Positions 1 to 55,620 of a stretch of 55,620 bases of DNA are shown here, in pieces; position 1 is the stretch's first letter, and each line of letters starts with the position of its first letter. The notes under the pieces are model-generated. The model did no database searches and was not told where the DNA came from. It saw only the letters and a program-made list of their open reading frames with translations. Origin of the DNA: Giesbergeria sp. (GTDB taxonomy: Bacteria > Pseudomonadota > Gammaproteobacteria > Burkholderiales > Burkholderiaceae_C); the NCBI RefSeq assembly GCF_028686475.1, contig NZ_JAQUCA010000021.1, positions 1 to 55,620 of the forward strand, written 5' to 3'. The translations under genes and the position numbers were made by a program.

Positions 1-79
1 CGCGGGCCTTCAAGGCGGCGTTGTACTCGGGCCAGTTGGTGGTTTTGTAGCGGGTCTTGGCGGGTGCGACTTCACTCAT
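1..79 (-). CDS. IS5-family transposase, N-terminal fragment (runs off window)
   Basis: The first 26 codons are visible, starting at ATG 79-77 and reading MSEVAPAKTRYKTTNWPEYN and onward. The KTTNWPEYNAAL segment is characteristic of transposases of the IS903/IS1031 groups of IS5, DDE enzymes that excise and reinsert the element. The catalytic domain is off the left edge, so integrity cannot be judged. The start lies 29 nt inside the terminal inverted repeat, as is usual for these short elements. Confidence 0.75.
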   Translation of the reverse strand, partial: MSEVAPAKTRYKTTNWPEYNAALKAR

Positions 80-125
80 GGGACGTTAGCTTACCTGCTG
101 GTCGGGGGATTTGTGCAACAAAGCC
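1..125. mobile_element. IS5-family (IS903-like) insertion sequence, partial
   Basis: This is the right-hand end of an insertion sequence whose remainder lies off the left edge. The last 18 bases, 108-125, read GATTTGTGCAACAAAGCC. Their reverse complement, GGCTTTGTTGCACAAATC, closely matches the 18-bp terminal repeats known for IS903-type elements of the IS5 family. A transposase start lies just inside on the minus strand. The element directly abuts a TnpB-related fragment beginning at 126. The other terminal repeat and the target duplication are outside the window. Confidence 0.75.
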
Positions 126-554
126 GGGGTTGAGGTGATGGAGGTCAACCCAGCTTATACGTCAGTGATTGGCGCTGTCAATTACGCGCAAACAAAAGGA
201 TTTTCGGTTCATCAGGGCGCGGCTATTGCTATCGCCCGCAGAGGTTTGGGTTTGTCTGAGCGTTCGGCGGTGGCTGTAGGCGTTGTGCCTGTAGCCAATG
301 GCGGTCATGTCACCTTTGAGCTACCTGTAAGGAATCGCGCAAAGCATGTGTGGTCGTTTTGGTCAAAAGTTCGCACAAACCTTAAAGCAGCGCATGTAGC
401 GCATTACCGGCATGGTGATCATCAAAAATCACCATCACCTTTGGCTCCAGCAATGCAGCCATTGTGTGCTTTCTGGTCTTCCACGGCGCAATCCCGTGGT
501 GCGAATCGCCAGCAAAACGGTTCGGCTGACGTACTGGGCGATGTGCCTTTCTGA
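126..554 (+). pseudogene. TnpB-related (IS605 OrfB-like) C-terminal fragment
   Basis: The frame continues from inside the adjoining insertion-sequence repeat. From 126 it reads GVEVMEVNPAYTSVIG, then SVHQGAAIAIARRGLGLSE, then PVRNRAKHVWSFWSKVR. This series resembles the C-terminal half of proteins annotated as IS200/IS605 accessory TnpB-related proteins, including the NPAYTS segment near the RuvC-like active site. Nothing upstream encodes an N-terminal half, and the boundary coincides exactly with the IS end. The simplest reading is that IS insertion or a later deletion truncated the gene. The last 40 residues (Gln/Ser/Ala-rich) do not look conserved. Confidence 0.55.
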
Positions 555-581
555 GTCCTTTTGGGGCTTAGGCATATTTGT

Positions 582-1517
582 CTATGGTTTTAGGAACGGC
601 ATGATGGCCAGCCAAGTGTTCAAGCTGACAAACGACAGCACCGTGGCCACCACCAAGGCAGCAGAACAAAAACCAGCCAATCCGTAGCGCTGCGCCAAGG
701 CCGGCAGCAGCACCGGAATCGGCATACAGGCAAACACCAGTGCGGCCACTTGCAGGCGTGGGTCAAAGCCGGGCCAAAGCCACAACATCAGCAGCACCGC
801 CAGTGGGTGCAGCAGCAGTTTGCCGGCGGCCAGCACGCCCAAATCTTGCCCGGCAGCGCGCAAAGGCTGGCCGACCAACATGCCGCCAATCATGAACAGC
901 GCTACCGGAGCAGCGGCACTGCTGAGCAGGGTCAGGGTTTTTTGCACGGGGGCCAAGACGGTCCATCCGCTGGCCGACCACGCCAGTCCAGCCAAGATAG
1001 CCAAAAACACCGGGCTTTTGAACAAAGACCGCAACGATTGCAGCAAAGACTGTTGCCAGCGCACCTCTTCGCTGGCATCGGCCAGCGCCATCGTCAGGGG
1101 GATGATGACCGCCACCTCGGTCAGTAGGCACAGCGGCAGGGCAATATCGGCCGCAGGCCCCAACAACGGCTGGGCAATCGGGTAACCGACAAACACGCTG
1201 TTGGAGGCTGCCATCGCCTGCCCATACAGCGCACTGCGGCTACGGCCATGTCGGCAATACCAACGCGCATAGGCAAAGCCGCCCAACCAAGCCAACAAAG
1301 AACCCGACACATAAACTGCCAAATAGCCGGGGTTGAGCACTTCGTCTAGCCGATACTGCGAAATGGCCCGAAAAATCAGGCATGGCAGACTGATACGCAA
1401 TAAAAACTGCCCCAGCACCCCCATTTGTTCACGGTTAAAGACACCAGCACGCACACAGGCAAAGCCCAAGGCAATGATGAGGTAAATAGGGGTGGTCAGG
1501 GACAAAATTTGCAGCAT
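582..1517 (-). CDS. AEC-family (auxin efflux carrier-like) transporter
   Basis: A 311-residue, very hydrophobic inner-membrane protein with about ten predicted helices in two halves. It has the AEC/PIN-like pattern: an N-terminal PIYLIIALGF helix, a polar GQAMAASNSVFVGYP segment in the middle of the first half (the N-S-x-F-x-G-x-P signature of this family), and a repeat of the fold ending in LPALAQRYG. Bacterial members export or import small carboxylates such as malate, malonate or lactate. The substrate cannot be read here. It stands alone, transcribed in the same direction as the mla genes but 67 nt after mlaD. ATG at 1517 is the only good start. Confidence 0.85.
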   Translation of the reverse strand: MLQILSLTTPIYLIIALGFACVRAGVFNREQMGVLGQFLLRISLPCLIFRAISQYRLDEVLNPGYLAVYVSGSLLAWLGGFAYARWYCRHGRSRSALYGQAMAASNSVFVGYPIAQPLLGPAADIALPLCLLTEVAVIIPLTMALADASEEVRWQQSLLQSLRSLFKSPVFLAILAGLAWSASGWTVLAPVQKTLTLLSSAAAPVALFMIGGMLVGQPLRAAGQDLGVLAAGKLLLHPLAVLLMLWLWPGFDPRLQVAALVFACMPIPVLLPALAQRYGLAGFCSAALVVATVLSFVSLNTWLAIMPFLKP

Positions 1518-1584
1518 GGCAGCCAGCGTAGCAGTGCCTGCCCTGTGCTGCGGGCATGGCAGTGGTGCGGGTGTTCAAGATTAT

Positions 1585-2571
1585 TTAAGGTTGGGCCAAC
1601 GGCACCACGGGGGCCACAAACCCCGGCTCGCCGGGGCCGGGCACGGCCGGGCCAGCCCCGTAAATCAGCGCTTGCGGGTTGTCATTGAGCTTGGCCGCCA
1701 CGCCACCCAACTGGCGCGCTGCGTGGGCGGCATCGTCACTGACCCCCTCGATGTGGGCCAGTGTGCCGTGGTTAAAGCGGTCAATGGCATGGTTGAGGGC
1801 TTGCGCGCCCACCGTGGCTTGCTCTAAGGCCCCGCCTGGGGCGTTGAGTTGCCCGGCAGTGTGCCCCCAAGCACGGGCCGCCCCCGTGACGGCGCTGCTG
1901 GTGCCTTGTAGCAGCTGCAAAGTCTGGCTAAAGTCTCGGGCCAAAGGGGGCAAAGCCGCCAAGGCGGGGTCTAGCCGTTGGCTCACGGTGGCATCGAGGC
2001 GCTGCCCCAAGGTGTGAATGCTGCCTGCTGCTTGGCCCAAATGGCCCAAGGCGGTGCTAATGCGCTGCTGGTTGTCATCGTTGAGCAATTGGTTGATGCG
2101 CTGCACCGCTTCGTTTACGCGCCCCAAAATGGCTTGGCCTTGGTCGGCCAGTTGGCTAAACGGCGAGTTGCGTAGCGGCAAACGTGGCAAACCGCTGGGG
2201 CCAGCCGGTAAGGTGGCTTGGGCTTCGCCCGCATCGTCGAGCAGCACATAGGCCAGCCCCGTCACGCCTTGGTAGCCCAAGATGGCAAAGGTGCTAGGGG
2301 TTAATGGGGTGGTTTCATGCACGGCGATGCGAATCAGCACATTGCCACTGATTTGGGGGTCAAAGCCAATTTTGGTCACTTTGCCCACGGCCACACCTTT
2401 GTAACGCACCGCCGCTTGCTCTTGCAGGCCGCTCACGCCCTCACGGCTAGAGAGTTCGTAGCTGTGGTAATTGCCGGTGTCGCGCGTGAGCCACATGCCC
2501 AAACCGGCCACCAAGGCCGCGACAATCAGCACAAACAGCCCGGCGGCTACGGCATGGGCTTTGTTTTCCAT
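1585..2571 (-). CDS. mlaD: MlaD/MCE-family periplasmic lipid-transport subunit
   Basis: A 328-residue protein: a short cytoplasmic start, one transmembrane anchor (AVAAGLFVLIVAALVAGLGMWL), then an MCE domain (SYELSSREGVSGLQEQAAVRYKGV.VGKV) and a long helical C-terminal part (about residues 140-320) rich in Ala, Gln and Leu. MCE proteins form a hexameric ring that passes phospholipids between inner and outer membrane. Of two adjacent ATGs at 2574 and 2571, the second sits 5 nt after an AGGAG ribosome binding site. Third gene of the mlaE-mlaF-mlaD operon. The C-terminal extension is longer than in E. coli MlaD (183 aa) and resembles the extended MlaD forms of this order. Confidence 0.85.
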   Translation of the reverse strand: MENKAHAVAAGLFVLIVAALVAGLGMWLTRDTGNYHSYELSSREGVSGLQEQAAVRYKGVAVGKVTKIGFDPQISGNVLIRIAVHETTPLTPSTFAILGYQGVTGLAYVLLDDAGEAQATLPAGPSGLPRLPLRNSPFSQLADQGQAILGRVNEAVQRINQLLNDDNQQRISTALGHLGQAAGSIHTLGQRLDATVSQRLDPALAALPPLARDFSQTLQLLQGTSSAVTGAARAWGHTAGQLNAPGGALEQATVGAQALNHAIDRFNHGTLAHIEGVSDDAAHAARQLGGVAAKLNDNPQALIYGAGPAVPGPGEPGFVAPVVPLAQP

Positions 2572-2590
2572 CATGACTCCTATGGGGCTT

Positions 2591-3385
2591 CTATGGGGCT
2601 TGCACGGGTGCCATCGCACGGCGACCGCGTTCACCCTGAAAAAATTGTTCGGTAAAAGGATGATGAAAGCGCGCCACCTCGGCAGGGGGGCCTGTCACAA
2701 TCACTTTTTTCTCGGCCAGTACCGCCACGCGGCTAGACAGGGCAAACAGGGTGTCTAAATCGTGCGTCACCATCACCATCGTGATGCCCAGCAGGGCTTG
2801 CAACTGGCGCACCAAGGCGCAAAACTCGTCCGAGCCATGCGGGTCTAGCCCAGCAGTAGGCTCATCGAGCAGCAACAAGGGCGGGTCCATGATGAGGGCG
2901 CGCGCCAGTGCCACCCGTTTAATCATGCCACCCGACAAATCGGCCGGCATTCGGGTAGCGTGTTCGGGTTTGAGGCCCACCATTTGCAGCTTGACCATCG
3001 CGGCATCGCGCACCACCGCAGCGGGCAAGGTGCCTTGCTCACGCAAGGCAAAAGCGATGTTATCCAAGACATTGAAGGCCGAAAACAGCGCCCCATGCTG
3101 GAACAACATGCCCACCCGGCTGGCTGCCCCTCTACCGCCCAACTCGTGTGCCGGGCGGCCTAGCACTGTCACGCTGCCACGGGCAGGTTGGGTTAAACCC
3201 AAAATTTGGCGCAACAACACCGTTTTGCCGGTGCCCGAGCCACCCACCAGCGCCAGCATCTCGCCGCGCTGCACGGTTAAATCCAAATCTTGGTGTACGC
3301 TGAAAGCGGCATCGCCCTTGCCAAAAATGCTCCACAGGCGGTCTATGCGTACCACCGGGGCAGCTGCTGGAGTGGCGGTCAACAT
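2591..3385 (-). CDS. mlaF: MlaF-type ABC transporter ATP-binding protein
   Basis: A 264-residue ABC ATPase that powers retrograde or anterograde phospholipid transport with MlaE and MlaD at the inner membrane. Visible motifs are Walker A GGSGTGKT, Q-loop FQHGALFS, signature LSGGM, Walker B PLLLLDEPTAGLDP and switch His in VTHD. The LSGGMIKRVALARAL form of the signature is typical of MlaF rather than of importer ATPases. The frame is open further upstream, but ATG 3385 overlaps the mlaE stop by one base (TGATG), so this start with translational coupling is the natural one. Confidence 0.92.
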   Translation of the reverse strand: MLTATPAAAPVVRIDRLWSIFGKGDAAFSVHQDLDLTVQRGEMLALVGGSGTGKTVLLRQILGLTQPARGSVTVLGRPAHELGGRGAASRVGMLFQHGALFSAFNVLDNIAFALREQGTLPAAVVRDAAMVKLQMVGLKPEHATRMPADLSGGMIKRVALARALIMDPPLLLLDEPTAGLDPHGSDEFCALVRQLQALLGITMVMVTHDLDTLFALSSRVAVLAEKKVIVTGPPAEVARFHHPFTEQFFQGERGRRAMAPVQAP

Positions 3386-4512
3386 CAGGAAAAGCCCACG
3401 GTTTTGAACAGCACCGCAAACAGGGCATCGACCATAATCACCATCGTGATGGCTGTGACCACCGAGGCCGTGGTGCCTTCGCCCAAACTTTGCGTATTGG
3501 GTTTTACGCGCAGGCCCCAATGGCAGCCAATCAGGGCAATCATGGTGCCAAACACCACCGATTTGGCCAGTGCCAGCCACAAATTGGCCACACCCACTGC
3601 GGCGGGCAGGGCTTGGTAAAAGTAACCCGGTGAGATGCCCAAGGCCAAATCAGCGGCCAACATGCCACCGGCCAGCGCGGCCAACGTGGTCCAAACGGCA
3701 ATCAAAGGCATGGCAATGGCCAAGGCCAGCGCGCGCGGCCAAACCAAACGCAAACCGTGCGGGATACCCATCACGCGCATGGCATCCAGCTCTTCCGTCA
3801 CGCGCATCACGCCAATTTGGGCGGTAATGGCCGAGCCTGAGCGCCCAGCCACCAAAATAGCTGCCAGCATCGGCCCCAGCTCCCGAATCAAAGAAATCCC
3901 CAAAATGTTGACGATAAAGGCTTCGGCCCCAAACTGGCGCAGTTGTAGGCTCATCAGGTAGGCCAGCACCACGCCAATCAAAAAACCCACCAGCGCGGTA
4001 ATGGGTAGCGCCATCGCCCCCATGCGGTACAAATGCCCCGAGACATCGCGCCACGGTGCCCGGTAGGGGTGGCGCAACAAATACAGGCTATCGAGCAGCA
4101 ATTGCCCCACCAATTGCAGCAGGTGCCGGGCGTGGTCCAAGCCATGCAGCACCAGCACCCCGAGGCGGTCGATTTGGTCCGCCAAGCGCCACGGCGGGGC
4201 GGGTGGTGGCTGGGTGCTGTATTGGGCGGCGCGCTCTAGCAAACTGCGGTGCTGCGCTTGCACTTGCAAGCGCTGTGGCCAAGTGCGGCCCCAGTGGTTC
4301 CACAGCAGCTGCGCGCCCACATGGTCTAGCCAGTCCAAGGCACGCAAATCCCAGCCTAAGCTGGCGCTGGCCGGATACTGGGCCAGCTGGCGCGATAAGG
4401 CGTGCCATTGTTGGCGCTCGCCCAGTTCTGCGGCACCCCAACGGCCAGACAATTGCAGCCAAACCCCTTCGGGGCTGTGGGTGGGTTGCAAGCAGGGCAG
4501 CGCGTCAGACAT
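3385..4512 (-). CDS. mlaE: MlaE-type ABC permease with N-terminal STAS-like domain
   Basis: The 375-residue protein has two parts. Residues 1 to about 120 resemble a degenerate STAS (MlaB-like) domain (VWLQLSGRW ... LGWDLRALDWLDHVGA). Residues 135-375 are the MlaE permease with the family core FIVNILGISLIRELGPMLAAILVAGRSGSA and the EELDAMRVMGIP coupling segment. Fusion of MlaB-like and MlaE domains is common in Burkholderiales and explains why no separate mlaB follows. ATG 4512 (MSDALP) is preferred. A TTG at 4551 would add 13 hydrophobic residues, and neither start has a clear ribosome binding site. First gene of the operon. Confidence 0.88.
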   Translation of the reverse strand: MSDALPCLQPTHSPEGVWLQLSGRWGAAELGERQQWHALSRQLAQYPASASLGWDLRALDWLDHVGAQLLWNHWGRTWPQRLQVQAQHRSLLERAAQYSTQPPPAPPWRLADQIDRLGVLVLHGLDHARHLLQLVGQLLLDSLYLLRHPYRAPWRDVSGHLYRMGAMALPITALVGFLIGVVLAYLMSLQLRQFGAEAFIVNILGISLIRELGPMLAAILVAGRSGSAITAQIGVMRVTEELDAMRVMGIPHGLRLVWPRALALAIAMPLIAVWTTLAALAGGMLAADLALGISPGYFYQALPAAVGVANLWLALAKSVVFGTMIALIGCHWGLRVKPNTQSLGEGTTASVVTAITMVIMVDALFAVLFKTVGFS

Positions 4513-4604
4513 GGATGGGCAAAAAAGGCCAAGTCGGCCCAACAGAAGCAAATGGACAGGCTAGATAGTACCGCCATTGCTGCTTCCACCTCCAGCAGCC
4601 CCCA

Positions 4605-4931
4605 TTAACGAATGCCGCCTACATACCGTGGTGCTATCGGTGCGGGTGCTGCCATGTCCGGCTCTGCGCGATGTAGCAGTGGCTGCTGGACTATGGGGGC
4701 GGCCTGTGTTTGGCGCAGGGCTTGCTCTAGGCGCTGCGCCCAATCAGCCAGCTCGGGCAGATGCTCTAGCCGGGCGCGTTCGCGGGCAAAACGGACTATT
4801 TCTTGGGCGTATTCGGCATTGCATGCCATCCACTCGGTATCGGTAACGCGGCCGGTTTTGCGCCGCAACAAGACATGCAGATGCGCGGCGATGGCCACGG
4901 TGTCGATGGTTTCGGTATCGTGCATATTCAA
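4605..4931 (-). CDS. small conserved hypothetical protein downstream of amtB
   Basis: A 108-residue acidic and charged protein (MNMHDTETIDTVAIAAHLHVLLRRKTGRVTDTEWMACN...). Two predicted helices occupy the first 75 residues: the second (YAQEIVRFARERARLEHLPELADWAQRLEQAL) is strongly amphipathic, and the rest is a Pro/Ala tail. There is no signal peptide, membrane segment or recognised domain. It begins 4 nt after the amtB stop, so it is almost certainly co-transcribed with the ammonium channel and may be co-regulated by nitrogen. I cannot assign a function. It is not GlnK, since the PII T-loop sequence is absent. Confidence 0.7.
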   Translation of the reverse strand: MNMHDTETIDTVAIAAHLHVLLRRKTGRVTDTEWMACNAEYAQEIVRFARERARLEHLPELADWAQRLEQALRQTQAAPIVQQPLLHRAEPDMAAPAPIAPRYVGGIR

Positions 4932-4935
4932 TTCC

Positions 4936-6300
4936 TTAACTGCCTAAACGCTCGCGGTGCAAAGAGATGTCCAAGCCCGTCTGTTCATCTTGCACATCCA
5001 CCCGCAAATCAACCACCACCAAGCGCGTCAACCACAACAGCAGCGCGGTAGCCACCAAGCTATACGCCATCACGGCCAACACGCTCAACGTTTGGGTGAG
5101 CAAACTGCCCTCTACACCCCCAATGGATTTATCGGCCAGCACCCCGGTGAGCAAGGCCCCGACGATGCCGCCAATGCCATGCACGCCAAACACGTCTAAA
5201 GAGTCATCGGTACGCAGTAGGCGTTTCAGCCCGGTAGCACCCCAATAACAGGCCAAACCCGCCACGCCACCAATCACCAAGGCAGCTGCCGGGGTCACAA
5301 AACCTGCCGCCGGGGTAATGGCCACCAGCCCGGCCACCAAGCCCGAACACAGGCCGAGCAAAGAGCCACGGCCACGCACCACGGCCTCGGCCAGCATCCA
5401 CGCCACGGCACCCGCTGCTGCTGCAATGTGCGTGACAGCCAAAGCCAAGCCAGCGCGCCCACCCGCCGACAACGCCGAACCCGCATTGAAGCCAAACCAG
5501 CCCACCCAGAGCAAACAAGCCCCAACCATCGTCAGGCCCAAGTTGTAAGGCTCAAAGGCTTCGCGGCCATAGCCTCGGCGCGGCCCCAAAAACCACGCAC
5601 ATACCAAACCGGCCACGCCCGCGTTGATATGCACCACCGCACCGCCCGCAAAATCCAAAGCACCCATGCGCGCCAACCAACCACCCGGCTCCCAGACCCA
5701 ATGGGCAATCGGGGCATAGACCAGCAGCGTCCAGAGCGACATAAACAACAGCAGGGCTGAAAAGCGCATCCGCTCCACCAGCGCCCCGACAATCAAGGTG
5801 GCGGTGATGATGGCAAACGCCAGCTGAAACATCGAAAACACCGATTCCGGAATGTGCGGTGCAATGTGGCTCACGGCCACTTGGCCACTGCTGATTTGGT
5901 AATCCAGACCCGCAAACCACAGGCGCGCATCCCCGCCCAACCAAGCCGAACCCGGCGTAAACGCCCACGAGTAACCCACTGCAAACCAGAGCAAACTGAC
6001 CACACTGGCAATGCCCAACACACTGGCCATCGTGTTGAGTACGTTTTTGCGCCGCACCATGCCCGCATAAAACAGCGCAATGCCCGGCAAAGCCATCAGC
6101 AGCACCAATGCGGTGGACACCAGCACCCAGACCGTATCGGCAGCGTGCAAAGTATCTTGCGCCACCAGCATCGGGCGCACGGGTGCTGGGGCGGAAGTTT
6201 GTGCGCTGGCAGCGCTGCCCCAAGCCAGTAGCGCCCCGAGTGCCCACAGCATGGTCAGTGCGCCCTTGTAGCCCTTGTATCGTTGGATTGGCATTGGCAT
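4936..6300 (-). CDS. amtB: ammonium transporter AmtB
   Basis: A 454-residue Amt/Rh-type channel that conducts ammonium/ammonia across the inner membrane. It has a signal-like first helix ending ASAQT and then eleven transmembrane helices. The first pore histidine is in GGAVVHINAG and the second in DVFGVHGIGG. The recruiting Asp lies in MGALDFAGG, and the family stretches FYAGMVRRKNVLNTM and WVGWFGFNAGSAL are present. No glnK gene is adjacent, which is unusual because glnK-amtB pairs are the rule; the partner PII protein must be encoded elsewhere. Start ATG 6300 follows AAAGAGAA. A sigma-54-like promoter and an NtrC-like site lie upstream. Confidence 0.95.
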   Translation of the reverse strand: MPMPIQRYKGYKGALTMLWALGALLAWGSAASAQTSAPAPVRPMLVAQDTLHAADTVWVLVSTALVLLMALPGIALFYAGMVRRKNVLNTMASVLGIASVVSLLWFAVGYSWAFTPGSAWLGGDARLWFAGLDYQISSGQVAVSHIAPHIPESVFSMFQLAFAIITATLIVGALVERMRFSALLLFMSLWTLLVYAPIAHWVWEPGGWLARMGALDFAGGAVVHINAGVAGLVCAWFLGPRRGYGREAFEPYNLGLTMVGACLLWVGWFGFNAGSALSAGGRAGLALAVTHIAAAAGAVAWMLAEAVVRGRGSLLGLCSGLVAGLVAITPAAGFVTPAAALVIGGVAGLACYWGATGLKRLLRTDDSLDVFGVHGIGGIVGALLTGVLADKSIGGVEGSLLTQTLSVLAVMAYSLVATALLLWLTRLVVVDLRVDVQDEQTGLDISLHRERLGS

Positions 6301-6334
6301 GGTTCTCTTTGCGTGGATGTAGTGCCTTGGCTAC

Positions 6335-6350
6335 TGCACAAGCCATGCCA
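6335..6350 (-). promoter_or_regulatory. candidate sigma-54 promoter of amtB
   Basis: On the minus strand the bases read TGGCATGGCTTGTGCA. This matches the sigma-54 consensus TGGCACG-N4-TTGCA with the invariant GG and GC doublets at exactly the right spacing. The inferred transcription start is near 6324, giving a leader of about 25 nt before the amtB ATG. Nitrogen-regulated amtB genes are classic sigma-54 targets. Confidence 0.6.
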
Positions 6351-6410
6351 GCTTGCACCAGCAGCTGTGCGCCCACCCATGCCCCAGAACGGGGGCAGGG
6401 AAACCCCCTA

Positions 6411-6427
6411 TGCACCGCAGCGGTGCA
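6411..6427. promoter_or_regulatory. candidate NtrC-binding enhancer site
   Basis: TGCACCGCAGCGGTGCA is a perfect palindrome around a 5-nt centre and equals the NtrC consensus TGCACC-N5-GGTGCA. It is centred about 95 bp upstream of the inferred amtB transcription start, in the range expected for NtrC enhancers. A poorer version, TGCACCAGCAGCTGTGC with one extra spacer base, lies at 6355-6371. The rest of the 6301-6615 gap holds no gene. Confidence 0.6.
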
Positions 6428-6615
6428 AACGGCTACATTAACGGCACTCAACGGCGCGTTACGATGCGCCAGACGAGGGGCCGAGGAGACAAACCACAAA
6501 GCCACAACCATATTTTTTAAGCATCCGCCATGAGATGCGCCCCCCTTGCAAGGCACTGATTCTTTAATGGTCAGTGTCTTTTTTTTTGCCTGCCCCTTGC
6601 CTGCCTGCTGCTGCC

Positions 6616-8559
6616 TTAGCGCTCGGGCAAACTAATATCAGCCACCGCGCGTGGCTGGCCTATCGGGGCCATCGCTTGGCCTTTACGCATAGCGGCCATG
6701 TCTTGTTCACTCGGGTACTGGCCCAGCAACCAATAATCAAACACGCGCCGCGCAATGGGGGCGGCGTGGGCACCACCAAAACCGGCGTTTTCTACAATCA
6801 CGGCCACCGCAATTTGGGGGTTGTCTGCCGGCGCAAAAGCAATGTAGAGCGCATGGTCGCGTTGGCGCTCTTGCAAACGGGCCGCGTTGTACTTGTCTTT
6901 TTGCCCAATCGTGACGGCTTGGGCGGTACCGGTTTTGCCCGCCGAAACATAGCCCGCCCCGGCAAACACGCGCGTTGAGGTGCCGCCTTGGGTCACGCCC
7001 ACCATCGCGCGGCGCACGGCCTCTACGTGGCTGGGTTTGTAACCCATAGACGCGGGCGCGGGCTGCTCAATCGGGCGGCGCTCGCGCGTGACGGCATCAA
7101 TGGTGGCCATGCCCAAATGGGGCCGGTATTGGGTACCGCCGTTGGCCAAGGTGGCCGTGGCATAGGCCAATTGCAACATGGTGAAGTTGTTGTAACCCTG
7201 ACCAATGCCCAAAGAGATGGTCTCGCCAGCGTACCATTTTTTTTGTTCGGGGCGGCGGTAGGTTTTGCGTTTCCACTCTTGGCTAGGCAACACGCCGCGC
7301 AACTCGCCGTTTAAATCAATGCCCGTGAGTTGGCCAAAGCCCAAAGGCTTCATAAAGTCGTGCATGGCATCCACGCCCATGTCATTGGCCAGTTGGTAGT
7401 AATAAACGTTGCTCGATTGCACAATGCTGCGGTACAAATCAACTGCACCCAAGCCGTGGTCGCCGTGGCTGCGGAAGGTGTGGCCGCCAAAAGTCCAAGA
7501 GCCGCCATCGTGGGTGATGCTGCCTGGGGTGCGTTTGCCGGTCTCTAGGGCCGCCAAGCCCATAAACGGCTTGTAGGTAGAACCCGGCGGGTAGGTGCCA
7601 CGCAAAGCGCGGTTGAGCAGTGGTTTGTCAATCGATTCGTTCAGTGTGGCCCAATTTTCTTGGTCAATGCCCTCGACAAACAAGTTGGGGTCAAAGGTGG
7701 GTTTGCTCACCAAGGCCAGCACTTCGCCGTTGCGCGGGTCAATCGCCACCAAAGCGCCACGGCGCTCGCCAAACAAATCCTCCACCATTTTTTGCAGCTT
7801 GATGTCCAAGGTCAGGGCAATGGTGTGGCCCGGTGTGGCCGGAAAGCTATTGAGGCGGCGCACCGCGCGCCCACCCGCCGAGGTTTCCATTTGGTCCACG
7901 CCGGTGATGCCATGCAGTTGGGCCTCAAAACTTTGCTCTATGCCCAGTTTGCCGATGTATTCGGTGCCTCGGTAATTGGCTTGGTTTTCAGAATCTTCGA
8001 TGCGTTCTTTTTCTCTTTGGTTGATACGGCCTATGTAACCAATGGCGTGGCTGGCCACATCGCCCAAGGGGTAACTGCGAAACAGCCGCGCTTTGACATC
8101 CACGCCCGGAAAGCGGTAGCGCTGCGCGACAAAACGTGCCACCTCTTCATCGCTCAGGCGCGTGCGAATGGGTAGCGAATCAAAACTGCGCGAATCTTCG
8201 CGCAGGCGCTTAAAGCGGCGCTTGTCACGCGGGTGGATTTCCAGTATCTCGGTCAGGGCTTCGATGGTTTTGTCCACATTGCCTGCCTTAGAGGGGGTGA
8301 TTTCCAGGGTGTAGGCGGCGTAATTGGTGGCCAGCACCACGCCATTGCGGTCCAAAATCAGGCCCCGGTTGGGCACCACGGGCAAAATGGCAGTGCGGTT
8401 GCTCTCGGCCTGCTCGGCCAAATCATCGTGGCGCACCACTTGCAAAAATACCAAACGGGCGACCACCAACATAAAAGCCAGTAGCACGGTCAGCCCGATT
8501 ACCAAAATGCGTGCGCGAAAGCGCGCGCTGTCCATCTCTACGTTACGCAGCTCGGTCAT
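6616..8559 (-). CDS. mrdA: penicillin-binding protein 2 (peptidoglycan transpeptidase)
   Basis: A 647-residue class B penicillin-binding protein that cross-links peptidoglycan during lateral wall growth. There is one N-terminal membrane anchor (about residues 18-38), a dimerisation/pedestal domain, and a transpeptidase domain with the three active-site motifs in order: GSTYK (nucleophile Ser), SSN and KTG. Length and the PNRGLILDRNG segment fit PBP2. It begins 6 nt after mreD and is the last gene of the mreBCD-mrdA cluster visible here. The usual next gene, rodA, is not present; amtB follows 315 nt later. Confidence 0.96.
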   Translation of the reverse strand: MTELRNVEMDSARFRARILVIGLTVLLAFMLVVARLVFLQVVRHDDLAEQAESNRTAILPVVPNRGLILDRNGVVLATNYAAYTLEITPSKAGNVDKTIEALTEILEIHPRDKRRFKRLREDSRSFDSLPIRTRLSDEEVARFVAQRYRFPGVDVKARLFRSYPLGDVASHAIGYIGRINQREKERIEDSENQANYRGTEYIGKLGIEQSFEAQLHGITGVDQMETSAGGRAVRRLNSFPATPGHTIALTLDIKLQKMVEDLFGERRGALVAIDPRNGEVLALVSKPTFDPNLFVEGIDQENWATLNESIDKPLLNRALRGTYPPGSTYKPFMGLAALETGKRTPGSITHDGGSWTFGGHTFRSHGDHGLGAVDLYRSIVQSSNVYYYQLANDMGVDAMHDFMKPLGFGQLTGIDLNGELRGVLPSQEWKRKTYRRPEQKKWYAGETISLGIGQGYNNFTMLQLAYATATLANGGTQYRPHLGMATIDAVTRERRPIEQPAPASMGYKPSHVEAVRRAMVGVTQGGTSTRVFAGAGYVSAGKTGTAQAVTIGQKDKYNAARLQERQRDHALYIAFAPADNPQIAVAVIVENAGFGGAHAAPIARRVFDYWLLGQYPSEQDMAAMRKGQAMAPIGQPRAVADISLPER

Positions 8560-8565
8560 GGGGCG

Positions 8566-9084
8566 TTACAAAGGCCGATTGGCATCACGGTCGGGCGGGC
8601 GCCGCTGGGGCAAGAGCAGCAACCAGCTGGCCAGCGGCCACAGCAGGGCTTCTAACAGCGGAGCCAGGGCCAATTCTGGCCCAGCAAAGCCACTGCCCGA
8701 AATGAAGCGCACCAACCACTGCAAGGCATGAACACCGGCAAACAAACCCAGCATTTGCGGCGCTTGTACCCAAGGTTTAAACCACAACAAGCGCCGATGG
8801 CCCCAGCTGGTGCCAAACATCAGGGCAGCATAGGCCAAGGCATGTTGGCCCAGCAAGGCCGACTCTTGCACATCCATGCACAGCCCCAGCATAAAGGCGA
8901 TGCCCATGCCAATGCGCTCGGGCTGGTGGATGCCCCAGAAGGCCAGCAAAATCAGCAAGATGTCGGGGGTCCAAAGTAGCTGCCCCAAGGGCAGCATGTT
9001 CAGCACCAAACCCAGCAACAAGGTGATGGCAATAAACACCGGGTTGACGGGCAGCAGCAGCTCCTGCCCACGGGGCATAATCAT
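8566..9084 (-). CDS. mreD: rod shape-determining protein MreD
   Basis: A 172-residue inner-membrane protein with about five hydrophobic segments and the MreD pattern LPLGQLLWTPDILLILLAFWGIHQPERIGMGIAFMLGLCMDV. It is part of the elongasome together with MreB, MreC, RodA and PBP2. Its ATG overlaps the mreC stop by one base, so translation is coupled. Confidence 0.92.
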   Translation of the reverse strand: MIMPRGQELLLPVNPVFIAITLLLGLVLNMLPLGQLLWTPDILLILLAFWGIHQPERIGMGIAFMLGLCMDVQESALLGQHALAYAALMFGTSWGHRRLLWFKPWVQAPQMLGLFAGVHALQWLVRFISGSGFAGPELALAPLLEALLWPLASWLLLLPQRRPPDRDANRPL

Positions 9085-10016
9085 CAGTGGGCTCCGGTGG
9101 CAGGGGCAGGGGCGGTATTGGCAGCGCCGCCAGCATCTGCGGGTGGGCGTGCTGGCAGGTTGTCCACCGGGGTAATCAGCATAATGTGGCGCGCTCCTTC
9201 AACCTTGGCCAAGGGCTTGCAATAAATGCGCGCAAAGGCGGAATCGGCACGGCGCTCGACGCGCACCACCTGGGCCACGGGCAAGCCTGCCGGATAGACA
9301 CCATCCAAACCGCTGGTCGAGAGCATATCGCCCTCTTGCACATCGGCATTGGCGGCGACAAAGCGCAGTTCTAAGCCACCGCCGTGGCTGGCGACCGGGT
9401 CACCATAGGCGACACCGCGCGCGCCCGTGCGGGTATTGAGTACCGGTATGGCTTGCTCGCGGTCCACCAACAGCGTCACTTCACTGACAAACGGATACAC
9501 CCGTGTGACTTGGCCAAACACCCCGGCCTCATCGACCGCCGGTGAACCCGGCGCTACGCCCTGCACCAAACCCCGATCGACCACCACGCGGCGCGTATAG
9601 GGGTCAGTGGTGTCGTACAAAATCTGCGCCGCATGGGCTTGTGGTTCTAGGCGGGCTTGTAAATCGAGCAGTTTACGCAGGCGCTCGTTTTCTTGCAGCA
9701 ATTCTTGTGCTTGGTTGGCGCGCACCGACAGGCGCACCAATTCTTGGCGCGCGGCATCTGCGGCGGTTTGGGCCTGCTCTAGGGTATCAAAATAACCTTC
9801 GCCCTGGCTGGCCCATTGCTTGGGCTGCAATAGCAGCCACTGTATCGGGTACAGCACGGCGGCCACCGATTGGCGTAGCGGGTCGGTCATGCGCCAGCGC
9901 GCATCAGCCACCATCAGAAACAAGGCCAAAGCGCTGTAAAGAATAATCTGCGAAAGGGCCGATGGGCCCTGCCGCATGAAAGAAGGTGTGCGGCGATCCA
10001 AGGTGCCAAGGGGCAT
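9084..10016 (-). CDS. mreC: rod shape-determining protein MreC
   Basis: A 310-residue bitopic protein: short cytoplasmic tail, one membrane helix (about residues 22-40), a coiled coil (YFDTLEQAQTAADAARQEL ... LQENERLRKLLDL), then two beta-barrel domains including PVVDRG-like and MLSTSGLDGVYPAGLPVAQV segments. It ends in a low-complexity Pro/Ala tail. MreC polymerises in the periplasm and activates PBP2. It is separated from mreB by 121 nt that contain a hairpin, and overlaps mreD by one base. Confidence 0.93.
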   Translation of the reverse strand: MPLGTLDRRTPSFMRQGPSALSQIILYSALALFLMVADARWRMTDPLRQSVAAVLYPIQWLLLQPKQWASQGEGYFDTLEQAQTAADAARQELVRLSVRANQAQELLQENERLRKLLDLQARLEPQAHAAQILYDTTDPYTRRVVVDRGLVQGVAPGSPAVDEAGVFGQVTRVYPFVSEVTLLVDREQAIPVLNTRTGARGVAYGDPVASHGGGLELRFVAANADVQEGDMLSTSGLDGVYPAGLPVAQVVRVERRADSAFARIYCKPLAKVEGARHIMLITPVDNLPARPPADAGGAANTAPAPATGAH

Positions 10017-10114
10017 GGGAACATCCGTTGTTCAGGGGCCACACTGGCTTGCACGCACCGGTGCAGGCAACAAAGCGGCCAAGGCAGTGGCCATGATGCT
10101 AACGCAAAGGGCTT

Positions 10115-10131
10115 GGCCTGCAAGGCAGGCC
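10115..10131 (-). promoter_or_regulatory. hairpin between mreB and mreC (possible attenuator)
   Basis: GGCCTGC-AAG-GCAGGCC is a perfect 7-bp stem just 6 nt after the mreB stop codon. The minus-strand sequence beyond it (AAGCCCTTTGCG) lacks a proper U-run. It is therefore a weak terminator at best, and could lower expression of mreC relative to the abundant MreB or stabilise the mreB message. Confidence 0.4.
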
Positions 10132-10137
10132 AGGCTT

Positions 10138-11181
<1,044 letters not shown>

Positions 11182-11399
11182 TCAAAAATCCTCTCGGGCA
11201 CGGCAGGCGCTTCGGCCTACCGTCGCCGGCTGTTTACGGGGTGTATATGGGGTCTAAAGTGGCTCTTTTTTGCACAATGACCGATGATGGGCAGGGTATC
11301 GCGGCAAAGGCGGGATAATACCGCATCCCCTGTAAATAGCTTGTGAAGCCCTTAAAAGCAAGTACAGGTTTACCTTTGGTTTCTGATTACGTTCTCGCT

Positions 11400-11699
11400 A
11401 TGGCACTGACCCCCCAGGACATCAGCCGCATCGCCCATCTGGCCCGGCTAGAACTTAGCCCGCAAGAAGGCGAGCGTATGCTCACCCGGCTTAACGGCTT
11501 TTTTGACATTGTGGAGCAAATGCGCGCCGTCGATACCACCGGCATGGAGCCGCTGGCGCATCCCGTCGCTATGGTGCAAGACATCACCCTGCGCCTGCGC
11601 GACGATGTAGTCTCGGAAAGCAACCAACGCGAGGCCAACCAGCGCAGCGCCCCAGCGGTAGAAAACGGCCTGTTTTTGGTGCCCAAAGTGATTGAGTAA
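11400..11699 (+). CDS. gatC: Asp/Glu-tRNA amidotransferase subunit GatC
   Basis: The small subunit (99 aa) of the amidotransferase that converts mischarged Glu-tRNA-Gln and Asp-tRNA-Asn to the correct species. [20 protein letters not shown] and the closing [10 protein letters not shown] are family hallmarks. GatC wraps around GatA and stabilises the complex. The frame is open further upstream to a GTG at 11343, but ATG 11400 gives the normal length. Six bases separate it from gatA. No strong ribosome binding site is visible. Confidence 0.93.
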
Positions 11700-11705
11700 G
11701 CACGC

Positions 11706-13205
11706 ATGACCACCTCCCACCTCCCCCTGCACGATCTGAGCGTCACGGCACTGGCCGCCCAACTGCGCCAACGCCACGTTAGCGCCACCGAAGTGGCCCA
11801 GCATTTTCTGGCCCGTAGCCACGCCCACCAGCATTTGGGTGCCTATGTCGCCCTGAACGAAGAAGCCACCTTGGCCCAAGCCCGCGCTGCTGATGCGCGC
11901 TTGGCCGCTGGCAGCGCTGGCCCCTTAGAGGGTGTGCCCCTCGCGCACAAAGATATTTTTGTCACGCGCGACTTCCCTACCACCGCTGGCTCCAAAATGC
12001 TGGTGGGCTACCAGTCACCCTTTGATGCCACCGTGGTCAGCCGTTTGGCGCAAGCTGGGGCCGTGACGCTGGGCAAGCTCAATTGCGATGAGTTTGCAAT
12101 GGGTTCGGCCAACGAGAACTCTGCCGTGGCCCCGGTAGGCTTTAACGCCCCCGCTCCAGTACGCAACCCTTGGGACACCACGCGCGTGCCCGGCGGCTCC
12201 TCGGGCGGTAGTGCCGTGGCGGTAGCCGCACGCTTGGCTCCGGCTGTGACCGGCACCGACACCGGCGGCTCGATTCGCCAACCAGCCTCGTTTTGTGGCA
12301 TTACCGGCATCAAACCTACCTATGGCCGCGCCAGCCGTTACGGCATGATTGCCTACGCCTCCAGCCTAGACCAAGCTGGGCCAATGGCGCGCAGCGCCGA
12401 AGACTGCGCCCTGCTGCTCTCGGCCATGTGTGGCCCGGACCCCGACCGCGATTCCACCAGCTTGGATGTGCCCGCCGAAGACTTTAGCGCCCGCCTGAAC
12501 GACAATTTGCAGGGCCTGCGGATTGGTGTCCCTAAAGAATTCTTTGGCGAGGGCTTGGCCGCTGATGTACGTGCTGCTGTGGATGCGGCACTCAAGGAAT
12601 ACGAAAAACTGGGGGCCAAACTGGTGCCCATCAGTCTGCCGCGCACCGAGTTGTCGATTCCGGTGTATTACATCATTGCCCCAGCTGAGGCCAGCTCCAA
12701 TTTAAGCCGCTTTGATGGTGTGAAGTTTGGCCACCGCGCACCAAACTTCACTGACTTGGAAGACATGTACAAAAAGACCCGCGCCGAAGGCTTTGGCGAT
12801 GAGGTCAAGCGCCGCATCATGACCGGGGCTTATGTACTTAGCCACGGTTATTACGATGCCTATTATTTGCAGGCACAAAAAATCCGCCGCATGATTGCCG
12901 ACGACTTCCAGCAAGCGTTCCAGCAGTGCGACCTGATTGCCGGGCCGGTAGCTCCCACAGTGGCTTGGAAGCTGGGCGAACACAGCAGCGACCCGCTGGC
13001 CGATTATCTGGCCGATATTTTTACCCTACCCGCCTCCTTGGCCGGTTTGCCCGGTATGAGCGTACCCGTAGGCTTTGGCGACAGCCAAATGCCGGTGGGC
13101 CTGCAACTGATTGGCAACTACTTCCAAGAGGCACGCCTGCTCAACGCAGCGCACCGCCTGCAACAAGCCACTGATTTCCATCTGCGCCAGCCCGAGGGTT
13201 TCTGA
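11706..13205 (+). CDS. gatA: Asp/Glu-tRNA amidotransferase subunit GatA
   Basis: The 499-residue amidase subunit that releases ammonia from glutamine. The Lys-Ser-cisSer triad of the amidase signature family is visible: Lys in LAHKDIF, the [13 protein letters not shown] loop, and the nucleophile in [13 protein letters not shown]. Full length for the family, middle gene of gatCAB. The gatB frame opens two nt after its stop. Confidence 0.97.
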
Positions 13206-13207
13206 CC

Positions 13208-14653
13208 GTGACTGCCAAACTCATCCAAGGCTACGAAGTCGTGATTGGCTTCGAGACCCATGCCCAACTTGCCACCCAGAGCAAGATTTTCAGCCGCGCC
13301 AGCACCGCCTTTGGTGCCGAAGCCAACACCCAAGCCTGCGCCGTCGATTTGGCCTTGCCCGGCACCCTGCCGGTCATGAACCGCAAGGCCGTGGAATGCG
13401 CCATCGAGCTGGGCTTGGCACTAGGCTCCACCATTGCGCCGCGCAGCATTTTTGCGCGCAAAAATTACTTCTACCCTGACTTGCCCAAGGGCTACCAAAT
13501 CAGCCAGTTTGAGATTCCGGTAGTGCAAGGCGGTGAAGTGTCGTTCTTCTTGGGCGACGAGAAAAAAACCGTGCGCTTGGTACGCGCCCACCTCGAAGAA
13601 GACGCGGGCAAATCGCTGCACGAAGACTTTATCGGCCAGTCTGGCATTGACCTCAACCGCGCTGGCACGCCGCTGCTGGAAATCGTGACCGAACCCGATA
13701 TTCGCAGCACCGAAGAAGCCGTGGCCTACGCCAAAGAGCTGCACAAAATCGTGACGTGGATTGGCATTTGCGATGGCAATATGCAAGAAGGCTCGTTCCG
13801 CTGCGATGCCAATGTCTCGGTACGCAAGCCCGGTCAGCCGCTGGGCACGCGCCGCGAAATCAAAAACCTGAACTCGTTCAAGTTCATGCAGCAGGCCATC
13901 GATTACGAAATCCGCTGGCAAATTGAACAGATTGAAGACGGCCACGCCATCCAACAAGCCACGGTGTTGTTTGACCCCGACACGGGCGAAACCCGTGCCA
14001 TGCGTACCAAAGAAGATGCCGCCGATTACCGCTACTTCCCCGACCCCGATTTACCACCGCTGGTGATTGCGCCCGAATGGGTAGAGCAAGTGCGCGCCGA
14101 CATGGCCGAACTGCCGCGCGTGATGGCGGCGCGCTTTGTCGCGGCCTATGGTCTGCCCGAGTACGATGCCAGCACCCTGACACAAAGCCAAGGCATGGCG
14201 GCCTACTTTGAGGCTACCGCCCAAGCCTGTGGCCAGCCCAAACTGGCCTCCAACTGGGTGATGGGCGAAATCTCGCGCCGCCTGAATCTGGAAGAAATTG
14301 GCATCGACACCGCCAAAGTCAATAGCGCCCAATTGGCTACCTTGATTGGCCGCATCAGTGATGGCACCATCAGCAACAATGCCGCCAAACAGGTGTTTGA
14401 AGCCCTCTGGAGTGGCGAGGCCAGCGAGGTGGATGCCGTGATTGAGGCCAAGGGCCTCAAGCAGATGAATGACTCGGGCGCACTAGAAAAAATCATCGAC
14501 GAGGTGATTGCCGCCAACGCCGCCAATGTAGAGCAATACCGCGCTGGTAAAGACAAAGCCTTCAATGCTTTGGTCGGCCAAGTGATGAAGGCCAGCAAAG
14601 GCAAAGCCAATCCACAGCAGGTGAATGACTTGCTCAAGGCCAAGCTGGCCTGA
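13208..14653 (+). CDS. gatB: Asp/Glu-tRNA amidotransferase subunit GatB
   Basis: The 481-residue subunit that binds the mischarged tRNA and activates the carboxylate with ATP before amidation. [44 protein letters not shown] and the C-terminal YqeY-like tail domain ending [10 protein letters not shown] are all present. It starts at GTG 13208, two nt after the gatA stop. No gene follows on this strand until xth. Confidence 0.97.
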
Positions 14654-14694
14654 TGTGGGCCTGCGCTCTGGCGTGGCTTGCCTGCGTCCCAGGA

Positions 14695-15480
14695 CTAGGG
14701 CGCAGCACTGACCGCTGGGGGCCGGGGTGTCATGTAAGGAGGAGGGGGGCTGCCAACTGCTGCCGCCCCCACGCCTGCCGATGAGGCCGACAAGGGTATC
14801 AGGGGGCCACGCTGCGCCAGCCACAGTTGGCGCAGTTGGGCCAACTCTATATCAAAACGCTGATGGACGCGGCGCTTTTCTCGGTCTTGGCTGGCAATAA
14901 AGCGCTGCTGCTCTAGCACATCGGCTTCGTTTTCGGCCATCATGCGGCGCAACGACATGGGGGCTTTGCTCGGCTCTTTGCGGTAAAACTCCATCTCCAA
15001 GTCCAACGCTTTGCGCTGCTCTTGCAGCTCGGCAATGCGTTTGACGGCTGCGGCAGTAACCAAATCAATTTGCGTTAAAGCCTCGGCCCGTTCGGCATCG
15101 TGGGCCATTTGGTTGGGATAGCGCGCCAGCAGAACGCGCTCGCGGCGGCGCTCTTCGGCCAGTTGGGTGCGTTCTTCTTGTTCTTTGCGCCGCTGGACTT
15201 CTAGCTGGGCGCGCTCTTGCTCAGTCAGGGTAGGGCCAATCACGCGGCGCACCGTGCCCAAGGGGCTTAGCTCGCGCTGTTCGCGGTCAATACATTGCGG
15301 AATGGGCCGGTCGGCGGTTAAACGCCGCCCTTGGGCATCAATGCAGCTGTAAATGCCCCCGCTATTGGGAACCGGGGCTTGTGCTTGCGCCCACGGTATG
15401 TAGCAGCCACTTCCGAGCATGGCCCATAACACTGCACGGCGCACAGCGCTGCCTGTAGGGAAGTGGGGGCCTAAGTTCAA
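14695..15480 (-). CDS. DUF4124-type exported coiled-coil protein
   Basis: A 261-residue predicted secreted protein. It has an N-terminal signal peptide (about residues 1-35, hydrophobic VLWAMLGSGCYIPWAQAQA), then a DUF4124-like segment (GGIYSCIDAQGRRLTADRPIPQCIDREQRELSPLG), a long charged coiled coil (about 90-210) and a Pro-rich tail. DUF4124 proteins are common and uncharacterised in Burkholderiales. I chose TTG 15480 because AAGGAG sits 7 nt before it and because it overlaps the pyrE stop (TTGA), implying coupled translation. The frame is open upstream into pyrE but has no better start. Confidence 0.8.
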   Translation of the reverse strand: MNLGPHFPTGSAVRRAVLWAMLGSGCYIPWAQAQAPVPNSGGIYSCIDAQGRRLTADRPIPQCIDREQRELSPLGTVRRVIGPTLTEQERAQLEVQRRKEQEERTQLAEERRRERVLLARYPNQMAHDAERAEALTQIDLVTAAAVKRIAELQEQRKALDLEMEFYRKEPSKAPMSLRRMMAENEADVLEQQRFIASQDREKRRVHQRFDIELAQLRQLWLAQRGPLIPLSASSAGVGAAAVGSPPPPYMTPRPPAVSAAP

Positions 15481-16184
15481 TCGTCTGCTCCTTGGTTGAC
15501 ACCATAGCGCTGGCGGTAGGCCAGCACGCGCTCGTGGTGGCTGGCCAATTCTGGCCCACCACCGGCTTGCAAGTATTGCAGCAAGTCGGCCAGCTGGGCA
15601 ATGGCGCAAACTTGCAAGCCCAGTTGCTGGCGCACATACTGTACGGCACTGTACGCTACATCCTGTCCATTCTCGGTGGCTTTTTCTTGGCGGTCTAGCG
15701 CAATAGCGACAGCATGGGGGCTGGCCCCTGCGGCTTGAATCAATGCAATCGACTCGCGCACCGCCGTACCCGCCGACATCACATCATCGACAATCAACAC
15801 CCGCCCACGCAAGGGTGCGCCCACCAGGGTGCCGCCTTCGCCGTGGTCTTTGGCTTCTTTGCGGTTGTAGGCAAATGGCACATTGCGCCCTTGGCGCGCC
15901 AGCTCCACGGCCACCGTGGCGGCTAAGGGGATGCCTTTGTAAGCGGGGCCAAACACCATATCGAACTCGATGCCGCTGGCCAAGATGGCCTTTGCATAAA
16001 ATTCGGCCAGGCGGCCCATTTTGGCCCCATCATCAAACAGCCCGGCATTGAAGAAATACGGACTGAGGCGCCCGGCCTTGGTCTTGAACTCGCCAAAGCG
16101 CAACACGCCCGACTGCACGGCAAAACCAACAAACTCTTGTGCCAAAAGGCCCTTGTTCTGCGCCGGGGCGCTACCAACTACCAT
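15477..16184 (-). CDS. pyrE: orotate phosphoribosyltransferase
   Basis: A 235-residue type I phosphoribosyltransferase that joins orotate to PRPP to make orotidine 5'-phosphate. The PRPP loop VLIVDDVMSAGTA and substrate regions GAYKGIP-like (FGPAYKGIPLA) and FAYNRKEAKDHGEGG are present. ATG 16184 follows AAGGAA by 6 nt. Longer readings would run into the divergent xth gene. It forms a two-gene unit with the DUF4124 gene. The next pyrimidine enzyme, pyrF, is encoded 15 kb away at 30781. Confidence 0.95.
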   Translation of the reverse strand: MVVGSAPAQNKGLLAQEFVGFAVQSGVLRFGEFKTKAGRLSPYFFNAGLFDDGAKMGRLAEFYAKAILASGIEFDMVFGPAYKGIPLAATVAVELARQGRNVPFAYNRKEAKDHGEGGTLVGAPLRGRVLIVDDVMSAGTAVRESIALIQAAGASPHAVAIALDRQEKATENGQDVAYSAVQYVRQQLGLQVCAIAQLADLLQYLQAGGGPELASHHERVLAYRQRYGVNQGADD

Positions 16185-16185
16185 G

Positions 16186-16195
16186 AGGAATTCCT
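16186..16195. promoter_or_regulatory. palindromic Shine-Dalgarno shared by pyrE and xth
   Basis: AGGAATTCCT is its own reverse complement. On the minus strand its AGGAA lies 6 nt before the pyrE ATG (16184-16182). On the plus strand its AGGAA lies 4 nt before the xth TTG (16195-16197). The two genes therefore start back to back with no intergenic space, and each promoter must lie inside the other gene. Confidence 0.6.
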
Positions 16196-16989
16196 TGTTC
16201 AAATTAACCAGCCTCAATCTCAATGGCCTGCGTTCGGCCACCCGCAAGGGCCTAGAAGCTTGGATGGAGTCACTGCGCGCTGATTGTATTTGCGTGCAAG
16301 AAATCAAGGCGCAAGCCGCTGATGTCCAAGGCCAGCTCGATACTTTGGCAGGAATGCAGGGCTATTTTCACTATGCCGAGAAAAAAGGCTACTCTGGCGT
16401 AGGCATTTATACCCGGCACCAACCCAGCGAGGTCCGCATCGGCTACGGTGACGCAGAGTTTGATGCCGAGGGCCGCTGCATTGAACTGCGCTTTGATACG
16501 CCCACGCGCAAGCTCTCGATTTTGAGCGTCTATTTTCCCAGTGGCTCCAGCAGCGAGGAGCGCCAACAAGCCAAGTTCCGCTTTTTGGCCAGCTTTCATC
16601 CCCATTTGCTGCGCTTGCGCGCCGAGCGCGACTTTATTTTGTGCGGTGATGTGAACATCGCCCACCAAGAAATAGACCTGAAGAACTGGAAAGGCAACCT
16701 GAAGAACAGCGGCTTCCTGCCCGAAGAACGCACTTGGATGAGCCAGCTGCTAGAGCGCGATGGACTGGTGGATGTCTATCGCCGTCTGCACCCCGACAGC
16801 ACCGCCGAAGCCTATACTTGGTGGAGCAACCGAGGGCAAGCTTGGGCCAACAATGTCGGTTGGCGCATTGACTACCAGCTGGCCACGCCCGCACTGGCCG
16901 CACTGGCACAAAGCAGCAGCGTTTACAAGGCACAGCGTTTTAGCGACCATGCGCCGCTCACGGTGGAGTATGGCTTTGGCTTGGGTTGA
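16195..16989 (+). CDS. xth: exonuclease III-family AP endonuclease
   Basis: A 264-residue exodeoxyribonuclease III family protein for base-excision repair. The catalytic Glu is in CVQEIKAQ, the Asp/Asn pair in CGDVNIAHQEID, and the final His in SDHAPLTVEYGFG. I prefer TTG 16195 (FKLTSLNLNGLRS), which has AGGAA upstream and matches the usual family start. ATG 16183 would add four residues, has no ribosome binding site, and shares the bases CATG with the opposing pyrE start codon. A strong terminator follows at 17048. Confidence 0.92.
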   Translation: MFKLTSLNLNGLRSATRKGLEAWMESLRADCICVQEIKAQAADVQGQLDTLAGMQGYFHYAEKKGYSGVGIYTRHQPSEVRIGYGDAEFDAEGRCIELRFDTPTRKLSILSVYFPSGSSSEERQQAKFRFLASFHPHLLRLRAERDFILCGDVNIAHQEIDLKNWKGNLKNSGFLPEERTWMSQLLERDGLVDVYRRLHPDSTAEAYTWWSNRGQAWANNVGWRIDYQLATPALAALAQSSSVYKAQRFSDHAPLTVEYGFGLG

Positions 16990-17047
16990 ACTCCTTGCGA
17001 GCGCATTCCCCACCCTAGCCGCTAGGCAGGGTGCGGGTCAAGCGAGC

Positions 17048-17070
17048 GGCACTTGCAAAGTGCCTTTTTT
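17048..17070 (+). terminator. rho-independent terminator after xth
   Basis: GGCACTT-GCA-AAGTGCC followed by six T residues. It is located 59 nt after the xth stop and 26 nt before the tnpB start. A separate hairpin just upstream (CACCC...GGGTG, 17011-17033) may belong to the left end of the IS element. Confidence 0.8.
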
Positions 17071-17095
17071 GCTGGATAAGGAATAAAATTCTCCG

Positions 17096-18433
17096 ATGCA
17101 AATTGGCAACCGTTTTCGTTGTTACCCCACCCCAGCACAAGAAAAAGTGCTGTTGCAGTGGATAGGTTGCCAGCGCTTTATTTATAACGCCAAGGTGCAA
17201 GAAGACCGCTATTTTCGCACCTTTGCCCGCAAGTCACTCGACCATGCTGGGTAGTTTGCCGCCATAGACCAACAATACAGCCAGTTCAAGCACCCAGAAC
17301 TGACCCCGTGGCTCTCGGAGGTGCCTAGCCAGCTGTTACGCAATGGTGCCGCCAAGTGGATGCAGGCTTACAGCCGTTTCTTTGCCGGTTTAGCTGGCCG
17401 CCCTACCATCCAGACTAGGCATGGTAAACAATCGATGTGGCTTACGCGCGAATTGTTTTCCTTTGAGCCTATCAAAGATGAGACCGGAAAAGTCACGCAC
17501 CACCTGCTGCACCTTGGCACCAAAAAGCATCCCCTGGGCTGCTTGGCTTTTACAGCCCACCGTGATTATTTACCCCCAGCTTCCATCCATTTGAGCATCC
17601 ATGCCGGGCGCTGGCATGTGTCTTTCAACTATGATGATGGCATCGCCGAACCCAGCGCTGAAGAAACCACCCAATGGCTATGCAGCTTCAGCGCCGCTGA
17701 ACTGAGCAGCGTCACACTGGGTTTGGACAGAGGTGTCCAGATTCCATTGGCGGCCAGCGCCAGCGACAGGCAAAATTTTGATTTCCGGGCAATAGAAAAA
17801 AAGCGTTTAACCCGGCAAGAAAAACACAAAAAGCGCTGGCAACGCCGCCAAGCACGAAGAATGCAGGGTTCAAGGCGTTGGAAAAAAGCCAAGCAGCGTG
17901 TAGCCCAATGCCAGCAATACGCAGCTAACCTGCGCCGCGATTTTTGCCATCAAACCAGCCATGCCTTGGTAGCAGACCCTGCTTACAAGCTGTATGTATT
18001 GGAGGCGCTCAAAGTCAAAAACATGACCACCAGTGCCAAAGGCGATACCGAGAAACCGGGCAAAAACGTCCAGCAAAAAGCCGGACTCAACCGCGCCATC
18101 TTGGCTTCAGGCTGGGGGCAAATCAAGGTTTACACACAATACAAAGCCCTGCGCGCAGGCAAACTGTGCATCGAAGTGCCCGCACATTATTCTTCGCAGG
18201 AGTGCAGCCATTGTGGCTTCACTCATCCAGACAACCGGCGCTCTCAAGCCGCGTTTGTTTGCCAAAGCTGCCACTACACCGACAACGCCGACACCAACGC
18301 CGCCAAGGTACTGGTCAAACGCGGGGTAGCCCTGATGCTGGGCGAGGGTGTAGCCAAGAAGAAAGTCAAGCGGGCAAGGATAAAACAACAAAAGGTAGGG
18401 GCGGAATGCTCCAAACCGGCTGGGGCAACCTAG
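17096..18433 (+). pseudogene. tnpB: TnpB RNA-guided endonuclease, interrupted by one amber codon
   Basis: Read through from ATG 17096 the frame encodes 445 residues with a single stop, TAG at 17252-17254 (codon 53, between DHAG and FAAIDQQY), where a CAG Gln is probable. Everything else of TnpB is present: an N-terminal MQIGNRFRCYPTPAQE, RuvC Asp in LGLDRGV, RuvC Glu in VLEALKVKNM, a zinc ribbon CSHCGFTH...FVCQSC, and the last RuvC Asp in NADTNAA. A GTG at 17321 could restart translation but would omit part of the wedge domain. This is a recent lesion, not old decay. Confidence 0.85.
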
Positions 18434-18545
18434 CCTACGCTCGTAGAGACATGGGTAAATCGTCAAGCTGGCAACATCTTGGCGTACCGGTCGGTGAAGC
18501 GAGAAACCCCAGCTACAACGCTTTGCGTTTAGCTGTGGGAGATTT
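18400..18545 (+). ncRNA. probable omega RNA (TnpB guide RNA scaffold)
   Basis: In IS605-group elements the 3' end of tnpB and the element right end are transcribed as a scaffold RNA whose 3' flank is the guide. Here the region after the stop has GGTCGGTGAAGCGAGAAAC and then a hairpin CCCCAGCTA ... TAGCTGTGGG at 18507-18539, a layout typical of such right ends. The guide would begin near 18546. The 5' limit is a guess. Confidence 0.5.
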
Positions 18546-18580
18546 CATTCGTTGGGACTTATTTTTGTGCCATGAGATGC

Positions 18581-18595
18581 TGACCCCGATTTTTC
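18581..18595 (+). repeat. left copy of 15-bp repeat bounding a small island
   Basis: TGACCCCGATTTTTC differs at two positions from the 15-bp unit found twice in tandem at 20336-20365. The two sites enclose three accessory ORFs. Confidence 0.45.
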
Positions 18596-18622
18596 CGCAC
18601 AGAGGCGGGGGCTTGCGCGTAG

Positions 18623-18907
18623 GTGGGTCTAGCCATTAGACTTGGGGGGTCCCGCAAAAAAAGCGGGATACGGGTCGGAAGCCCGGTTTCAAACGGCGCA
18701 GTAGTCGCCCCTGTTCCTAGGGAACGCGACTTTTTGGTTTCTCATGCTGCGCGCATGGCCCCTGCTATGGTGGGCTGTGTGGGGACGCTCCTGAGGGCGT
18801 GCCGGTTCCGTTTGCCGGTCTTCCGACCTCACACGGTCTGCCACCTATTGCCGGAAGCGGTAGATGGCAGGTTGCATTATTTGTCCAAACGGAGCCATCA
18901 TGGCTGA
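18623..18907 (+). CDS. Ash-like/Icd-like phage-type ORF (uncertain)
   Basis: A 94-codon frame starting at GTG with a basic, Cys/His-containing sequence: KKSGIRVGSPVSNGAVVAPVPRERDFLVSHAARMAPAMVG, then CRFRLPVFRPHTVCHLLPEAVDGRL. The middle and end parallel the product encoded at 41599-42093 in the tRNA-Thr island (VGCVG...RF...RPVFQPCTVCHHRLEAMAAGL). Both recall the Ash/Icd-like proteins of P4-type elements. It overlaps the next gene by 8 nt. Start and coding status are unsure; the conserved sequence may act as DNA or RNA. Confidence 0.4.
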   Translation: MGLAIRLGGSRKKSGIRVGSPVSNGAVVAPVPRERDFLVSHAARMAPAMVGCVGTLLRACRFRLPVFRPHTVCHLLPEAVDGRLHYLSKRSHHG

Positions 18908-19142
18908 CACCTTCTCCCACACATCCACCGCGCCGCCCAGCGCGCAGGTGTTGCAACGCACTTTGCAGCAACTAGAAATTTTGCTGGCCGAGCCAGCACA
19001 CAGCCGCAATGGCACTTGGTGCCAACAACGCCAACGCGCTTTGCTGTGGCGCAACCGCCCATGTTTGCAATTGTTGGCCGGTTTTGCCGCCGATGGCAGC
19101 ACCGATTTGCTGTTTGCCGCCATGACGCAGCGCGCGCATTAA
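18900..19142 (+). CDS. small hypothetical protein
   Basis: An 80-residue protein (MADTFSHTSTAPPSAQVLQRTLQQLEILLAEP...) with one clear amphipathic helix (VLQRTLQQLEILLAE) and a hydrophobic second half (LLWRNRPCLQLLAGFA). The start ATG 18900 is supported by GGAG five nt upstream, although the frame opens earlier at 18864. It sits between the Ash-like ORF and the HTH protein in what looks like one transcript. No family recognised. Confidence 0.5.
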   Translation: MADTFSHTSTAPPSAQVLQRTLQQLEILLAEPAHSRNGTWCQQRQRALLWRNRPCLQLLAGFAADGSTDLLFAAMTQRAH

Positions 19143-19261
19143 GTCGCCGCGCACCCGCGTTTTTTTCTTCTTCTTGCGCTTTGTTTTGACGACTGCCTGC
19201 TAAGGCGGCCAGCGTCTGCGCGCCTGTGTGTTGTGTTTTCTCTGTGCGGAGAGGTTTTGCC

Positions 19262-20323
19262 ATGTCCGAGATGTTTTCTATTACCCGCGCCAGTTTGCGG
19301 ATGGGCCGTGCTGCTTGGCAGTGTGCTTTGCCCAGCGGGGCCAAATTGGTATTGCTTTGTATCTTGCACCACTACAACGATGCGCGCGGCATGGCTTTTC
19401 CGTCGGTGGGGCGGGTGGCGCGTTTGTGTGGACTGCACAAACGCACGGTGCAAAGCCATATTGCCCAATTGGAAAAAATGGGCGTGTTGCAAGTCGGCAA
19501 AATGTCGGGCATCAGCACGCATGTGTACCGCGTGAATGAGGCGGCTTTGGCCCCGACGCTGGCAGAAAATTTATCCACCGAGGTGGTGTTTTCGGCCGCC
19601 ACAGGTGGTGATTTTTCCGCCCGCAGTGCAGAAATCACCACCCAGAACGGACTGAACGCATTTGAACCGACAAAGATAACGGAAGCCCCAGCGCCCGAAC
19701 CAGCGCCTGTGGTACAGCAGCCGGTGTTCTCATCTTCCTCATCGTCTTGTTTATTTTTAGCCGCCCTGCAAAGCCCCGAGGATCAAAGCACGCTAGAGGC
19801 TTGGCAACAGGTGCGCCATGCCAAAAAGCGCCCTGCTTTGCCCAACGCCTTGCAATGCCAACAATTGCTAGACCATGCAGCCACTTTGGGCAAACCCTTG
19901 GGCTGGGTGGTGCAGGTGATGGCGCTCAACGATTGGGCTGGGTTTGACCCGGCATGGCTCAATAACCAACGCCCGCCACCACGTTTGCCGGTGGTGGCCA
20001 CGCTGGCTGCCAGCAGCAACCAAGCACCAGCTACGCCGCTTTATCAACCGCCTGCGCCCGTCTATCCACCCGTCACTGCCGAAGAAAGCGCCCAAGCCAA
20101 AGCGCGCTTGTTTGGCCTGTTAGAACAATGGCGCGGCCCAGAGCCTACGCAATGGGAGCCAATTCAACCTTGTGGTGTCGCTTGGGCCGACAACATCATT
20201 GCCAGAGCTTTGCGCGGCGAGCCGGTAGGTTTTACCGCGCTGGACATGGCTTGCGCGGTGGCCAAGGTGTCGCGGCGGGCGGTGCGCGCTGCGGCCAAGG
20301 CGCAAAAGACAGCATTGGAATGA
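19262..20323 (+). CDS. helix-turn-helix, phage replication-type protein
   Basis: A 353-residue protein. Residues about 20-90 form a winged helix-turn-helix (SGAKLVLLCILHHYNDARGMAFPSVGRVARLCGLHKRTVQSHIAQLEKMGVLQVGKM), the type used by initiator proteins of prophages and small replicons. A linker rich in Pro/Ser follows (poly-Ser near 160), and then a C-terminal region with no obvious motif. ATG 19262 follows GGAGAGG. Its position after an Ash-like ORF is the arrangement seen for replication genes of P4-like elements. A DnaD-like partner role is inference. Confidence 0.65.
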   Translation: MSEMFSITRASLRMGRAAWQCALPSGAKLVLLCILHHYNDARGMAFPSVGRVARLCGLHKRTVQSHIAQLEKMGVLQVGKMSGISTHVYRVNEAALAPTLAENLSTEVVFSAATGGDFSARSAEITTQNGLNAFEPTKITEAPAPEPAPVVQQPVFSSSSSSCLFLAALQSPEDQSTLEAWQQVRHAKKRPALPNALQCQQLLDHAATLGKPLGWVVQVMALNDWAGFDPAWLNNQRPPPRLPVVATLAASSNQAPATPLYQPPAPVYPPVTAEESAQAKARLFGLLEQWRGPEPTQWEPIQPCGVAWADNIIARALRGEPVGFTALDMACAVAKVSRRAVRAAAKAQKTALE

Positions 20324-20335
20324 AAAATGAGCGTC

Positions 20336-20365
20336 TGACCCCCATTTTTTTGACCCCCATTTTTT
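20336..20365 (+). repeat. tandem pair of 15-bp repeats (right edge of small island)
   Basis: TGACCCCCATTTTTT occurs twice with no spacer, 12 nt after the HTH gene. A diverged copy lies at 18581-18595. Together they bound about 1.75 kb of accessory DNA. Confidence 0.5.
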
Positions 20366-20418
20366 GCTGGCCGATTGAGTGGGGCAGCGTTGGGCTTGGG
20401 AACCAGAGCAACGACTGC

Positions 20419-20832
20419 TTATTCTTTGAATATTTTAAGCAGCGTCACTGCGGGCGATGCAGCACCAATTTTACGGTTTGTTTTGGCTGCCTCGATGATT
20501 TCGACCAGTTGATTGTATTTATCGGCTTGTCTATCATCTAAATTCGTCATATTCATGCTCCAACGGGTAAATGTTCGGAAGCTTGCTGGCTCATTGTACA
20601 AAATGCGCGAATTTTTATGGCGCGGGTCTTTTTCAATTTTTTTGTACAGCGTATTTAGCGTACTCAAAGGCCCTTCCAGCACCTGCAAAAACCAGCCACC
20701 GTTGTAAAATAAACTGCCCGTGACATCTATTTTTTGATTTTTTTCTTTGGCTATTTTTAAGATGTCGAGCAGGTCTTCGCTGGACATTTTTCGCGTAGCT
20801 TGGCTAATGTAAATCAATTGATTAATAGACAC
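20419..20832 (-). CDS. stand-alone BLUF-domain blue-light sensor
   Basis: A 137-residue single-domain protein binding FAD. The BLUF fold is complete: Tyr of the photocycle in LIYISQAT, the conserved Asn in KEKNQKIDVTGSLFYNGGWF, and Gln in FLQVLEGP; C-terminal helices follow. Short BLUF proteins signal light by protein contacts, since they have no output domain. The ATG at 20838 touches its ribosome binding site, whereas GTG 20832 lies 6 nt after AGGAG and gives MSINQLIYIS, so I favour the latter. The gene is clearly more AT-rich than its neighbours, suggesting acquisition. Confidence 0.85.
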   Translation of the reverse strand: MSINQLIYISQATRKMSSEDLLDILKIAKEKNQKIDVTGSLFYNGGWFLQVLEGPLSTLNTLYKKIEKDPRHKNSRILYNEPASFRTFTRWSMNMTNLDDRQADKYNQLVEIIEAAKTNRKIGAASPAVTLLKIFKE

Positions 20833-20932
20833 TGGCATCTCCTGAGGTAAAAATTCTAAATTACTCTATCTTTCATTTTAGATTAATGCAGTTAAAAATA
20901 ATATCCTTGATTATTTGAGGGGATTTTCTTTT

Positions 20933-21709
20933 TCAGTGTTCAACGTTGAGCGCACTTTGCTGCACTGGCGATTCCAGCCTATCGCCCATGCGATAGACCC
21001 ACACGGCCCGCTCACCTTCTAACTGGTAGTGGGCATAGGGCGGCACATCGGGCACGGCAAACTCTAAACTGACCAGCCACGCGCCGGGGGCCATCTCAGC
21101 CTGGGCTTTGGCCCAAGCGCGCGCCATGCTTTCGGGACGTTGAAACAAATACACCAGCGCATAGCGTCCCCAAGGCTCTTGCCAAATGTCGCCTTGGCGC
21201 ACCTGCGCCCACGGGCAGCGGCGCGCGCACAGCCAGCGCAGCGGGCGGCTCCACTCTAGGCCATGCCAGCGTGCCAAGGGATAGGCTTGGCGCAAGGCCA
21301 ACAGGCCATCGCCCAAGCCACAACCGGCATCCAGTACCTCGGCCTCTGGCTCTAGCCAAGCATGGTCTGGCAAACGGTTCAGGGCATCGGTGGGCGTGGG
21401 AAACAACGGCGCATCGCGCCAAGCGTGCAGCGGATACACCGCCAACAACAAACCCAGCGGCAACAACCAAACCCATTGCGGGACGCTGGCCATGCCCGTC
21501 AACACCAGCGACAGCGGAAAGCCCAGCACAATCAACACCCGGCGCCAGAGGTTATCTCCCAGCAAACTGACCAGCGTACACCAGAGCATCGCCAACACCA
21601 GCGCCCACAAGGGTGGCAACACCCGTTGCAACAACAACAGCAACAACCAGCCCGAAGACCACGCCAACACAGCAGGAAGCGGCCAAGGCAAATGCAGCAA
21701 CATGTTCAA
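20933..21709 (-). CDS. membrane-anchored class I SAM-dependent methyltransferase
   Basis: A 258-residue protein with four hydrophobic N-terminal segments (residues about 8-100) followed by a Rossmann-type methyltransferase domain. Motif I is VLDAGCGLGDGLLAL, an acidic residue ends strand 2 (HGLEWS), and the later strand is YALVYLFQRPESMARA. Substrate unknown. Its ATG overlaps the parB stop by 4 nt, placing it in the hydrolase-parB-methyltransferase unit, an order seen in related genomes. Confidence 0.8.
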   Translation of the reverse strand: MNMLLHLPWPLPAVLAWSSGWLLLLLLQRVLPPLWALVLAMLWCTLVSLLGDNLWRRVLIVLGFPLSLVLTGMASVPQWVWLLPLGLLLAVYPLHAWRDAPLFPTPTDALNRLPDHAWLEPEAEVLDAGCGLGDGLLALRQAYPLARWHGLEWSRPLRWLCARRCPWAQVRQGDIWQEPWGRYALVYLFQRPESMARAWAKAQAEMAPGAWLVSLEFAVPDVPPYAHYQLEGERAVWVYRMGDRLESPVQQSALNVEH

Positions 21710-22524
21710 GCGGCGCGTAGACGTTCAATCAGGCCATTGAGGGCTTCGGTAGAGTCAAACCCAATCACCAGCTCGCCCACATCGTCCAACTGCCCCGCCC
21801 GGCGCACGCGCTTTTTAACGCGCACTTGCACTTGGGCCATCAACAGGTCGGACAATTCTTCTTCTAAACGCAACAGGTCGCGTGATTTACTGCGGGTGTT
21901 GGGTTTGGTATCTGTGCCCCGCTGGCCCTGCTGGGCTAACTTTTGGCCCAAGGCTTCGGCTTCGCGCACCGAGAGTTTTTTGGCGGCAATTTGCTGTGCG
22001 GCCGTGATTTGCGTGGCTTTGTCCAGCGTCAGCAGGGCGCGAGCGTGGCCCATGTCCAAATCACCCGCCATGAGCATGGTTTGCACCGGTGCGGCCAGTT
22101 GCAGCAGGCGCAGTAAATTGCTGGCGGTGCTGCGTGAACGGCCTACGGCCTGCGCGGCCTGTTCGTGCGTGAGGCCAAATTCTTGCACCAAGCGTTGCAA
22201 GCCTTGGGCCTCTTCCAATGGGTTGAGGTCTTCGCGTTGGATGTTTTCGATCAGCGCCATCGCTGCGGCGGCTTCGTCGGGCACCTCGCGCACCAGCACG
22301 GGCACGCTGTCCAATCCGGCCAGTTTGGCCGCGCAAAAGCGGCGCTCACCGGCAATGATTTCATAACGTCCGGCGTGCGGGCCATTGTGAAGGCGGCGCA
22401 CCAAAATCGGCTGCATGATGCCTTGGGCGCGGATGCTTTGGGCCAGCGCATACAGTGCGCCTTCGTCCATGTGCGTGCGTGGTTGGTATGGGCCGGGCAG
22501 CAGCTCCGTCAGGGGCAGCATCAT
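21706..22524 (-). CDS. parB: ParB/Spo0J chromosome-partitioning protein lacking the usual N-terminus
   Basis: A 272-residue DNA-binding CTPase clamp that loads at parS sites. Box I (GPYQPRTHMDEGALYALAQSIRAQGIMQPILVR), the CTP-binding arginine patch IIAGERRF, ENIQREDLNPLEEAQ, and the HTH EQAAQAVGRSRSTASNLLRLL are all present, with a C-terminal dimer domain (VIGFDSTEALNGLIERL). The protein starts right at box I: the 25-45 residue leader with the LGRGLxALL ParA-contact motif found in most family members is missing, and no in-frame start upstream encodes it. ATG overlaps the hydrolase stop (ATGA). No parA is adjacent. Confidence 0.9.
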   Translation of the reverse strand: MMLPLTELLPGPYQPRTHMDEGALYALAQSIRAQGIMQPILVRRLHNGPHAGRYEIIAGERRFCAAKLAGLDSVPVLVREVPDEAAAAMALIENIQREDLNPLEEAQGLQRLVQEFGLTHEQAAQAVGRSRSTASNLLRLLQLAAPVQTMLMAGDLDMGHARALLTLDKATQITAAQQIAAKKLSVREAEALGQKLAQQGQRGTDTKPNTRSKSRDLLRLEEELSDLLMAQVQVRVKKRVRRAGQLDDVGELVIGFDSTEALNGLIERLRAA

Positions 22525-23105
22525 GGCGGTGGTAGCTGGTTTTTCTGCGCCTTGGCAGCCTTGGCCATCAGGGTGTGCAGCAGCGCCAGCCCTTGGGGCC
22601 AGTCTCCCAAACCTGCGTCTGCATTGAGATGGCCACGCGCGCCCATATTGACAAAATCAGCTCCCCAAGCTCGGGCCAGTGCTTGGGCATGGGGGCTGCT
22701 GCCATAAGCATCATTGCTGCTCGCCAGCAGCAGAGACGGAAAAGGCAAGGGTTGGCGGGCGATGGGTGCCCAACCGGGCAGTTGCTGGCGCAAATCGGGG
22801 CGTTCTACATCGGGCGGGGCTACCAGCAGCGCTGCTTGCACTTTGTTGCGCGCCTCGGGCGCATGGGCAGCCCACCACGCTACCAAAATACAGGCCAAAC
22901 TGTGCGCCACCAACACCACTGGGCCGGGGCTATCCAGCACGGTTTCTTGCAGCCGGGCGCTCCAATCGCCGCGCAGGGGGCGCTGCCAGTCGTGCTGCTC
23001 TAGGCGCTCGTAGCCATGCTGGCGCTCCCAGTGGCTTTGCCAGTGGTCAGGGCCGGAATTTTGCCAACCGGGCAGGGTGAGGATGCGAGGAGATGCGGGG
23101 GACAT
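22521..23105 (-). CDS. RBBP9/YdeN-family alpha/beta hydrolase
   Basis: A 194-residue serine hydrolase-like protein with ILTLPGWQNSGPDHWQSHWE at the start and the nucleophile elbow VLVAHSLACILV, plus a late His in GARGHLNADAGLGDWPQG. The YdeN/RBBP9 family has few known substrates. In this order it is often found beside the par genes, as here (4-nt overlap with parB). Confidence 0.82.
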   Translation of the reverse strand: MSPASPRILTLPGWQNSGPDHWQSHWERQHGYERLEQHDWQRPLRGDWSARLQETVLDSPGPVVLVAHSLACILVAWWAAHAPEARNKVQAALLVAPPDVERPDLRQQLPGWAPIARQPLPFPSLLLASSNDAYGSSPHAQALARAWGADFVNMGARGHLNADAGLGDWPQGLALLHTLMAKAAKAQKNQLPPP

Positions 23106-23142
23106 GGCAGGCGCTGATTTTGCACAATATGCGCCATCGCGC

Positions 23143-23558
23143 TCATTTGGCCAGTTTGTGCAGCTCGCGCTGCATGGCTTGCTGCTCTTTGATGGTTTGA
23201 ATCAAGCGCTGGTCGGCCTCCCGGATAATTTTTTTCATGACGACCGGATTCGGGTCTTGCCAATCTGCACCGGCATTGCGGGCCATGTAGGCGACGGCGC
23301 GGGCATAGCGCGCACGCCCACCCACGCATGGCCGGTTAGCACTGACTGGCCTTCGGCAACCAAAGGCTCCCAAGCGCTGCGGTCGCCAAACTTAGGCGCA
23401 TGGGCCACCCCAGTATCGTGGCAAGCGATGCAAACCGATTGGTACACCTGTTGGCCGATGTTTTGCGGGGCAGCCACATCGGTTGTGGTTTGTGCCATGA
23501 CGGCCTGCACCGAACAGCAAGCGCCCAGAGCGGCATACACAAGCGTGTGGAGTTTCAT
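23143..23558 (-). pseudogene. cytochrome c (class I) gene with an internal frameshifting deletion
   Basis: From ATG 23558 the frame encodes a signal peptide (MKLHTLVYAALGACCSVQAVMAQ) and a c5-type haem site CIACH. It continues through APKFGDRSAWEPL to GHAWVGVRAMP, then becomes nonsense and ends at 23235. The next frame takes up the family sequence YARAVAYMARNAGADWQDPNP and a basic C-terminal helix ending at 23143. About a dozen residues normally between the Met ligand and YARAV are missing. The junction carries TATGCC, so a deletion between short repeats is likely. The product would be truncated. Confidence 0.75.
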
Positions 23559-23577
23559 ATTTGCCCTACTGCTATGC

Positions 23578-24114
23578 CTAAAACGGAATATCGTCGTCGC
23601 TAAAGTTGTTGAAATCAGAGTTTTGGCGTGCGGGTGGTGCCATAGGGGCCGGGGCTGGTGCGGGGCGGGCCGCAGGAGCAGCCATGCGCGGCGCTGCCGC
23701 CGGTGCAGCGCGGCGCGGGTTGTCGTAGGCATCAGCACCATAGCCACCGTCGGTCGATGTGCTGGGGTCACCCATGCCTTGGCGGCTGCCCAGCATTTGC
23801 ATTTGGTCGGCACGGATTTCGGTGCTGTATTTTTCTATGCCCGCTTGGTCTGTCCATTTGCGTGTACGCAAGCTGCCCTCTACATACACCTGTGAGCCTT
23901 TACGCAGGTACTGCCCGACAATTTCGGCCAAACGCCCGCTGAACACCACGCGATGCCATTCGGTGTGTTCTTTGGGCTCGCCAGTTTGCTTGTCTTTCCA
24001 CTTGTCAGTGGTGGCAATAGCAACATTGGCCACCTGATCACCATTAGGGAAGGTACGCATTTCGGGGTCACGGCCCAAGTTGCCAACGATAATCACTTTG
24101 TTGATAGATGCCAT
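23578..24114 (-). CDS. ssb: single-stranded DNA-binding protein
   Basis: A 178-residue SSB. It has an OB-fold N-terminus ([20 protein letters not shown] ... [28 protein letters not shown]), an Ala/Pro/Met-rich linker, and the acidic tip SDDDIPF that recruits repair and replication partners. ATG 24114 is the conserved start; the frame is open 22 codons further. It follows the MFS gene on the same strand, 116 nt downstream. The damaged cytochrome gene starts 19 nt after it. Confidence 0.96.
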
Positions 24115-24230
24115 GCTGCTTGACCTTGAAAGAAGAGGGTGCGCGGTGCGCCCAACGCACAAATTGTGCAGTATAAGCAAGGCTTGGCTGCCGATGCGCC
24201 TACCCTGTGCAAACTTTATTTTTTAAAATT

Positions 24231-25463
24231 TTAGGGGCGCGGTGCCATGCGGATGGATCCACTCCACAGCAGCCACAGCAGCGTTAAGAGCGAGGTAGCG
24301 CCAAACAAGCAAACCATCCCGCCCGCCTTGAGCAAAGCCCCGCCCAAGGCACCCCCGGCAAACAATCCCAAGGATTGCAAAGTGTTGTAGGCCCCCAGCG
24401 CAGCACCGCGTGTAGCGGCCGGTGCCAAACGCGACACCAAACTGGGCTGGCTGGCCTCCAGCACATTAAAGCCACAAAAAAACAGCAGCAGCAAAGCCCC
24501 CAGCAACCACAACGATGGCATCTGGCCACTGGCTGCTACCCCAGCTAAGCCCAATTGCACCAGCAACACCAAGGCAATCGCCCCCAGCAAGGCGGCGCGC
24601 AAATGGCCACGCCGCTCTAGCGCAAACAAGCCGCCCAAACACAGAAAAGACACCAACACCGCTGGCAAATACAGCTGCCAATGCTCGCCTTTGAGCAAGC
24701 CCGCTTGCACCAGCAAGGCTGGCACGGCAACCCACATCGCCATCTGCACGGTATGCAGGGCAAACACGCCCAAATTGAGCCGCCACAAGTCGGGATGCCG
24801 CCACACATCGGCCAGACGGCCTTTGGCAGGAGCTTCTTGGTGCAGTGTGGGTTCCGGCGGCACCCACCAGCACACCACGGCCACCCCAGCCAGCGCCAAC
24901 ACCCCCGTCAGGGCAAACAAACCAGACAGCCCAATATGCGGTGTCAACAAGGGCGCGGCCACCAAAGCCAAGGCAAACATCAAGGCAATGCTGCCACCAA
25001 TCAAGGCCATCGCTTTGGTACGCACCACATCGCGGGTTTGGTCGGCCAGCAAGGCTGTAACGGCGGCCGATACCGCCCCAGCGCCTTGCAACACCCGGCC
25101 CCACAGCAGGCCCATCAGGCTATCGGCCCCAGCGGCCAAAAAACTACCGGCGGCAAACACCAGCAGCCCCAGCACAATGATGCGCTTGCGCCCAAAGCGG
25201 TCCGAGGCCATCCCCAAAGGCAACTGCAAAAACGCCTGCGTTAAGCCGTACATGCCCAACGCCAAACCCACCAATGCCGGGTCATCGCCACCGGGGTAAT
25301 GGCTGGCTTCAATCGCAAACACTGGCAAGACCAAAAACAGGCCCAGCATACGCAGGGCAAAAATCAGCGCCAGCGAGGTGCTAGAGCGCCGCTCTAAGGC
25401 CGTCATGGCGATACGCACTGGCTTGTCCGAAGCCGGTGCAGAGGAGGAGGAGGAAGAAGACAC
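24231..25463 (-). CDS. major facilitator superfamily transporter
   Basis: A 410-residue protein with 12 predicted helices. The MFS loop 2-3 motif is [17 protein letters not shown], and [19 protein letters not shown] marks the antiporter-like helix 5. It resembles YajR/Bcr-like drug or metabolite exporters, but the substrate is unknown. GTG 25463 begins a poly-Ser run made by TCC/TCT repeats; ATG 25406 (MTALERRSS) is an equally good start. It is divergent from uvrA and upstream of ssb, the normal order in this group. Confidence 0.88.
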
Positions 25464-25586
25464 AGTGGGTTCTCAGACGCGGGCAACACACCCGACAACA
25501 CAGACAGCAACAGCCAACAGCAGCCAAAACCGCGATTGTGCGCGAAGCGCCGGATGAACGCCGCTGGCCTGCGGGTTCTCCCTATC

Positions 25587-28583
25587 ATGGCAGCATCTCT
25601 TCTGCCTGCTGCCCCTACCGTGAACGCACCTCCCACCCCAGCCTCCAACCGCCCTGCCCACCACCCAGCCCCTCCCCCTGAAGAAGGCCGCCCACTGGCG
25701 GCAGCTTTGGCCCGACAGCAGTGCATCAGCATTCGGGGCGCGCGCACGCACAACCTGAAAAATATCGACCTCGACATCCCACGCGAGCAGCTGGTGGTGA
25801 TTACCGGGTTGTCCGGCTCCGGCAAATCCAGTTTGGCCTTTGACACCCTGTATGCCGAAGGCCAGCGCCGTTATGTCGAAAGCCTGTCCACCTATGCACG
25901 CCAGTTTTTGGGGCGCTTGGACAAACCCGATGTGGACAGCATCGAGGGACTGTCCCCGGCCATCGCCATCGAGCAAAAAGCCACCAGCCACAACCCGCGT
26001 TCCACCGTGGGCACGGTGACGGAAATCCACGACTACCTGCGCCTGCTCTATGCGCGCGCAGGCACCCCCTATTGCCCTGACCACGGCCAAGCGCTGGCAG
26101 CACAAACCATCAGCCAAATGGTCGATAGCCTGCTGGCCTTGGCTGCCGACACCCGCTTGATGGTGTTGGCCCCAGTGGCACGCCAGCGCAAAGGCGAGTT
26201 CACGGAACTGTTCCAAGAGATGCAGGCGCGTGGTTATGTGCGCTTTCGGGTAGATGGACAAATTTATGCCCACGAGCAACTGCCCCTGTTGAAAAAAACC
26301 GACAAGCACGATGTCGATGTGGTGATAGACCGGCTCAAGGTGCGCCCCGAAGTGCAGCAGCGCTTGGCCGAGAGTGTGGAGGCCGCGCTGCGCGTAGCTG
26401 GCCCCGATGCAGGCGGGCGCGTGCTGGCGCTGGAGATGGACAGCGGCACTGAACACCTGTTCAGCAGCCAGTTTGCCTGCCCCGTGTGCAGCTACGCCCT
26501 GCCCGCGCTGGAGCCACGACTGTTTTCTTTTAATGCGCCGTTGGGGGCCTGCCCCAGTTGCGATGGCCTTGGCCACCGGGATGTGTTTGCTGCCGCACGG
26601 GTGGTGGCCTTTCCAGCGCTCAGTTTGGCCAGTGGAGCCATCCCCGGTTGGGACAAGCGCAACAGCACCGGCTTTGCCCTGCTAGAGAGTTTGGCCCGCC
26701 ATTACGGCTTTGATTTGGAAACACCGTTTGCGGCTTTACCAGACAAAGTGCAGCAAGTCATTTTGCATGGCTCGGGGGATGAATCCATTGCCTTTCAATA
26801 CTTTTTAGGCAGTGGGGCCAACAAAGGGCAAGCCATCAGCAAACAACACCCGTTTGAAGGTATCCTACCCAACATGGCCCGGCGCTGGCGCGATACCGAC
26901 TCCAACGCCGTGCGCGAAGAGCTGGCCCGCTGGCGCAGCACCCAACCCTGCCCCGATTGTTTAGGGGCACGCCTGCGCCGCGAAGCCCGGCACGTCAAGC
27001 TAGGCGATGGCGCGCAAGCCAAGGCGATTCAAGACATCAGCCAGAGTACGCTGGCCGAGGCCCATGCGTGGTTCTCTGGCCTGCACCTCTCGGGCAGCAA
27101 AGCCGAGATTGCAGCCCCGGTGGTGCGCGAAATTGTCACGCGGCTGCAATTTCTCAACGATGTCGGCCTCAACTACCTCAGCTTGGGCCGCAGTGCTGAT
27201 AGCCTCAGCGGTGGCGAAGCCCAGCGCATCCGGCTGGCCTCGCAAATTGGCTCGGGCCTCAGCGGCGTGATGTATGTGCTGGATGAACCCAGCATCGGCC
27301 TGCACCAGCGCGACAACGACCGCCTGATTGCCACCCTGCAACACCTGCGCGACATCGGCAACAGCGTGATTGTGGTGGAACACGACCAAGACATGATGCG
27401 CGCCGCCGACCACATCATCGACCTGGGGCCGGGCGCTGGCGTGCATGGCGGCCAAATCATGGCACAGGGCAACTACGCGCAAGTGCGCGCCAACCCGCAA
27501 TCGCCCACTGGGCGCTATCTGGCCGGTACGTACTCTATCCCGGTACCAGTGCGGCGCACGCCGCCCAAGGCCACGCAACAATTGCGCCTGATGGGTGCCC
27601 ACGGCAACAACCTGCAACAGGTCAGCGTGGATTTTCCAGTGGGCCTGTTCACCTGCGTCACGGGGGTTTCGGGTTCGGGCAAAAGCACCCTCGTCAATGA
27701 CACCCTGCACAAAGCCATTGCCCGGCAGCTCTACCGCTCCCACGACGAGCCAGCCCCCCACGAAGCCATTGAAGGCATAGACTATTTCGACAAGGTCATT
27801 AACGTCGATCAATCCCCCATTGGCCGCACGCCGCGCAGCAATCCGGCCACCTACACCGGCCTGTTCACTCCCATCCGCGAACTGATGGCCGAAACCCCCA
27901 GCGCCAAAGAGCGCGGCTATGGCCCCGGACGCTTCTCCTTCAATGTGGCCGGGGGGCGCTGCGAAGCCTGTCAGGGTGATGGCGTAGTCAAGGTAGAAAT
28001 GCACTTTCTGGCCGATGTCTATGTACCCTGCGACATCTGCCACGGCCAACGCTATAACCGCGAAACGCTAGAAGTGCAATGGAAGGGCCGCCACATTGCA
28101 CAAATTTTGGCACTCACAGTAGAAGAAGCACACGCTTTTTTTAAAGACGTGCCCAGCATTGCGCGCAAGCTGCAAACCTTGCTCGATGTCGGCTTGAGCT
28201 ACATCCGCTTGGGCCAAAGCGCCACCACGCTCTCGGGTGGCGAAGCCCAGCGCGTCAAACTGGCGCAAGAACTGAGCAAGCGCGACACGGGCCGCACCCT
28301 CTACATCCTAGACGAACCCACCACCGGCCTGCACTTTGCCGACATCGCCCTGTTGCTCAAGGTGTTGCACCAGTTGCGCGATGCAGGCAACACCATTGTG
28401 GTGATTGAACACAACCTCGATGTGATTAAAACCGCCGACTGGCTGATTGACATGGGGCCAGAGGGTGGCGCAGGCGGCGGCACCGTGGTAGCCACTGGCA
28501 CGCCAGAGGCTCTGGCCCAGCATCCCCATAGCCACACTGGTCACTACCTAAAACCCTTTTTGGACTGGGCAGAATGTAACTAA
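25587..28583 (+). CDS. uvrA: excinuclease ABC subunit A
   Basis: About 998 residues. Damage-recognition ATPase of nucleotide excision repair with two ABC modules. First Walker A is [12 protein letters not shown] and second [12 protein letters not shown]. The signatures are [17 protein letters not shown] and [15 protein letters not shown]. The zinc sites are CPVC...CPSC and CEAC...CDIC. A non-conserved Pro-rich N-terminal extension of about 40 residues makes the start uncertain (ATG 25587 chosen; ATG 25554 and GTG 25620 are possible). No LexA box was seen upstream. The candidate replication origin begins 17 nt after the stop. Confidence 0.95.
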
Positions 28584-28599
28584 ATGTAACAATTTAGCC

Positions 28600-28832
28600 T
28601 GTGGATAACCCTGTGGAAAATTTTTGAATAACTAGGTACTTATCCACAGGGGTAGGCACTTTTGAAAAGTTGTTCATTTTTCGGTCACAGGAATTGAGGG
28701 GTGGTATGCACAGGGTTATCCACCGGATAAGTTGTTGATTTTAATCATGAAACCTTAGTTATCCACAGAAAACGGCTTCCTTCTACTACTACTACTATGT
28801 GTATATATAAAAAAAGTAGTTAATAGCCTAGG
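28600..28832 (+). other. oriC: candidate replication origin (oriC): DnaA boxes, CTA trios, AT-rich unwinding region
   Basis: Three perfect DnaA boxes (TTATCCACA or its complement) lie at 28600-28608, 28640-28648 and 28759-28767. Near matches are at 28612-28620 (TGTGGAAAA), 28704-28712 (GTATGCACA) and 28716-28724 (TTATCCACC). Sixteen nt after the last box come five consecutive CTA triplets (28783-28797; TAG on the other strand, the DnaA-trio pattern). An AT-rich run 28798-28828 with TGTATATATAAAAAAA follows. Box, GC-rich spacer, trios, AT-rich tract is the order of bacterial basal unwinding systems. No gene fits in 28584-29049. dnaA itself is not in the window. Confidence 0.8.
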
Positions 28833-28953
28833 ATAACTTTTTGGCAGTTTGGCAAGGCAAAACGGCCCCATCCACCCCCCCAGTGCCATGCCAGCTGGCG
28901 GCAAGTGCCTGTCAAGGCATCCAGCTTTTGCTATAGTGCCCACCTGCGCCGAT

Positions 28954-28981
28954 TTGCTACAGCTTGCGGGCGCTCTATAAA
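28954..28981 (+). promoter_or_regulatory. possible metX promoter
   Basis: TTGCTA and TATAAA separated by 16 nt, about 60 nt before the metX start. Moderate match to a housekeeping promoter. No riboswitch-like fold was evident in the leader. Confidence 0.35.
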
Positions 28982-29049
28982 TCCAGCTAAAGACAGACCG
29001 ACACCCCCGCCCGGCCCCGTTTTTAGCTTTGGCCTTGTCGGGTTTTCTT

Positions 29050-30177
29050 ATGTCGTTCATCGCCACCCCTGAATTTCTGCACTTCCCACAGGCATTGCCT
29101 TTGCAAAGTGGTGCCTCTATCCGTGACTACACGCTGGCCTACGAAACCTATGGCAGCTTGAATGCCGAGCGTTCCAATGCGGTGCTGGTCTGCCATGCCC
29201 TCAATGCCTCGCACCATGTCGCGGGGGTGTATGCCGGGCAAGACAAAAGCGAAGGCTGGTGGAACAACATGATTGGGCCGGGCAAACCGGTCGATACCAA
29301 CCGCTTTTTTGTCATTGGTATCAACAATTTAGGTTCTTGCTTTGGCTCTACTGGCCCCATGCACACCAACCCCGATACCGGACAGGTGTATGGGGCAGAC
29401 TTCCCGGTGTTGACAGTGGAGGATTGGGTCAACGCCCAAGCACGCCTGCTAGACCACTTAGGGGTGCAACAACTGGCCGCTGTGTTGGGTGGCAGCTTGG
29501 GTGGGATGCAAGCCTTGAGCTGGACACTGCAATACCCCGAGCGTGTGCGCCATGCGGTAGTCGTGGCCAGTGCGCCCAACCTCAACGCCGAGAACATCGC
29601 TTTTAACGAGGTAGCACGCCGCGCCATCGTCACCGACCCCGACTTTCATGGCGGCCATTTCTACCAACATGGCGTGGTACCCAAACGCGGGCTACGTATC
29701 GCGCGCATGATTGGCCACATCACCTACCTGAGTGACGATGTGATGAATGAAAAGTTCGGTCGCCAACTGCGCGAGGGCCTGACCCTCAAATACAGCACCC
29801 AAGACATCGAGTTTCAGATTGAGAGCTACCTGCGCTACCAAGGCGACAAGTTCAGCGAATACTTTGATGCCAACACCTACCTGCTCATCACCCGCGCCTT
29901 GGATTACTTTGACCCCGCGCGGGCCTTTGGCGGTAATTTAAGCCAAGCACTGGCCCGTGCCACGGCGCAATTTTTGTTGGTCAGCTTTAGCACCGACTGG
30001 CGTTTTTCGCCCCAACGCAGCCGCGAAATCGTCAAAGCCTTGTTAGACAACCGGCGCGATGTGAGCTATGCCGAAATTGATGCCCCACACGGCCACGATG
30101 CCTTTTTGCTCGACGATGCGCGCTACCTGAACCTGATTCGTGCCTATTTTGAGCGCATTGCCAAGGAGTTCGCATGA
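29050..30177 (+). CDS. metX: homoserine O-acyltransferase MetX
   Basis: A 375-residue alpha/beta hydrolase-fold acyltransferase starting methionine synthesis from homoserine. The nucleophile Ser is in [12 protein letters not shown], the oxyanion/substrate region in [11 protein letters not shown], the Asp in [11 protein letters not shown] and the His in [12 protein letters not shown]. In beta- and gammaproteobacteria MetX with a MetW partner commonly uses succinyl-CoA. ATG 29050 gives MSFIATPEF; the open frame upstream has only Leu/TTG codons. It overlaps metW by 4 nt (ATGA). Confidence 0.95.
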
Positions 30178-30764
30178 CCGAGAAAGCCACCATGCAAGCG
30201 ATTGCCGCTCTGGTGCCCGTGGGTTCGCGCGTGCTGGATTTGGGTTGTGGCGATGGCACTTTGCTCGACTACCTGCAACGCGAACGCGCTTGCAGCGGTT
30301 ATGGCATCGAGATTGACGATGCCAATGTGCTGGCCTGTGCGCGCCGGGGGGTGAACATCATTCAGCTTAACCTCGAGGAGGGGCTGGCGATGTTTGCCGA
30401 CAACTCCTTTGACGTGGTGTTGCAAATCGACACGCTGCCACATTTGCGTAATGCCGAAACCATGCTGCGCGAAACCGCCCGCGTGGGGCGCTCGGGCATT
30501 GTGGCCTTTCCTAATTTTGCCCACTGGCCCAATCGGCTGTCGGTGTTGCGTGGCCGTATGCCCGTGACGCGGCGGCTGCCTTACCAGTGGTACGACACGC
30601 CCAACATCCGCGTGGGCACCTATGCCGACTTTGCCGTGTTGGCACAAAAAAACCAATTGCAAACCTTGGATGCTTTTGGGCTACAAAATGGACAAATCGT
30701 GCGTTTTTGGCCTAATCTACGCGCCAGTACCGCCGTATTTCATTTTCAGCGTGCCGCAAGCTGA
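30174..30764 (+). CDS. metW: methionine biosynthesis protein MetW
   Basis: A 196-residue Rossmann methyltransferase-like protein. [15 protein letters not shown] is motif I, and [24 protein letters not shown] and [35 protein letters not shown] are diagnostic of MetW. It is the obligate partner of MetX in several proteobacteria and is translated by a 4-nt overlap from metX. Ends 16 nt before pyrF. Confidence 0.94.
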
Positions 30765-30780
30765 ACCTTAAAATTGTTCT

Positions 30781-31605
30781 ATGACCTTTCTTGACATGCT
30801 GCGCGCCGCAAGCACGCAAAACCAATCCATGTTGTGTGTGGGCCTGGACCCCGAGCCCACCCGCTTTCCTGCTGGAATGCAGGGCGATGCGCGCAAAATT
30901 TACGATTTTTGTGCCGCCATTGTCGATGCCACGGCAGACTTGGTCTGTGCGTTCAAACCGCAAATTGCCTACTTTGCCGCCCACGGTGCCGAAGACCAAT
31001 TGGAGCGCCTGATGCAGCACATGCGTAGCCATGCGCCGCAAGTGCCCATCATTTTGGATGCCAAGCGTGGCGACATCGGCTCCACCGCCGAGCAATACGC
31101 CAAAGAAGCTTTTGAACGCTACGGCGCGGATGCCGTCACGCTTTCACCCTTTATGGGCTTTGATTCGGTACTGCCTTACCTGCAATACCCCGGCAAAGGG
31201 GCTTTTTTGCTCTGTCGCACCTCCAATCCGGGGGGGGATGATTTTCAAAACCAGCGCTTGGCCAACGTCGATGGCCAGCCCCTGCTCTACGAACACATTG
31301 CCCGCTTGGCCCAAGGCCCGTGGAATCGCAATGGCCAACTCGGTTTGGTGGTGGGTGCCACCTACCCGGCTGAAATTGAGCGCGTGCGCGCCTTGGCCCC
31401 CCATGTGCCCTTGTTGATTCCCGGTGTTGGTGCCCAAGGCGGCGATGCGTTGGCCACGGTGCGGGCGGGTTGGCGAGCCGATGGCCCGATTGTGGTCAAC
31501 TCCTCTCGGGCGATTTTGTATGCCAGCAACGGGACTGAGTTTGCGACGGCCGCCCGTGCCGAAGCCCTGAAAACGCGCGCTTTGTTGCAATCGGCTTTAG
31601 GCTGA
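30781..31605 (+). CDS. pyrF: orotidine 5'-phosphate decarboxylase (type 2)
   Basis: A 274-residue enzyme making UMP. The catalytic Lys-Asp array is in [21 protein letters not shown], substrate residues in VGLDPEP and FKPQIAYF, and the phosphate loop in [12 protein letters not shown]. Length fits the longer proteobacterial/actinobacterial subfamily. Closely follows metW, so perhaps in the same transcript. Confidence 0.95.
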
Positions 31606-31649
31606 CGGCTGCTCCATCCCTTAGCTACGGCGGCACCTGCCCATACACC

Positions 31650-33614
31650 ATGTTCATGTCTTTGCTGCACCGCTGGAGCTTGCTCCAAAAATTCATGATT
31701 TTGGGCACGATGGGCTTGATGATGAGTGCCTTGCCCACCTTTTTGTACGTAGAGCACGCCCTGCAAACCATCGAAGAGGCACGTACCGAGGTAGCTGGCG
31801 CGCCACCGCTGATGGCGCTCAACAAGGTGGTGCAGCTGATGCAAATCCACCGGGGCTTATCGGCCAGTATGCTCAGTGGTGATGAGGGCTTGGGCGCACG
31901 CCGTCCGCCCATCCGCGATGCGCTGGGCAAAGCCTTAAGCCAAGTGGATGAGCGCTTTGCCGCAGCGGCGGTGTCCTCCACGTCGGTGGCCGCTTGGGCG
32001 CAAGCCAAACAAACTTGGCAAGCCCTAGAACCCCAAGTAGCGGCGCGTAGCCTGACCCCACCCCAAAGCACCGCCCAGCATACCCAGCTCATTGCCAGCA
32101 TCATGCTGCTCAGTGAAGAACTGCGTTATGCCTACCGCCTGCAAATGGACCCCGACCCCGACACCCATGCTTTGGTACAGGCCACGCTGGTCGATGCCCC
32201 CATGCTCAGTGAAAAGCTCGGCATCATGCGCGCCCAAGGCTCTAGCGCCTTGGTGCAAGGGGTATTGCCCCCCGCCACCAAAAGCACCTTGCAAGCCTTG
32301 CAACAACGCGCTGGCGAGCTGTATGGCGAGACCTTTCGCAATTTTGACCGCGCGATGGCCGCCCATGCGCCCTTGCGCCAGCAACTCGAAGCACCAGCCC
32401 AGGACCTGAAAGCACGCATTGCCGCTACGCGCCAAATGGCCGATAAAAACCTCATCCATGCCACCAGCTTGGAGATGCCCGCCAAAGATTATTTTGATGA
32501 TTTCACGCGCACCATTGATGCCCTATTTGCCGTCAACGATTTAGCCATGCAAGCCTTGGACACGCGGCTGCAAGAGCGCGTACAGCAGCTGCAGCAAACC
32601 TTGCTGGGTGTTTTGGCCGCCTTGCTGCTCACCTTGTCCATGACTGCCGGGCTGGCGCTGGTATTTGTGCGCTCCATCACGCGGCCTTTGGCCCAGGCCC
32701 AAGCCTTGGGTGGTGCGGTAGCCCAAGGCAACTTAGGCGGTGTCGATGTGCCGCATGGCAGCAACGAAGTCGGCCAACTGATTGCCGTGTTGCAGCAAAT
32801 GCGCGCCAAACTGCGCCCCGTGGTAGCCCAAGTGCGCCAAAGCGCAGAAAATCTGGCCAGCGCCAGCGCCCAAATTGCCCAAGGTAACAACGACCTATCG
32901 GCGCGCACCGAAAGCCAAGCTGGCGCACTCGAAAAAACCGCCTCCTCTATGGAGCAGCTCAATGGCACGGTGCAACAAAATGCCGAAAGCGCGCGCCAAG
33001 CCAACCAAGTGGCCGACAACGCCAGCCAAGTAGCCGCCAAAGGGGGTCAAGTGGTGGCGCAGGTGGTGGACACAATGGAAGCCATCAACAGCTCCTCGCG
33101 CAAAATTGCCGACATCATCAGCGTGATTGACGGCATCGCTTTTCAAACCAACATTTTGGCGCTCAATGCCGCCGTAGAGGCCGCCCGCGCTGGCGAGCAA
33201 GGTCGCGGCTTTGCCGTAGTGGCCTCTGAAGTCCGTGCTTTGGCAGGGCGCAGTGCCGCAGCGGCCAAAGAAATCAAAGGGCTGATAGAAACCTCGGTCG
33301 GCAACGTCAGTGCCGGGTGTACCTTGGTAGAGCAAGCGGGCAGCACCATGGACGAGATTGTGGTCAGTGTGCGCCGCGTGGCCGACATCATGCACGAAAT
33401 CAGCCAAGCCAGCCAAGAGCAATCCTCCGGGGTCTCTGAGGTCAACAGCGCCATCACCCACATGGACGAAGTAACGCAGCAAAACGCCGCGCTGGTCGAA
33501 GAAATGGCCGCTGCTGCCTCCAGTTTGCGTAGCCAAGCCCAAGGGCTGGTAGAGACGGTATCGGTGTTTCAGCTGGATACTGGCGGGGCTGTGCCGATAG
33601 GGCTGCAAAAATAA
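31650..33614 (+). CDS. methyl-accepting chemotaxis protein
   Basis: A 654-residue chemoreceptor. It has a first membrane helix (residues about 14-32), a periplasmic all-helical sensor region of about 280 residues, a second membrane helix ([23 protein letters not shown]), a HAMP domain, then a long cytoplasmic signalling hairpin. The hairpin tip is [41 protein letters not shown]. Sensor specificity unknown; [13 protein letters not shown] early in the sensor recalls ligand-binding helical bundles. No CheR-binding pentapeptide is at the C-terminus (ends PIGLQK). Start ATG 31650 or 31656. No other chemotaxis genes are nearby. Confidence 0.92.
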
Positions 33615-33742
33615 ATATCTCCAACACCAAAAATTTGGCCCATAATGGGTGCGCTTTCCTGTTTTCACAGCAAAGCGGTTAAGTTAGCGGTGATTGGTCA
33701 GTTTCGCGTCTTTGAAGTCGTCACAGGTTTGTTGATTGCGTC

Positions 33743-33777
33743 GGGCTCCATCGCGTTTTATGTTTTTTCGGGAGTCC
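33743..33777 (+). promoter_or_regulatory. ribosome-binding-site-sequestering hairpin, RRM gene 1
   Basis: GGGCTCC (33743-33749) can pair with GGAGTCC (33771-33777), seven pairs including one G-U, hiding the GGAG ribosome binding site 3 nt before the start at 33781. The loop of 21 nt begins ATCGCG and is U-rich. The same hairpin occurs before RRM gene 2. Confidence 0.55.
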
Positions 33778-33780
33778 TTC

Positions 33781-34167
33781 ATGGGCAACAAACTTTACGT
33801 GGGCAACCTGCCCTATTCTTTCCGCGACCAAGATCTGGAGCAAACTTTCAGCCAATACGGTGCTGTCTCTAGCGCCAAGGTCATGATGGAGCGCGATACT
33901 GGTCGTTCCAAAGGTTTCGGCTTTGTCGAAATGGGCAGCGATGCCGAAGCCCAAGCCGCCATCCAAGGCGTGCATGGTCAAAATCTGGGTGGCCGTGATT
34001 TGGTCGTCAACGAAGCCCGTCCTATGGAACCCCGTCCTCCCCGTAGCGGTGGCGGTGGTTACGGCGGTGGCAATGGTGGCGGCGGCTACGGTGGTGGCGG
34101 CGGCGGTTACGGCGGTGGCCGTAGTGGCGGCGGTGGTGGTTACGGCGGTGGCCGTGGCGGTTACTAA
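33781..34167 (+). CDS. RRM-domain, glycine-rich RNA-binding protein 1
   Basis: A 128-residue protein. One RNA recognition motif occupies residues 1-80 with RNP2 KLYVGNLPY and RNP1 KGFGFVEMG, followed by a YGGG-repeat tail. Bacterial RRM proteins of this type resemble cyanobacterial Rbp and plant GRP proteins and are often cold-induced. ATG 33781 (MGNKLYVG) lies after GGGAGTCC, which is sequestered by a leader hairpin. Followed by a terminator at 34219. Paralogous to the next gene, sharing more than three quarters of the RRM. Confidence 0.92.
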   Translation: MGNKLYVGNLPYSFRDQDLEQTFSQYGAVSSAKVMMERDTGRSKGFGFVEMGSDAEAQAAIQGVHGQNLGGRDLVVNEARPMEPRPPRSGGGGYGGGNGGGGYGGGGGGYGGGRSGGGGGYGGGRGGY

Positions 34168-34218
34168 GCCCGTGCTGCCCATGCGCTGAGCCTTTCGTTC
34201 AGCCATTCAAGCATTCTC

Positions 34219-34245
34219 AAAAAGAGCCTTCGGGCTCTTTTTTTA
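34219..34245 (+). terminator. rho-independent terminator after RRM gene 1
   Basis: AAAGAGCC-TTCG-GGCTCTTT with a UUCG tetraloop, followed by more T residues. 52 nt after the stop codon. Confidence 0.9.
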
Positions 34246-34405
34246 TGGTGTTGCTTAAAAGACACAGCACATCCTGCAAAAACCTTGCGTTTTTGGCAAT
34301 TGTTCGGGACATAATGCGTCTGCGGGCCACGCCCGCGTTGTTTTTGCGGTGATCCTGTAGTGGCGGGCGCGGCGCACCCTTTCGGGCGCGCTAGACTGAG
34401 TTTTC

Positions 34406-34446
34406 GGGGCTCCATCGCGGTGTCAAATGTGTTTTTTAGGAGTCCC
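34406..34446 (+). promoter_or_regulatory. ribosome-binding-site-sequestering hairpin, RRM gene 2
   Basis: GGGGCTCC (34406-34413) pairs with GGAGTCCC (34439-34446), eight pairs with one G-U at the same place as in gene 1. It covers the AGGAG ribosome binding site before ATG 34450. The 25-nt loop also begins ATCGCG and ends in a U-run. Confidence 0.6.
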
Positions 34447-34449
34447 TTA

Positions 34450-35058
34450 ATGGGCAATAAACTGTATGTGGGCAATCTGCCCTATGGTGTGCGTGATGAT
34501 GATTTGGCCCAAGCATTTGGCGAGTTTGGCAATGTGACCAGCGCCAAGGTGATGATGGAGCGCGATACCGGTCGCTCTAAGGGTTTTGGCTTTGTGGAAA
34601 TGGGCAGTGACCCAGAGGCCCAAGCCGCTATCAATGGCATGAACGGTCAGCCTATGGGCGGTCGTAACATTGTGGTCAACGAAGCCCGTCCTATGGAGCC
34701 GCGTCCTCCGCGCTCCGGTGGTTACGGCGGCGGTGGCGGCTATGGTGGTGGCGGCGGCGCTGGTCGTAGCGGTGGTGGCTACGGTGGCGGCGGCGGTTAC
34801 GGCGGTGGCCGTGAAGGCGGCGGTGGCTACGGTGGTGGTGGCTACGGTGGTGGTGCTGGCCGTGAAGGTGGCGGCGGCTACGGTGGTGGTCGCAGCGAGG
34901 GCGGCTATGGTGGCGGCGGCGGTTATGCTGCTCCACGTGGAGGCGAGGGCGGTGGTGGCCGCGAGGGTGGTTTCCGTAGCCCCTACGGCAATGGCCCGCG
35001 TGGGCGCGGTGGCCGTGGCGATAGCGGCGGTGGCTACGGCGGCCAAGGCGGGTATTGA
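34450..35058 (+). CDS. RRM-domain, glycine-rich RNA-binding protein 2
   Basis: A 202-residue paralogue of the preceding gene. The RRM (residues 1-80; KLYVGNLPYGV, KGFGFVEMG) is followed by a 115-residue tail of GGYGGG repeats interspersed with Arg-Ser and Arg-Glu, ending RGRGGRGDSGGGYGGQGGY. Such RGG/YGG tails bind RNA loosely and can promote condensation. ATG 34450 follows AGGAGTCCC. It has its own promoter region (CATAAT at 34310-34315) and its own terminator, so the two genes are separate units with matching leaders. Confidence 0.92.
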   Translation: MGNKLYVGNLPYGVRDDDLAQAFGEFGNVTSAKVMMERDTGRSKGFGFVEMGSDPEAQAAINGMNGQPMGGRNIVVNEARPMEPRPPRSGGYGGGGGYGGGGGAGRSGGGYGGGGGYGGGREGGGGYGGGGYGGGAGREGGGGYGGGRSEGGYGGGGGYAAPRGGEGGGGREGGFRSPYGNGPRGRGGRGDSGGGYGGQGGY

Positions 35059-35102
35059 TTTATTTTTGCTGAGGCCGGTTCGGCCTTAGTGCCCCAAAAA
35101 GC

Positions 35103-35132
35103 AAAAGCACGTTGTTTGCAACGTGCTTTTTT
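35103..35132 (+). terminator. rho-independent terminator after RRM gene 2
   Basis: A 12-bp stem, AAAAGCACGTTG with CAACGTGCTTTT, loop TTTG, followed by further T residues. Confidence 0.92.
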
Positions 35133-35168
35133 GTTTTATGCAGTGTGTTGGCGTGCAAAATATTAACA

Positions 35169-35190
35169 TTTGGTGCCATGGCGGGAATCG
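35169..35190 (+). repeat. distal attachment-site copy (tRNA-Thr 3' fragment)
   Basis: TTTGGTGCCATGGCGGGAATCG repeats, with one base deleted, the 3' end of tRNA-Thr at 44876-44898. On the minus strand it reads as T-arm and acceptor end plus CCA. Beyond it (35191 on) the two sites diverge, so it is a relic and not a functional tRNA. Confidence 0.75.
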
Positions 35191-35225
35191 AACTCTCCTC
35201 TGTAGATTTTCAAAAAACGCCAAAA

Positions 35226-35239
35226 GAACCAACAAAAAG
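35226..35239 (+). repeat. possible integrase arm-type sites, distal end
   Basis: GAACCAACAAAAAG is identical to 44756-44769. It is followed by a second partial copy GACCAACAAAAAG (35239-35251). Tyrosine integrases bind such short repeated arm sites near both attachment sites. Confidence 0.5.
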
Positions 35240-35331
35240 ACCAACAAAAAGAAAAGTGACTCCCTGCATGGGGGCTGTGGCAGTTTGGCGACAACCAGCA
35301 AGCCGGTACCGATGGCTGGGCATGGCGGCCA

Positions 35332-35564
35332 TTTTCCGTAACGGGTTGCGGTAATGCCAGCACCACGGGCACGATGGCGGCTTCTACCGGGTACAGCAGC
35401 GCCGGCAGCTCTACGGCCTGCACTTGGTCAACGTGGTGGGGTGTTGCGCTGCATAGCATGGGGCAATGCTGGCCAGCGGCTCTACCAGGCACAGCACCAC
35501 GACACGGGCACGATGCTGGTGTTGCACAGCACATGGGGCAATTGTCGCAACCCGTTACGGGAAA
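35332..35564. repeat. long-range inverted repeat pair
   Basis: TTTTCCGTAACGGGTTGCG at 35332-35350 is the inverse complement, with one base added, of CGCAACCCGTTACGGGAAA at 35546-35564. They could form a stem across a 195-nt loop. No coding frame in the loop looks genuine. Confidence 0.6.
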
Positions 35565-35591
35565 TCACCGGGCACTGTATTGGAATCCCAA

Positions 35592-35656
35592 ACCGGGGAA
35601 CGAAACCAAAACCGGGGAACGAAACCAAAACCGGGGAATAAATCGGGGAACAAAAT
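35592..35656 (+). repeat. 19-bp tandem repeats
   Basis: ACCGGGGAACGAAACCAAA occurs twice end to end (35592-35610, 35611-35629), then degrades into ACCGGGGAATAAA and TCGGGGAACAAAA. The lack of spacers rules out CRISPR; the exact period suggests iterons or simple tandem duplication. Confidence 0.65.
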
Positions 35657-35824
35657 TGCTGTTTTTGGGTGCTGTCATTGGGGGATTGGGTTCCTACCCC
35701 CTCTATCGAAGTCAAAAGCCACACCATTTCAGGCCATGCCTGCCTACCCCCCCCACTAGGTTCTGTGGCAGTCAAACCATGACGGGGTTATTTAACCCGC
35801 AGGCCACCGGCTTCGGTAGGTTTC

Positions 35825-36135
35825 TCCGTTTGAAACGGAATTAGCCAGGCAAAGCAGGATTTCCTGCTTCGGTGTCTCGGAATACTCACAGCCGGGGGGA
35901 ATCTCACGGCCATGCACAGCACCACGGGCACGCCACGGCCAGCACTTGGCTGGTGCTGTCGGTCAATCCAGCATAGTCACAATACAACCCCCTTAGAGAC
36001 CCCACGAAACAGCCAGAAATCGCGCCTGCGTCCCGCATGGGCCAAACCCGGCGGGAGTACCTTTTCCACAGCCGGTGGGAATCTCACATCCTCAGGCTGA
36101 GGGAGTCAATTGCACAGCACCACGGGCACCAGCAC
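35825..36135. repeat. repeat- and palindrome-rich non-coding stretch
   Basis: Contains palindrome TCCGTTTGAAACGGA (35825-35839), palindrome AAGCAGGATTTCCTGCTT (35852-35869), and a duplicated module. The module CACAGCCGG-GGGAATCTCAC then GCACAGCACCACGGGCAC is found near 35886-35931 and 36066-36130. Further AGCACCACGGGCAC copies lie near 35355 and 35500. The whole span 35191-36357 has no gene I can support. Confidence 0.55.
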
Positions 36136-36172
36136 CAGCTTGATACCAGATATTCCGGCATCAAACCGCCAT

Positions 36173-36306
36173 GCTGTATCAAACGATACATCCAGCACCA
36201 GTACCGCTACAGCAGCGCACAGCGAAAGCATGGGCTTTGCTGTATCAAAACATACAGATAGCTGTAATTTTTCATACGAATAGCTGTATCAATTCATACA
36301 GCACCA
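36173..36306 (+). repeat. iteron-like 22-bp-period palindromes
   Basis: TGTATCAAACGATACA (36175), TGTATCAAAACATACA (36241), TGTAATTTTTCATACG (36263) and TGTATCAATTCATACA (36285) share GCTGTA...ATAC. The last three are spaced exactly 22 bp apart, two helical turns. Each is a near-palindrome TGTAT-N6-ATACA, so they could be operators for a dimeric regulator or replication iterons. They lie downstream of the HTH gene 36358-36615. Confidence 0.65.
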
Positions 36307-36357
36307 GCAAGAAAAAACCCAGCGCAGTGGCTGGGCTGATGGTGCTGGCTGGCGCTG

Positions 36358-36615
36358 TCAGTAGCGGGCACTGTAGAGGCTCTGGCGCCACTGCATGGCC
36401 TGTGGGCACGGTGGCAGTGGCACGGCCTTGGGTAGCCTTGCACGGTGCCACGGGCCGGGTAGCACCATGTAAACATCGCTGGCCACACGGTAGGCCAAAG
36501 CCACCGACACCCCATGCAACCGTGCCAGCTTGCGATAGCTGAAACCACGGGCACGGTCGGCACGCATGGCGCGGTTTCTCTCTGTACGGGCGGTGCTGTT
36601 GGGAGTCTTGGGCAT
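36358..36615 (-). CDS. small helix-turn-helix protein
   Basis: An 85-residue basic protein. Residues about 10-48 (RTERNRAMRADRARGFSYRKLARLHGVSVALAYRVASDV) fit a resolvase/transposase-type helix-turn-helix; the rest is Pro- and Arg-rich. It may be the regulator of the island and could bind the TGTAT-N6-ATACA sites immediately downstream, which is only inference. Last gene of the minus-strand series, separated by 116 nt from the resolvase-like gene. Confidence 0.6.
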   Translation of the reverse strand: MPKTPNSTARTERNRAMRADRARGFSYRKLARLHGVSVALAYRVASDVYMVLPGPWHRARLPKAVPLPPCPQAMQWRQSLYSARY

Positions 36616-36731
36616 AGGGACTAACTGGAAAAGTTGTCAGTAACTTTACTAGGGACTACCTGCACACGGTACGGGGTTCGAATTACCCGCACTGGGAAAA
36701 CGCTAGGAGGGAGCCACAAAAATTGCAGCGT

Positions 36732-37154
36732 TCACCTTTCAAGCCTGCTACAGGCCACCAGTGCCCACCACGTCACCGGGCAAGCCTCTACGGTTGCACC
36801 AGCGGGCAGCATGGGCCTGCCATCGGTGGGCAGTAGCATCTGACCGCTAGGCAGTAGTAGGCTGGCATCCCAGACAGCACGCCATGCCCCCTTATCGGCG
36901 CGGTAGAACAACACCGGCTCCTGCCCTACGGCTTGGGCTTGCCTTTGTGCCTGTGCCCACCAGCCAGCCACTAGGGCCGGGGTGATAGCTGCATAGCGCT
37001 TGCACTCGATTGACCAACCTGGCAGCCCTTGCAGGTCATCCTCCCCAGCCAGATTGCGAACCCGGCGGGCCACGGTGTACCCGGTCAACTCGGACAACAG
37101 GCGTGCCAGCTCCCGCTCCCCCACCTTGCCCTTGGTGCGAGACATGCCAGCCAT
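36732..37154 (-). CDS. PD-(D/E)XK nuclease, Holliday-junction-resolvase-like
   Basis: A 140-residue protein with the archaeal-resolvase-like arrangement: KGKVGERELARLL (Glu), AGEDDLQGLPGWSIECKRYA (Asp then Glu-x-Lys), and a helical second half. Such nucleases in phages and satellites resolve recombination or replication intermediates. Its start overlaps the last base of the exonuclease stop, so it belongs to the same operon. Alternative: another VRR/PD-(D/E)XK nicking enzyme. Confidence 0.65.
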   Translation of the reverse strand: MAGMSRTKGKVGERELARLLSELTGYTVARRVRNLAGEDDLQGLPGWSIECKRYAAITPALVAGWWAQAQRQAQAVGQEPVLFYRADKGAWRAVWDASLLLPSGQMLLPTDGRPMLPAGATVEACPVTWWALVACSRLER

Positions 37155-37861
37155 TACACGGCCCCCACGGCTTGCAGCTTGTGCCAGATACTGGCCACGG
37201 CTTGCGCGTCCTGTAGGTTGTAGGCGGCGATAGCCTCACGCTGGCCAGCCAACCATGCGTCATACACGCCAGCACCATCCATGCCATCCTTGGGATTGGG
37301 CAGCGCCAGCACGTCGCACAACTCGGACAGCCGCACGAACTTGCCGAAGCCAGCCCACGCCAGCATGGTGCATTTGTAGTGCTGGCCAGCCCGTCCCATT
37401 GGGCCTGCATTGCGAAGCCAGCGCGGGAGGCGTACCCCATGCACCACGGCGCGGCGGTAGAGGAAGCCCAAATCAAAGGCGGCATTGTGGGCCACGGCGG
37501 TATGGTCATCGGGCGGGAAGGTATGCGGCCATTGCTTGCTTTCCTTCACTTGCCAGCCCTCTACAGCGTCAAAGAAGGCTTGCAGCAAGGCGGCCTCACT
37601 ATCGCCTTGCCCACGGCATTGCACCCACTCTAGGCCGTCGCCATTGGTGGCAGCTATCGAGACAATCTCCCCACGGCTGCCACCGTCTAGGGCTTGCTTT
37701 AGGTACGCCTCCCCAGCGGCTTCGGCAGCATCGGTAGCCCACCAGGCGGCGATGGATTCGGGCTTCTTCAGGGTAGCGGGCGGCTTAATCGTGGCCTTGA
37801 CCAAATCAGCAGCGCCGGGCCGCTGGCTGGGGATGGTTTCGATGTCGAGAAAAATCAGCAT
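37154..37861 (-). CDS. DnaQ/RNase H-fold 3'-5' exonuclease
   Basis: A 235-residue DEDD exonuclease. Exo I is IFLDIETIPS (Asp, Glu), Exo II HNAAFDLGFLYRR (Asp) and Exo III AYNLQDAQAVASIW (Asp; Tyr-x-x-x-Asp form). It resembles stand-alone exonucleases linked to phage replication modules. It overlaps both neighbours by 1-7 nt. Probably proofreads or processes ends during replication of the element. Confidence 0.8.
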   Translation of the reverse strand: MLIFLDIETIPSQRPGAADLVKATIKPPATLKKPESIAAWWATDAAEAAGEAYLKQALDGGSRGEIVSIAATNGDGLEWVQCRGQGDSEAALLQAFFDAVEGWQVKESKQWPHTFPPDDHTAVAHNAAFDLGFLYRRAVVHGVRLPRWLRNAGPMGRAGQHYKCTMLAWAGFGKFVRLSELCDVLALPNPKDGMDGAGVYDAWLAGQREAIAAYNLQDAQAVASIWHKLQAVGAV

Positions 37862-38073
37862 GGTGTGCGCTCCAATGGTGGGGTGTGAACTTGAGGGGGG
37901 CAGCCGTGGATTTCACGTGTACCGCATAGCCAGCCGTTACCCTCCCGGCTGGTGTAGCCCTTGCCCTGTGTAAATGAACCGGGGTCAGGCCGGGGCCAGT
38001 AGCAGGGCTTTTTGAGGCAGTCCGGGCCACTGACTGACACCAGCACCTTGATAGCTTTGTCCTTGATTCGCAT
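37855..38073 (-). CDS. small hypothetical protein of the island
   Basis: 72 residues (MRIKDKAIKVLVSVSGPDCLKKPCYWPRPDPGSFTQGKGYTS...), basic, with four Cys and two His that could bind zinc. It starts 5 nt after the SSB-like gene and overlaps the exonuclease start by 7 nt, the tight packing expected for a real gene. No family recognised. Confidence 0.5.
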   Translation of the reverse strand: MRIKDKAIKVLVSVSGPDCLKKPCYWPRPDPGSFTQGKGYTSREGNGWLCGTREIHGCPPQVHTPPLERTPC

Positions 38074-38078
38074 GGCGC

Positions 38079-38774
38079 TTAGAACGGGATGCCGTCATCA
38101 TCAAACGGCGCGAACTCGGTTGAATAGGCCGGTGGTGCTGGCTGGGCAGCGGCTGGCGCTGGTGGGGCCATAGGCGGGGTAACAGGGGCCGGGGTAGGTG
38201 CTGGTGCCAGTGCAATAGAACGCGGCTTATTCGGGATGGCTTGATATTGCGGCGATTCGCTAATCTGCTGTTGCAGGCGGCTTCCCAGTTGGGCGAATAA
38301 CTCCCAGTCTGGCGCGCTCAAATCAAAATGCTGCAAAGGCAGTTCACCAGCCGGGGCCGCCATACCGCGCGGGAGCTTGGATGCGCTGGCGATATTGGCG
38401 TAAGTCTTGCCATCTTTACCGGTATTGACCACGCTCAAAAAGCACGGTTGCCCCAGCACCACGGCCAAATCGAACCGGCGGATTTCCTCAGCAGTGAAGT
38501 CCCGTCCGCGCCAACCTTGCAGGAAGCCACGCAGCGCGCTTTTTTCATGCTTGGACAGGGTAAAGCGCTTAGACACCACGAAGGGCGTGCCATCGTTGCG
38601 CCGGGTCTCTGGGTCAAGGATTTCAAAGGACACCAGCACTTTATGGGCCGCTTTGGCCTCGCCCTCATAGGTGCTAGTTTGCGTACCAAGGTCAATCAAG
38701 CCCACGCATTTGGCCGGGTAGGTGCCAGCCTCGATAGGGGTGTAGTCGGTCTGGGTGCTGTCAGGGATAAGCAT
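38079..38774 (-). CDS. phage-type single-stranded DNA-binding protein
   Basis: A 231-residue protein: an N-terminal beta-rich domain (residues about 10-150, YTPIEAGTYPAKCVGLIDLG ... VSFEILDPETR), a helical stretch, a Pro/Ala linker, and an acidic tip FDDDGIPF. The tip copies the DDDIPF tail by which host SSB recruits partners, with one Gly inserted. The N-domain resembles phage replication-associated ssDNA-binding proteins (DUF669-like). First gene after the putative origin; heads the operon with the exonuclease and resolvase. Confidence 0.7.
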   Translation of the reverse strand: MLIPDSTQTDYTPIEAGTYPAKCVGLIDLGTQTSTYEGEAKAAHKVLVSFEILDPETRRNDGTPFVVSKRFTLSKHEKSALRGFLQGWRGRDFTAEEIRRFDLAVVLGQPCFLSVVNTGKDGKTYANIASASKLPRGMAAPAGELPLQHFDLSAPDWELFAQLGSRLQQQISESPQYQAIPNKPRSIALAPAPTPAPVTPPMAPPAPAAAQPAPPAYSTEFAPFDDDGIPF

Positions 38775-38810
38775 AAAAAGCCTTTTTGATAGATTGAAAA
38801 GTTATAGATT

Positions 38811-38850
38811 CGGTCGTTCTTCGGTCTTTGATAGCGGTCTTTTTTCGGTC
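38811..38850 (+). repeat. helically phased CGGTC repeats
   Basis: CGGTC(G/T)T occurs at 38811, 38822, 38835 and 38846, spaced 11, 13 and 11 bp. The array lies about 40 nt upstream of the SSB-like gene. Could be regulator or initiator sites on one face of the helix. Confidence 0.5.
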
Positions 38851-38940
38851 TTGGGTGGGGGGCTGGCGCTGGGTGTCAGGCAGCGCCAGCAAAGGGGGGG
38901 GATTGCTATGCTTTTTGTAGCTGCAATGCCTTATCTATCA

Positions 38941-39065
38941 AGGAATTCCACGCATTCCATTCTTTTCCATTGGAATAAAATGGAATTGTGGAAAATTCCA
39001 TTCCATTCCACTCCCCCTATAGGGAGTGGAATAGTGGAATCCAGTGGAAAAAAAAGATGGAATGA
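38941..39065. repeat. GGAAT/ATTCC array with 11-bp stem: candidate origin of the element
   Basis: Eleven GGAAT or ATTCC pentamers in 125 bp, in both orientations, around a hairpin ATTCCACTCCC-CCTATA-GGGAGTGGAAT (39005-39032). It ends at the primase-helicase stop codon. P4 and PICI satellites place iteron arrays next to their primase-helicase gene. With the phased CGGTC repeats it fills the 293-nt gap 38775-39067. Confidence 0.55.
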
Positions 39066-39067
39066 AG

Positions 39068-41017
39068 TCACCGGGCACTCCCAGCGATGGAAACCATGCC
39101 AGCAACGTCCCAAACCACTTGGGCCGAAGCCAGCTTCTTAACGGCGTTGTAGATGCCGGAACTGCTGTACCGGCCTTCAAAGTGCTCTACCAATTCCTTC
39201 TTTTTGAGGCCAGTCTTGCGGGTGGCTAAAAATTCCACGATGGCCCCCTCCACTTCGCCCATGCGCTTGCCAGTGGGCTTGTCTGGTGCATCGGTGGGCA
39301 CTACCACGCACGACGTGGCCTGTTCTCCCCACTTGGTAAGCCCCAGCGTTACCCGCTCTAGGGTGAACCCAATGCGCTCTCCCTTGGTGCTTAAATCCCG
39401 TTGCTTGGTGGCTTCGGCACAGCGGCCTGTGGGTGCGTCCGTCACCTCTATCTCGGTGTCCACAGCAGCGCGGATACCTGACCAACCACGGGCACCAGCG
39501 GCGGCGGCTTTGCCACTGTGGTGAATCATGAGGAAGTGCGCGCCAGTAGCGCGGCGAATGCGGTCAAAGCGTTGCACCACTAGGCCCATATCCTGCCCAC
39601 TGTTTTCGTTGGCACCAGCGGACAGCCGCGCCAGTGTGTCGCCCACAATCAGGCGCACGGGCTGGCCTGCAAGGCGCTCTAGGTGCTTTGCCGCGTCAAT
39701 CAGGGCCACCGTATCCACATCATCGGAAAACAGGTCTAGCGGGCTTTGCACGATGGCGAAGTGTGGAACCTTGCATCGGTGGTGCTGCTGGTAGGCTTGC
39801 AGTCGCCCACGCACAGAACCGGGCGATTCGCTGGCCACGTACATCACCAGCCCCTGCTCTACCTTGCGGCCATGCCATTCCACGCCACGGGCCACAGCAC
39901 AGGCAAGGTCGATAGCAAAGAAGGTTTTGCCGCTGTTGCTGTCGCCGTACAGCATGGAACCATCGCCCACCGTGAGTAGCCCTTGTACCAGCTCATCGGG
40001 CGGGTTGTAGGTGTCTCCCAGTTGGTCGGCAAAGACAATGCCAAGGGGTAGGCGTTCCGGGGCTTCTACGGGGGCTGTAGCGGCCTCTAGGATGGCGGCC
40101 AAGGCCACAGCACCGGGCACGCTTTCATCCTGCCAAACGTCCCATGCGTCATAGTTGGCTGGCTTGCCTTCAGGCATCTTTGCCACGGCGCAACCCAGTT
40201 CCAAGGCCACCTTGTCGGCTTCGGCTTCCTTGCCAGCATCGGGCACCAGCACAGGCCTGGCACCGGGGCACATAGTCTGCACAGCGCCAGCGGCTTTGCC
40301 CATGTTGCCCACGCCAAAGGCCACCACGGCGGCATGGCCTGTCTCGATAAAGCACGCCCACGCCGCGCCGATACCCTCGCACACATAGGCGGGCTGGCCT
40401 GCCACCAGTTGCCCAACCACATGCACCCCAGCCATAGGACAGCCGGGCAGGTTCATCTTGGGGCCGGTGGGCGGGATGGCTTGCAGCGATAGCAGCGCAC
40501 CATCGGGGCCACGTACAGGCACCAGCAATGCACCGGCCATGCTGTGCCCTCCAATGCGTAGCGCGTCGGTATCGGGTAGCACGCGCAAGCCAGCAAGGGC
40601 GGGGCCGTCGCTGATTTCCTTTTTGGCGCAGTAAGGGTGCTGGGCTGTGGCTGGCGCTGCACGCTCCCAGACTTCAGCAGGGGCCATGCCGGGGCGCAGC
40701 GGCTTCGGGGTAGGCATGGGTAGCGGCGCGGCCTTTGCGGGCCGTGGTGGACTTGTTTTGCCATCGCGCCAGCCGTGTTGCTTGGCAATGTCGAACAGGG
40801 TTGCAGCGCCCCTGCCTTTGCCGGGCTTAATGGATTTCCACAGGTCACGGGCAGCCGCTTGGGTGTAGGTGTCGCCGTGGCTACTCCATTGGTCGAAGCT
40901 GTCGAAGCTGATTCCGGCAGCATGGGCACCCATAGCCACCTTCACCCAGTCCTCACGGGGCACGTTGGGGCTGATGGCTTGCAGGGCGCTGTGGGCGCGG
41001 TCGAGTTCGTTTGTCAT
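39068..41017 (-). CDS. PriCT-2/Toprim/RecA-like primase-helicase
   Basis: A 649-residue replication protein in four parts. PriCT-2 occupies about 1-90 (ALQAISPNVPREDWVKVAMGAHAAG...FDQWS). A Toprim domain spans about 185-310 with Glu in AYVCEGIGAAWACF and acidic residues in VLVPDAGKEAEAD. A RepA/AAA_25 helicase core spans about 340-560, with Walker A YGDSNSGKTFFAIDLA, Walker B VRLIVGDTLARLSAG and His sensor MIHHSGK. A winged-helix C-terminus (KKELVEHFEGRYSSSGIYNAVKKL) completes it. This fits a satellite/plasmid replicase acting with the upstream repeats. Overlaps the 127-aa gene by 4 nt. Confidence 0.88.
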   Translation of the reverse strand: MTNELDRAHSALQAISPNVPREDWVKVAMGAHAAGISFDSFDQWSSHGDTYTQAAARDLWKSIKPGKGRGAATLFDIAKQHGWRDGKTSPPRPAKAAPLPMPTPKPLRPGMAPAEVWERAAPATAQHPYCAKKEISDGPALAGLRVLPDTDALRIGGHSMAGALLVPVRGPDGALLSLQAIPPTGPKMNLPGCPMAGVHVVGQLVAGQPAYVCEGIGAAWACFIETGHAAVVAFGVGNMGKAAGAVQTMCPGARPVLVPDAGKEAEADKVALELGCAVAKMPEGKPANYDAWDVWQDESVPGAVALAAILEAATAPVEAPERLPLGIVFADQLGDTYNPPDELVQGLLTVGDGSMLYGDSNSGKTFFAIDLACAVARGVEWHGRKVEQGLVMYVASESPGSVRGRLQAYQQHHRCKVPHFAIVQSPLDLFSDDVDTVALIDAAKHLERLAGQPVRLIVGDTLARLSAGANENSGQDMGLVVQRFDRIRRATGAHFLMIHHSGKAAAAGARGWSGIRAAVDTEIEVTDAPTGRCAEATKQRDLSTKGERIGFTLERVTLGLTKWGEQATSCVVVPTDAPDKPTGKRMGEVEGAIVEFLATRKTGLKKKELVEHFEGRYSSSGIYNAVKKLASAQVVWDVAGMVSIAGSAR

Positions 41018-41397
41018 GCCGCTTCGCCTCGTTTGGCAGCTTTTTCAGCGGCCTGTATAGCGGCAATATGTTCGGCACGTTCGAGGCGGCGGGTGTGGCC
41101 GGGGTCTGCGCCAGTGGCGTACATCTCAGCAAAGTCTGCACAGCAAGCCAGTGCATTGAGTAACCCCGTCACAGTAGCGGTTGACAGCGCCAGCACTTCG
41201 CCATCCATCTCCATATCTGTCTCACGCTGCTGCAAGATAGTGACGATGGAACGGATACCCTCGTGGGCGGTACTAATGCGTGCCAGCGCCATTTCACCCA
41301 CCAGTACAGCCGCTTCATTACGCTGGGGTTCGTAGGGTGAGTAATCGGGCACGGAGGCATTGCGGCCTTTGGGGTCTTTCAGGCAAAAGTTACTCAT
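41014..41397 (-). CDS. hypothetical protein of the island (127 aa)
   Basis: A mostly helical protein (MSNFCLKDPKGRNASVPDYSPYEPQRNEAAVLVGEMALARISTAHEGIRSIVTILQQRE...) with a long amphipathic central region and a basic C-terminus (RLERAEHIAAIQAAEKAAKRGE). No recognised domain. It overlaps its neighbours by 4 nt on both sides, so it is part of one polycistronic message. Confidence 0.6.
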   Translation of the reverse strand: MSNFCLKDPKGRNASVPDYSPYEPQRNEAAVLVGEMALARISTAHEGIRSIVTILQQRETDMEMDGEVLALSTATVTGLLNALACCADFAEMYATGADPGHTRRLERAEHIAAIQAAEKAAKRGEAA

Positions 41398-41609
41398 GCT
41401 GCCACCTCCAAAGCGTCCGCTTGGGCCACCAGTGCAGCGGCCAATTGGCGGGCTTGGTCTGCGCTCAATTCAATGCCGAAGCTGGCCCATGCGGCGCGGT
41501 CGTAAAACCGCATATCAATGCAGCGGTTAGGAAACACCATAGAGGGTGCAACGGTCAATACACTGTTGGATGCCAGCTCGATAGTGGTGGGGGTGTTGTT
41601 AGACAGCAT
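41394..41609 (-). CDS. small hypothetical protein of the island (71 aa)
   Basis: MLSNNTPTTIELASNSVLTVAPSMVF... ending ELSADQARQLAAALVAQADALEVAA, with a beta-like first half and an Ala-rich C-terminal helix. The frame is open further upstream, but that part is antisense-like. ATG 41609 overlaps the end of the Ash-like gene by 11 nt. Function unknown. Confidence 0.55.
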   Translation of the reverse strand: MLSNNTPTTIELASNSVLTVAPSMVFPNRCIDMRFYDRAAWASFGIELSADQARQLAAALVAQADALEVAA

Positions 41610-42093
41610 GGGCCACCTCCACACGCTCAAATGCTGCCAACTGGCGCAGCGCAGACAAGGCTTGAACGCATTTGCGTTTGGCCCCAGCATGGTTGTGGCG
41701 ATTGGCGTAGAACTTGGCCATAGCCAACGCGTTGACGGCTTCGCCATGCAAAGCAACGGGGTCGAGGTGGGGTTTGACCAAGGCGGTCTTGGATGCGGGC
41801 GCAGTGTGGCCCTTGGGGATAGCGTTAGCCAAGATAGGCTCCTTCGGAACAGGTGGTAAACCTGCCGCCATCGCTTCCAAACGATGGTGGCAGACTGTGC
41901 AGGGTTGGAAGACCGGCCGAAGGAACCGGCGCACCTTTGCAGATGCCCCCACACAGCCCACCAAAAAGGATAGCTGTGCGTGCCACACGCAGCATGTGGA
42001 CGTAAAAAAGCCGCTCTCCAAACTGGGCGCGGCTACTGCGCCTTCGGTAATCGGGCTTCCAAACCCGTGATGCTTGTTGGCATCGGTGGTCAT
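41599..42093 (-). CDS. Ash-like protein of P4-type elements
   Basis: A 164-residue frame from ATG 42093. The first part (GSPITEGAVAAPSLESGFFTSTCC...FLVGCVG..AKVRRFLRPVFQPCTVCHHRLEAMAAGLPPVPKEPI) follows the pattern of Ash/Icd-like proteins found beside primases of P4-like elements. The second half (ALVKPHLDPVALHGEAVNALAMAKFYANRHNHAGAKRKCVQALSAL) is helical and island-specific. A similar core is found at 18623-18907. An upstream ATG (42261) is possible. Role in phage interference or cell-division inhibition is only by family analogy. Confidence 0.5.
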   Translation of the reverse strand: MTTDANKHHGFGSPITEGAVAAPSLESGFFTSTCCVWHAQLSFLVGCVGASAKVRRFLRPVFQPCTVCHHRLEAMAAGLPPVPKEPILANAIPKGHTAPASKTALVKPHLDPVALHGEAVNALAMAKFYANRHNHAGAKRKCVQALSALRQLAAFERVEVAHAV

Positions 42094-42211
42094 TGTGCCA
42101 CAGCGCGGCGCGGCGGTGCAAGTCAGCGCCAGCCCTAAGGTGGCTTGGGCCATCATTTGGCGGCCTTCCACTGGCGCAAGCGCAGCACCAAATACACGAT
42201 GGCGGCCACCA

Positions 42212-42400
42212 TTACTGTGCCCCCACGGGGCTAGGCTTACCGGTGGCCAGAGTGGCTTCAATGCGTAGCAAAACGGCCTCGAGGCGCTTCAATACTTCGG
42301 TTTGGTCGTGTTGGTAAAGGTGAACGTCTTGAATGCCCTCCTTCACTTGCATGAGGGTCTGTTCTACGTCTTCTTGGTGGGCAGTGGTGGCTTGGCTCAT
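42212..42400 (-). CDS. small coiled-coil protein of the island (62 aa)
   Basis: MSQATTAHQEDVEQTLMQVKEGIQDVHLYQHDQTEVLKRLEAVLLRIEATL... is a nearly continuous helix with heptad leucines/valines, likely a coiled coil. ATG overlaps the alpA stop by 4 nt. Unknown function. Confidence 0.55.
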   Translation of the reverse strand: MSQATTAHQEDVEQTLMQVKEGIQDVHLYQHDQTEVLKRLEAVLLRIEATLATGKPSPVGAQ

Positions 42401-42642
42401 GCGGCACCTCCAATGGCTTGCTGTGCCAGCCAGCGGCGAACGTCACCAACGCGCCATGCGGTTACGCGCTCAGAAAGTTTCGCTGGGGAGGGAAATTGGC
42501 CAGACTTGACCTTGCGCCAAAGTGTGTTGGCACTGAAAGGCAGCAAGGCCGGGCCGGGGCGCTTGGAGTCGGTCACCAGTTGCGATTGACGGATAAAAGC
42601 GCTGTCTGGCAGTTGGTCAAATGCTGGGGTATTGGCTGGCAT
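42397..42642 (-). CDS. AlpA-family transcriptional regulator/excisionase
   Basis: An 81-residue MerR-like winged-helix protein: DSAFIRQSQLV...LLPFSANTLWRKVKSGQFPSPAKLSERVTAWRVGDVRRWLAQQ matches AlpA proteins, which activate or excise P4-like elements. ATG 42642 (MPANTPAF) is the plausible start; the longer frame reads through the inverted repeat at 42697-42744. First gene of the replication operon. Confidence 0.82.
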   Translation of the reverse strand: MPANTPAFDQLPDSAFIRQSQLVTDSKRPGPALLPFSANTLWRKVKSGQFPSPAKLSERVTAWRVGDVRRWLAQQAIGGAA

Positions 42643-42696
42643 GTTGTGCAGTCCTGTGGATGGAATGCACGCATTTTTTCGGGTTTGTTGCGGTAA

Positions 42697-42744
42697 GTCT
42701 ATGTACGAATTCGGGCCAAAAAAGGGCCAATTTTGTACATAGAC
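42697..42744. promoter_or_regulatory. 48-bp inverted repeat upstream of alpA
   Basis: GTCTATGTAC (42697-42706) and GTACATAGAC (42735-42744) are exact inverse complements. Inside are AATT/AATT and GGCC/GGCC pairs around an A-rich loop. It sits between the stop of the 195-aa gene and the alpA start, a good position for an operator or autoregulatory site. It lacks a terminal T-run, so a terminator is less likely. Confidence 0.55.
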
Positions 42745-42752
42745 AAAGCGGC

Positions 42753-43340
42753 TCAAAGGCTGTAGCCAGCATCTCGGAAACTTGGGCGGACGTGCTCCAT
42801 GAAATATCGGTGTGCTTTGTCCGAGTATGGAACGCCAGCCGCTTTGAATACAGCCTCGCAAATCTTGCGGAAAACCCCTGTGTGTGTTGGCACGATGCCA
42901 GCGGGCATTACCTCAGAGGCTATGCAGCGGATAAAGTCAGCCTGCCTGTGGATTAGTTTTGCCGCGCCAGCCTTGCCACTGCTTGGTATTCTTTCAATTG
43001 CGCGGGAGGCTGCTATCGTGATTCGTGGAACAACATATCCACCAAGGTCTAGCTCTCTGGCTGGTGTGCCTGTGTCCAGCATATCGTCATAGCTGAAAAA
43101 CTCAGAATCCAAAGCCAAGCGGTCTTCAAATTCCAAGCCATCTATGGCATTTTTTAATTTATCGGCCAGTTCGCTGATTTTCTGCAAGGAACGCACCCTA
43201 GCTGTTTCCGTTGGTGTCGCTGGGCGTATTTCCTCTTTCCAGCGTTTTAAGAATTCGGCTTGCCTTATCAGCCCATTAGCCACGGACTCAGTAATGCGGC
43301 TATCGGCGCATATTTTTCGCAGGCTGTCTGCACAATCCAT
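42753..43340 (-). CDS. unknown cargo protein of the island (195 aa)
   Basis: MDCADSLRKICADSRITESVANGLIRQAEFLKRWKEEIRPATPTE... A soluble, mainly helical protein with no recognised motif, rather more AT-rich than the replication genes. It lies between the integrase and alpA, a usual place for variable cargo in satellites. ATG 43340 is preceded by GGGGGAA; the frame extends to 43385 without a better start. No toxin, nuclease or methylase motif is evident. Confidence 0.6.
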   Translation of the reverse strand: MDCADSLRKICADSRITESVANGLIRQAEFLKRWKEEIRPATPTETARVRSLQKISELADKLKNAIDGLEFEDRLALDSEFFSYDDMLDTGTPARELDLGGYVVPRITIAASRAIERIPSSGKAGAAKLIHRQADFIRCIASEVMPAGIVPTHTGVFRKICEAVFKAAGVPYSDKAHRYFMEHVRPSFRDAGYSL

Positions 43341-43372
43341 ACTTCCCCCTGTATGCCCCCTGAAAACAAGAA

Positions 43373-43440
43373 AGCGCCCCAACACCGGACAGGGGGTTCC
43401 GGTATAGCCATCGGGTAATTAGTCCGAGGCTTGGGGCGCT
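43373..43440 (-). other. 68-nt three-way-junction fold
   Basis: P1: AGCGCCCCAA (43373-43382) with TTGGGGCGCT (43431-43440), 10 perfect pairs. P2: ACCGGA (43384-43389) with TCCGGT (43398-43403). P3: GCC-A-TCGG (43407-43414) with CCGAGGC (43424-43430). Nearly every base is in a stem. It lies between the integrase stop and the 195-aa gene; on the minus strand TTTCTTGTTTT follows, so it may be an elaborate terminator, a structured RNA or a folded DNA site. Confidence 0.55.
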
Positions 43441-43479
43441 GGGGTCTATTGTGGCATGGCCGGGCTGGCGCTGTGGTGG

Positions 43480-44703
43480 TTATGCCGCCTTGCTGTGCAG
43501 TTGGATGATGTCTGCGCCAGTGCGTAGCCGGTCTAGGTAGTCTGCCCACCGTTGCATCATGGTGCGTCGGGCCGGTAGGTGGGCGGTGCGGTTGTAGGCG
43601 CGGCCATTGGCATCCTTTACCGTGTGCGCTAACTGGTGTTCTATCAAATCAACCCGTTCACCTAGCACCTCATCCAAGATGGTACGGGCGGTGGCACGGA
43701 AGCCGTGGGCAGTCTGTACGGTGCTGGGGTAGCCCATAGCGCGCAAGGCTTGGGCCACCGTGCTTTCACTCATGGGCCTATCTGCTTTGGCGCTGGTGCT
43801 GAAGACGCAAGGGCCATGCCCTGTAAGGCTGTGCAGTTCGCGCAACATCGCCACGGCTTGGGCTGGCAAGGGCACGATATGGTCGTTCCGCATTTTCATT
43901 TTGTCCGCTGGTATGGCCCATGTTGCGCTGTCGAGGTCAATTTCTGACCATTGGGCACGGCGCAGTTCACCGGGGCGCACCAGTAGCAGCGGCGATAGTT
44001 TCAAGGCCACCACCGTGCAAGGATGGCCGTTGTAGGCGTGCATGGCGCGCAACAAGGCACCCAGCGCCAGCGGGTCAGTGATAGCGGGATGGTGGTGTAT
44101 CTTGGCTCGGGGCATGGTGGCACGCATACCAACAGTTGCGTCCCGCTCTACCAAGCCACGGCCTATAGCGTAGGCAAACACCAGTTCGCAGGCTTTGCCG
44201 ATACGCTGGGCGGTGTCGGTTACACCACGGGCAGTTACCTTATCCAGCATAGCGCGCATGGTGGGTGGCTTGATAGAGGCAATGGGCAACCGGCCTATCT
44301 CTGGGAAAACGTCAATCTGCAAGCGGCGCTCTATCCGCGCTGCTGTGGCTGGCGTGCGTTTGTGGGCAGTAGCCTTTAGCCATGCCAGTGCCACAGCTTC
44401 AAAGGTGTGCTGTGCAGCGCTGGTGCTGGCTTGCTTGGCTTCGCGTTTGGCGGTGCTGGGGTCTATGCCTTGGGCCAATTGGGCCTTGGCAGTATCACGC
44501 GCCTTGCGTGCTTGCACCAGCGATAGCGCCGGATAGATGCCGATATACAGCGTCTTCTGTTTGCCGTGGATACGGTAGGCCATGCGCCAATACTTGCCTT
44601 GGGCCTTGATATGCAGGTACAGCCCTCCGCCATCGCTGTGTTTGTCGCCAGCCGGTTTGCCGCTGTGCTTTGCGTTCTTGATAAAGGTGTCGGTCAGTGC
44701 CAC
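43480..44703 (-). CDS. int: P4-type tyrosine integrase
   Basis: A 407-residue tyrosine recombinase. Residues 1-95 are the DUF4102-type arm-binding domain (SDGGGLYLHIKAQGKYWRMAYRIHGKQKTLYIGIYPALSL), about 100-190 the core-binding domain, and the rest catalytic: Arg in LVRPGELRRAQW, Lys in ADKMKMRNDHIV, His-x-x-Arg in AHGFRATART, His in EHQLAHTV, Tyr in RAYNRTAHL. The start is GTG 44703. It adjoins the tRNA-Thr into which the element is inserted, the normal layout for this family. Confidence 0.94.
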   Translation of the reverse strand: MALTDTFIKNAKHSGKPAGDKHSDGGGLYLHIKAQGKYWRMAYRIHGKQKTLYIGIYPALSLVQARKARDTAKAQLAQGIDPSTAKREAKQASTSAAQHTFEAVALAWLKATAHKRTPATAARIERRLQIDVFPEIGRLPIASIKPPTMRAMLDKVTARGVTDTAQRIGKACELVFAYAIGRGLVERDATVGMRATMPRAKIHHHPAITDPLALGALLRAMHAYNGHPCTVVALKLSPLLLVRPGELRRAQWSEIDLDSATWAIPADKMKMRNDHIVPLPAQAVAMLRELHSLTGHGPCVFSTSAKADRPMSESTVAQALRAMGYPSTVQTAHGFRATARTILDEVLGERVDLIEHQLAHTVKDANGRAYNRTAHLPARRTMMQRWADYLDRLRTGADIIQLHSKAA

Positions 44704-44755
44704 GGTGCATCCCCTGTTGGTGCCTGTTGGTGCTATTGGTTAGAAACCAACAAAA

Positions 44756-44769
44756 GAACCAACAAAAAG
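44756..44769 (+). repeat. possible integrase arm-type sites, tRNA-proximal end
   Basis: GAACCAACAAAAAG, identical to 35226-35239; a second AACCAACAAAAG lies just before it (44744-44755). Located between the integrase start and the tRNA. Confidence 0.5.
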
Positions 44770-44808
44770 GCGGGATGCCATGATGGCTTATGACACGATG
44801 CAAGGCAA

Positions 44809-44846
44809 CAAAAAAGCCCCTTTGCCTATGGAGAGAGGGGCTTTTG
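44809..44846 (-). terminator. terminator of the tRNA-Gly/tRNA-Thr transcript
   Basis: AAAAGCCCCT pairs with AGGGGCTTTT; on the minus strand the second arm is followed by TTTTTTG. As it lies within the element it replaces whatever terminator followed tRNA-Thr before integration. Confidence 0.8.
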
Positions 44847-44877
44847 ATATGGCCTGAATTGGCCTGAAATTGTCCTT

Positions 44878-44952
<75 letters not shown>

Positions 44953-44976
44953 GGTTTGCACGCAAAAGGAAAAAAC

Positions 44977-45052
44977 TGGAGCGGGATAAGAGGCTCGAAC
45001 TCTCGACCTATACCTTGGCAAGGTATCGCTCTACCAACTGAGCTAATCCCGC
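44977..45052 (-). tRNA. tRNA-Gly (GCC)
   Basis: 76 nt on the minus strand with encoded CCA. Acceptor GCGGGAT, anticodon arm ATACC-TTGCCAA-GGTAT with anticodon GCC, T-arm GAGAG-TTCGAGC-CTCTT. It lies 24 nt upstream of tRNA-Thr in the same transcript. Confidence 0.96.
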
Positions 45053-45145
45053 AGATGACGATTTTTTGAAAATCGTGCGCTTACCGAAGTAAGACCAAAA
45101 TTATAGTCCGAAAAAACAGTCCTAAAGGCACAGGCTCAAAATTTT

Positions 45146-47338
45146 TTAAGCCGCTGGGCGCAATACGCGGCTGAAGCTGGGCAAACCCGCCAATAAGCGC
45201 TGGCCATAACGGGTTTGTGTTAATCGTCGGTCGTAGCAATAGACATGGGCTTGGTCTTCTTCGCTGCGGATGGCGCGGCCCGCCCATTGCGCTAAACGCA
45301 TGGCAGTGGCGGGCACTACCAGCTCATTGAACGGGTCACGCCCTACGGCGCGTAGCCACTCGGCGCGCGCTTCGCCCACCGGGTCATCGGGTGGGGCAAA
45401 GGGCAGTTTGGTGATAAATACCGATTCACACAAGCTTCCGGGTAAATCCAGCCCCTCCCCAAACGATTGCATCCCAAAGATGATGGATGCTTGCCCAGCG
45501 GCCACGCGCTCGCGGTGGCGTTGCAGCAATTGGGGGCGCGGTAGGGTGTTTTGCACCAACACCAGCGGTAGCAAAGCTGGCGGCAGGGCTTCTACCGCTT
45601 GGCGCATTTGCTCGCGCGAGGTAAATAGCACCAGCGCCCCAGCGCGCACTTGGGCCAAATCAGCCAACAGGGCCGCTACCATTTCTGGGGTAAAGCGGCT
45701 GGCATCTTTGGGGTCGGCATGGGTGGCCACAGCCACCAGCGTGCCTTGGCGTGCGTAGTCAAACGGGCTGGGCACTTCTAGGGTGGTGGTGGCATCGTCC
45801 TCATCTAAGCCGGTTTCGCGCAGAAAAAATCCAAACTGGTCGCCGTTGCTTAAAGTGGCTGAGGTCAATACCGCAGCGCGCACCTGTTGCCACAATTGTT
45901 GCTGCAAGGTGGCCCCCGGTAGCAAGGGGCTGGCATGGGCTTGCAGGGCGATGTATTCGCCATCCATTGTGACGGTAAACCATTTGGCATGGGGGACGGC
46001 GGTAGCGCCCTCATGGGGGGCTGGTTGTTGCAGCAGCCATTGGGTGGTGTTGCAGACGGCTTCTAAGCGCGGTGCCAACATGCCGACTTGGGCATACAGG
46101 GTAGAGAGGCGCTGGGCCTCTTCGGGCTGCTCGCGGATTTTGGCGCGCAGTGCTTTGCCGATGGCACTGAGGCTATTGAGAAACCCCAGCGATTGTTGCC
46201 CCAATTGTTCTAGTGGTGCCAGTAGCGCCTCGGGCAAGATGCCGCCGGGCACGCGCACGCGGGTGGGCATACGGGATTCTGGCGCACCTGTGCGGCCTGT
46301 GGTGGGGCTGGCCGGGCGCAGGGTATCGTCATACACATCCATGATGAGACGGGCCAGGTCTTGCAGGTGCTGGCGCAATTGTGTGGCATGGCCGGGAATG
46401 TCGGCAATCTCAGGGGCTTCAAGGTGGGCGCCCACGCGCGTGGCTTGGTGCGCCAGGCGGTCAATCCAGCGCAGGCGGCTTAAATCCATGCTGCAAGCAA
46501 ATTGCTCTAAGGCGGTGGCGGGCAGGTGGTGCGCTTCATCGAGTACCAACAAGCAGTTGTCTAAATCGGGCAGTACCCGTCCGCCCAAGGTAGAGAGCAG
46601 CAAATCGTGGTTGACCACAATCACCTGCGCGGCCACCAAGACTTTGCGCTGCTCAAAATAGCTACATTGGCTAAACGCCGCGCAGTATTTGCCGGTACAA
46701 GCGCCAGCTTCTGCGGCTATCGGACTCCATACATCGGCGGGTGGGGGCTGGTCTAGGCTGTCGCGGTCACCGTTCCAGGTGTTGTGCGCCAAAGTTTGCG
46801 CCAAACTGCGGTAGTAGTGCAGACGGGCTTCGGTCTCGTGTGCAGGTCGGGTGGCACGGGCGGCGTTTTCTTCTTCCGAGAATAAATCGTCTTCTTCTAA
46901 CGCAAGCGCTCCGCTGCCCGAGAGTTGCTCTAGCTTGAGCTTGCACACATAGCGCCCGCGCCCTTTGGCCAACGCAAACTGGAACGGCTGCGGCATTTGT
47001 GCCAACAGCGTGGGCAAATCTTTGTGGATGAGTTGTTCTTGCAGGGCCACGGTGGCGGTAGAAATCAGCACCCGCGTGCCGCGCGCCAAAGCCACCGCAA
47101 TCGCTGGGGCGCAGTAGGCCAGCGATTTACCTACCCCAGTACCGGCCTGAATCACGGCAATAGAGCGCACGGGCGTGGCCCCTTGCGGCTCGGGTGCGCC
47201 CAAGGTGGCGACACTCAAGGTGTGTGCCACCTGCTGCGCCATGCGCCGCTGGCCGGGCCGACTACGCAGGCCCCCACCCGATTGAACCACCTGATCGAAA
47301 GCTTGCAGCGCTGCGTCTGCCCATTCTTTAGAAGACAT
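45146..47338 (-). CDS. dinG: DinG-family XPD-like DNA helicase
   Basis: A 730-residue superfamily 2 5'-3' helicase. Walker A is IQAGTGVGKSLAY, an iron-sulfur cluster is implied by the Cys set RYVCKLK...GACTGKYCAAFSQCSYF, the DEAH box is LLVLDEAHHLPATAL, and the C-terminal motif VI region is PATAMRLAQWAGRAIRSEEDQAHV. Acts on R-loops, D-loops and G-quadruplexes. ATG 47338 (MSSKEWADAALQAF) is the family start. Divergent from the phasin gene across a 190-nt region. Confidence 0.92.
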   Translation of the reverse strand: MSSKEWADAALQAFDQVVQSGGGLRSRPGQRRMAQQVAHTLSVATLGAPEPQGATPVRSIAVIQAGTGVGKSLAYCAPAIAVALARGTRVLISTATVALQEQLIHKDLPTLLAQMPQPFQFALAKGRGRYVCKLKLEQLSGSGALALEEDDLFSEEENAARATRPAHETEARLHYYRSLAQTLAHNTWNGDRDSLDQPPPADVWSPIAAEAGACTGKYCAAFSQCSYFEQRKVLVAAQVIVVNHDLLLSTLGGRVLPDLDNCLLVLDEAHHLPATALEQFACSMDLSRLRWIDRLAHQATRVGAHLEAPEIADIPGHATQLRQHLQDLARLIMDVYDDTLRPASPTTGRTGAPESRMPTRVRVPGGILPEALLAPLEQLGQQSLGFLNSLSAIGKALRAKIREQPEEAQRLSTLYAQVGMLAPRLEAVCNTTQWLLQQPAPHEGATAVPHAKWFTVTMDGEYIALQAHASPLLPGATLQQQLWQQVRAAVLTSATLSNGDQFGFFLRETGLDEDDATTTLEVPSPFDYARQGTLVAVATHADPKDASRFTPEMVAALLADLAQVRAGALVLFTSREQMRQAVEALPPALLPLVLVQNTLPRPQLLQRHRERVAAGQASIIFGMQSFGEGLDLPGSLCESVFITKLPFAPPDDPVGEARAEWLRAVGRDPFNELVVPATAMRLAQWAGRAIRSEEDQAHVYCYDRRLTQTRYGQRLLAGLPSFSRVLRPAA

Positions 47339-47452
47339 GGGGCAAGTGTGGCACAGACTGCTGGGTACTGGCAAAAGCGACGTTTGTAAAAAAATGCTGC
47401 ACTGCAACATTTTTTGCTTGCAATTTGGCAAAACGGCCTTACCATAACAGTC

Positions 47453-47469
47453 ATGTTGCGCCGCAACAT
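47453..47469. promoter_or_regulatory. palindromic operator upstream of phasin (PhaR-type candidate)
   Basis: ATGTTGCGCCGCAACAT is a perfect 8+1+8 palindrome 62 nt before the phasin start. GCAACATTTTT occurs here and again at 47404-47414. PhaR represses phasin genes by binding GC-A-A rich sites near their promoters; assignment to PhaR is inference. Confidence 0.5.
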
Positions 47470-47530
47470 TTTTCTAAGCCCGGTATGGTTTGGGGTGGCG
47501 CGCAAATTTTTACTTTTTAGGAGTTTTCAC

Positions 47531-48067
47531 ATGCAAACCATCAACGCCCAAGCTATCGCTGACGCTGGCAAAAACGCTGCTGCTGATTTTTCTGCTGCCG
47601 CCACCACCGCTTTCAACGGTTTTGAAAAGCTGGCCGAGCTGAACCTGGCCACAGCCAAGTCGGTACTGACCGGTACGCTCGACTCGCTGCAAGCCGTCGC
47701 CGCTGCCAAGACTCCAGAAGAAGTGCTGGCCGCCCAAACCAATCTGGTCAAGCCCCTGACAGAAAAGGCCACCGCTTACAGCCGCAGCGTCTATGAAATC
47801 GCCTCGGCCACCAGCACCGAACTGAGCAAGTCTTCCAAAGAAAAGATTGCAGAAGCCCAAAAAACCTTCAACAGCTCGATTGAGTCGCTGACCAAAAATG
47901 CTCCTGCTGGCAGCGAAGCCTTTGTTACCGCGTTCAAAAACGCTGCTGCTACCGGCCAACAAGTGCTGGATTCGGCCCAAGCTGCTGCCAAGCAAGCCAT
48001 GAGCCAAGCCGAAGCGCACGTTACTGACGTAGTTGCCAAGACCGTCAAGAGCACTGCAAAGGCTTAA
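47531..48067 (+). CDS. phaP: phasin (polyhydroxyalkanoate granule-associated protein)
   Basis: A 178-residue helical protein (MQTINAQAIADAGKNAAADFSAAATTAFNGFEKLAELNLATAKSVLTGTLDSLQA...) with the phasin_2 pattern and Ala/Lys-rich amphipathic helices that coat PHA granules. ATG 47531 follows AGGAG; the longer frame includes the promoter region. This implies carbon storage as polyhydroxybutyrate. Ends with a terminator. Confidence 0.93.
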   Translation: MQTINAQAIADAGKNAAADFSAAATTAFNGFEKLAELNLATAKSVLTGTLDSLQAVAAAKTPEEVLAAQTNLVKPLTEKATAYSRSVYEIASATSTELSKSSKEKIAEAQKTFNSSIESLTKNAPAGSEAFVTAFKNAAATGQQVLDSAQAAAKQAMSQAEAHVTDVVAKTVKSTAKA

Positions 48068-48104
48068 TCAGCCAGTGTGGGCATAGGCCCACACCCCAAA
48101 ATTT

Positions 48105-48146
48105 GCCATCCGCTGCCTGTTTTGCAGGTGCCGGATGGCTTTTTTG
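48105..48146 (+). terminator. rho-independent terminator after phaP
   Basis: GCCATCCG with CGGATGGC, an inner CTGCC(T)...GCAG stem, then TTTTTT. Confidence 0.85.
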
Positions 48147-48344
48147 ATGGTGGTGCAGCGGTTTGACGCGGTTCTTCGTCGTTTTGTGTGGAACTTGACA
48201 ACATCAAAGACAGCGGTGTGCCAGCGGGCCTGACTGCGGCATGGCCGGTCGCAGCAAGTTTTGCAGCTGCAAGGCCGGGTGCGCGGTACGCTGATGCTGC
48301 CACAGCTCTAACATACAAGCAATAGTTGAGTAAATTACACTGGA

Positions 48345-48392
48345 TTTTAAGCGCTTAAAAAGCGACTCGATTGCTATCAAATTAATAGCTAT
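48345..48392. repeat. palindrome and REP-like element in a 410-nt intergenic gap
   Basis: TTTTAAGCGCTTAAAA (48345-48360) is a perfect 16-bp palindrome. Next to it GCTATCAAATTAATAGC (48373-48389) can form a small hairpin and resembles a short intergenic repeat common in Comamonadaceae. The gap 48147-48558 has no gene; a GGTGTC-ggccct-GACACC hairpin lies at 48494-48511 ahead of the hemerythrin gene. Confidence 0.5.
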
Positions 48393-48558
48393 CAAGAGGC
48401 AAGGATACAAAGAAAAAAACTATTTGCTTGTCCTGCCGATATAGAAATGCACATTTTTTACTTCCCTCTGTCATAGAGCAGGCGTAAAAACGGGGTGTCG
48501 GCCCTGACACCGGATCGACGTTTTTGTGTACATGGTGTCCACCAACGGGAGAACGCAA

Positions 48559-49002
48559 ATGGCTTATTTCCAATGGGGCAACGACATGGCTATTGACAAT
48601 GGCCCGATTGACCAAGACCACCAATTGTTGGTCGAGCAAGTCAATACCTTGCACACCGCCACCGCCGAGGGGCGCGGCCACGAAGTGGTAGGCAGCTTGT
48701 TAGAAGACATCATCCGCGACACCCTCAGCCATATCCGCCACGAAGAGCAGCAGATGGAAGCCTTAGGCTACCCACGTCTGGCAGAGCACAAAAAAGGCCA
48801 CGAGCGCTTTGTGGCCGACTTGCAGCAACTGCGCCAGCGCTACCATGCTGGGGCCATTACGGTGGCCGCACAGCTGTCTTGGTTGTTGCGCGATTGGTTG
48901 TCCATCCACATTCGGCGCTTGGACAAAGAGCTGGCGCGCTTTATTCTGAAAAAGCAGCGCCAAGGCCATGCAAAAGCCTTGGCACTGGCCCACCACCACT
49001 GA
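48559..49002 (+). CDS. bacteriohemerythrin
   Basis: A 147-residue single-domain four-helix protein binding O2 at a di-iron site. Ligands visible in order: His in DQDHQLL, His and Glu in HIRHEEQQM, His in EHKKGHERF (two), His and Asp in IHIRRLDKEL. N-terminal MAYFQWGNDMAIDNGPID is typical. ATG 48559 follows GGGAGAA. Convergent with the CoA-transferase gene. May buffer oxygen or supply it to oxygenases. Confidence 0.93.
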   Translation: MAYFQWGNDMAIDNGPIDQDHQLLVEQVNTLHTATAEGRGHEVVGSLLEDIIRDTLSHIRHEEQQMEALGYPRLAEHKKGHERFVADLQQLRQRYHAGAITVAAQLSWLLRDWLSIHIRRLDKELARFILKKQRQGHAKALALAHHH

Positions 49003-49020
49003 AAGTGGCAGCGTGCCTGT

Positions 49021-50544
49021 TTAGGCGGCGGCTTTCATGCTGCCGGTTTGCACATAGCGGCTGTGCCACGACAGCGCCTCGTCCAGCAGATGCGGCGTGT
49101 GCTGGCCACTGGCCCCTTTTTTGGCGCGGGCCACATAATCGTGCAGTGCTGGGCGGTAGTCGGGGTGCGCGCAGTTGTCAATAATGCGCTGGGCGCGTTG
49201 CGTGGGCGATAAGCCGCGCAAATCGGCCAAACCTTGTTCCGTCACGATAATTTGCACATCATGCTCGGTGTGGTCCACATGCGAAGCCATCGGCACAATG
49301 CAGGAGATGGCACCGTCTTTAGCCACCGAAGGCGTGACAAAGAACGACAGATAAGCATTGCGCGCAAAATCGCCCGAGCCACCAATGCCGTTCATCATGC
49401 CCGAAGCCATGATGTGGGTCGAGTTGACGTTGCCATAAATGTCCGCCTCAATCATCGCGTTCATGGCGATGATGCCCAAGCGGCGCACCAACTCGGGGTG
49501 GTTGCTGATTTCTTGCGGACGCAGCAAGATGCGCTCGCGGTAAAAATCAATGTTTTGGGTAAAGTCGGCCAGCGCTGTTTTACTTAAAGAGATAGCCGTG
49601 GCCGAGGCCGACACCATTTTGCCTGCGCGCAACAAATCCAACATGCCATCTTGCAGCACCTCGGTGTAGCCGGTCAGTTGCTCAAACGGGCTATGCAGCA
49701 GCCCGGCCAGCACCGCATTGGCCACGTTACCCACACCCGATTGCAAGGGCAGCAAGTTGGTCGGCAAGCGGCCTTGCTTCACTTCAAACTGCAAAAAGTC
49801 GATGATGTAGCTGGCGATTTTTTCCGATACCGCATCGGGTGCGGCAAAACGGGTGTCGCGGTCGCCCTGCTGGGTGTGTACCACCGCCACCACCTTGGCC
49901 GGGTCAACGTGCAGATAAGGCTCGCCAATGCGCTCGTGCGGATGCGTCATGGGGATGGGTTTGCGGTGCGGCGGCACGGCAGTGCCATAGTAGATGTCGT
50001 GCATCCCGTCCATTTTTTCTGGCACCTGGGTGTTGACTTCCAAAATCACCTTGTCGGCCAAATCCAGCCAGGTTTTGTTGTTACCCACGGCGGTGGAGGG
50101 AATCAAACGGCCATCGGGCAGCACGCCGGCCACTTCCACTACGGCCACATCCAAATGGCCCAAAAAGCCAAACCAAGCATGTTGCGCTACGTGCGACAGG
50201 TGCATGTCGCTGAACTGCATCTCGCCGCTGTTGATTTTGTTGCGGCAAATCGGGTCCGACTGGAACGGCAAACGCATTTCAATGCCATTGACCTTGGCCA
50301 GCGCCCCATCCAGCTCGGGTGCCGTGGAAGCCCCTGTCCACACACTGATACGGAACGGGTGCCCTTGGGCGTGTTCGTTCTCGATGCGTGCGGCCAGCGC
50401 CAGCGGCACGGCTTTGGGGTAGCCCGCGCCGGTAAAGCCGCTCATGCCGACATTGGCACTGGCAGGAATCAAGGCGGCTGCCTGTTCGGCAGTCATCACG
50501 CGCTGGAGAAAGTCTGGGTAACGAACCCGATTGGCCAAAGACAT
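49021..50544 (-). CDS. acetyl-CoA hydrolase/succinyl-CoA:acetate CoA-transferase
   Basis: A 507-residue family I CoA-transferase. N-domain MSGFTGAGYPKAVP, C-domain with active-site Glu region MNAMIEADIYGNVNSTHIMASGMMNGIGGSGDFARNAYLS, and a C-terminal LRGLSPTQRAQRIIDNCAHPDYRPAL. Comparable enzymes detoxify acetate or shuttle CoA between succinate and acetate in a modified TCA cycle. ATG 50544 (MSLANRVRYPDF) is the family start. Confidence 0.92.
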   Translation of the reverse strand: MSLANRVRYPDFLQRVMTAEQAAALIPASANVGMSGFTGAGYPKAVPLALAARIENEHAQGHPFRISVWTGASTAPELDGALAKVNGIEMRLPFQSDPICRNKINSGEMQFSDMHLSHVAQHAWFGFLGHLDVAVVEVAGVLPDGRLIPSTAVGNNKTWLDLADKVILEVNTQVPEKMDGMHDIYYGTAVPPHRKPIPMTHPHERIGEPYLHVDPAKVVAVVHTQQGDRDTRFAAPDAVSEKIASYIIDFLQFEVKQGRLPTNLLPLQSGVGNVANAVLAGLLHSPFEQLTGYTEVLQDGMLDLLRAGKMVSASATAISLSKTALADFTQNIDFYRERILLRPQEISNHPELVRRLGIIAMNAMIEADIYGNVNSTHIMASGMMNGIGGSGDFARNAYLSFFVTPSVAKDGAISCIVPMASHVDHTEHDVQIIVTEQGLADLRGLSPTQRAQRIIDNCAHPDYRPALHDYVARAKKGASGQHTPHLLDEALSWHSRYVQTGSMKAAA

Positions 50545-50654
50545 AGAAAAGCTCCGCAACTGGTCAAAGCTGCGAATTTTAGCCTTGGGCGGCAAAAAGT
50601 ACGGGTTTTTACTGACAGGGTTTCTACTTACATGGGGCGTAGATTTCGCCAGCA

Positions 50655-50684
50655 ACAAAAAAAGGACGACCAAGTCGTCCTTAT
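50655..50684 (-). terminator. terminator after fumarylacetoacetase gene
   Basis: AAGGACGAC-CAA-GTCGTCCTT; read on the minus strand the stem is followed by TTTTTTT. 46 nt downstream of the stop at 50730. Confidence 0.85.
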
Positions 50685-50729
50685 GGCATCACTAAGACGG
50701 CTACCTAACGAGTAGCCTGCATCTCCGAT

Positions 50730-52055
50730 TTAGCCGTTGCTACGCGCTGGCAGCACCGTGCCCTGGCATTCGCCAAAGCCGATGCGGGCGGCGCCGGGCT
50801 TTTCGCACCAGCCGCGCAAAATCACGGTATCGCCATCTTGCAAAAAGGCGCGTTGCTCATCAGCGGCACCGGGGGCGCTCAGGGTGATGGGGGCGCGGCC
50901 ACCTTGGGTCAGTTCTAGCAGCGTACCGGCTTCGGCGGGCGTGGGGCCAGAGATGGCACCCGTGCCCAGCAAATCGCCCGGTTGCAGGTTACAGCCGCCC
51001 ACGGTGTGGTGCGCCAACATTTGCGCGGCTGTCCAATACTGGTGGCGGAAGCTGGTTTGCGACACGCGCACCGCCTCGGCACCGGCAGCGCTGCGTTGCG
51101 CGGTTTGAATCGCCACTTCCAACTGAATATCCAAAGCACCAGCGGCGTGGTTGCTGGCCGCATCCAAATAAGGCAGCGGCTTGGGCGCCGCCTCGGGGCG
51201 GCTCCAGGCTTGGCGGTAGGGGGCCAGCGCTTCCATCGACACAATCCACGGCGAGACGGTGGTGGCAAAGCTCTTGGACAAAAATGGCCCAAAAGCCTGT
51301 GCTTCCCAAGCCTGAATATCGCGCGCTGACCAATCATTGAGCAAGCAAACGCCAAAAATATGCGCTTCGGCTTGGTCTAGGCCAATCGAATGGCCCAAAT
51401 CATTGCCGGGGCCAATGTAAATGCCCAGTTCTAGCGCGTAGTCTAGGTTTTGGCTGGGGCCAAACACCGGCGCAGTGGCACCAGCGGGCAAAGACTGGCC
51501 CTGCGGGCGGTGGAACGCTTGGCCACTGACACCAATGCTAGAGACGCGCCCGTGGTAAGCCAGCGGCAACCACGCAAAATTGGGCGGCACGGCATCGGCA
51601 CCGCTGTGGGCGGCGTGGTGAATCGAGGTATCAAAATGGGTGTAATCGCCAATTTGGGCCGGCACGTTGTACTCGACCGCCACCTGTGGAATCAGACAGG
51701 TACGCAGGGCATCCACTTTGGGGCCTTCGGCACCCTCTTTGAGCAAATCAAACAGGCCGTGGCGCAATGCCTGCCAAGCATCTGGCCCCAGCGCCATCAG
51801 CACATTGAGGTTGTGGTATGCACCGGCCAGCGCGGCCTCGGCGGCGCGCCCTTCTAGGCAGCCTACCACCACCACGCGCGCCAAATCAATCACTTGGTCG
51901 CCAATGGCAATGCCACCCCGGAAGGCTTCGTCTTCGCGGAAGTGGCGAAAAACAGCTATCGGCAAGTTTTGAATAGGAAAATCGCAGCCGGGTAAATTGG
52001 CCGAAGCCAACCAGCTACGGGCGGCAGGATCATGGGTGTGGTTCAGGGCAATCAT
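50730..52055 (-). CDS. fahA: fumarylacetoacetase
   Basis: A 441-residue enzyme splitting fumarylacetoacetate into fumarate and acetoacetate, the last step of tyrosine/homogentisate breakdown. Metal and active-site segments are visible: GDYTHFDTSIHHAAHSG, YALELGIYIG, LLNDWSARDIQAWEAQAFGPFLSKSF and GTGAISGPTP. ATG 52055 gives MIALNHTHDPAARSW. Homogentisate dioxygenase, usually adjacent, is not here. Divergent from minC across 296 nt without a gene. Confidence 0.95.
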   Translation of the reverse strand: MIALNHTHDPAARSWLASANLPGCDFPIQNLPIAVFRHFREDEAFRGGIAIGDQVIDLARVVVVGCLEGRAAEAALAGAYHNLNVLMALGPDAWQALRHGLFDLLKEGAEGPKVDALRTCLIPQVAVEYNVPAQIGDYTHFDTSIHHAAHSGADAVPPNFAWLPLAYHGRVSSIGVSGQAFHRPQGQSLPAGATAPVFGPSQNLDYALELGIYIGPGNDLGHSIGLDQAEAHIFGVCLLNDWSARDIQAWEAQAFGPFLSKSFATTVSPWIVSMEALAPYRQAWSRPEAAPKPLPYLDAASNHAAGALDIQLEVAIQTAQRSAAGAEAVRVSQTSFRHQYWTAAQMLAHHTVGGCNLQPGDLLGTGAISGPTPAEAGTLLELTQGGRAPITLSAPGAADEQRAFLQDGDTVILRGWCEKPGAARIGFGECQGTVLPARSNG

Positions 52056-52351
52056 GCAAAAAATCTTTCTGAAAGAACAAACAAGCTCAGATAACAGTGG
52101 CACCATGCCACAAGGCCGACACGGCACATTGTGCGGGCAATTAGCGGCTTGCAAAGCCCCATTTTTGGCCTTTTTTGTGTCCTTTTTGCGCGCTCAAGGT
52201 GGGCCTTTGTTACTAAGTGTTTATGGACTGCTGCCAAGCGCCCTAAACCCGTGTCTTAACAGGTGCATCCCAAGGGCGCGCGCGTTACACTTCGCGGCTG
52301 ACAGACGCGCAATCGTCGCCGGTTGTTCTTTTCCCCTCATTTTTCACGCCC

Positions 52352-53122
52352 ATGGCCATAGACACTGCGGTACAGAATCGCGCCAGCTTTGACCTCAAGA
52401 GCGCCTCACTGCCCGTGGTGGCCGTGGTGCTCAAGAGTACCGATGTCGGGGTACTGGCTGCCGAGCTGGCCCAGCGCTTGGCGGCGGACCCCGATTTTTT
52501 TGACAACGACCCCGTGCTGATTGACCTCAGCGGGGTGCGTGACGACACCGGGTCGATTGACTTTGCGGCCCTCAACCAGCTGTTGCGCCAGCACCATACG
52601 GTGCCGGTGGCCGTGCGTGGCGGCAGTGCCGCACAAATGGCCAGCGCCCACAGCGCCGGATTGATTGCGGCCTCCGATGCCCCTGCCCCGCGCGCTCCCG
52701 CTGCGGCTTGTGCCCCAGCGCCTGGCCCCGAAATACGCGAAATCATCCACGAAGTCGTGCATGAAGTCGAAGTGGTGCGCCCAGCCCCCCGCGTGCCCGC
52801 GGTGGTCGTGGACAAACCCTTGCGCTCGGGCCAGCAAGTGTATGCCCGTGGGGCCGATTTGGTGGTGCTGGCGATGGTCAGTTTTGGTGCCGAAGTCATT
52901 GCCGACGGCAACATCCACGTGTATGCCCCCCTGCGTGGGCGTGCCATTGCCGGGGCCAGAGGGGATACCAGCGCGCGCATTTTTACCACCTGCATGGACC
53001 CCCAACTCATCTCTATTGCGGGCATTTACCGCACCACCGAGGTAGCGATTGCCGCCGACGTCGTGGGCAAACCGGCCCAAGTGCGCCTCGATGGCGAAAA
53101 ACTCATCATCGAAGCGCTGTAA
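52352..53122 (+). CDS. minC: septum site-determining protein MinC
   Basis: A 256-residue inhibitor of FtsZ ring assembly at the poles. It has an N-domain (SFDLKSASLPVVAVVLKSTDVGVLAAEL...), a Pro/Ala linker, and a C-terminal beta-helix (LRSGQQVYARGADLVVLAMVSFGAEVIADGNIHVYAPLRGRAIAGARGD) that binds MinD. Operon minC-minD-minE. Confidence 0.96.
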   Translation: MAIDTAVQNRASFDLKSASLPVVAVVLKSTDVGVLAAELAQRLAADPDFFDNDPVLIDLSGVRDDTGSIDFAALNQLLRQHHTVPVAVRGGSAAQMASAHSAGLIAASDAPAPRAPAAACAPAPGPEIREIIHEVVHEVEVVRPAPRVPAVVVDKPLRSGQQVYARGADLVVLAMVSFGAEVIADGNIHVYAPLRGRAIAGARGDTSARIFTTCMDPQLISIAGIYRTTEVAIAADVVGKPAQVRLDGEKLIIEAL

Positions 53123-53187
53123 GGACGGTGCCCACCGGCCCCAGTCTGCCTCTGAATTTTTTATATACCGCACAGGAATTGCACTCC

Positions 53188-54003
53188 ATGACCAAAATTG
53201 TTGTCGTGACCTCAGGCAAGGGAGGTGTCGGCAAGACCACCACCAGCGCCGCGTTTTCTTCTGGTCTGGCCCTGCGCGGTCATAAAACCGCCGTCATTGA
53301 CTTTGATGTCGGGCTGCGTAACCTGGACCTCATCATGGGCTGCGAGCGCCGCGTGGTCTATGACCTGATTAATGTGATTCAGGGCGAGGCCAACCTCAGC
53401 CAAGCCCTGATCAAAGACAAAAACACCGAAAACCTGTTCATTTTGGCGGCCTCGCAAACGCGCGACAAAGATGCCCTGACCATAGAAGGCGTGGGCAAGG
53501 TGCTAAAAGACTTGGCGGAGATGGGTTTTGCTTACATCATCTGCGACTCTCCCGCTGGCATCGAAACCGGTGCCCTGATGGCGATGCACTTTGCCGATGA
53601 TGCGCTGGTGGTCACCAACCCCGAAGTCTCTTCGGTGCGCGACTCCGACCGCATTTTGGGCATGTTGGGCAGCAAAACCCAGCGCGCCATTGATGGCGGC
53701 GAGCCTATCAAAGAGCATCTGCTCATCACGCGCTACGACCCGAATCGGGTAGAAGGCGGCCACATGCTGTCCCTGACCGACATCCAAGATATTTTGCGTA
53801 TTCCGCTCGTGGGAGTGGTGCCCGAGTCGGAAGAAGTGCTGCAAGCCTCCAACCAAGGCTTGCCGGCCATCCACCTCAAGGGCACCCCGGTGGCCGAAGC
53901 CTACCAAGACTTGGTGGCGCGCTTTTTGGGCGAAGACAAACCCATGCGCTTTACCGAAGCAGAAAAGCCCGGCTTCTTTAAGCGCATTTTTGGCGGAAGG
54001 TGA
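53188..54003 (+). CDS. minD: septum site-determining ATPase MinD
   Basis: A 271-residue deviant Walker A ATPase: [37 protein letters not shown], and a C-terminal amphipathic membrane helix (GFFKRIFGG). ATG 53188 follows CAGGAA. It recruits MinC and oscillates with MinE. Confidence 0.97.
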
Positions 54004-54010
54004 GCTGCAA

Positions 54011-54274
54011 ATGTCTTTGCTCACCTTGTTTTTAGGCGAAAAAAAAACCTCCGCCAATGTGGCGCGCGAGCGCCTGCAAATTATTCTGGCACACGAGCGC
54101 AGTGGGCGCAATGCCGCGATGCCCGACTACCTGCCCGCCTTGCAGCGCGAGTTGCTGGCCGTGATTTCTAAGTATGTGGACATCAACTTGGATGACATCA
54201 AGGTGCATTTAGAGCGCCAAGAAAACCTAGAAGTCCTAGAAGTCAAAATAGAGCTGCCCGAAGCGCTGCGTTAA
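54011..54274 (+). CDS. minE: cell division topological specificity factor MinE
   Basis: 87 residues: [31 protein letters not shown] contains the membrane-targeting start and the MinD-contact helix, and [32 protein letters not shown] is the topological domain. 7 nt after minD. Confidence 0.95.
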
Positions 54275-54403
54275 GCTGGCCGCTGCCTGAAACAACGCCG
54301 CCCAAGCACTGGTGCGTTGGTACGTTGGTGCGCTCATGCAGGCTACGGAGGACTAAACTGTGCTGGTGCGGTACGATAAAAGCGCCCCACCCCGAAAGCC
54401 TCT

Positions 54404-55504
54404 ATGAGCCAACACCTGATTCACGACTACCTGCGCCAACTAGACCTGATTAAGAAAATCAGTGGCAGCCAGCGCGAAACCATTGTGCGGGAAGCCTTCA
54501 AAGACCTGCTCAAGGCGTGGGGGCGACAACAGGGTTTGGTATTTTTGGCCGAATACCCACTCAAAACGATCCACAAAACCAATATCAATGTGGATGGTGC
54601 TTTGTTGCACGAATTGCGGCTGCCTTTGGGTTATTGGGAAGCCAAAGATGCCGACGATAAACTAGAAGCCGAAGTGCATAAAAAGTTTGCCAAAGGCTAC
54701 CCACAAGACAATATTTTATTCAGCGACGATATTACCGCCGTACTCTGGCAAAATCGACAAGAGGTGCTGCGTTGCGATATGGGCAACCCCACGGCGCTAG
54801 AAAAACTGCTCAAACTGTTTTTTGGCTACGAGCGCCCCGAAATTGCAGGGTTTCGCGCGGCGGTAGCGCAATTCAAAACGGATTTGCCTGCCGTATTGCA
54901 AGCCCTGCGCGCCATGATAGACCAAGCGCAAAGCAACCATGCAGAATTTCAGCAAGCGGCAGAAAAGTTTTTGCAGCACGCGCAAGAGGCGATTAATCCC
55001 ATTTTAACCGCTGCCGATGTGCGCGAAATGCTGATTCAGCATATCCTGACCGAAGAAATTTTCTCTAAAGTATTTGACGATAGTGATTTTCACCAACACA
55101 ATAACGTAGCGCGCGAGTTGTATGCGCTGGAATCGGTGTTTTTTACCGGCGCACTGAAAAAGCAAACCCTCAAAGGCTTAGAGCCTTACTATGCCGCTAT
55201 TCGTAGCACGGCCACCCAAATTGGCAGCCACAGCGAGAAGCAAACCTTTCTCAAGGTCATTTACGAAAATTTTTACAAGGTTTATAACACCAAAGCCGCC
55301 GACCGCTTGGGCGTAGTTTATACCCCCAACGAAATAGTGCGCTTTATGATTGAAGGGGCTGATTGGTTGTGTCAAAAGCATTTTGACAAATACCTGATAG
55401 ACCCCGGCGTGGATATTTTAGACCCAGCTACGGGCACCGGCACTTATATCTGTGAATTGCTGGAGCATTTTAGAGGCCAACCGAAAAAATTAGGGTGGTG
55501 GTAA
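54404..55504 (+). pseudogene. Type ISP restriction-modification enzyme, N-terminal third only
   Basis: The first about 360 residues of a single-chain restriction enzyme of the LlaBIII/LlaGI type. An Mrr-like PD-(D/E)XK nuclease occupies about 30-90 (NVDGALLHEL...GYWEAKDADD), followed by a linker domain. The start of the N6-adenine methyltransferase follows (LGVVYTPNEIVRFMIEGAD, ILDPATGTGTYICELLEHFRG). After LEHFRG the family sequence stops and ten unrelated codons lead to a TAA at 55502. Composition turns sharply AT-rich there, so an insertion probably splits the gene. ATG 54404. Whether the rest lies further right cannot be seen. Confidence 0.8.
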
Positions 55505-55620
55505 AATTTCAAATGTTTTCAATTTTTTTTGTTTTTAAAATTATTAACTTCTAAATAAAAGATTTAAATTATACTTTCGTATAAAAAGATGAGTGACAAG
55601 GTTGTGAAATTCATCGGATT
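55485..55620. mobile_element. AT-rich insertion edge (identity unknown)
   Basis: From about 55485 the sequence is far richer in A and T than anything else in the window and breaks the restriction gene. Runs such as TTTTTTTTGTTTTTAAAATT are seen, with a promoter-like TATACT at 55570. No terminal repeat can be identified without the other end. Confidence 0.5.
55589..55620 (+). CDS. start of an unidentified ORF (runs off window)
   Basis: ATG 55589 opens MSDKVVKFIG and continues past the edge. No clear ribosome binding site. Too short to identify; probably part of the AT-rich insertion. Confidence 0.3.
   Translation, partial: MSDKVVKFIG

Follow-up and report, generated by a model that had tools for sequence, protein, structure and literature searches.

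A candidate chromosomal replication origin between uvrA and metX, away from dnaA, in a Giesbergeria-like bacterium

Does the short region between uvrA and metX, where DnaA boxes cluster, serve as the chromosomal replication origin of a Giesbergeria-like bacterium whose dnaA lies elsewhere? The window, which is the whole stretch of DNA analysed here, is the entire contig C4 (55,620 bp) of a draft genome of 3.39 Mb in 65 contigs (G000). The original prediction, made from the letters of the window, proposed an origin at this place with DnaA boxes, DnaA trios and an unwinding element in the usual order. The features of the region are as follows.

25536..28583, plus strand: uvrA reading frame, left neighbour (NF001503, 1480.5 bits)
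28594..28825, plus strand: candidate oriC unit, the conserved block of 232 positions (alignment A1 of 25 units; model R1 match at 28597-28822, 140.1 bits)
28600..28608, minus strand: perfect DnaA box TTATCCACA, outward (window scan; position conserved in A1)
28612..28620, minus strand: near DnaA box TTTTCCACA, second outward (one-mismatch scan)
28640..28648, plus strand: perfect DnaA box, first inward (scan; A1)
28704..28712, plus strand: near DnaA box GTATGCACA (one-mismatch scan)
28716..28724, plus strand: near DnaA box TTATCCACC (one-mismatch scan)
28728..28740, plus strand: IHF-like site TAAGTTGTTGATT (by the IHF consensus)
28759..28767, plus strand: perfect DnaA box, trio-proximal (scan; A1)
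28783..28797, plus strand: five CTA triplets (3'-GAT-5' on the other strand), putative DnaA-trio run (conserved in A1; trio definition from the available part of PMC8287927)
28798..28825, plus strand: A/T-rich tract, presumed unwinding element (sequence; A1)
29029..30177, plus strand: metX reading frame, right neighbour (NF047916, 664.9 bits; the ATG at 29050 is the likelier start)

The three perfect TTATCCACA boxes that had been predicted were recovered at 28600(-), 28640(+) and 28759(+). Three near-perfect boxes had been counted as well, and this number was too low; four sites differ by one mismatch from TTATNCACA, at 28612(-), 28623(-), 28704(+) and 28716(+). Comparison by hand showed that the sites at 28612 and 28716 are one mismatch from TTATCCACA itself. 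The clustering exceeds chance, since none of 400 simulated first-order Markov windows contained two perfect boxes within 170 bp. The perfect box word occurs 33 times in the whole genome, as opposed to 8 times for the reversed control word. One-mismatch boxes are at chance level over the whole window (25 found, 28.55 expected). It is the clustering of boxes that counts, and not the window-wide number of one-mismatch boxes.

The five CTA triplets start 15 nt past the 28759 box and are followed by the A/T-rich tract, a putative unwinding region adjoining the boxes, in the order that had been proposed. The spacer between this box and the trios, GAAAACGGCTTCCTT, had been described as GC-rich; with 7 G+C in 15 letters, it is not. 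According to the available part of PMC8287927, the basal unwinding system (BUS) is predicted in 1755 of 2070 origins, and the spacer from box to trios has a limit of 16 and is most commonly 13. The rule given there, a minimum of three trios no more than 16 bp from a DnaA box, fits the five CTA triplets of the block. The block resembles the BUS origins described there in its perfect box, its 15 nt spacer and its 3'-GAT-5' trio run, all read here from sequence alone. Unlike the BUS layout in that part of the paper, the conserved block here also includes an outward box, which lies 159 bp upstream of the box nearest the trios.

Conservation of the block was examined at several levels, with 'genus' and 'family' being the groupings of the genome collection used. 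A DNA search with 28584-28845 gave matches in 19 of 100 genomes, including the window's own. In the shared layout, one or two boxes face outward; an inward box comes after 28-40 bp and another after a further 118-119 bp, and a spacer of about 14-15 nt then leads to a CTACTACTACTACTAT-like run and an A/T tract. In alignment A1, which holds 25 units, mean column identity is 61%, and letters of the boxes and trios are among the invariant columns. The IHF consensus is matched exactly in 7 of the 25 aligned units, and its AA and one G are identical in all 25. From these units we built R1, a sequence-only profile that includes no structure and implies no RNA. R1 matched 25 of 26 genomes in the genus (the 25 rows used for building match by construction), and the one miss, G010, is 67% complete. 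In a family sample of 200 genomes of at least 95% completeness, R1 found the unit in 194, representing 113 of 115 genera, and not in the remaining 6. Across the order, 22 of 24 genomes matched; matches outside the family were fewer and weaker, and the two genomes without a match (G074 and G097) both lie outside it.

DnaA-box clusters without origin activity are known, and the block could thus be a DnaA-titration or DnaA-reactivation site like datA or DARS, rather than an origin. We regard this as very unlikely. A site of this kind would be a box cluster without a conserved unwinding element; here, the trio run and the A/T tract are conserved at a fixed distance. In addition, R1 matches the genome just once, and the GC skew of relatives turns at or near the unit.

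In the window's genome, which is 99% complete, the 140.1-bit match is the sole one at E-values up to 0.01, these values being rough. A looser search of nine stretches gave 15.6 and 13.6 bits for the next best places outside the unit. The original prediction had also noted that dnaA is not adjacent, and dnaA indeed lies on a separate contig (C7:19029). From the lengths of the two contigs, the distance between the unit and dnaA is probably at least about 45 kb. A rival box cluster beside dnaA had been named as something to search for. Two perfect DnaA boxes 49 bp apart lie directly upstream of dnaA (C7:18522-18579; L083 10523-10580), as expected for autoregulation, and across the 19 kb surrounding the gene, R1 revealed no origin unit.

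Cumulative GC skew had been proposed as a check, with a turn expected at 28.6-28.8 kb. The skew does turn near the unit, although not exactly there: on this draft contig, which is not a closed replicon, the minimum is at 33,038, 4.4 kb to the right of the unit (0 of 500 permutations), and in Giesbergeria anulus, it is 2.6 kb to the right (27 of 500 permutations reach the change score). In Simplicispira metamorpha, the minimum is 1 kb from the first unit, and 62 of 500 permutations reach the score. An integrated element (about 37-45 kb) and a glycine-rich gene (34.4 kb) may shift the local minimum in the window. The window alone is insufficient, and the skew argument is carried by relatives, foremost by the complete congener G004. 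Within a 400-kb stretch of this genome, the minimum is at 3,139,627, the units start at 3,139,823 and 3,140,288, and dnaA is at 3,085,898. The minimum is therefore 196 bp from a unit and 54 kb from dnaA, and the skew change score is 6.75 at the unit versus 4.75 at dnaA.

Two genomes with a more distant dnaA give a looser placement on the same side. In G136, with dnaA at a distance of 260 kb, the unit has a change score of 4.60 and dnaA one of -0.05; no permutation of 500 reaches the maximum, and the sampled minimum lies about 22 kb from the unit. The corresponding scores in G271, with dnaA at 300 kb, are 2.68 and -0.95; here, 18 of 500 permutations score as high, and the sampled minimum lies about 31 kb from the unit. 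The skew in both turns on the side of the unit and not at dnaA. G032 is mixed, since its change score favors the unit (4.75 versus 2.97 at dnaA) but its raw cumulative minimum, 1,543,667, is closer to dnaA than to the units. The original prediction also held that gene direction flips around the site; this is true only roughly, with uvrA pointing towards the site and most long ORFs at 37-52 kb pointing back.

The single R1 match in the genome, the family-wide conservation of the unit and the G004 skew minimum at the unit together indicate that 28594-28825 is the chromosomal oriC of this bacterium, unlinked from dnaA, as originally proposed. We place the probability of this reading, in which replication would fire from the block, at roughly 93%. 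Two other identities have to be weighed. The block may be a former or spare origin while a working one lies elsewhere in the genome; two or three units are present in many relatives, the window's skew minimum is displaced, and the genome is a draft in 65 contigs. Even so, R1 matches just once in an assembly of 99% completeness, nothing outside the unit approaches its R1 score in the nine stretches, and no unit is found in the 19 kb around dnaA or at the old site described below, which makes this reading quite improbable too.

The other identity, the origin of a plasmid or an integrated element, is suggested by genes on the same contig. An element has probably integrated at window 37154-44703, at a distance of 8-16 kb from the origin; it comprises a tyrosine integrase (43480-44703), a PriCT_2/AAA_25 protein (39068-41017) and a PolB-like exonuclease (37154-37861); an IS605-type TnpB gene is located at 17321-18433. 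The direct neighbours of the block are uvrA and metX, and no replication initiator gene adjoins it. The same uvrA and metX flanks are present in G000, G002 and G007, and uvrA and mcp flank the unit in G009. The unit is family-wide, and it differs from a locus in the same genome that looks like a plasmid-type origin (C25:16744-17899; L084 1745-2900), where a RepA_C gene precedes three perfect DnaA boxes in tandem, spaced 13 bp apart, and repeated words of 20-odd bp. A search of plasmid records gave 32 matches, the best 20 of which cover just the first 121 bases of the query, which are the end of uvrA. A plasmid or element origin is the least credible of the alternatives, at the very edge of what we would consider.

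The anatomy and conservation of the block were observed directly; DnaA binding, bending, opening and firing would proceed as at established origins. DnaA would bind the outward boxes at 28600 and 28612 and the inward boxes at 28640 and 28759, and an IHF-type bend between the boxes may fold the complex. DnaA-ATP would then extend from the 28759 box over the CTA/GAT trios and open the A/T tract at 28798-28825. The helicase would be loaded at the opened tract, and two forks would leave. E. coli oriC is likewise compact, lies away from dnaA, and has boxes in both directions and an IHF site; the window block is similar in its compactness, its distance from dnaA and its box directions, carries a possible counterpart of the IHF site, and differs in flanking genes and box order. 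The oriC of the window is ordinary in its anatomy. What sets it apart is the change of place inside a single genus, along with its multi-copy relatives.

Of the 25 genomes in the genus that have a unit, 20 carry it in what we call the old neighbourhood, which comprises RdgC, an LTXXQ gene and a PAS/GAF-GGDEF-EAL gene, frequently together with DAHP synthase and an NLPC/P60 gene. The unit follows uvrA in four (G000, G002, G007 and G009), and in one (G019) the contig is too short to place it. In G004, uvrA is about 77 kb from the unit. The old neighbourhood is intact and free of R1 matches in all three uvrA-type genomes examined (G000, G002 and G009). The matched stretches of the LTXXQ and EAL genes are separated by 172-193 bp in these three genomes and by about 1.2 kb, which includes the unit, in G022. 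C. granuli (G014) likewise lacks a unit between the LTXXQ and EAL genes, but has one on the far side of RdgC. Among the 80 metX loci retained in a scan across named genomes, only those of G. anulus and S. metamorpha have a unit in the flanks kept (up to 10 kb). The window MetX is 97% identical to that of G. anulus, the best among the 80.

These arrangements suggest that, in the group comprising G000, G002, G007 and G009, the unit left the RdgC/GGDEF-EAL site empty and came to lie at the 3' end of uvrA. The direction of the move is taken from the numbers, 20 genomes versus 4. The route may have been a copy followed by loss, a direct move, or a rearrangement of genes around the origin. The dnaA tree unites G009, G000 and G002 in one clade (99/98) and places S. 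metamorpha as their sister (81/83). The order is uvrA-unit-mcp in G009 and uvrA-unit-metX in G000, G002 and G007; an inversion of metX-mcp would explain metX after the unit in the latter three. The best unit tree does not unite the four uvrA units in a single clade, but such a clade is not rejected (p-AU 0.41).

We also considered whether the uvrA unit and the third unit of S. metamorpha, whose A/T side also abuts mcp, represent the same insertion. Grouping of the latter with the uvrA units was rejected (p-AU 0.0019), and it groups instead with its own second copy (87/89). Several rows of the unit tree, including that of the window, have an odd base make-up, and gene conversion is possible; a shared insertion is therefore neither demonstrated nor fully excluded. 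uvrA was not found on S. metamorpha contig C5.

Multiple copies are common among the relatives. One unit is present in 8 genomes of the genus, two in 16 (one of these partial), and three in S. metamorpha, where two units are 433 bp apart at the old place and one is inverted 38 kb off, with dnaA between. In the 200 family genomes, one unit is found in 127, two in 60, three in 7 and none in 6, so that 67 carry two or three. In several subclades of the unit tree, the first copies of different species cluster together, as do the second copies, which indicates that these duplications are older than the species and that both copies were retained; this paralogy is read from one short unit tree in which 20 of 44 inner branches are starred. 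Copies can be far apart, as in G211 (C1:48937 and 95365, on opposite strands) and G029 (C1:40054, 49253 and 69328), with spacing of up to 46 kb.

A broader and distinctly speculative proposal, which we hold to be possible but rather unlikely, is that oriC in this family is a portable cassette of 230 bp, which is copied, dispersed over distances of up to about 46 kb, and lost again. Chromosomes with two or three simultaneous origins would then be ordinary, more than one copy would fire, and moves would occur by copy and subsequent loss. The window would show an end state (a single copy at a new place, with the old one empty) and S. metamorpha an intermediate one, in which the old place has two copies and a third is 38 kb away.

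The original prediction pointed to the separation from dnaA. The separation is real, but a dnaA-unlinked origin is common among the relatives. We searched 44 genomes chosen for their few contigs (one of them, G090, from another family), and 43 have the unit (G118 does not). In 15 of the 43, the unit is 0.8-1.1 kb from the start of the DnaA domain, always on the downstream side, presumably in the dnaA-dnaN gap. In the other 28, it is at least 14 kb from dnaA, at distances of up to 460 kb plus one unwrapped figure of 2.4 Mb, those of G137 and G176 being taken along the contig with circularity ignored. The dnaA-adjacent origins carry the same unit by R1, whereas the window unit is on a different contig from dnaA.

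A dnaA-unlinked origin has a precedent in print. On chromosome 1 of Cupriavidus metallidurans CH34, the skew transition is about 90 kb from dnaA and adjoins 213 nt with three perfect DnaA boxes, according to the available part of PMC2864759. This is a compact, dnaA-unlinked origin in the same order of bacteria, and the 213-nt region is probably the same kind of unit, likened here by its description in that part and not by sequence comparison. Neither a move nor copies are reported in that portion of the paper. The portion of PMC4948915 available treats the location of the main B. cenocepacia origin as uncertain. Gao 2015 (PMC4403523) stated that evidence was lacking for two functional origins in use on a single bacterial chromosome. 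Its table lists four representative candidates with different origin regions, none from Comamonadaceae and one a Ralstonia. The window's relatives are similar in having more than one origin-like region per chromosome; unlike those cases, their copies are paralogues of one unit, and the window genome has one. No description of the move or the copies appeared among the titles of the open-licence matches listed, and the positions may already stand in DoriC. The unusual points are thus the move to uvrA in the window's clade and the extra copies in relatives.

The position of an origin sets gene dosage, strand bias and chromosome layout. To our knowledge, few cases are available in which a change of origin place can be traced step by step. 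In this case, the unit has an empty former site and an occupied new one, and close relatives still carry it at the former site, some of them in duplicate, so that G. anulus and S. metamorpha are named species in which the path could be followed. The paralogous units kept across species make the natural use of several origins per chromosome directly testable.

The proximity of parB and ssb had been cited in favor of an origin. parB is indeed near ssb (21706-22524), its two neighbours being a serine hydrolase and a gene of no family. As evidence this is weak, since parB was not found on the G. anulus contig carrying ssb-uvrA-unit-metX. No parS with up to three mismatches was found in the window, and KOPS words are near expectation there (14 found, 11.8 expected) with no polarity. 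Elsewhere in the genome, two perfect DnaA boxes lie 39 bp apart at C1:10021-10068 (L085 3022-3069). R1 matches weakly in the left part only (13.6 bits), so the pair is without trios; it could be a titration site.
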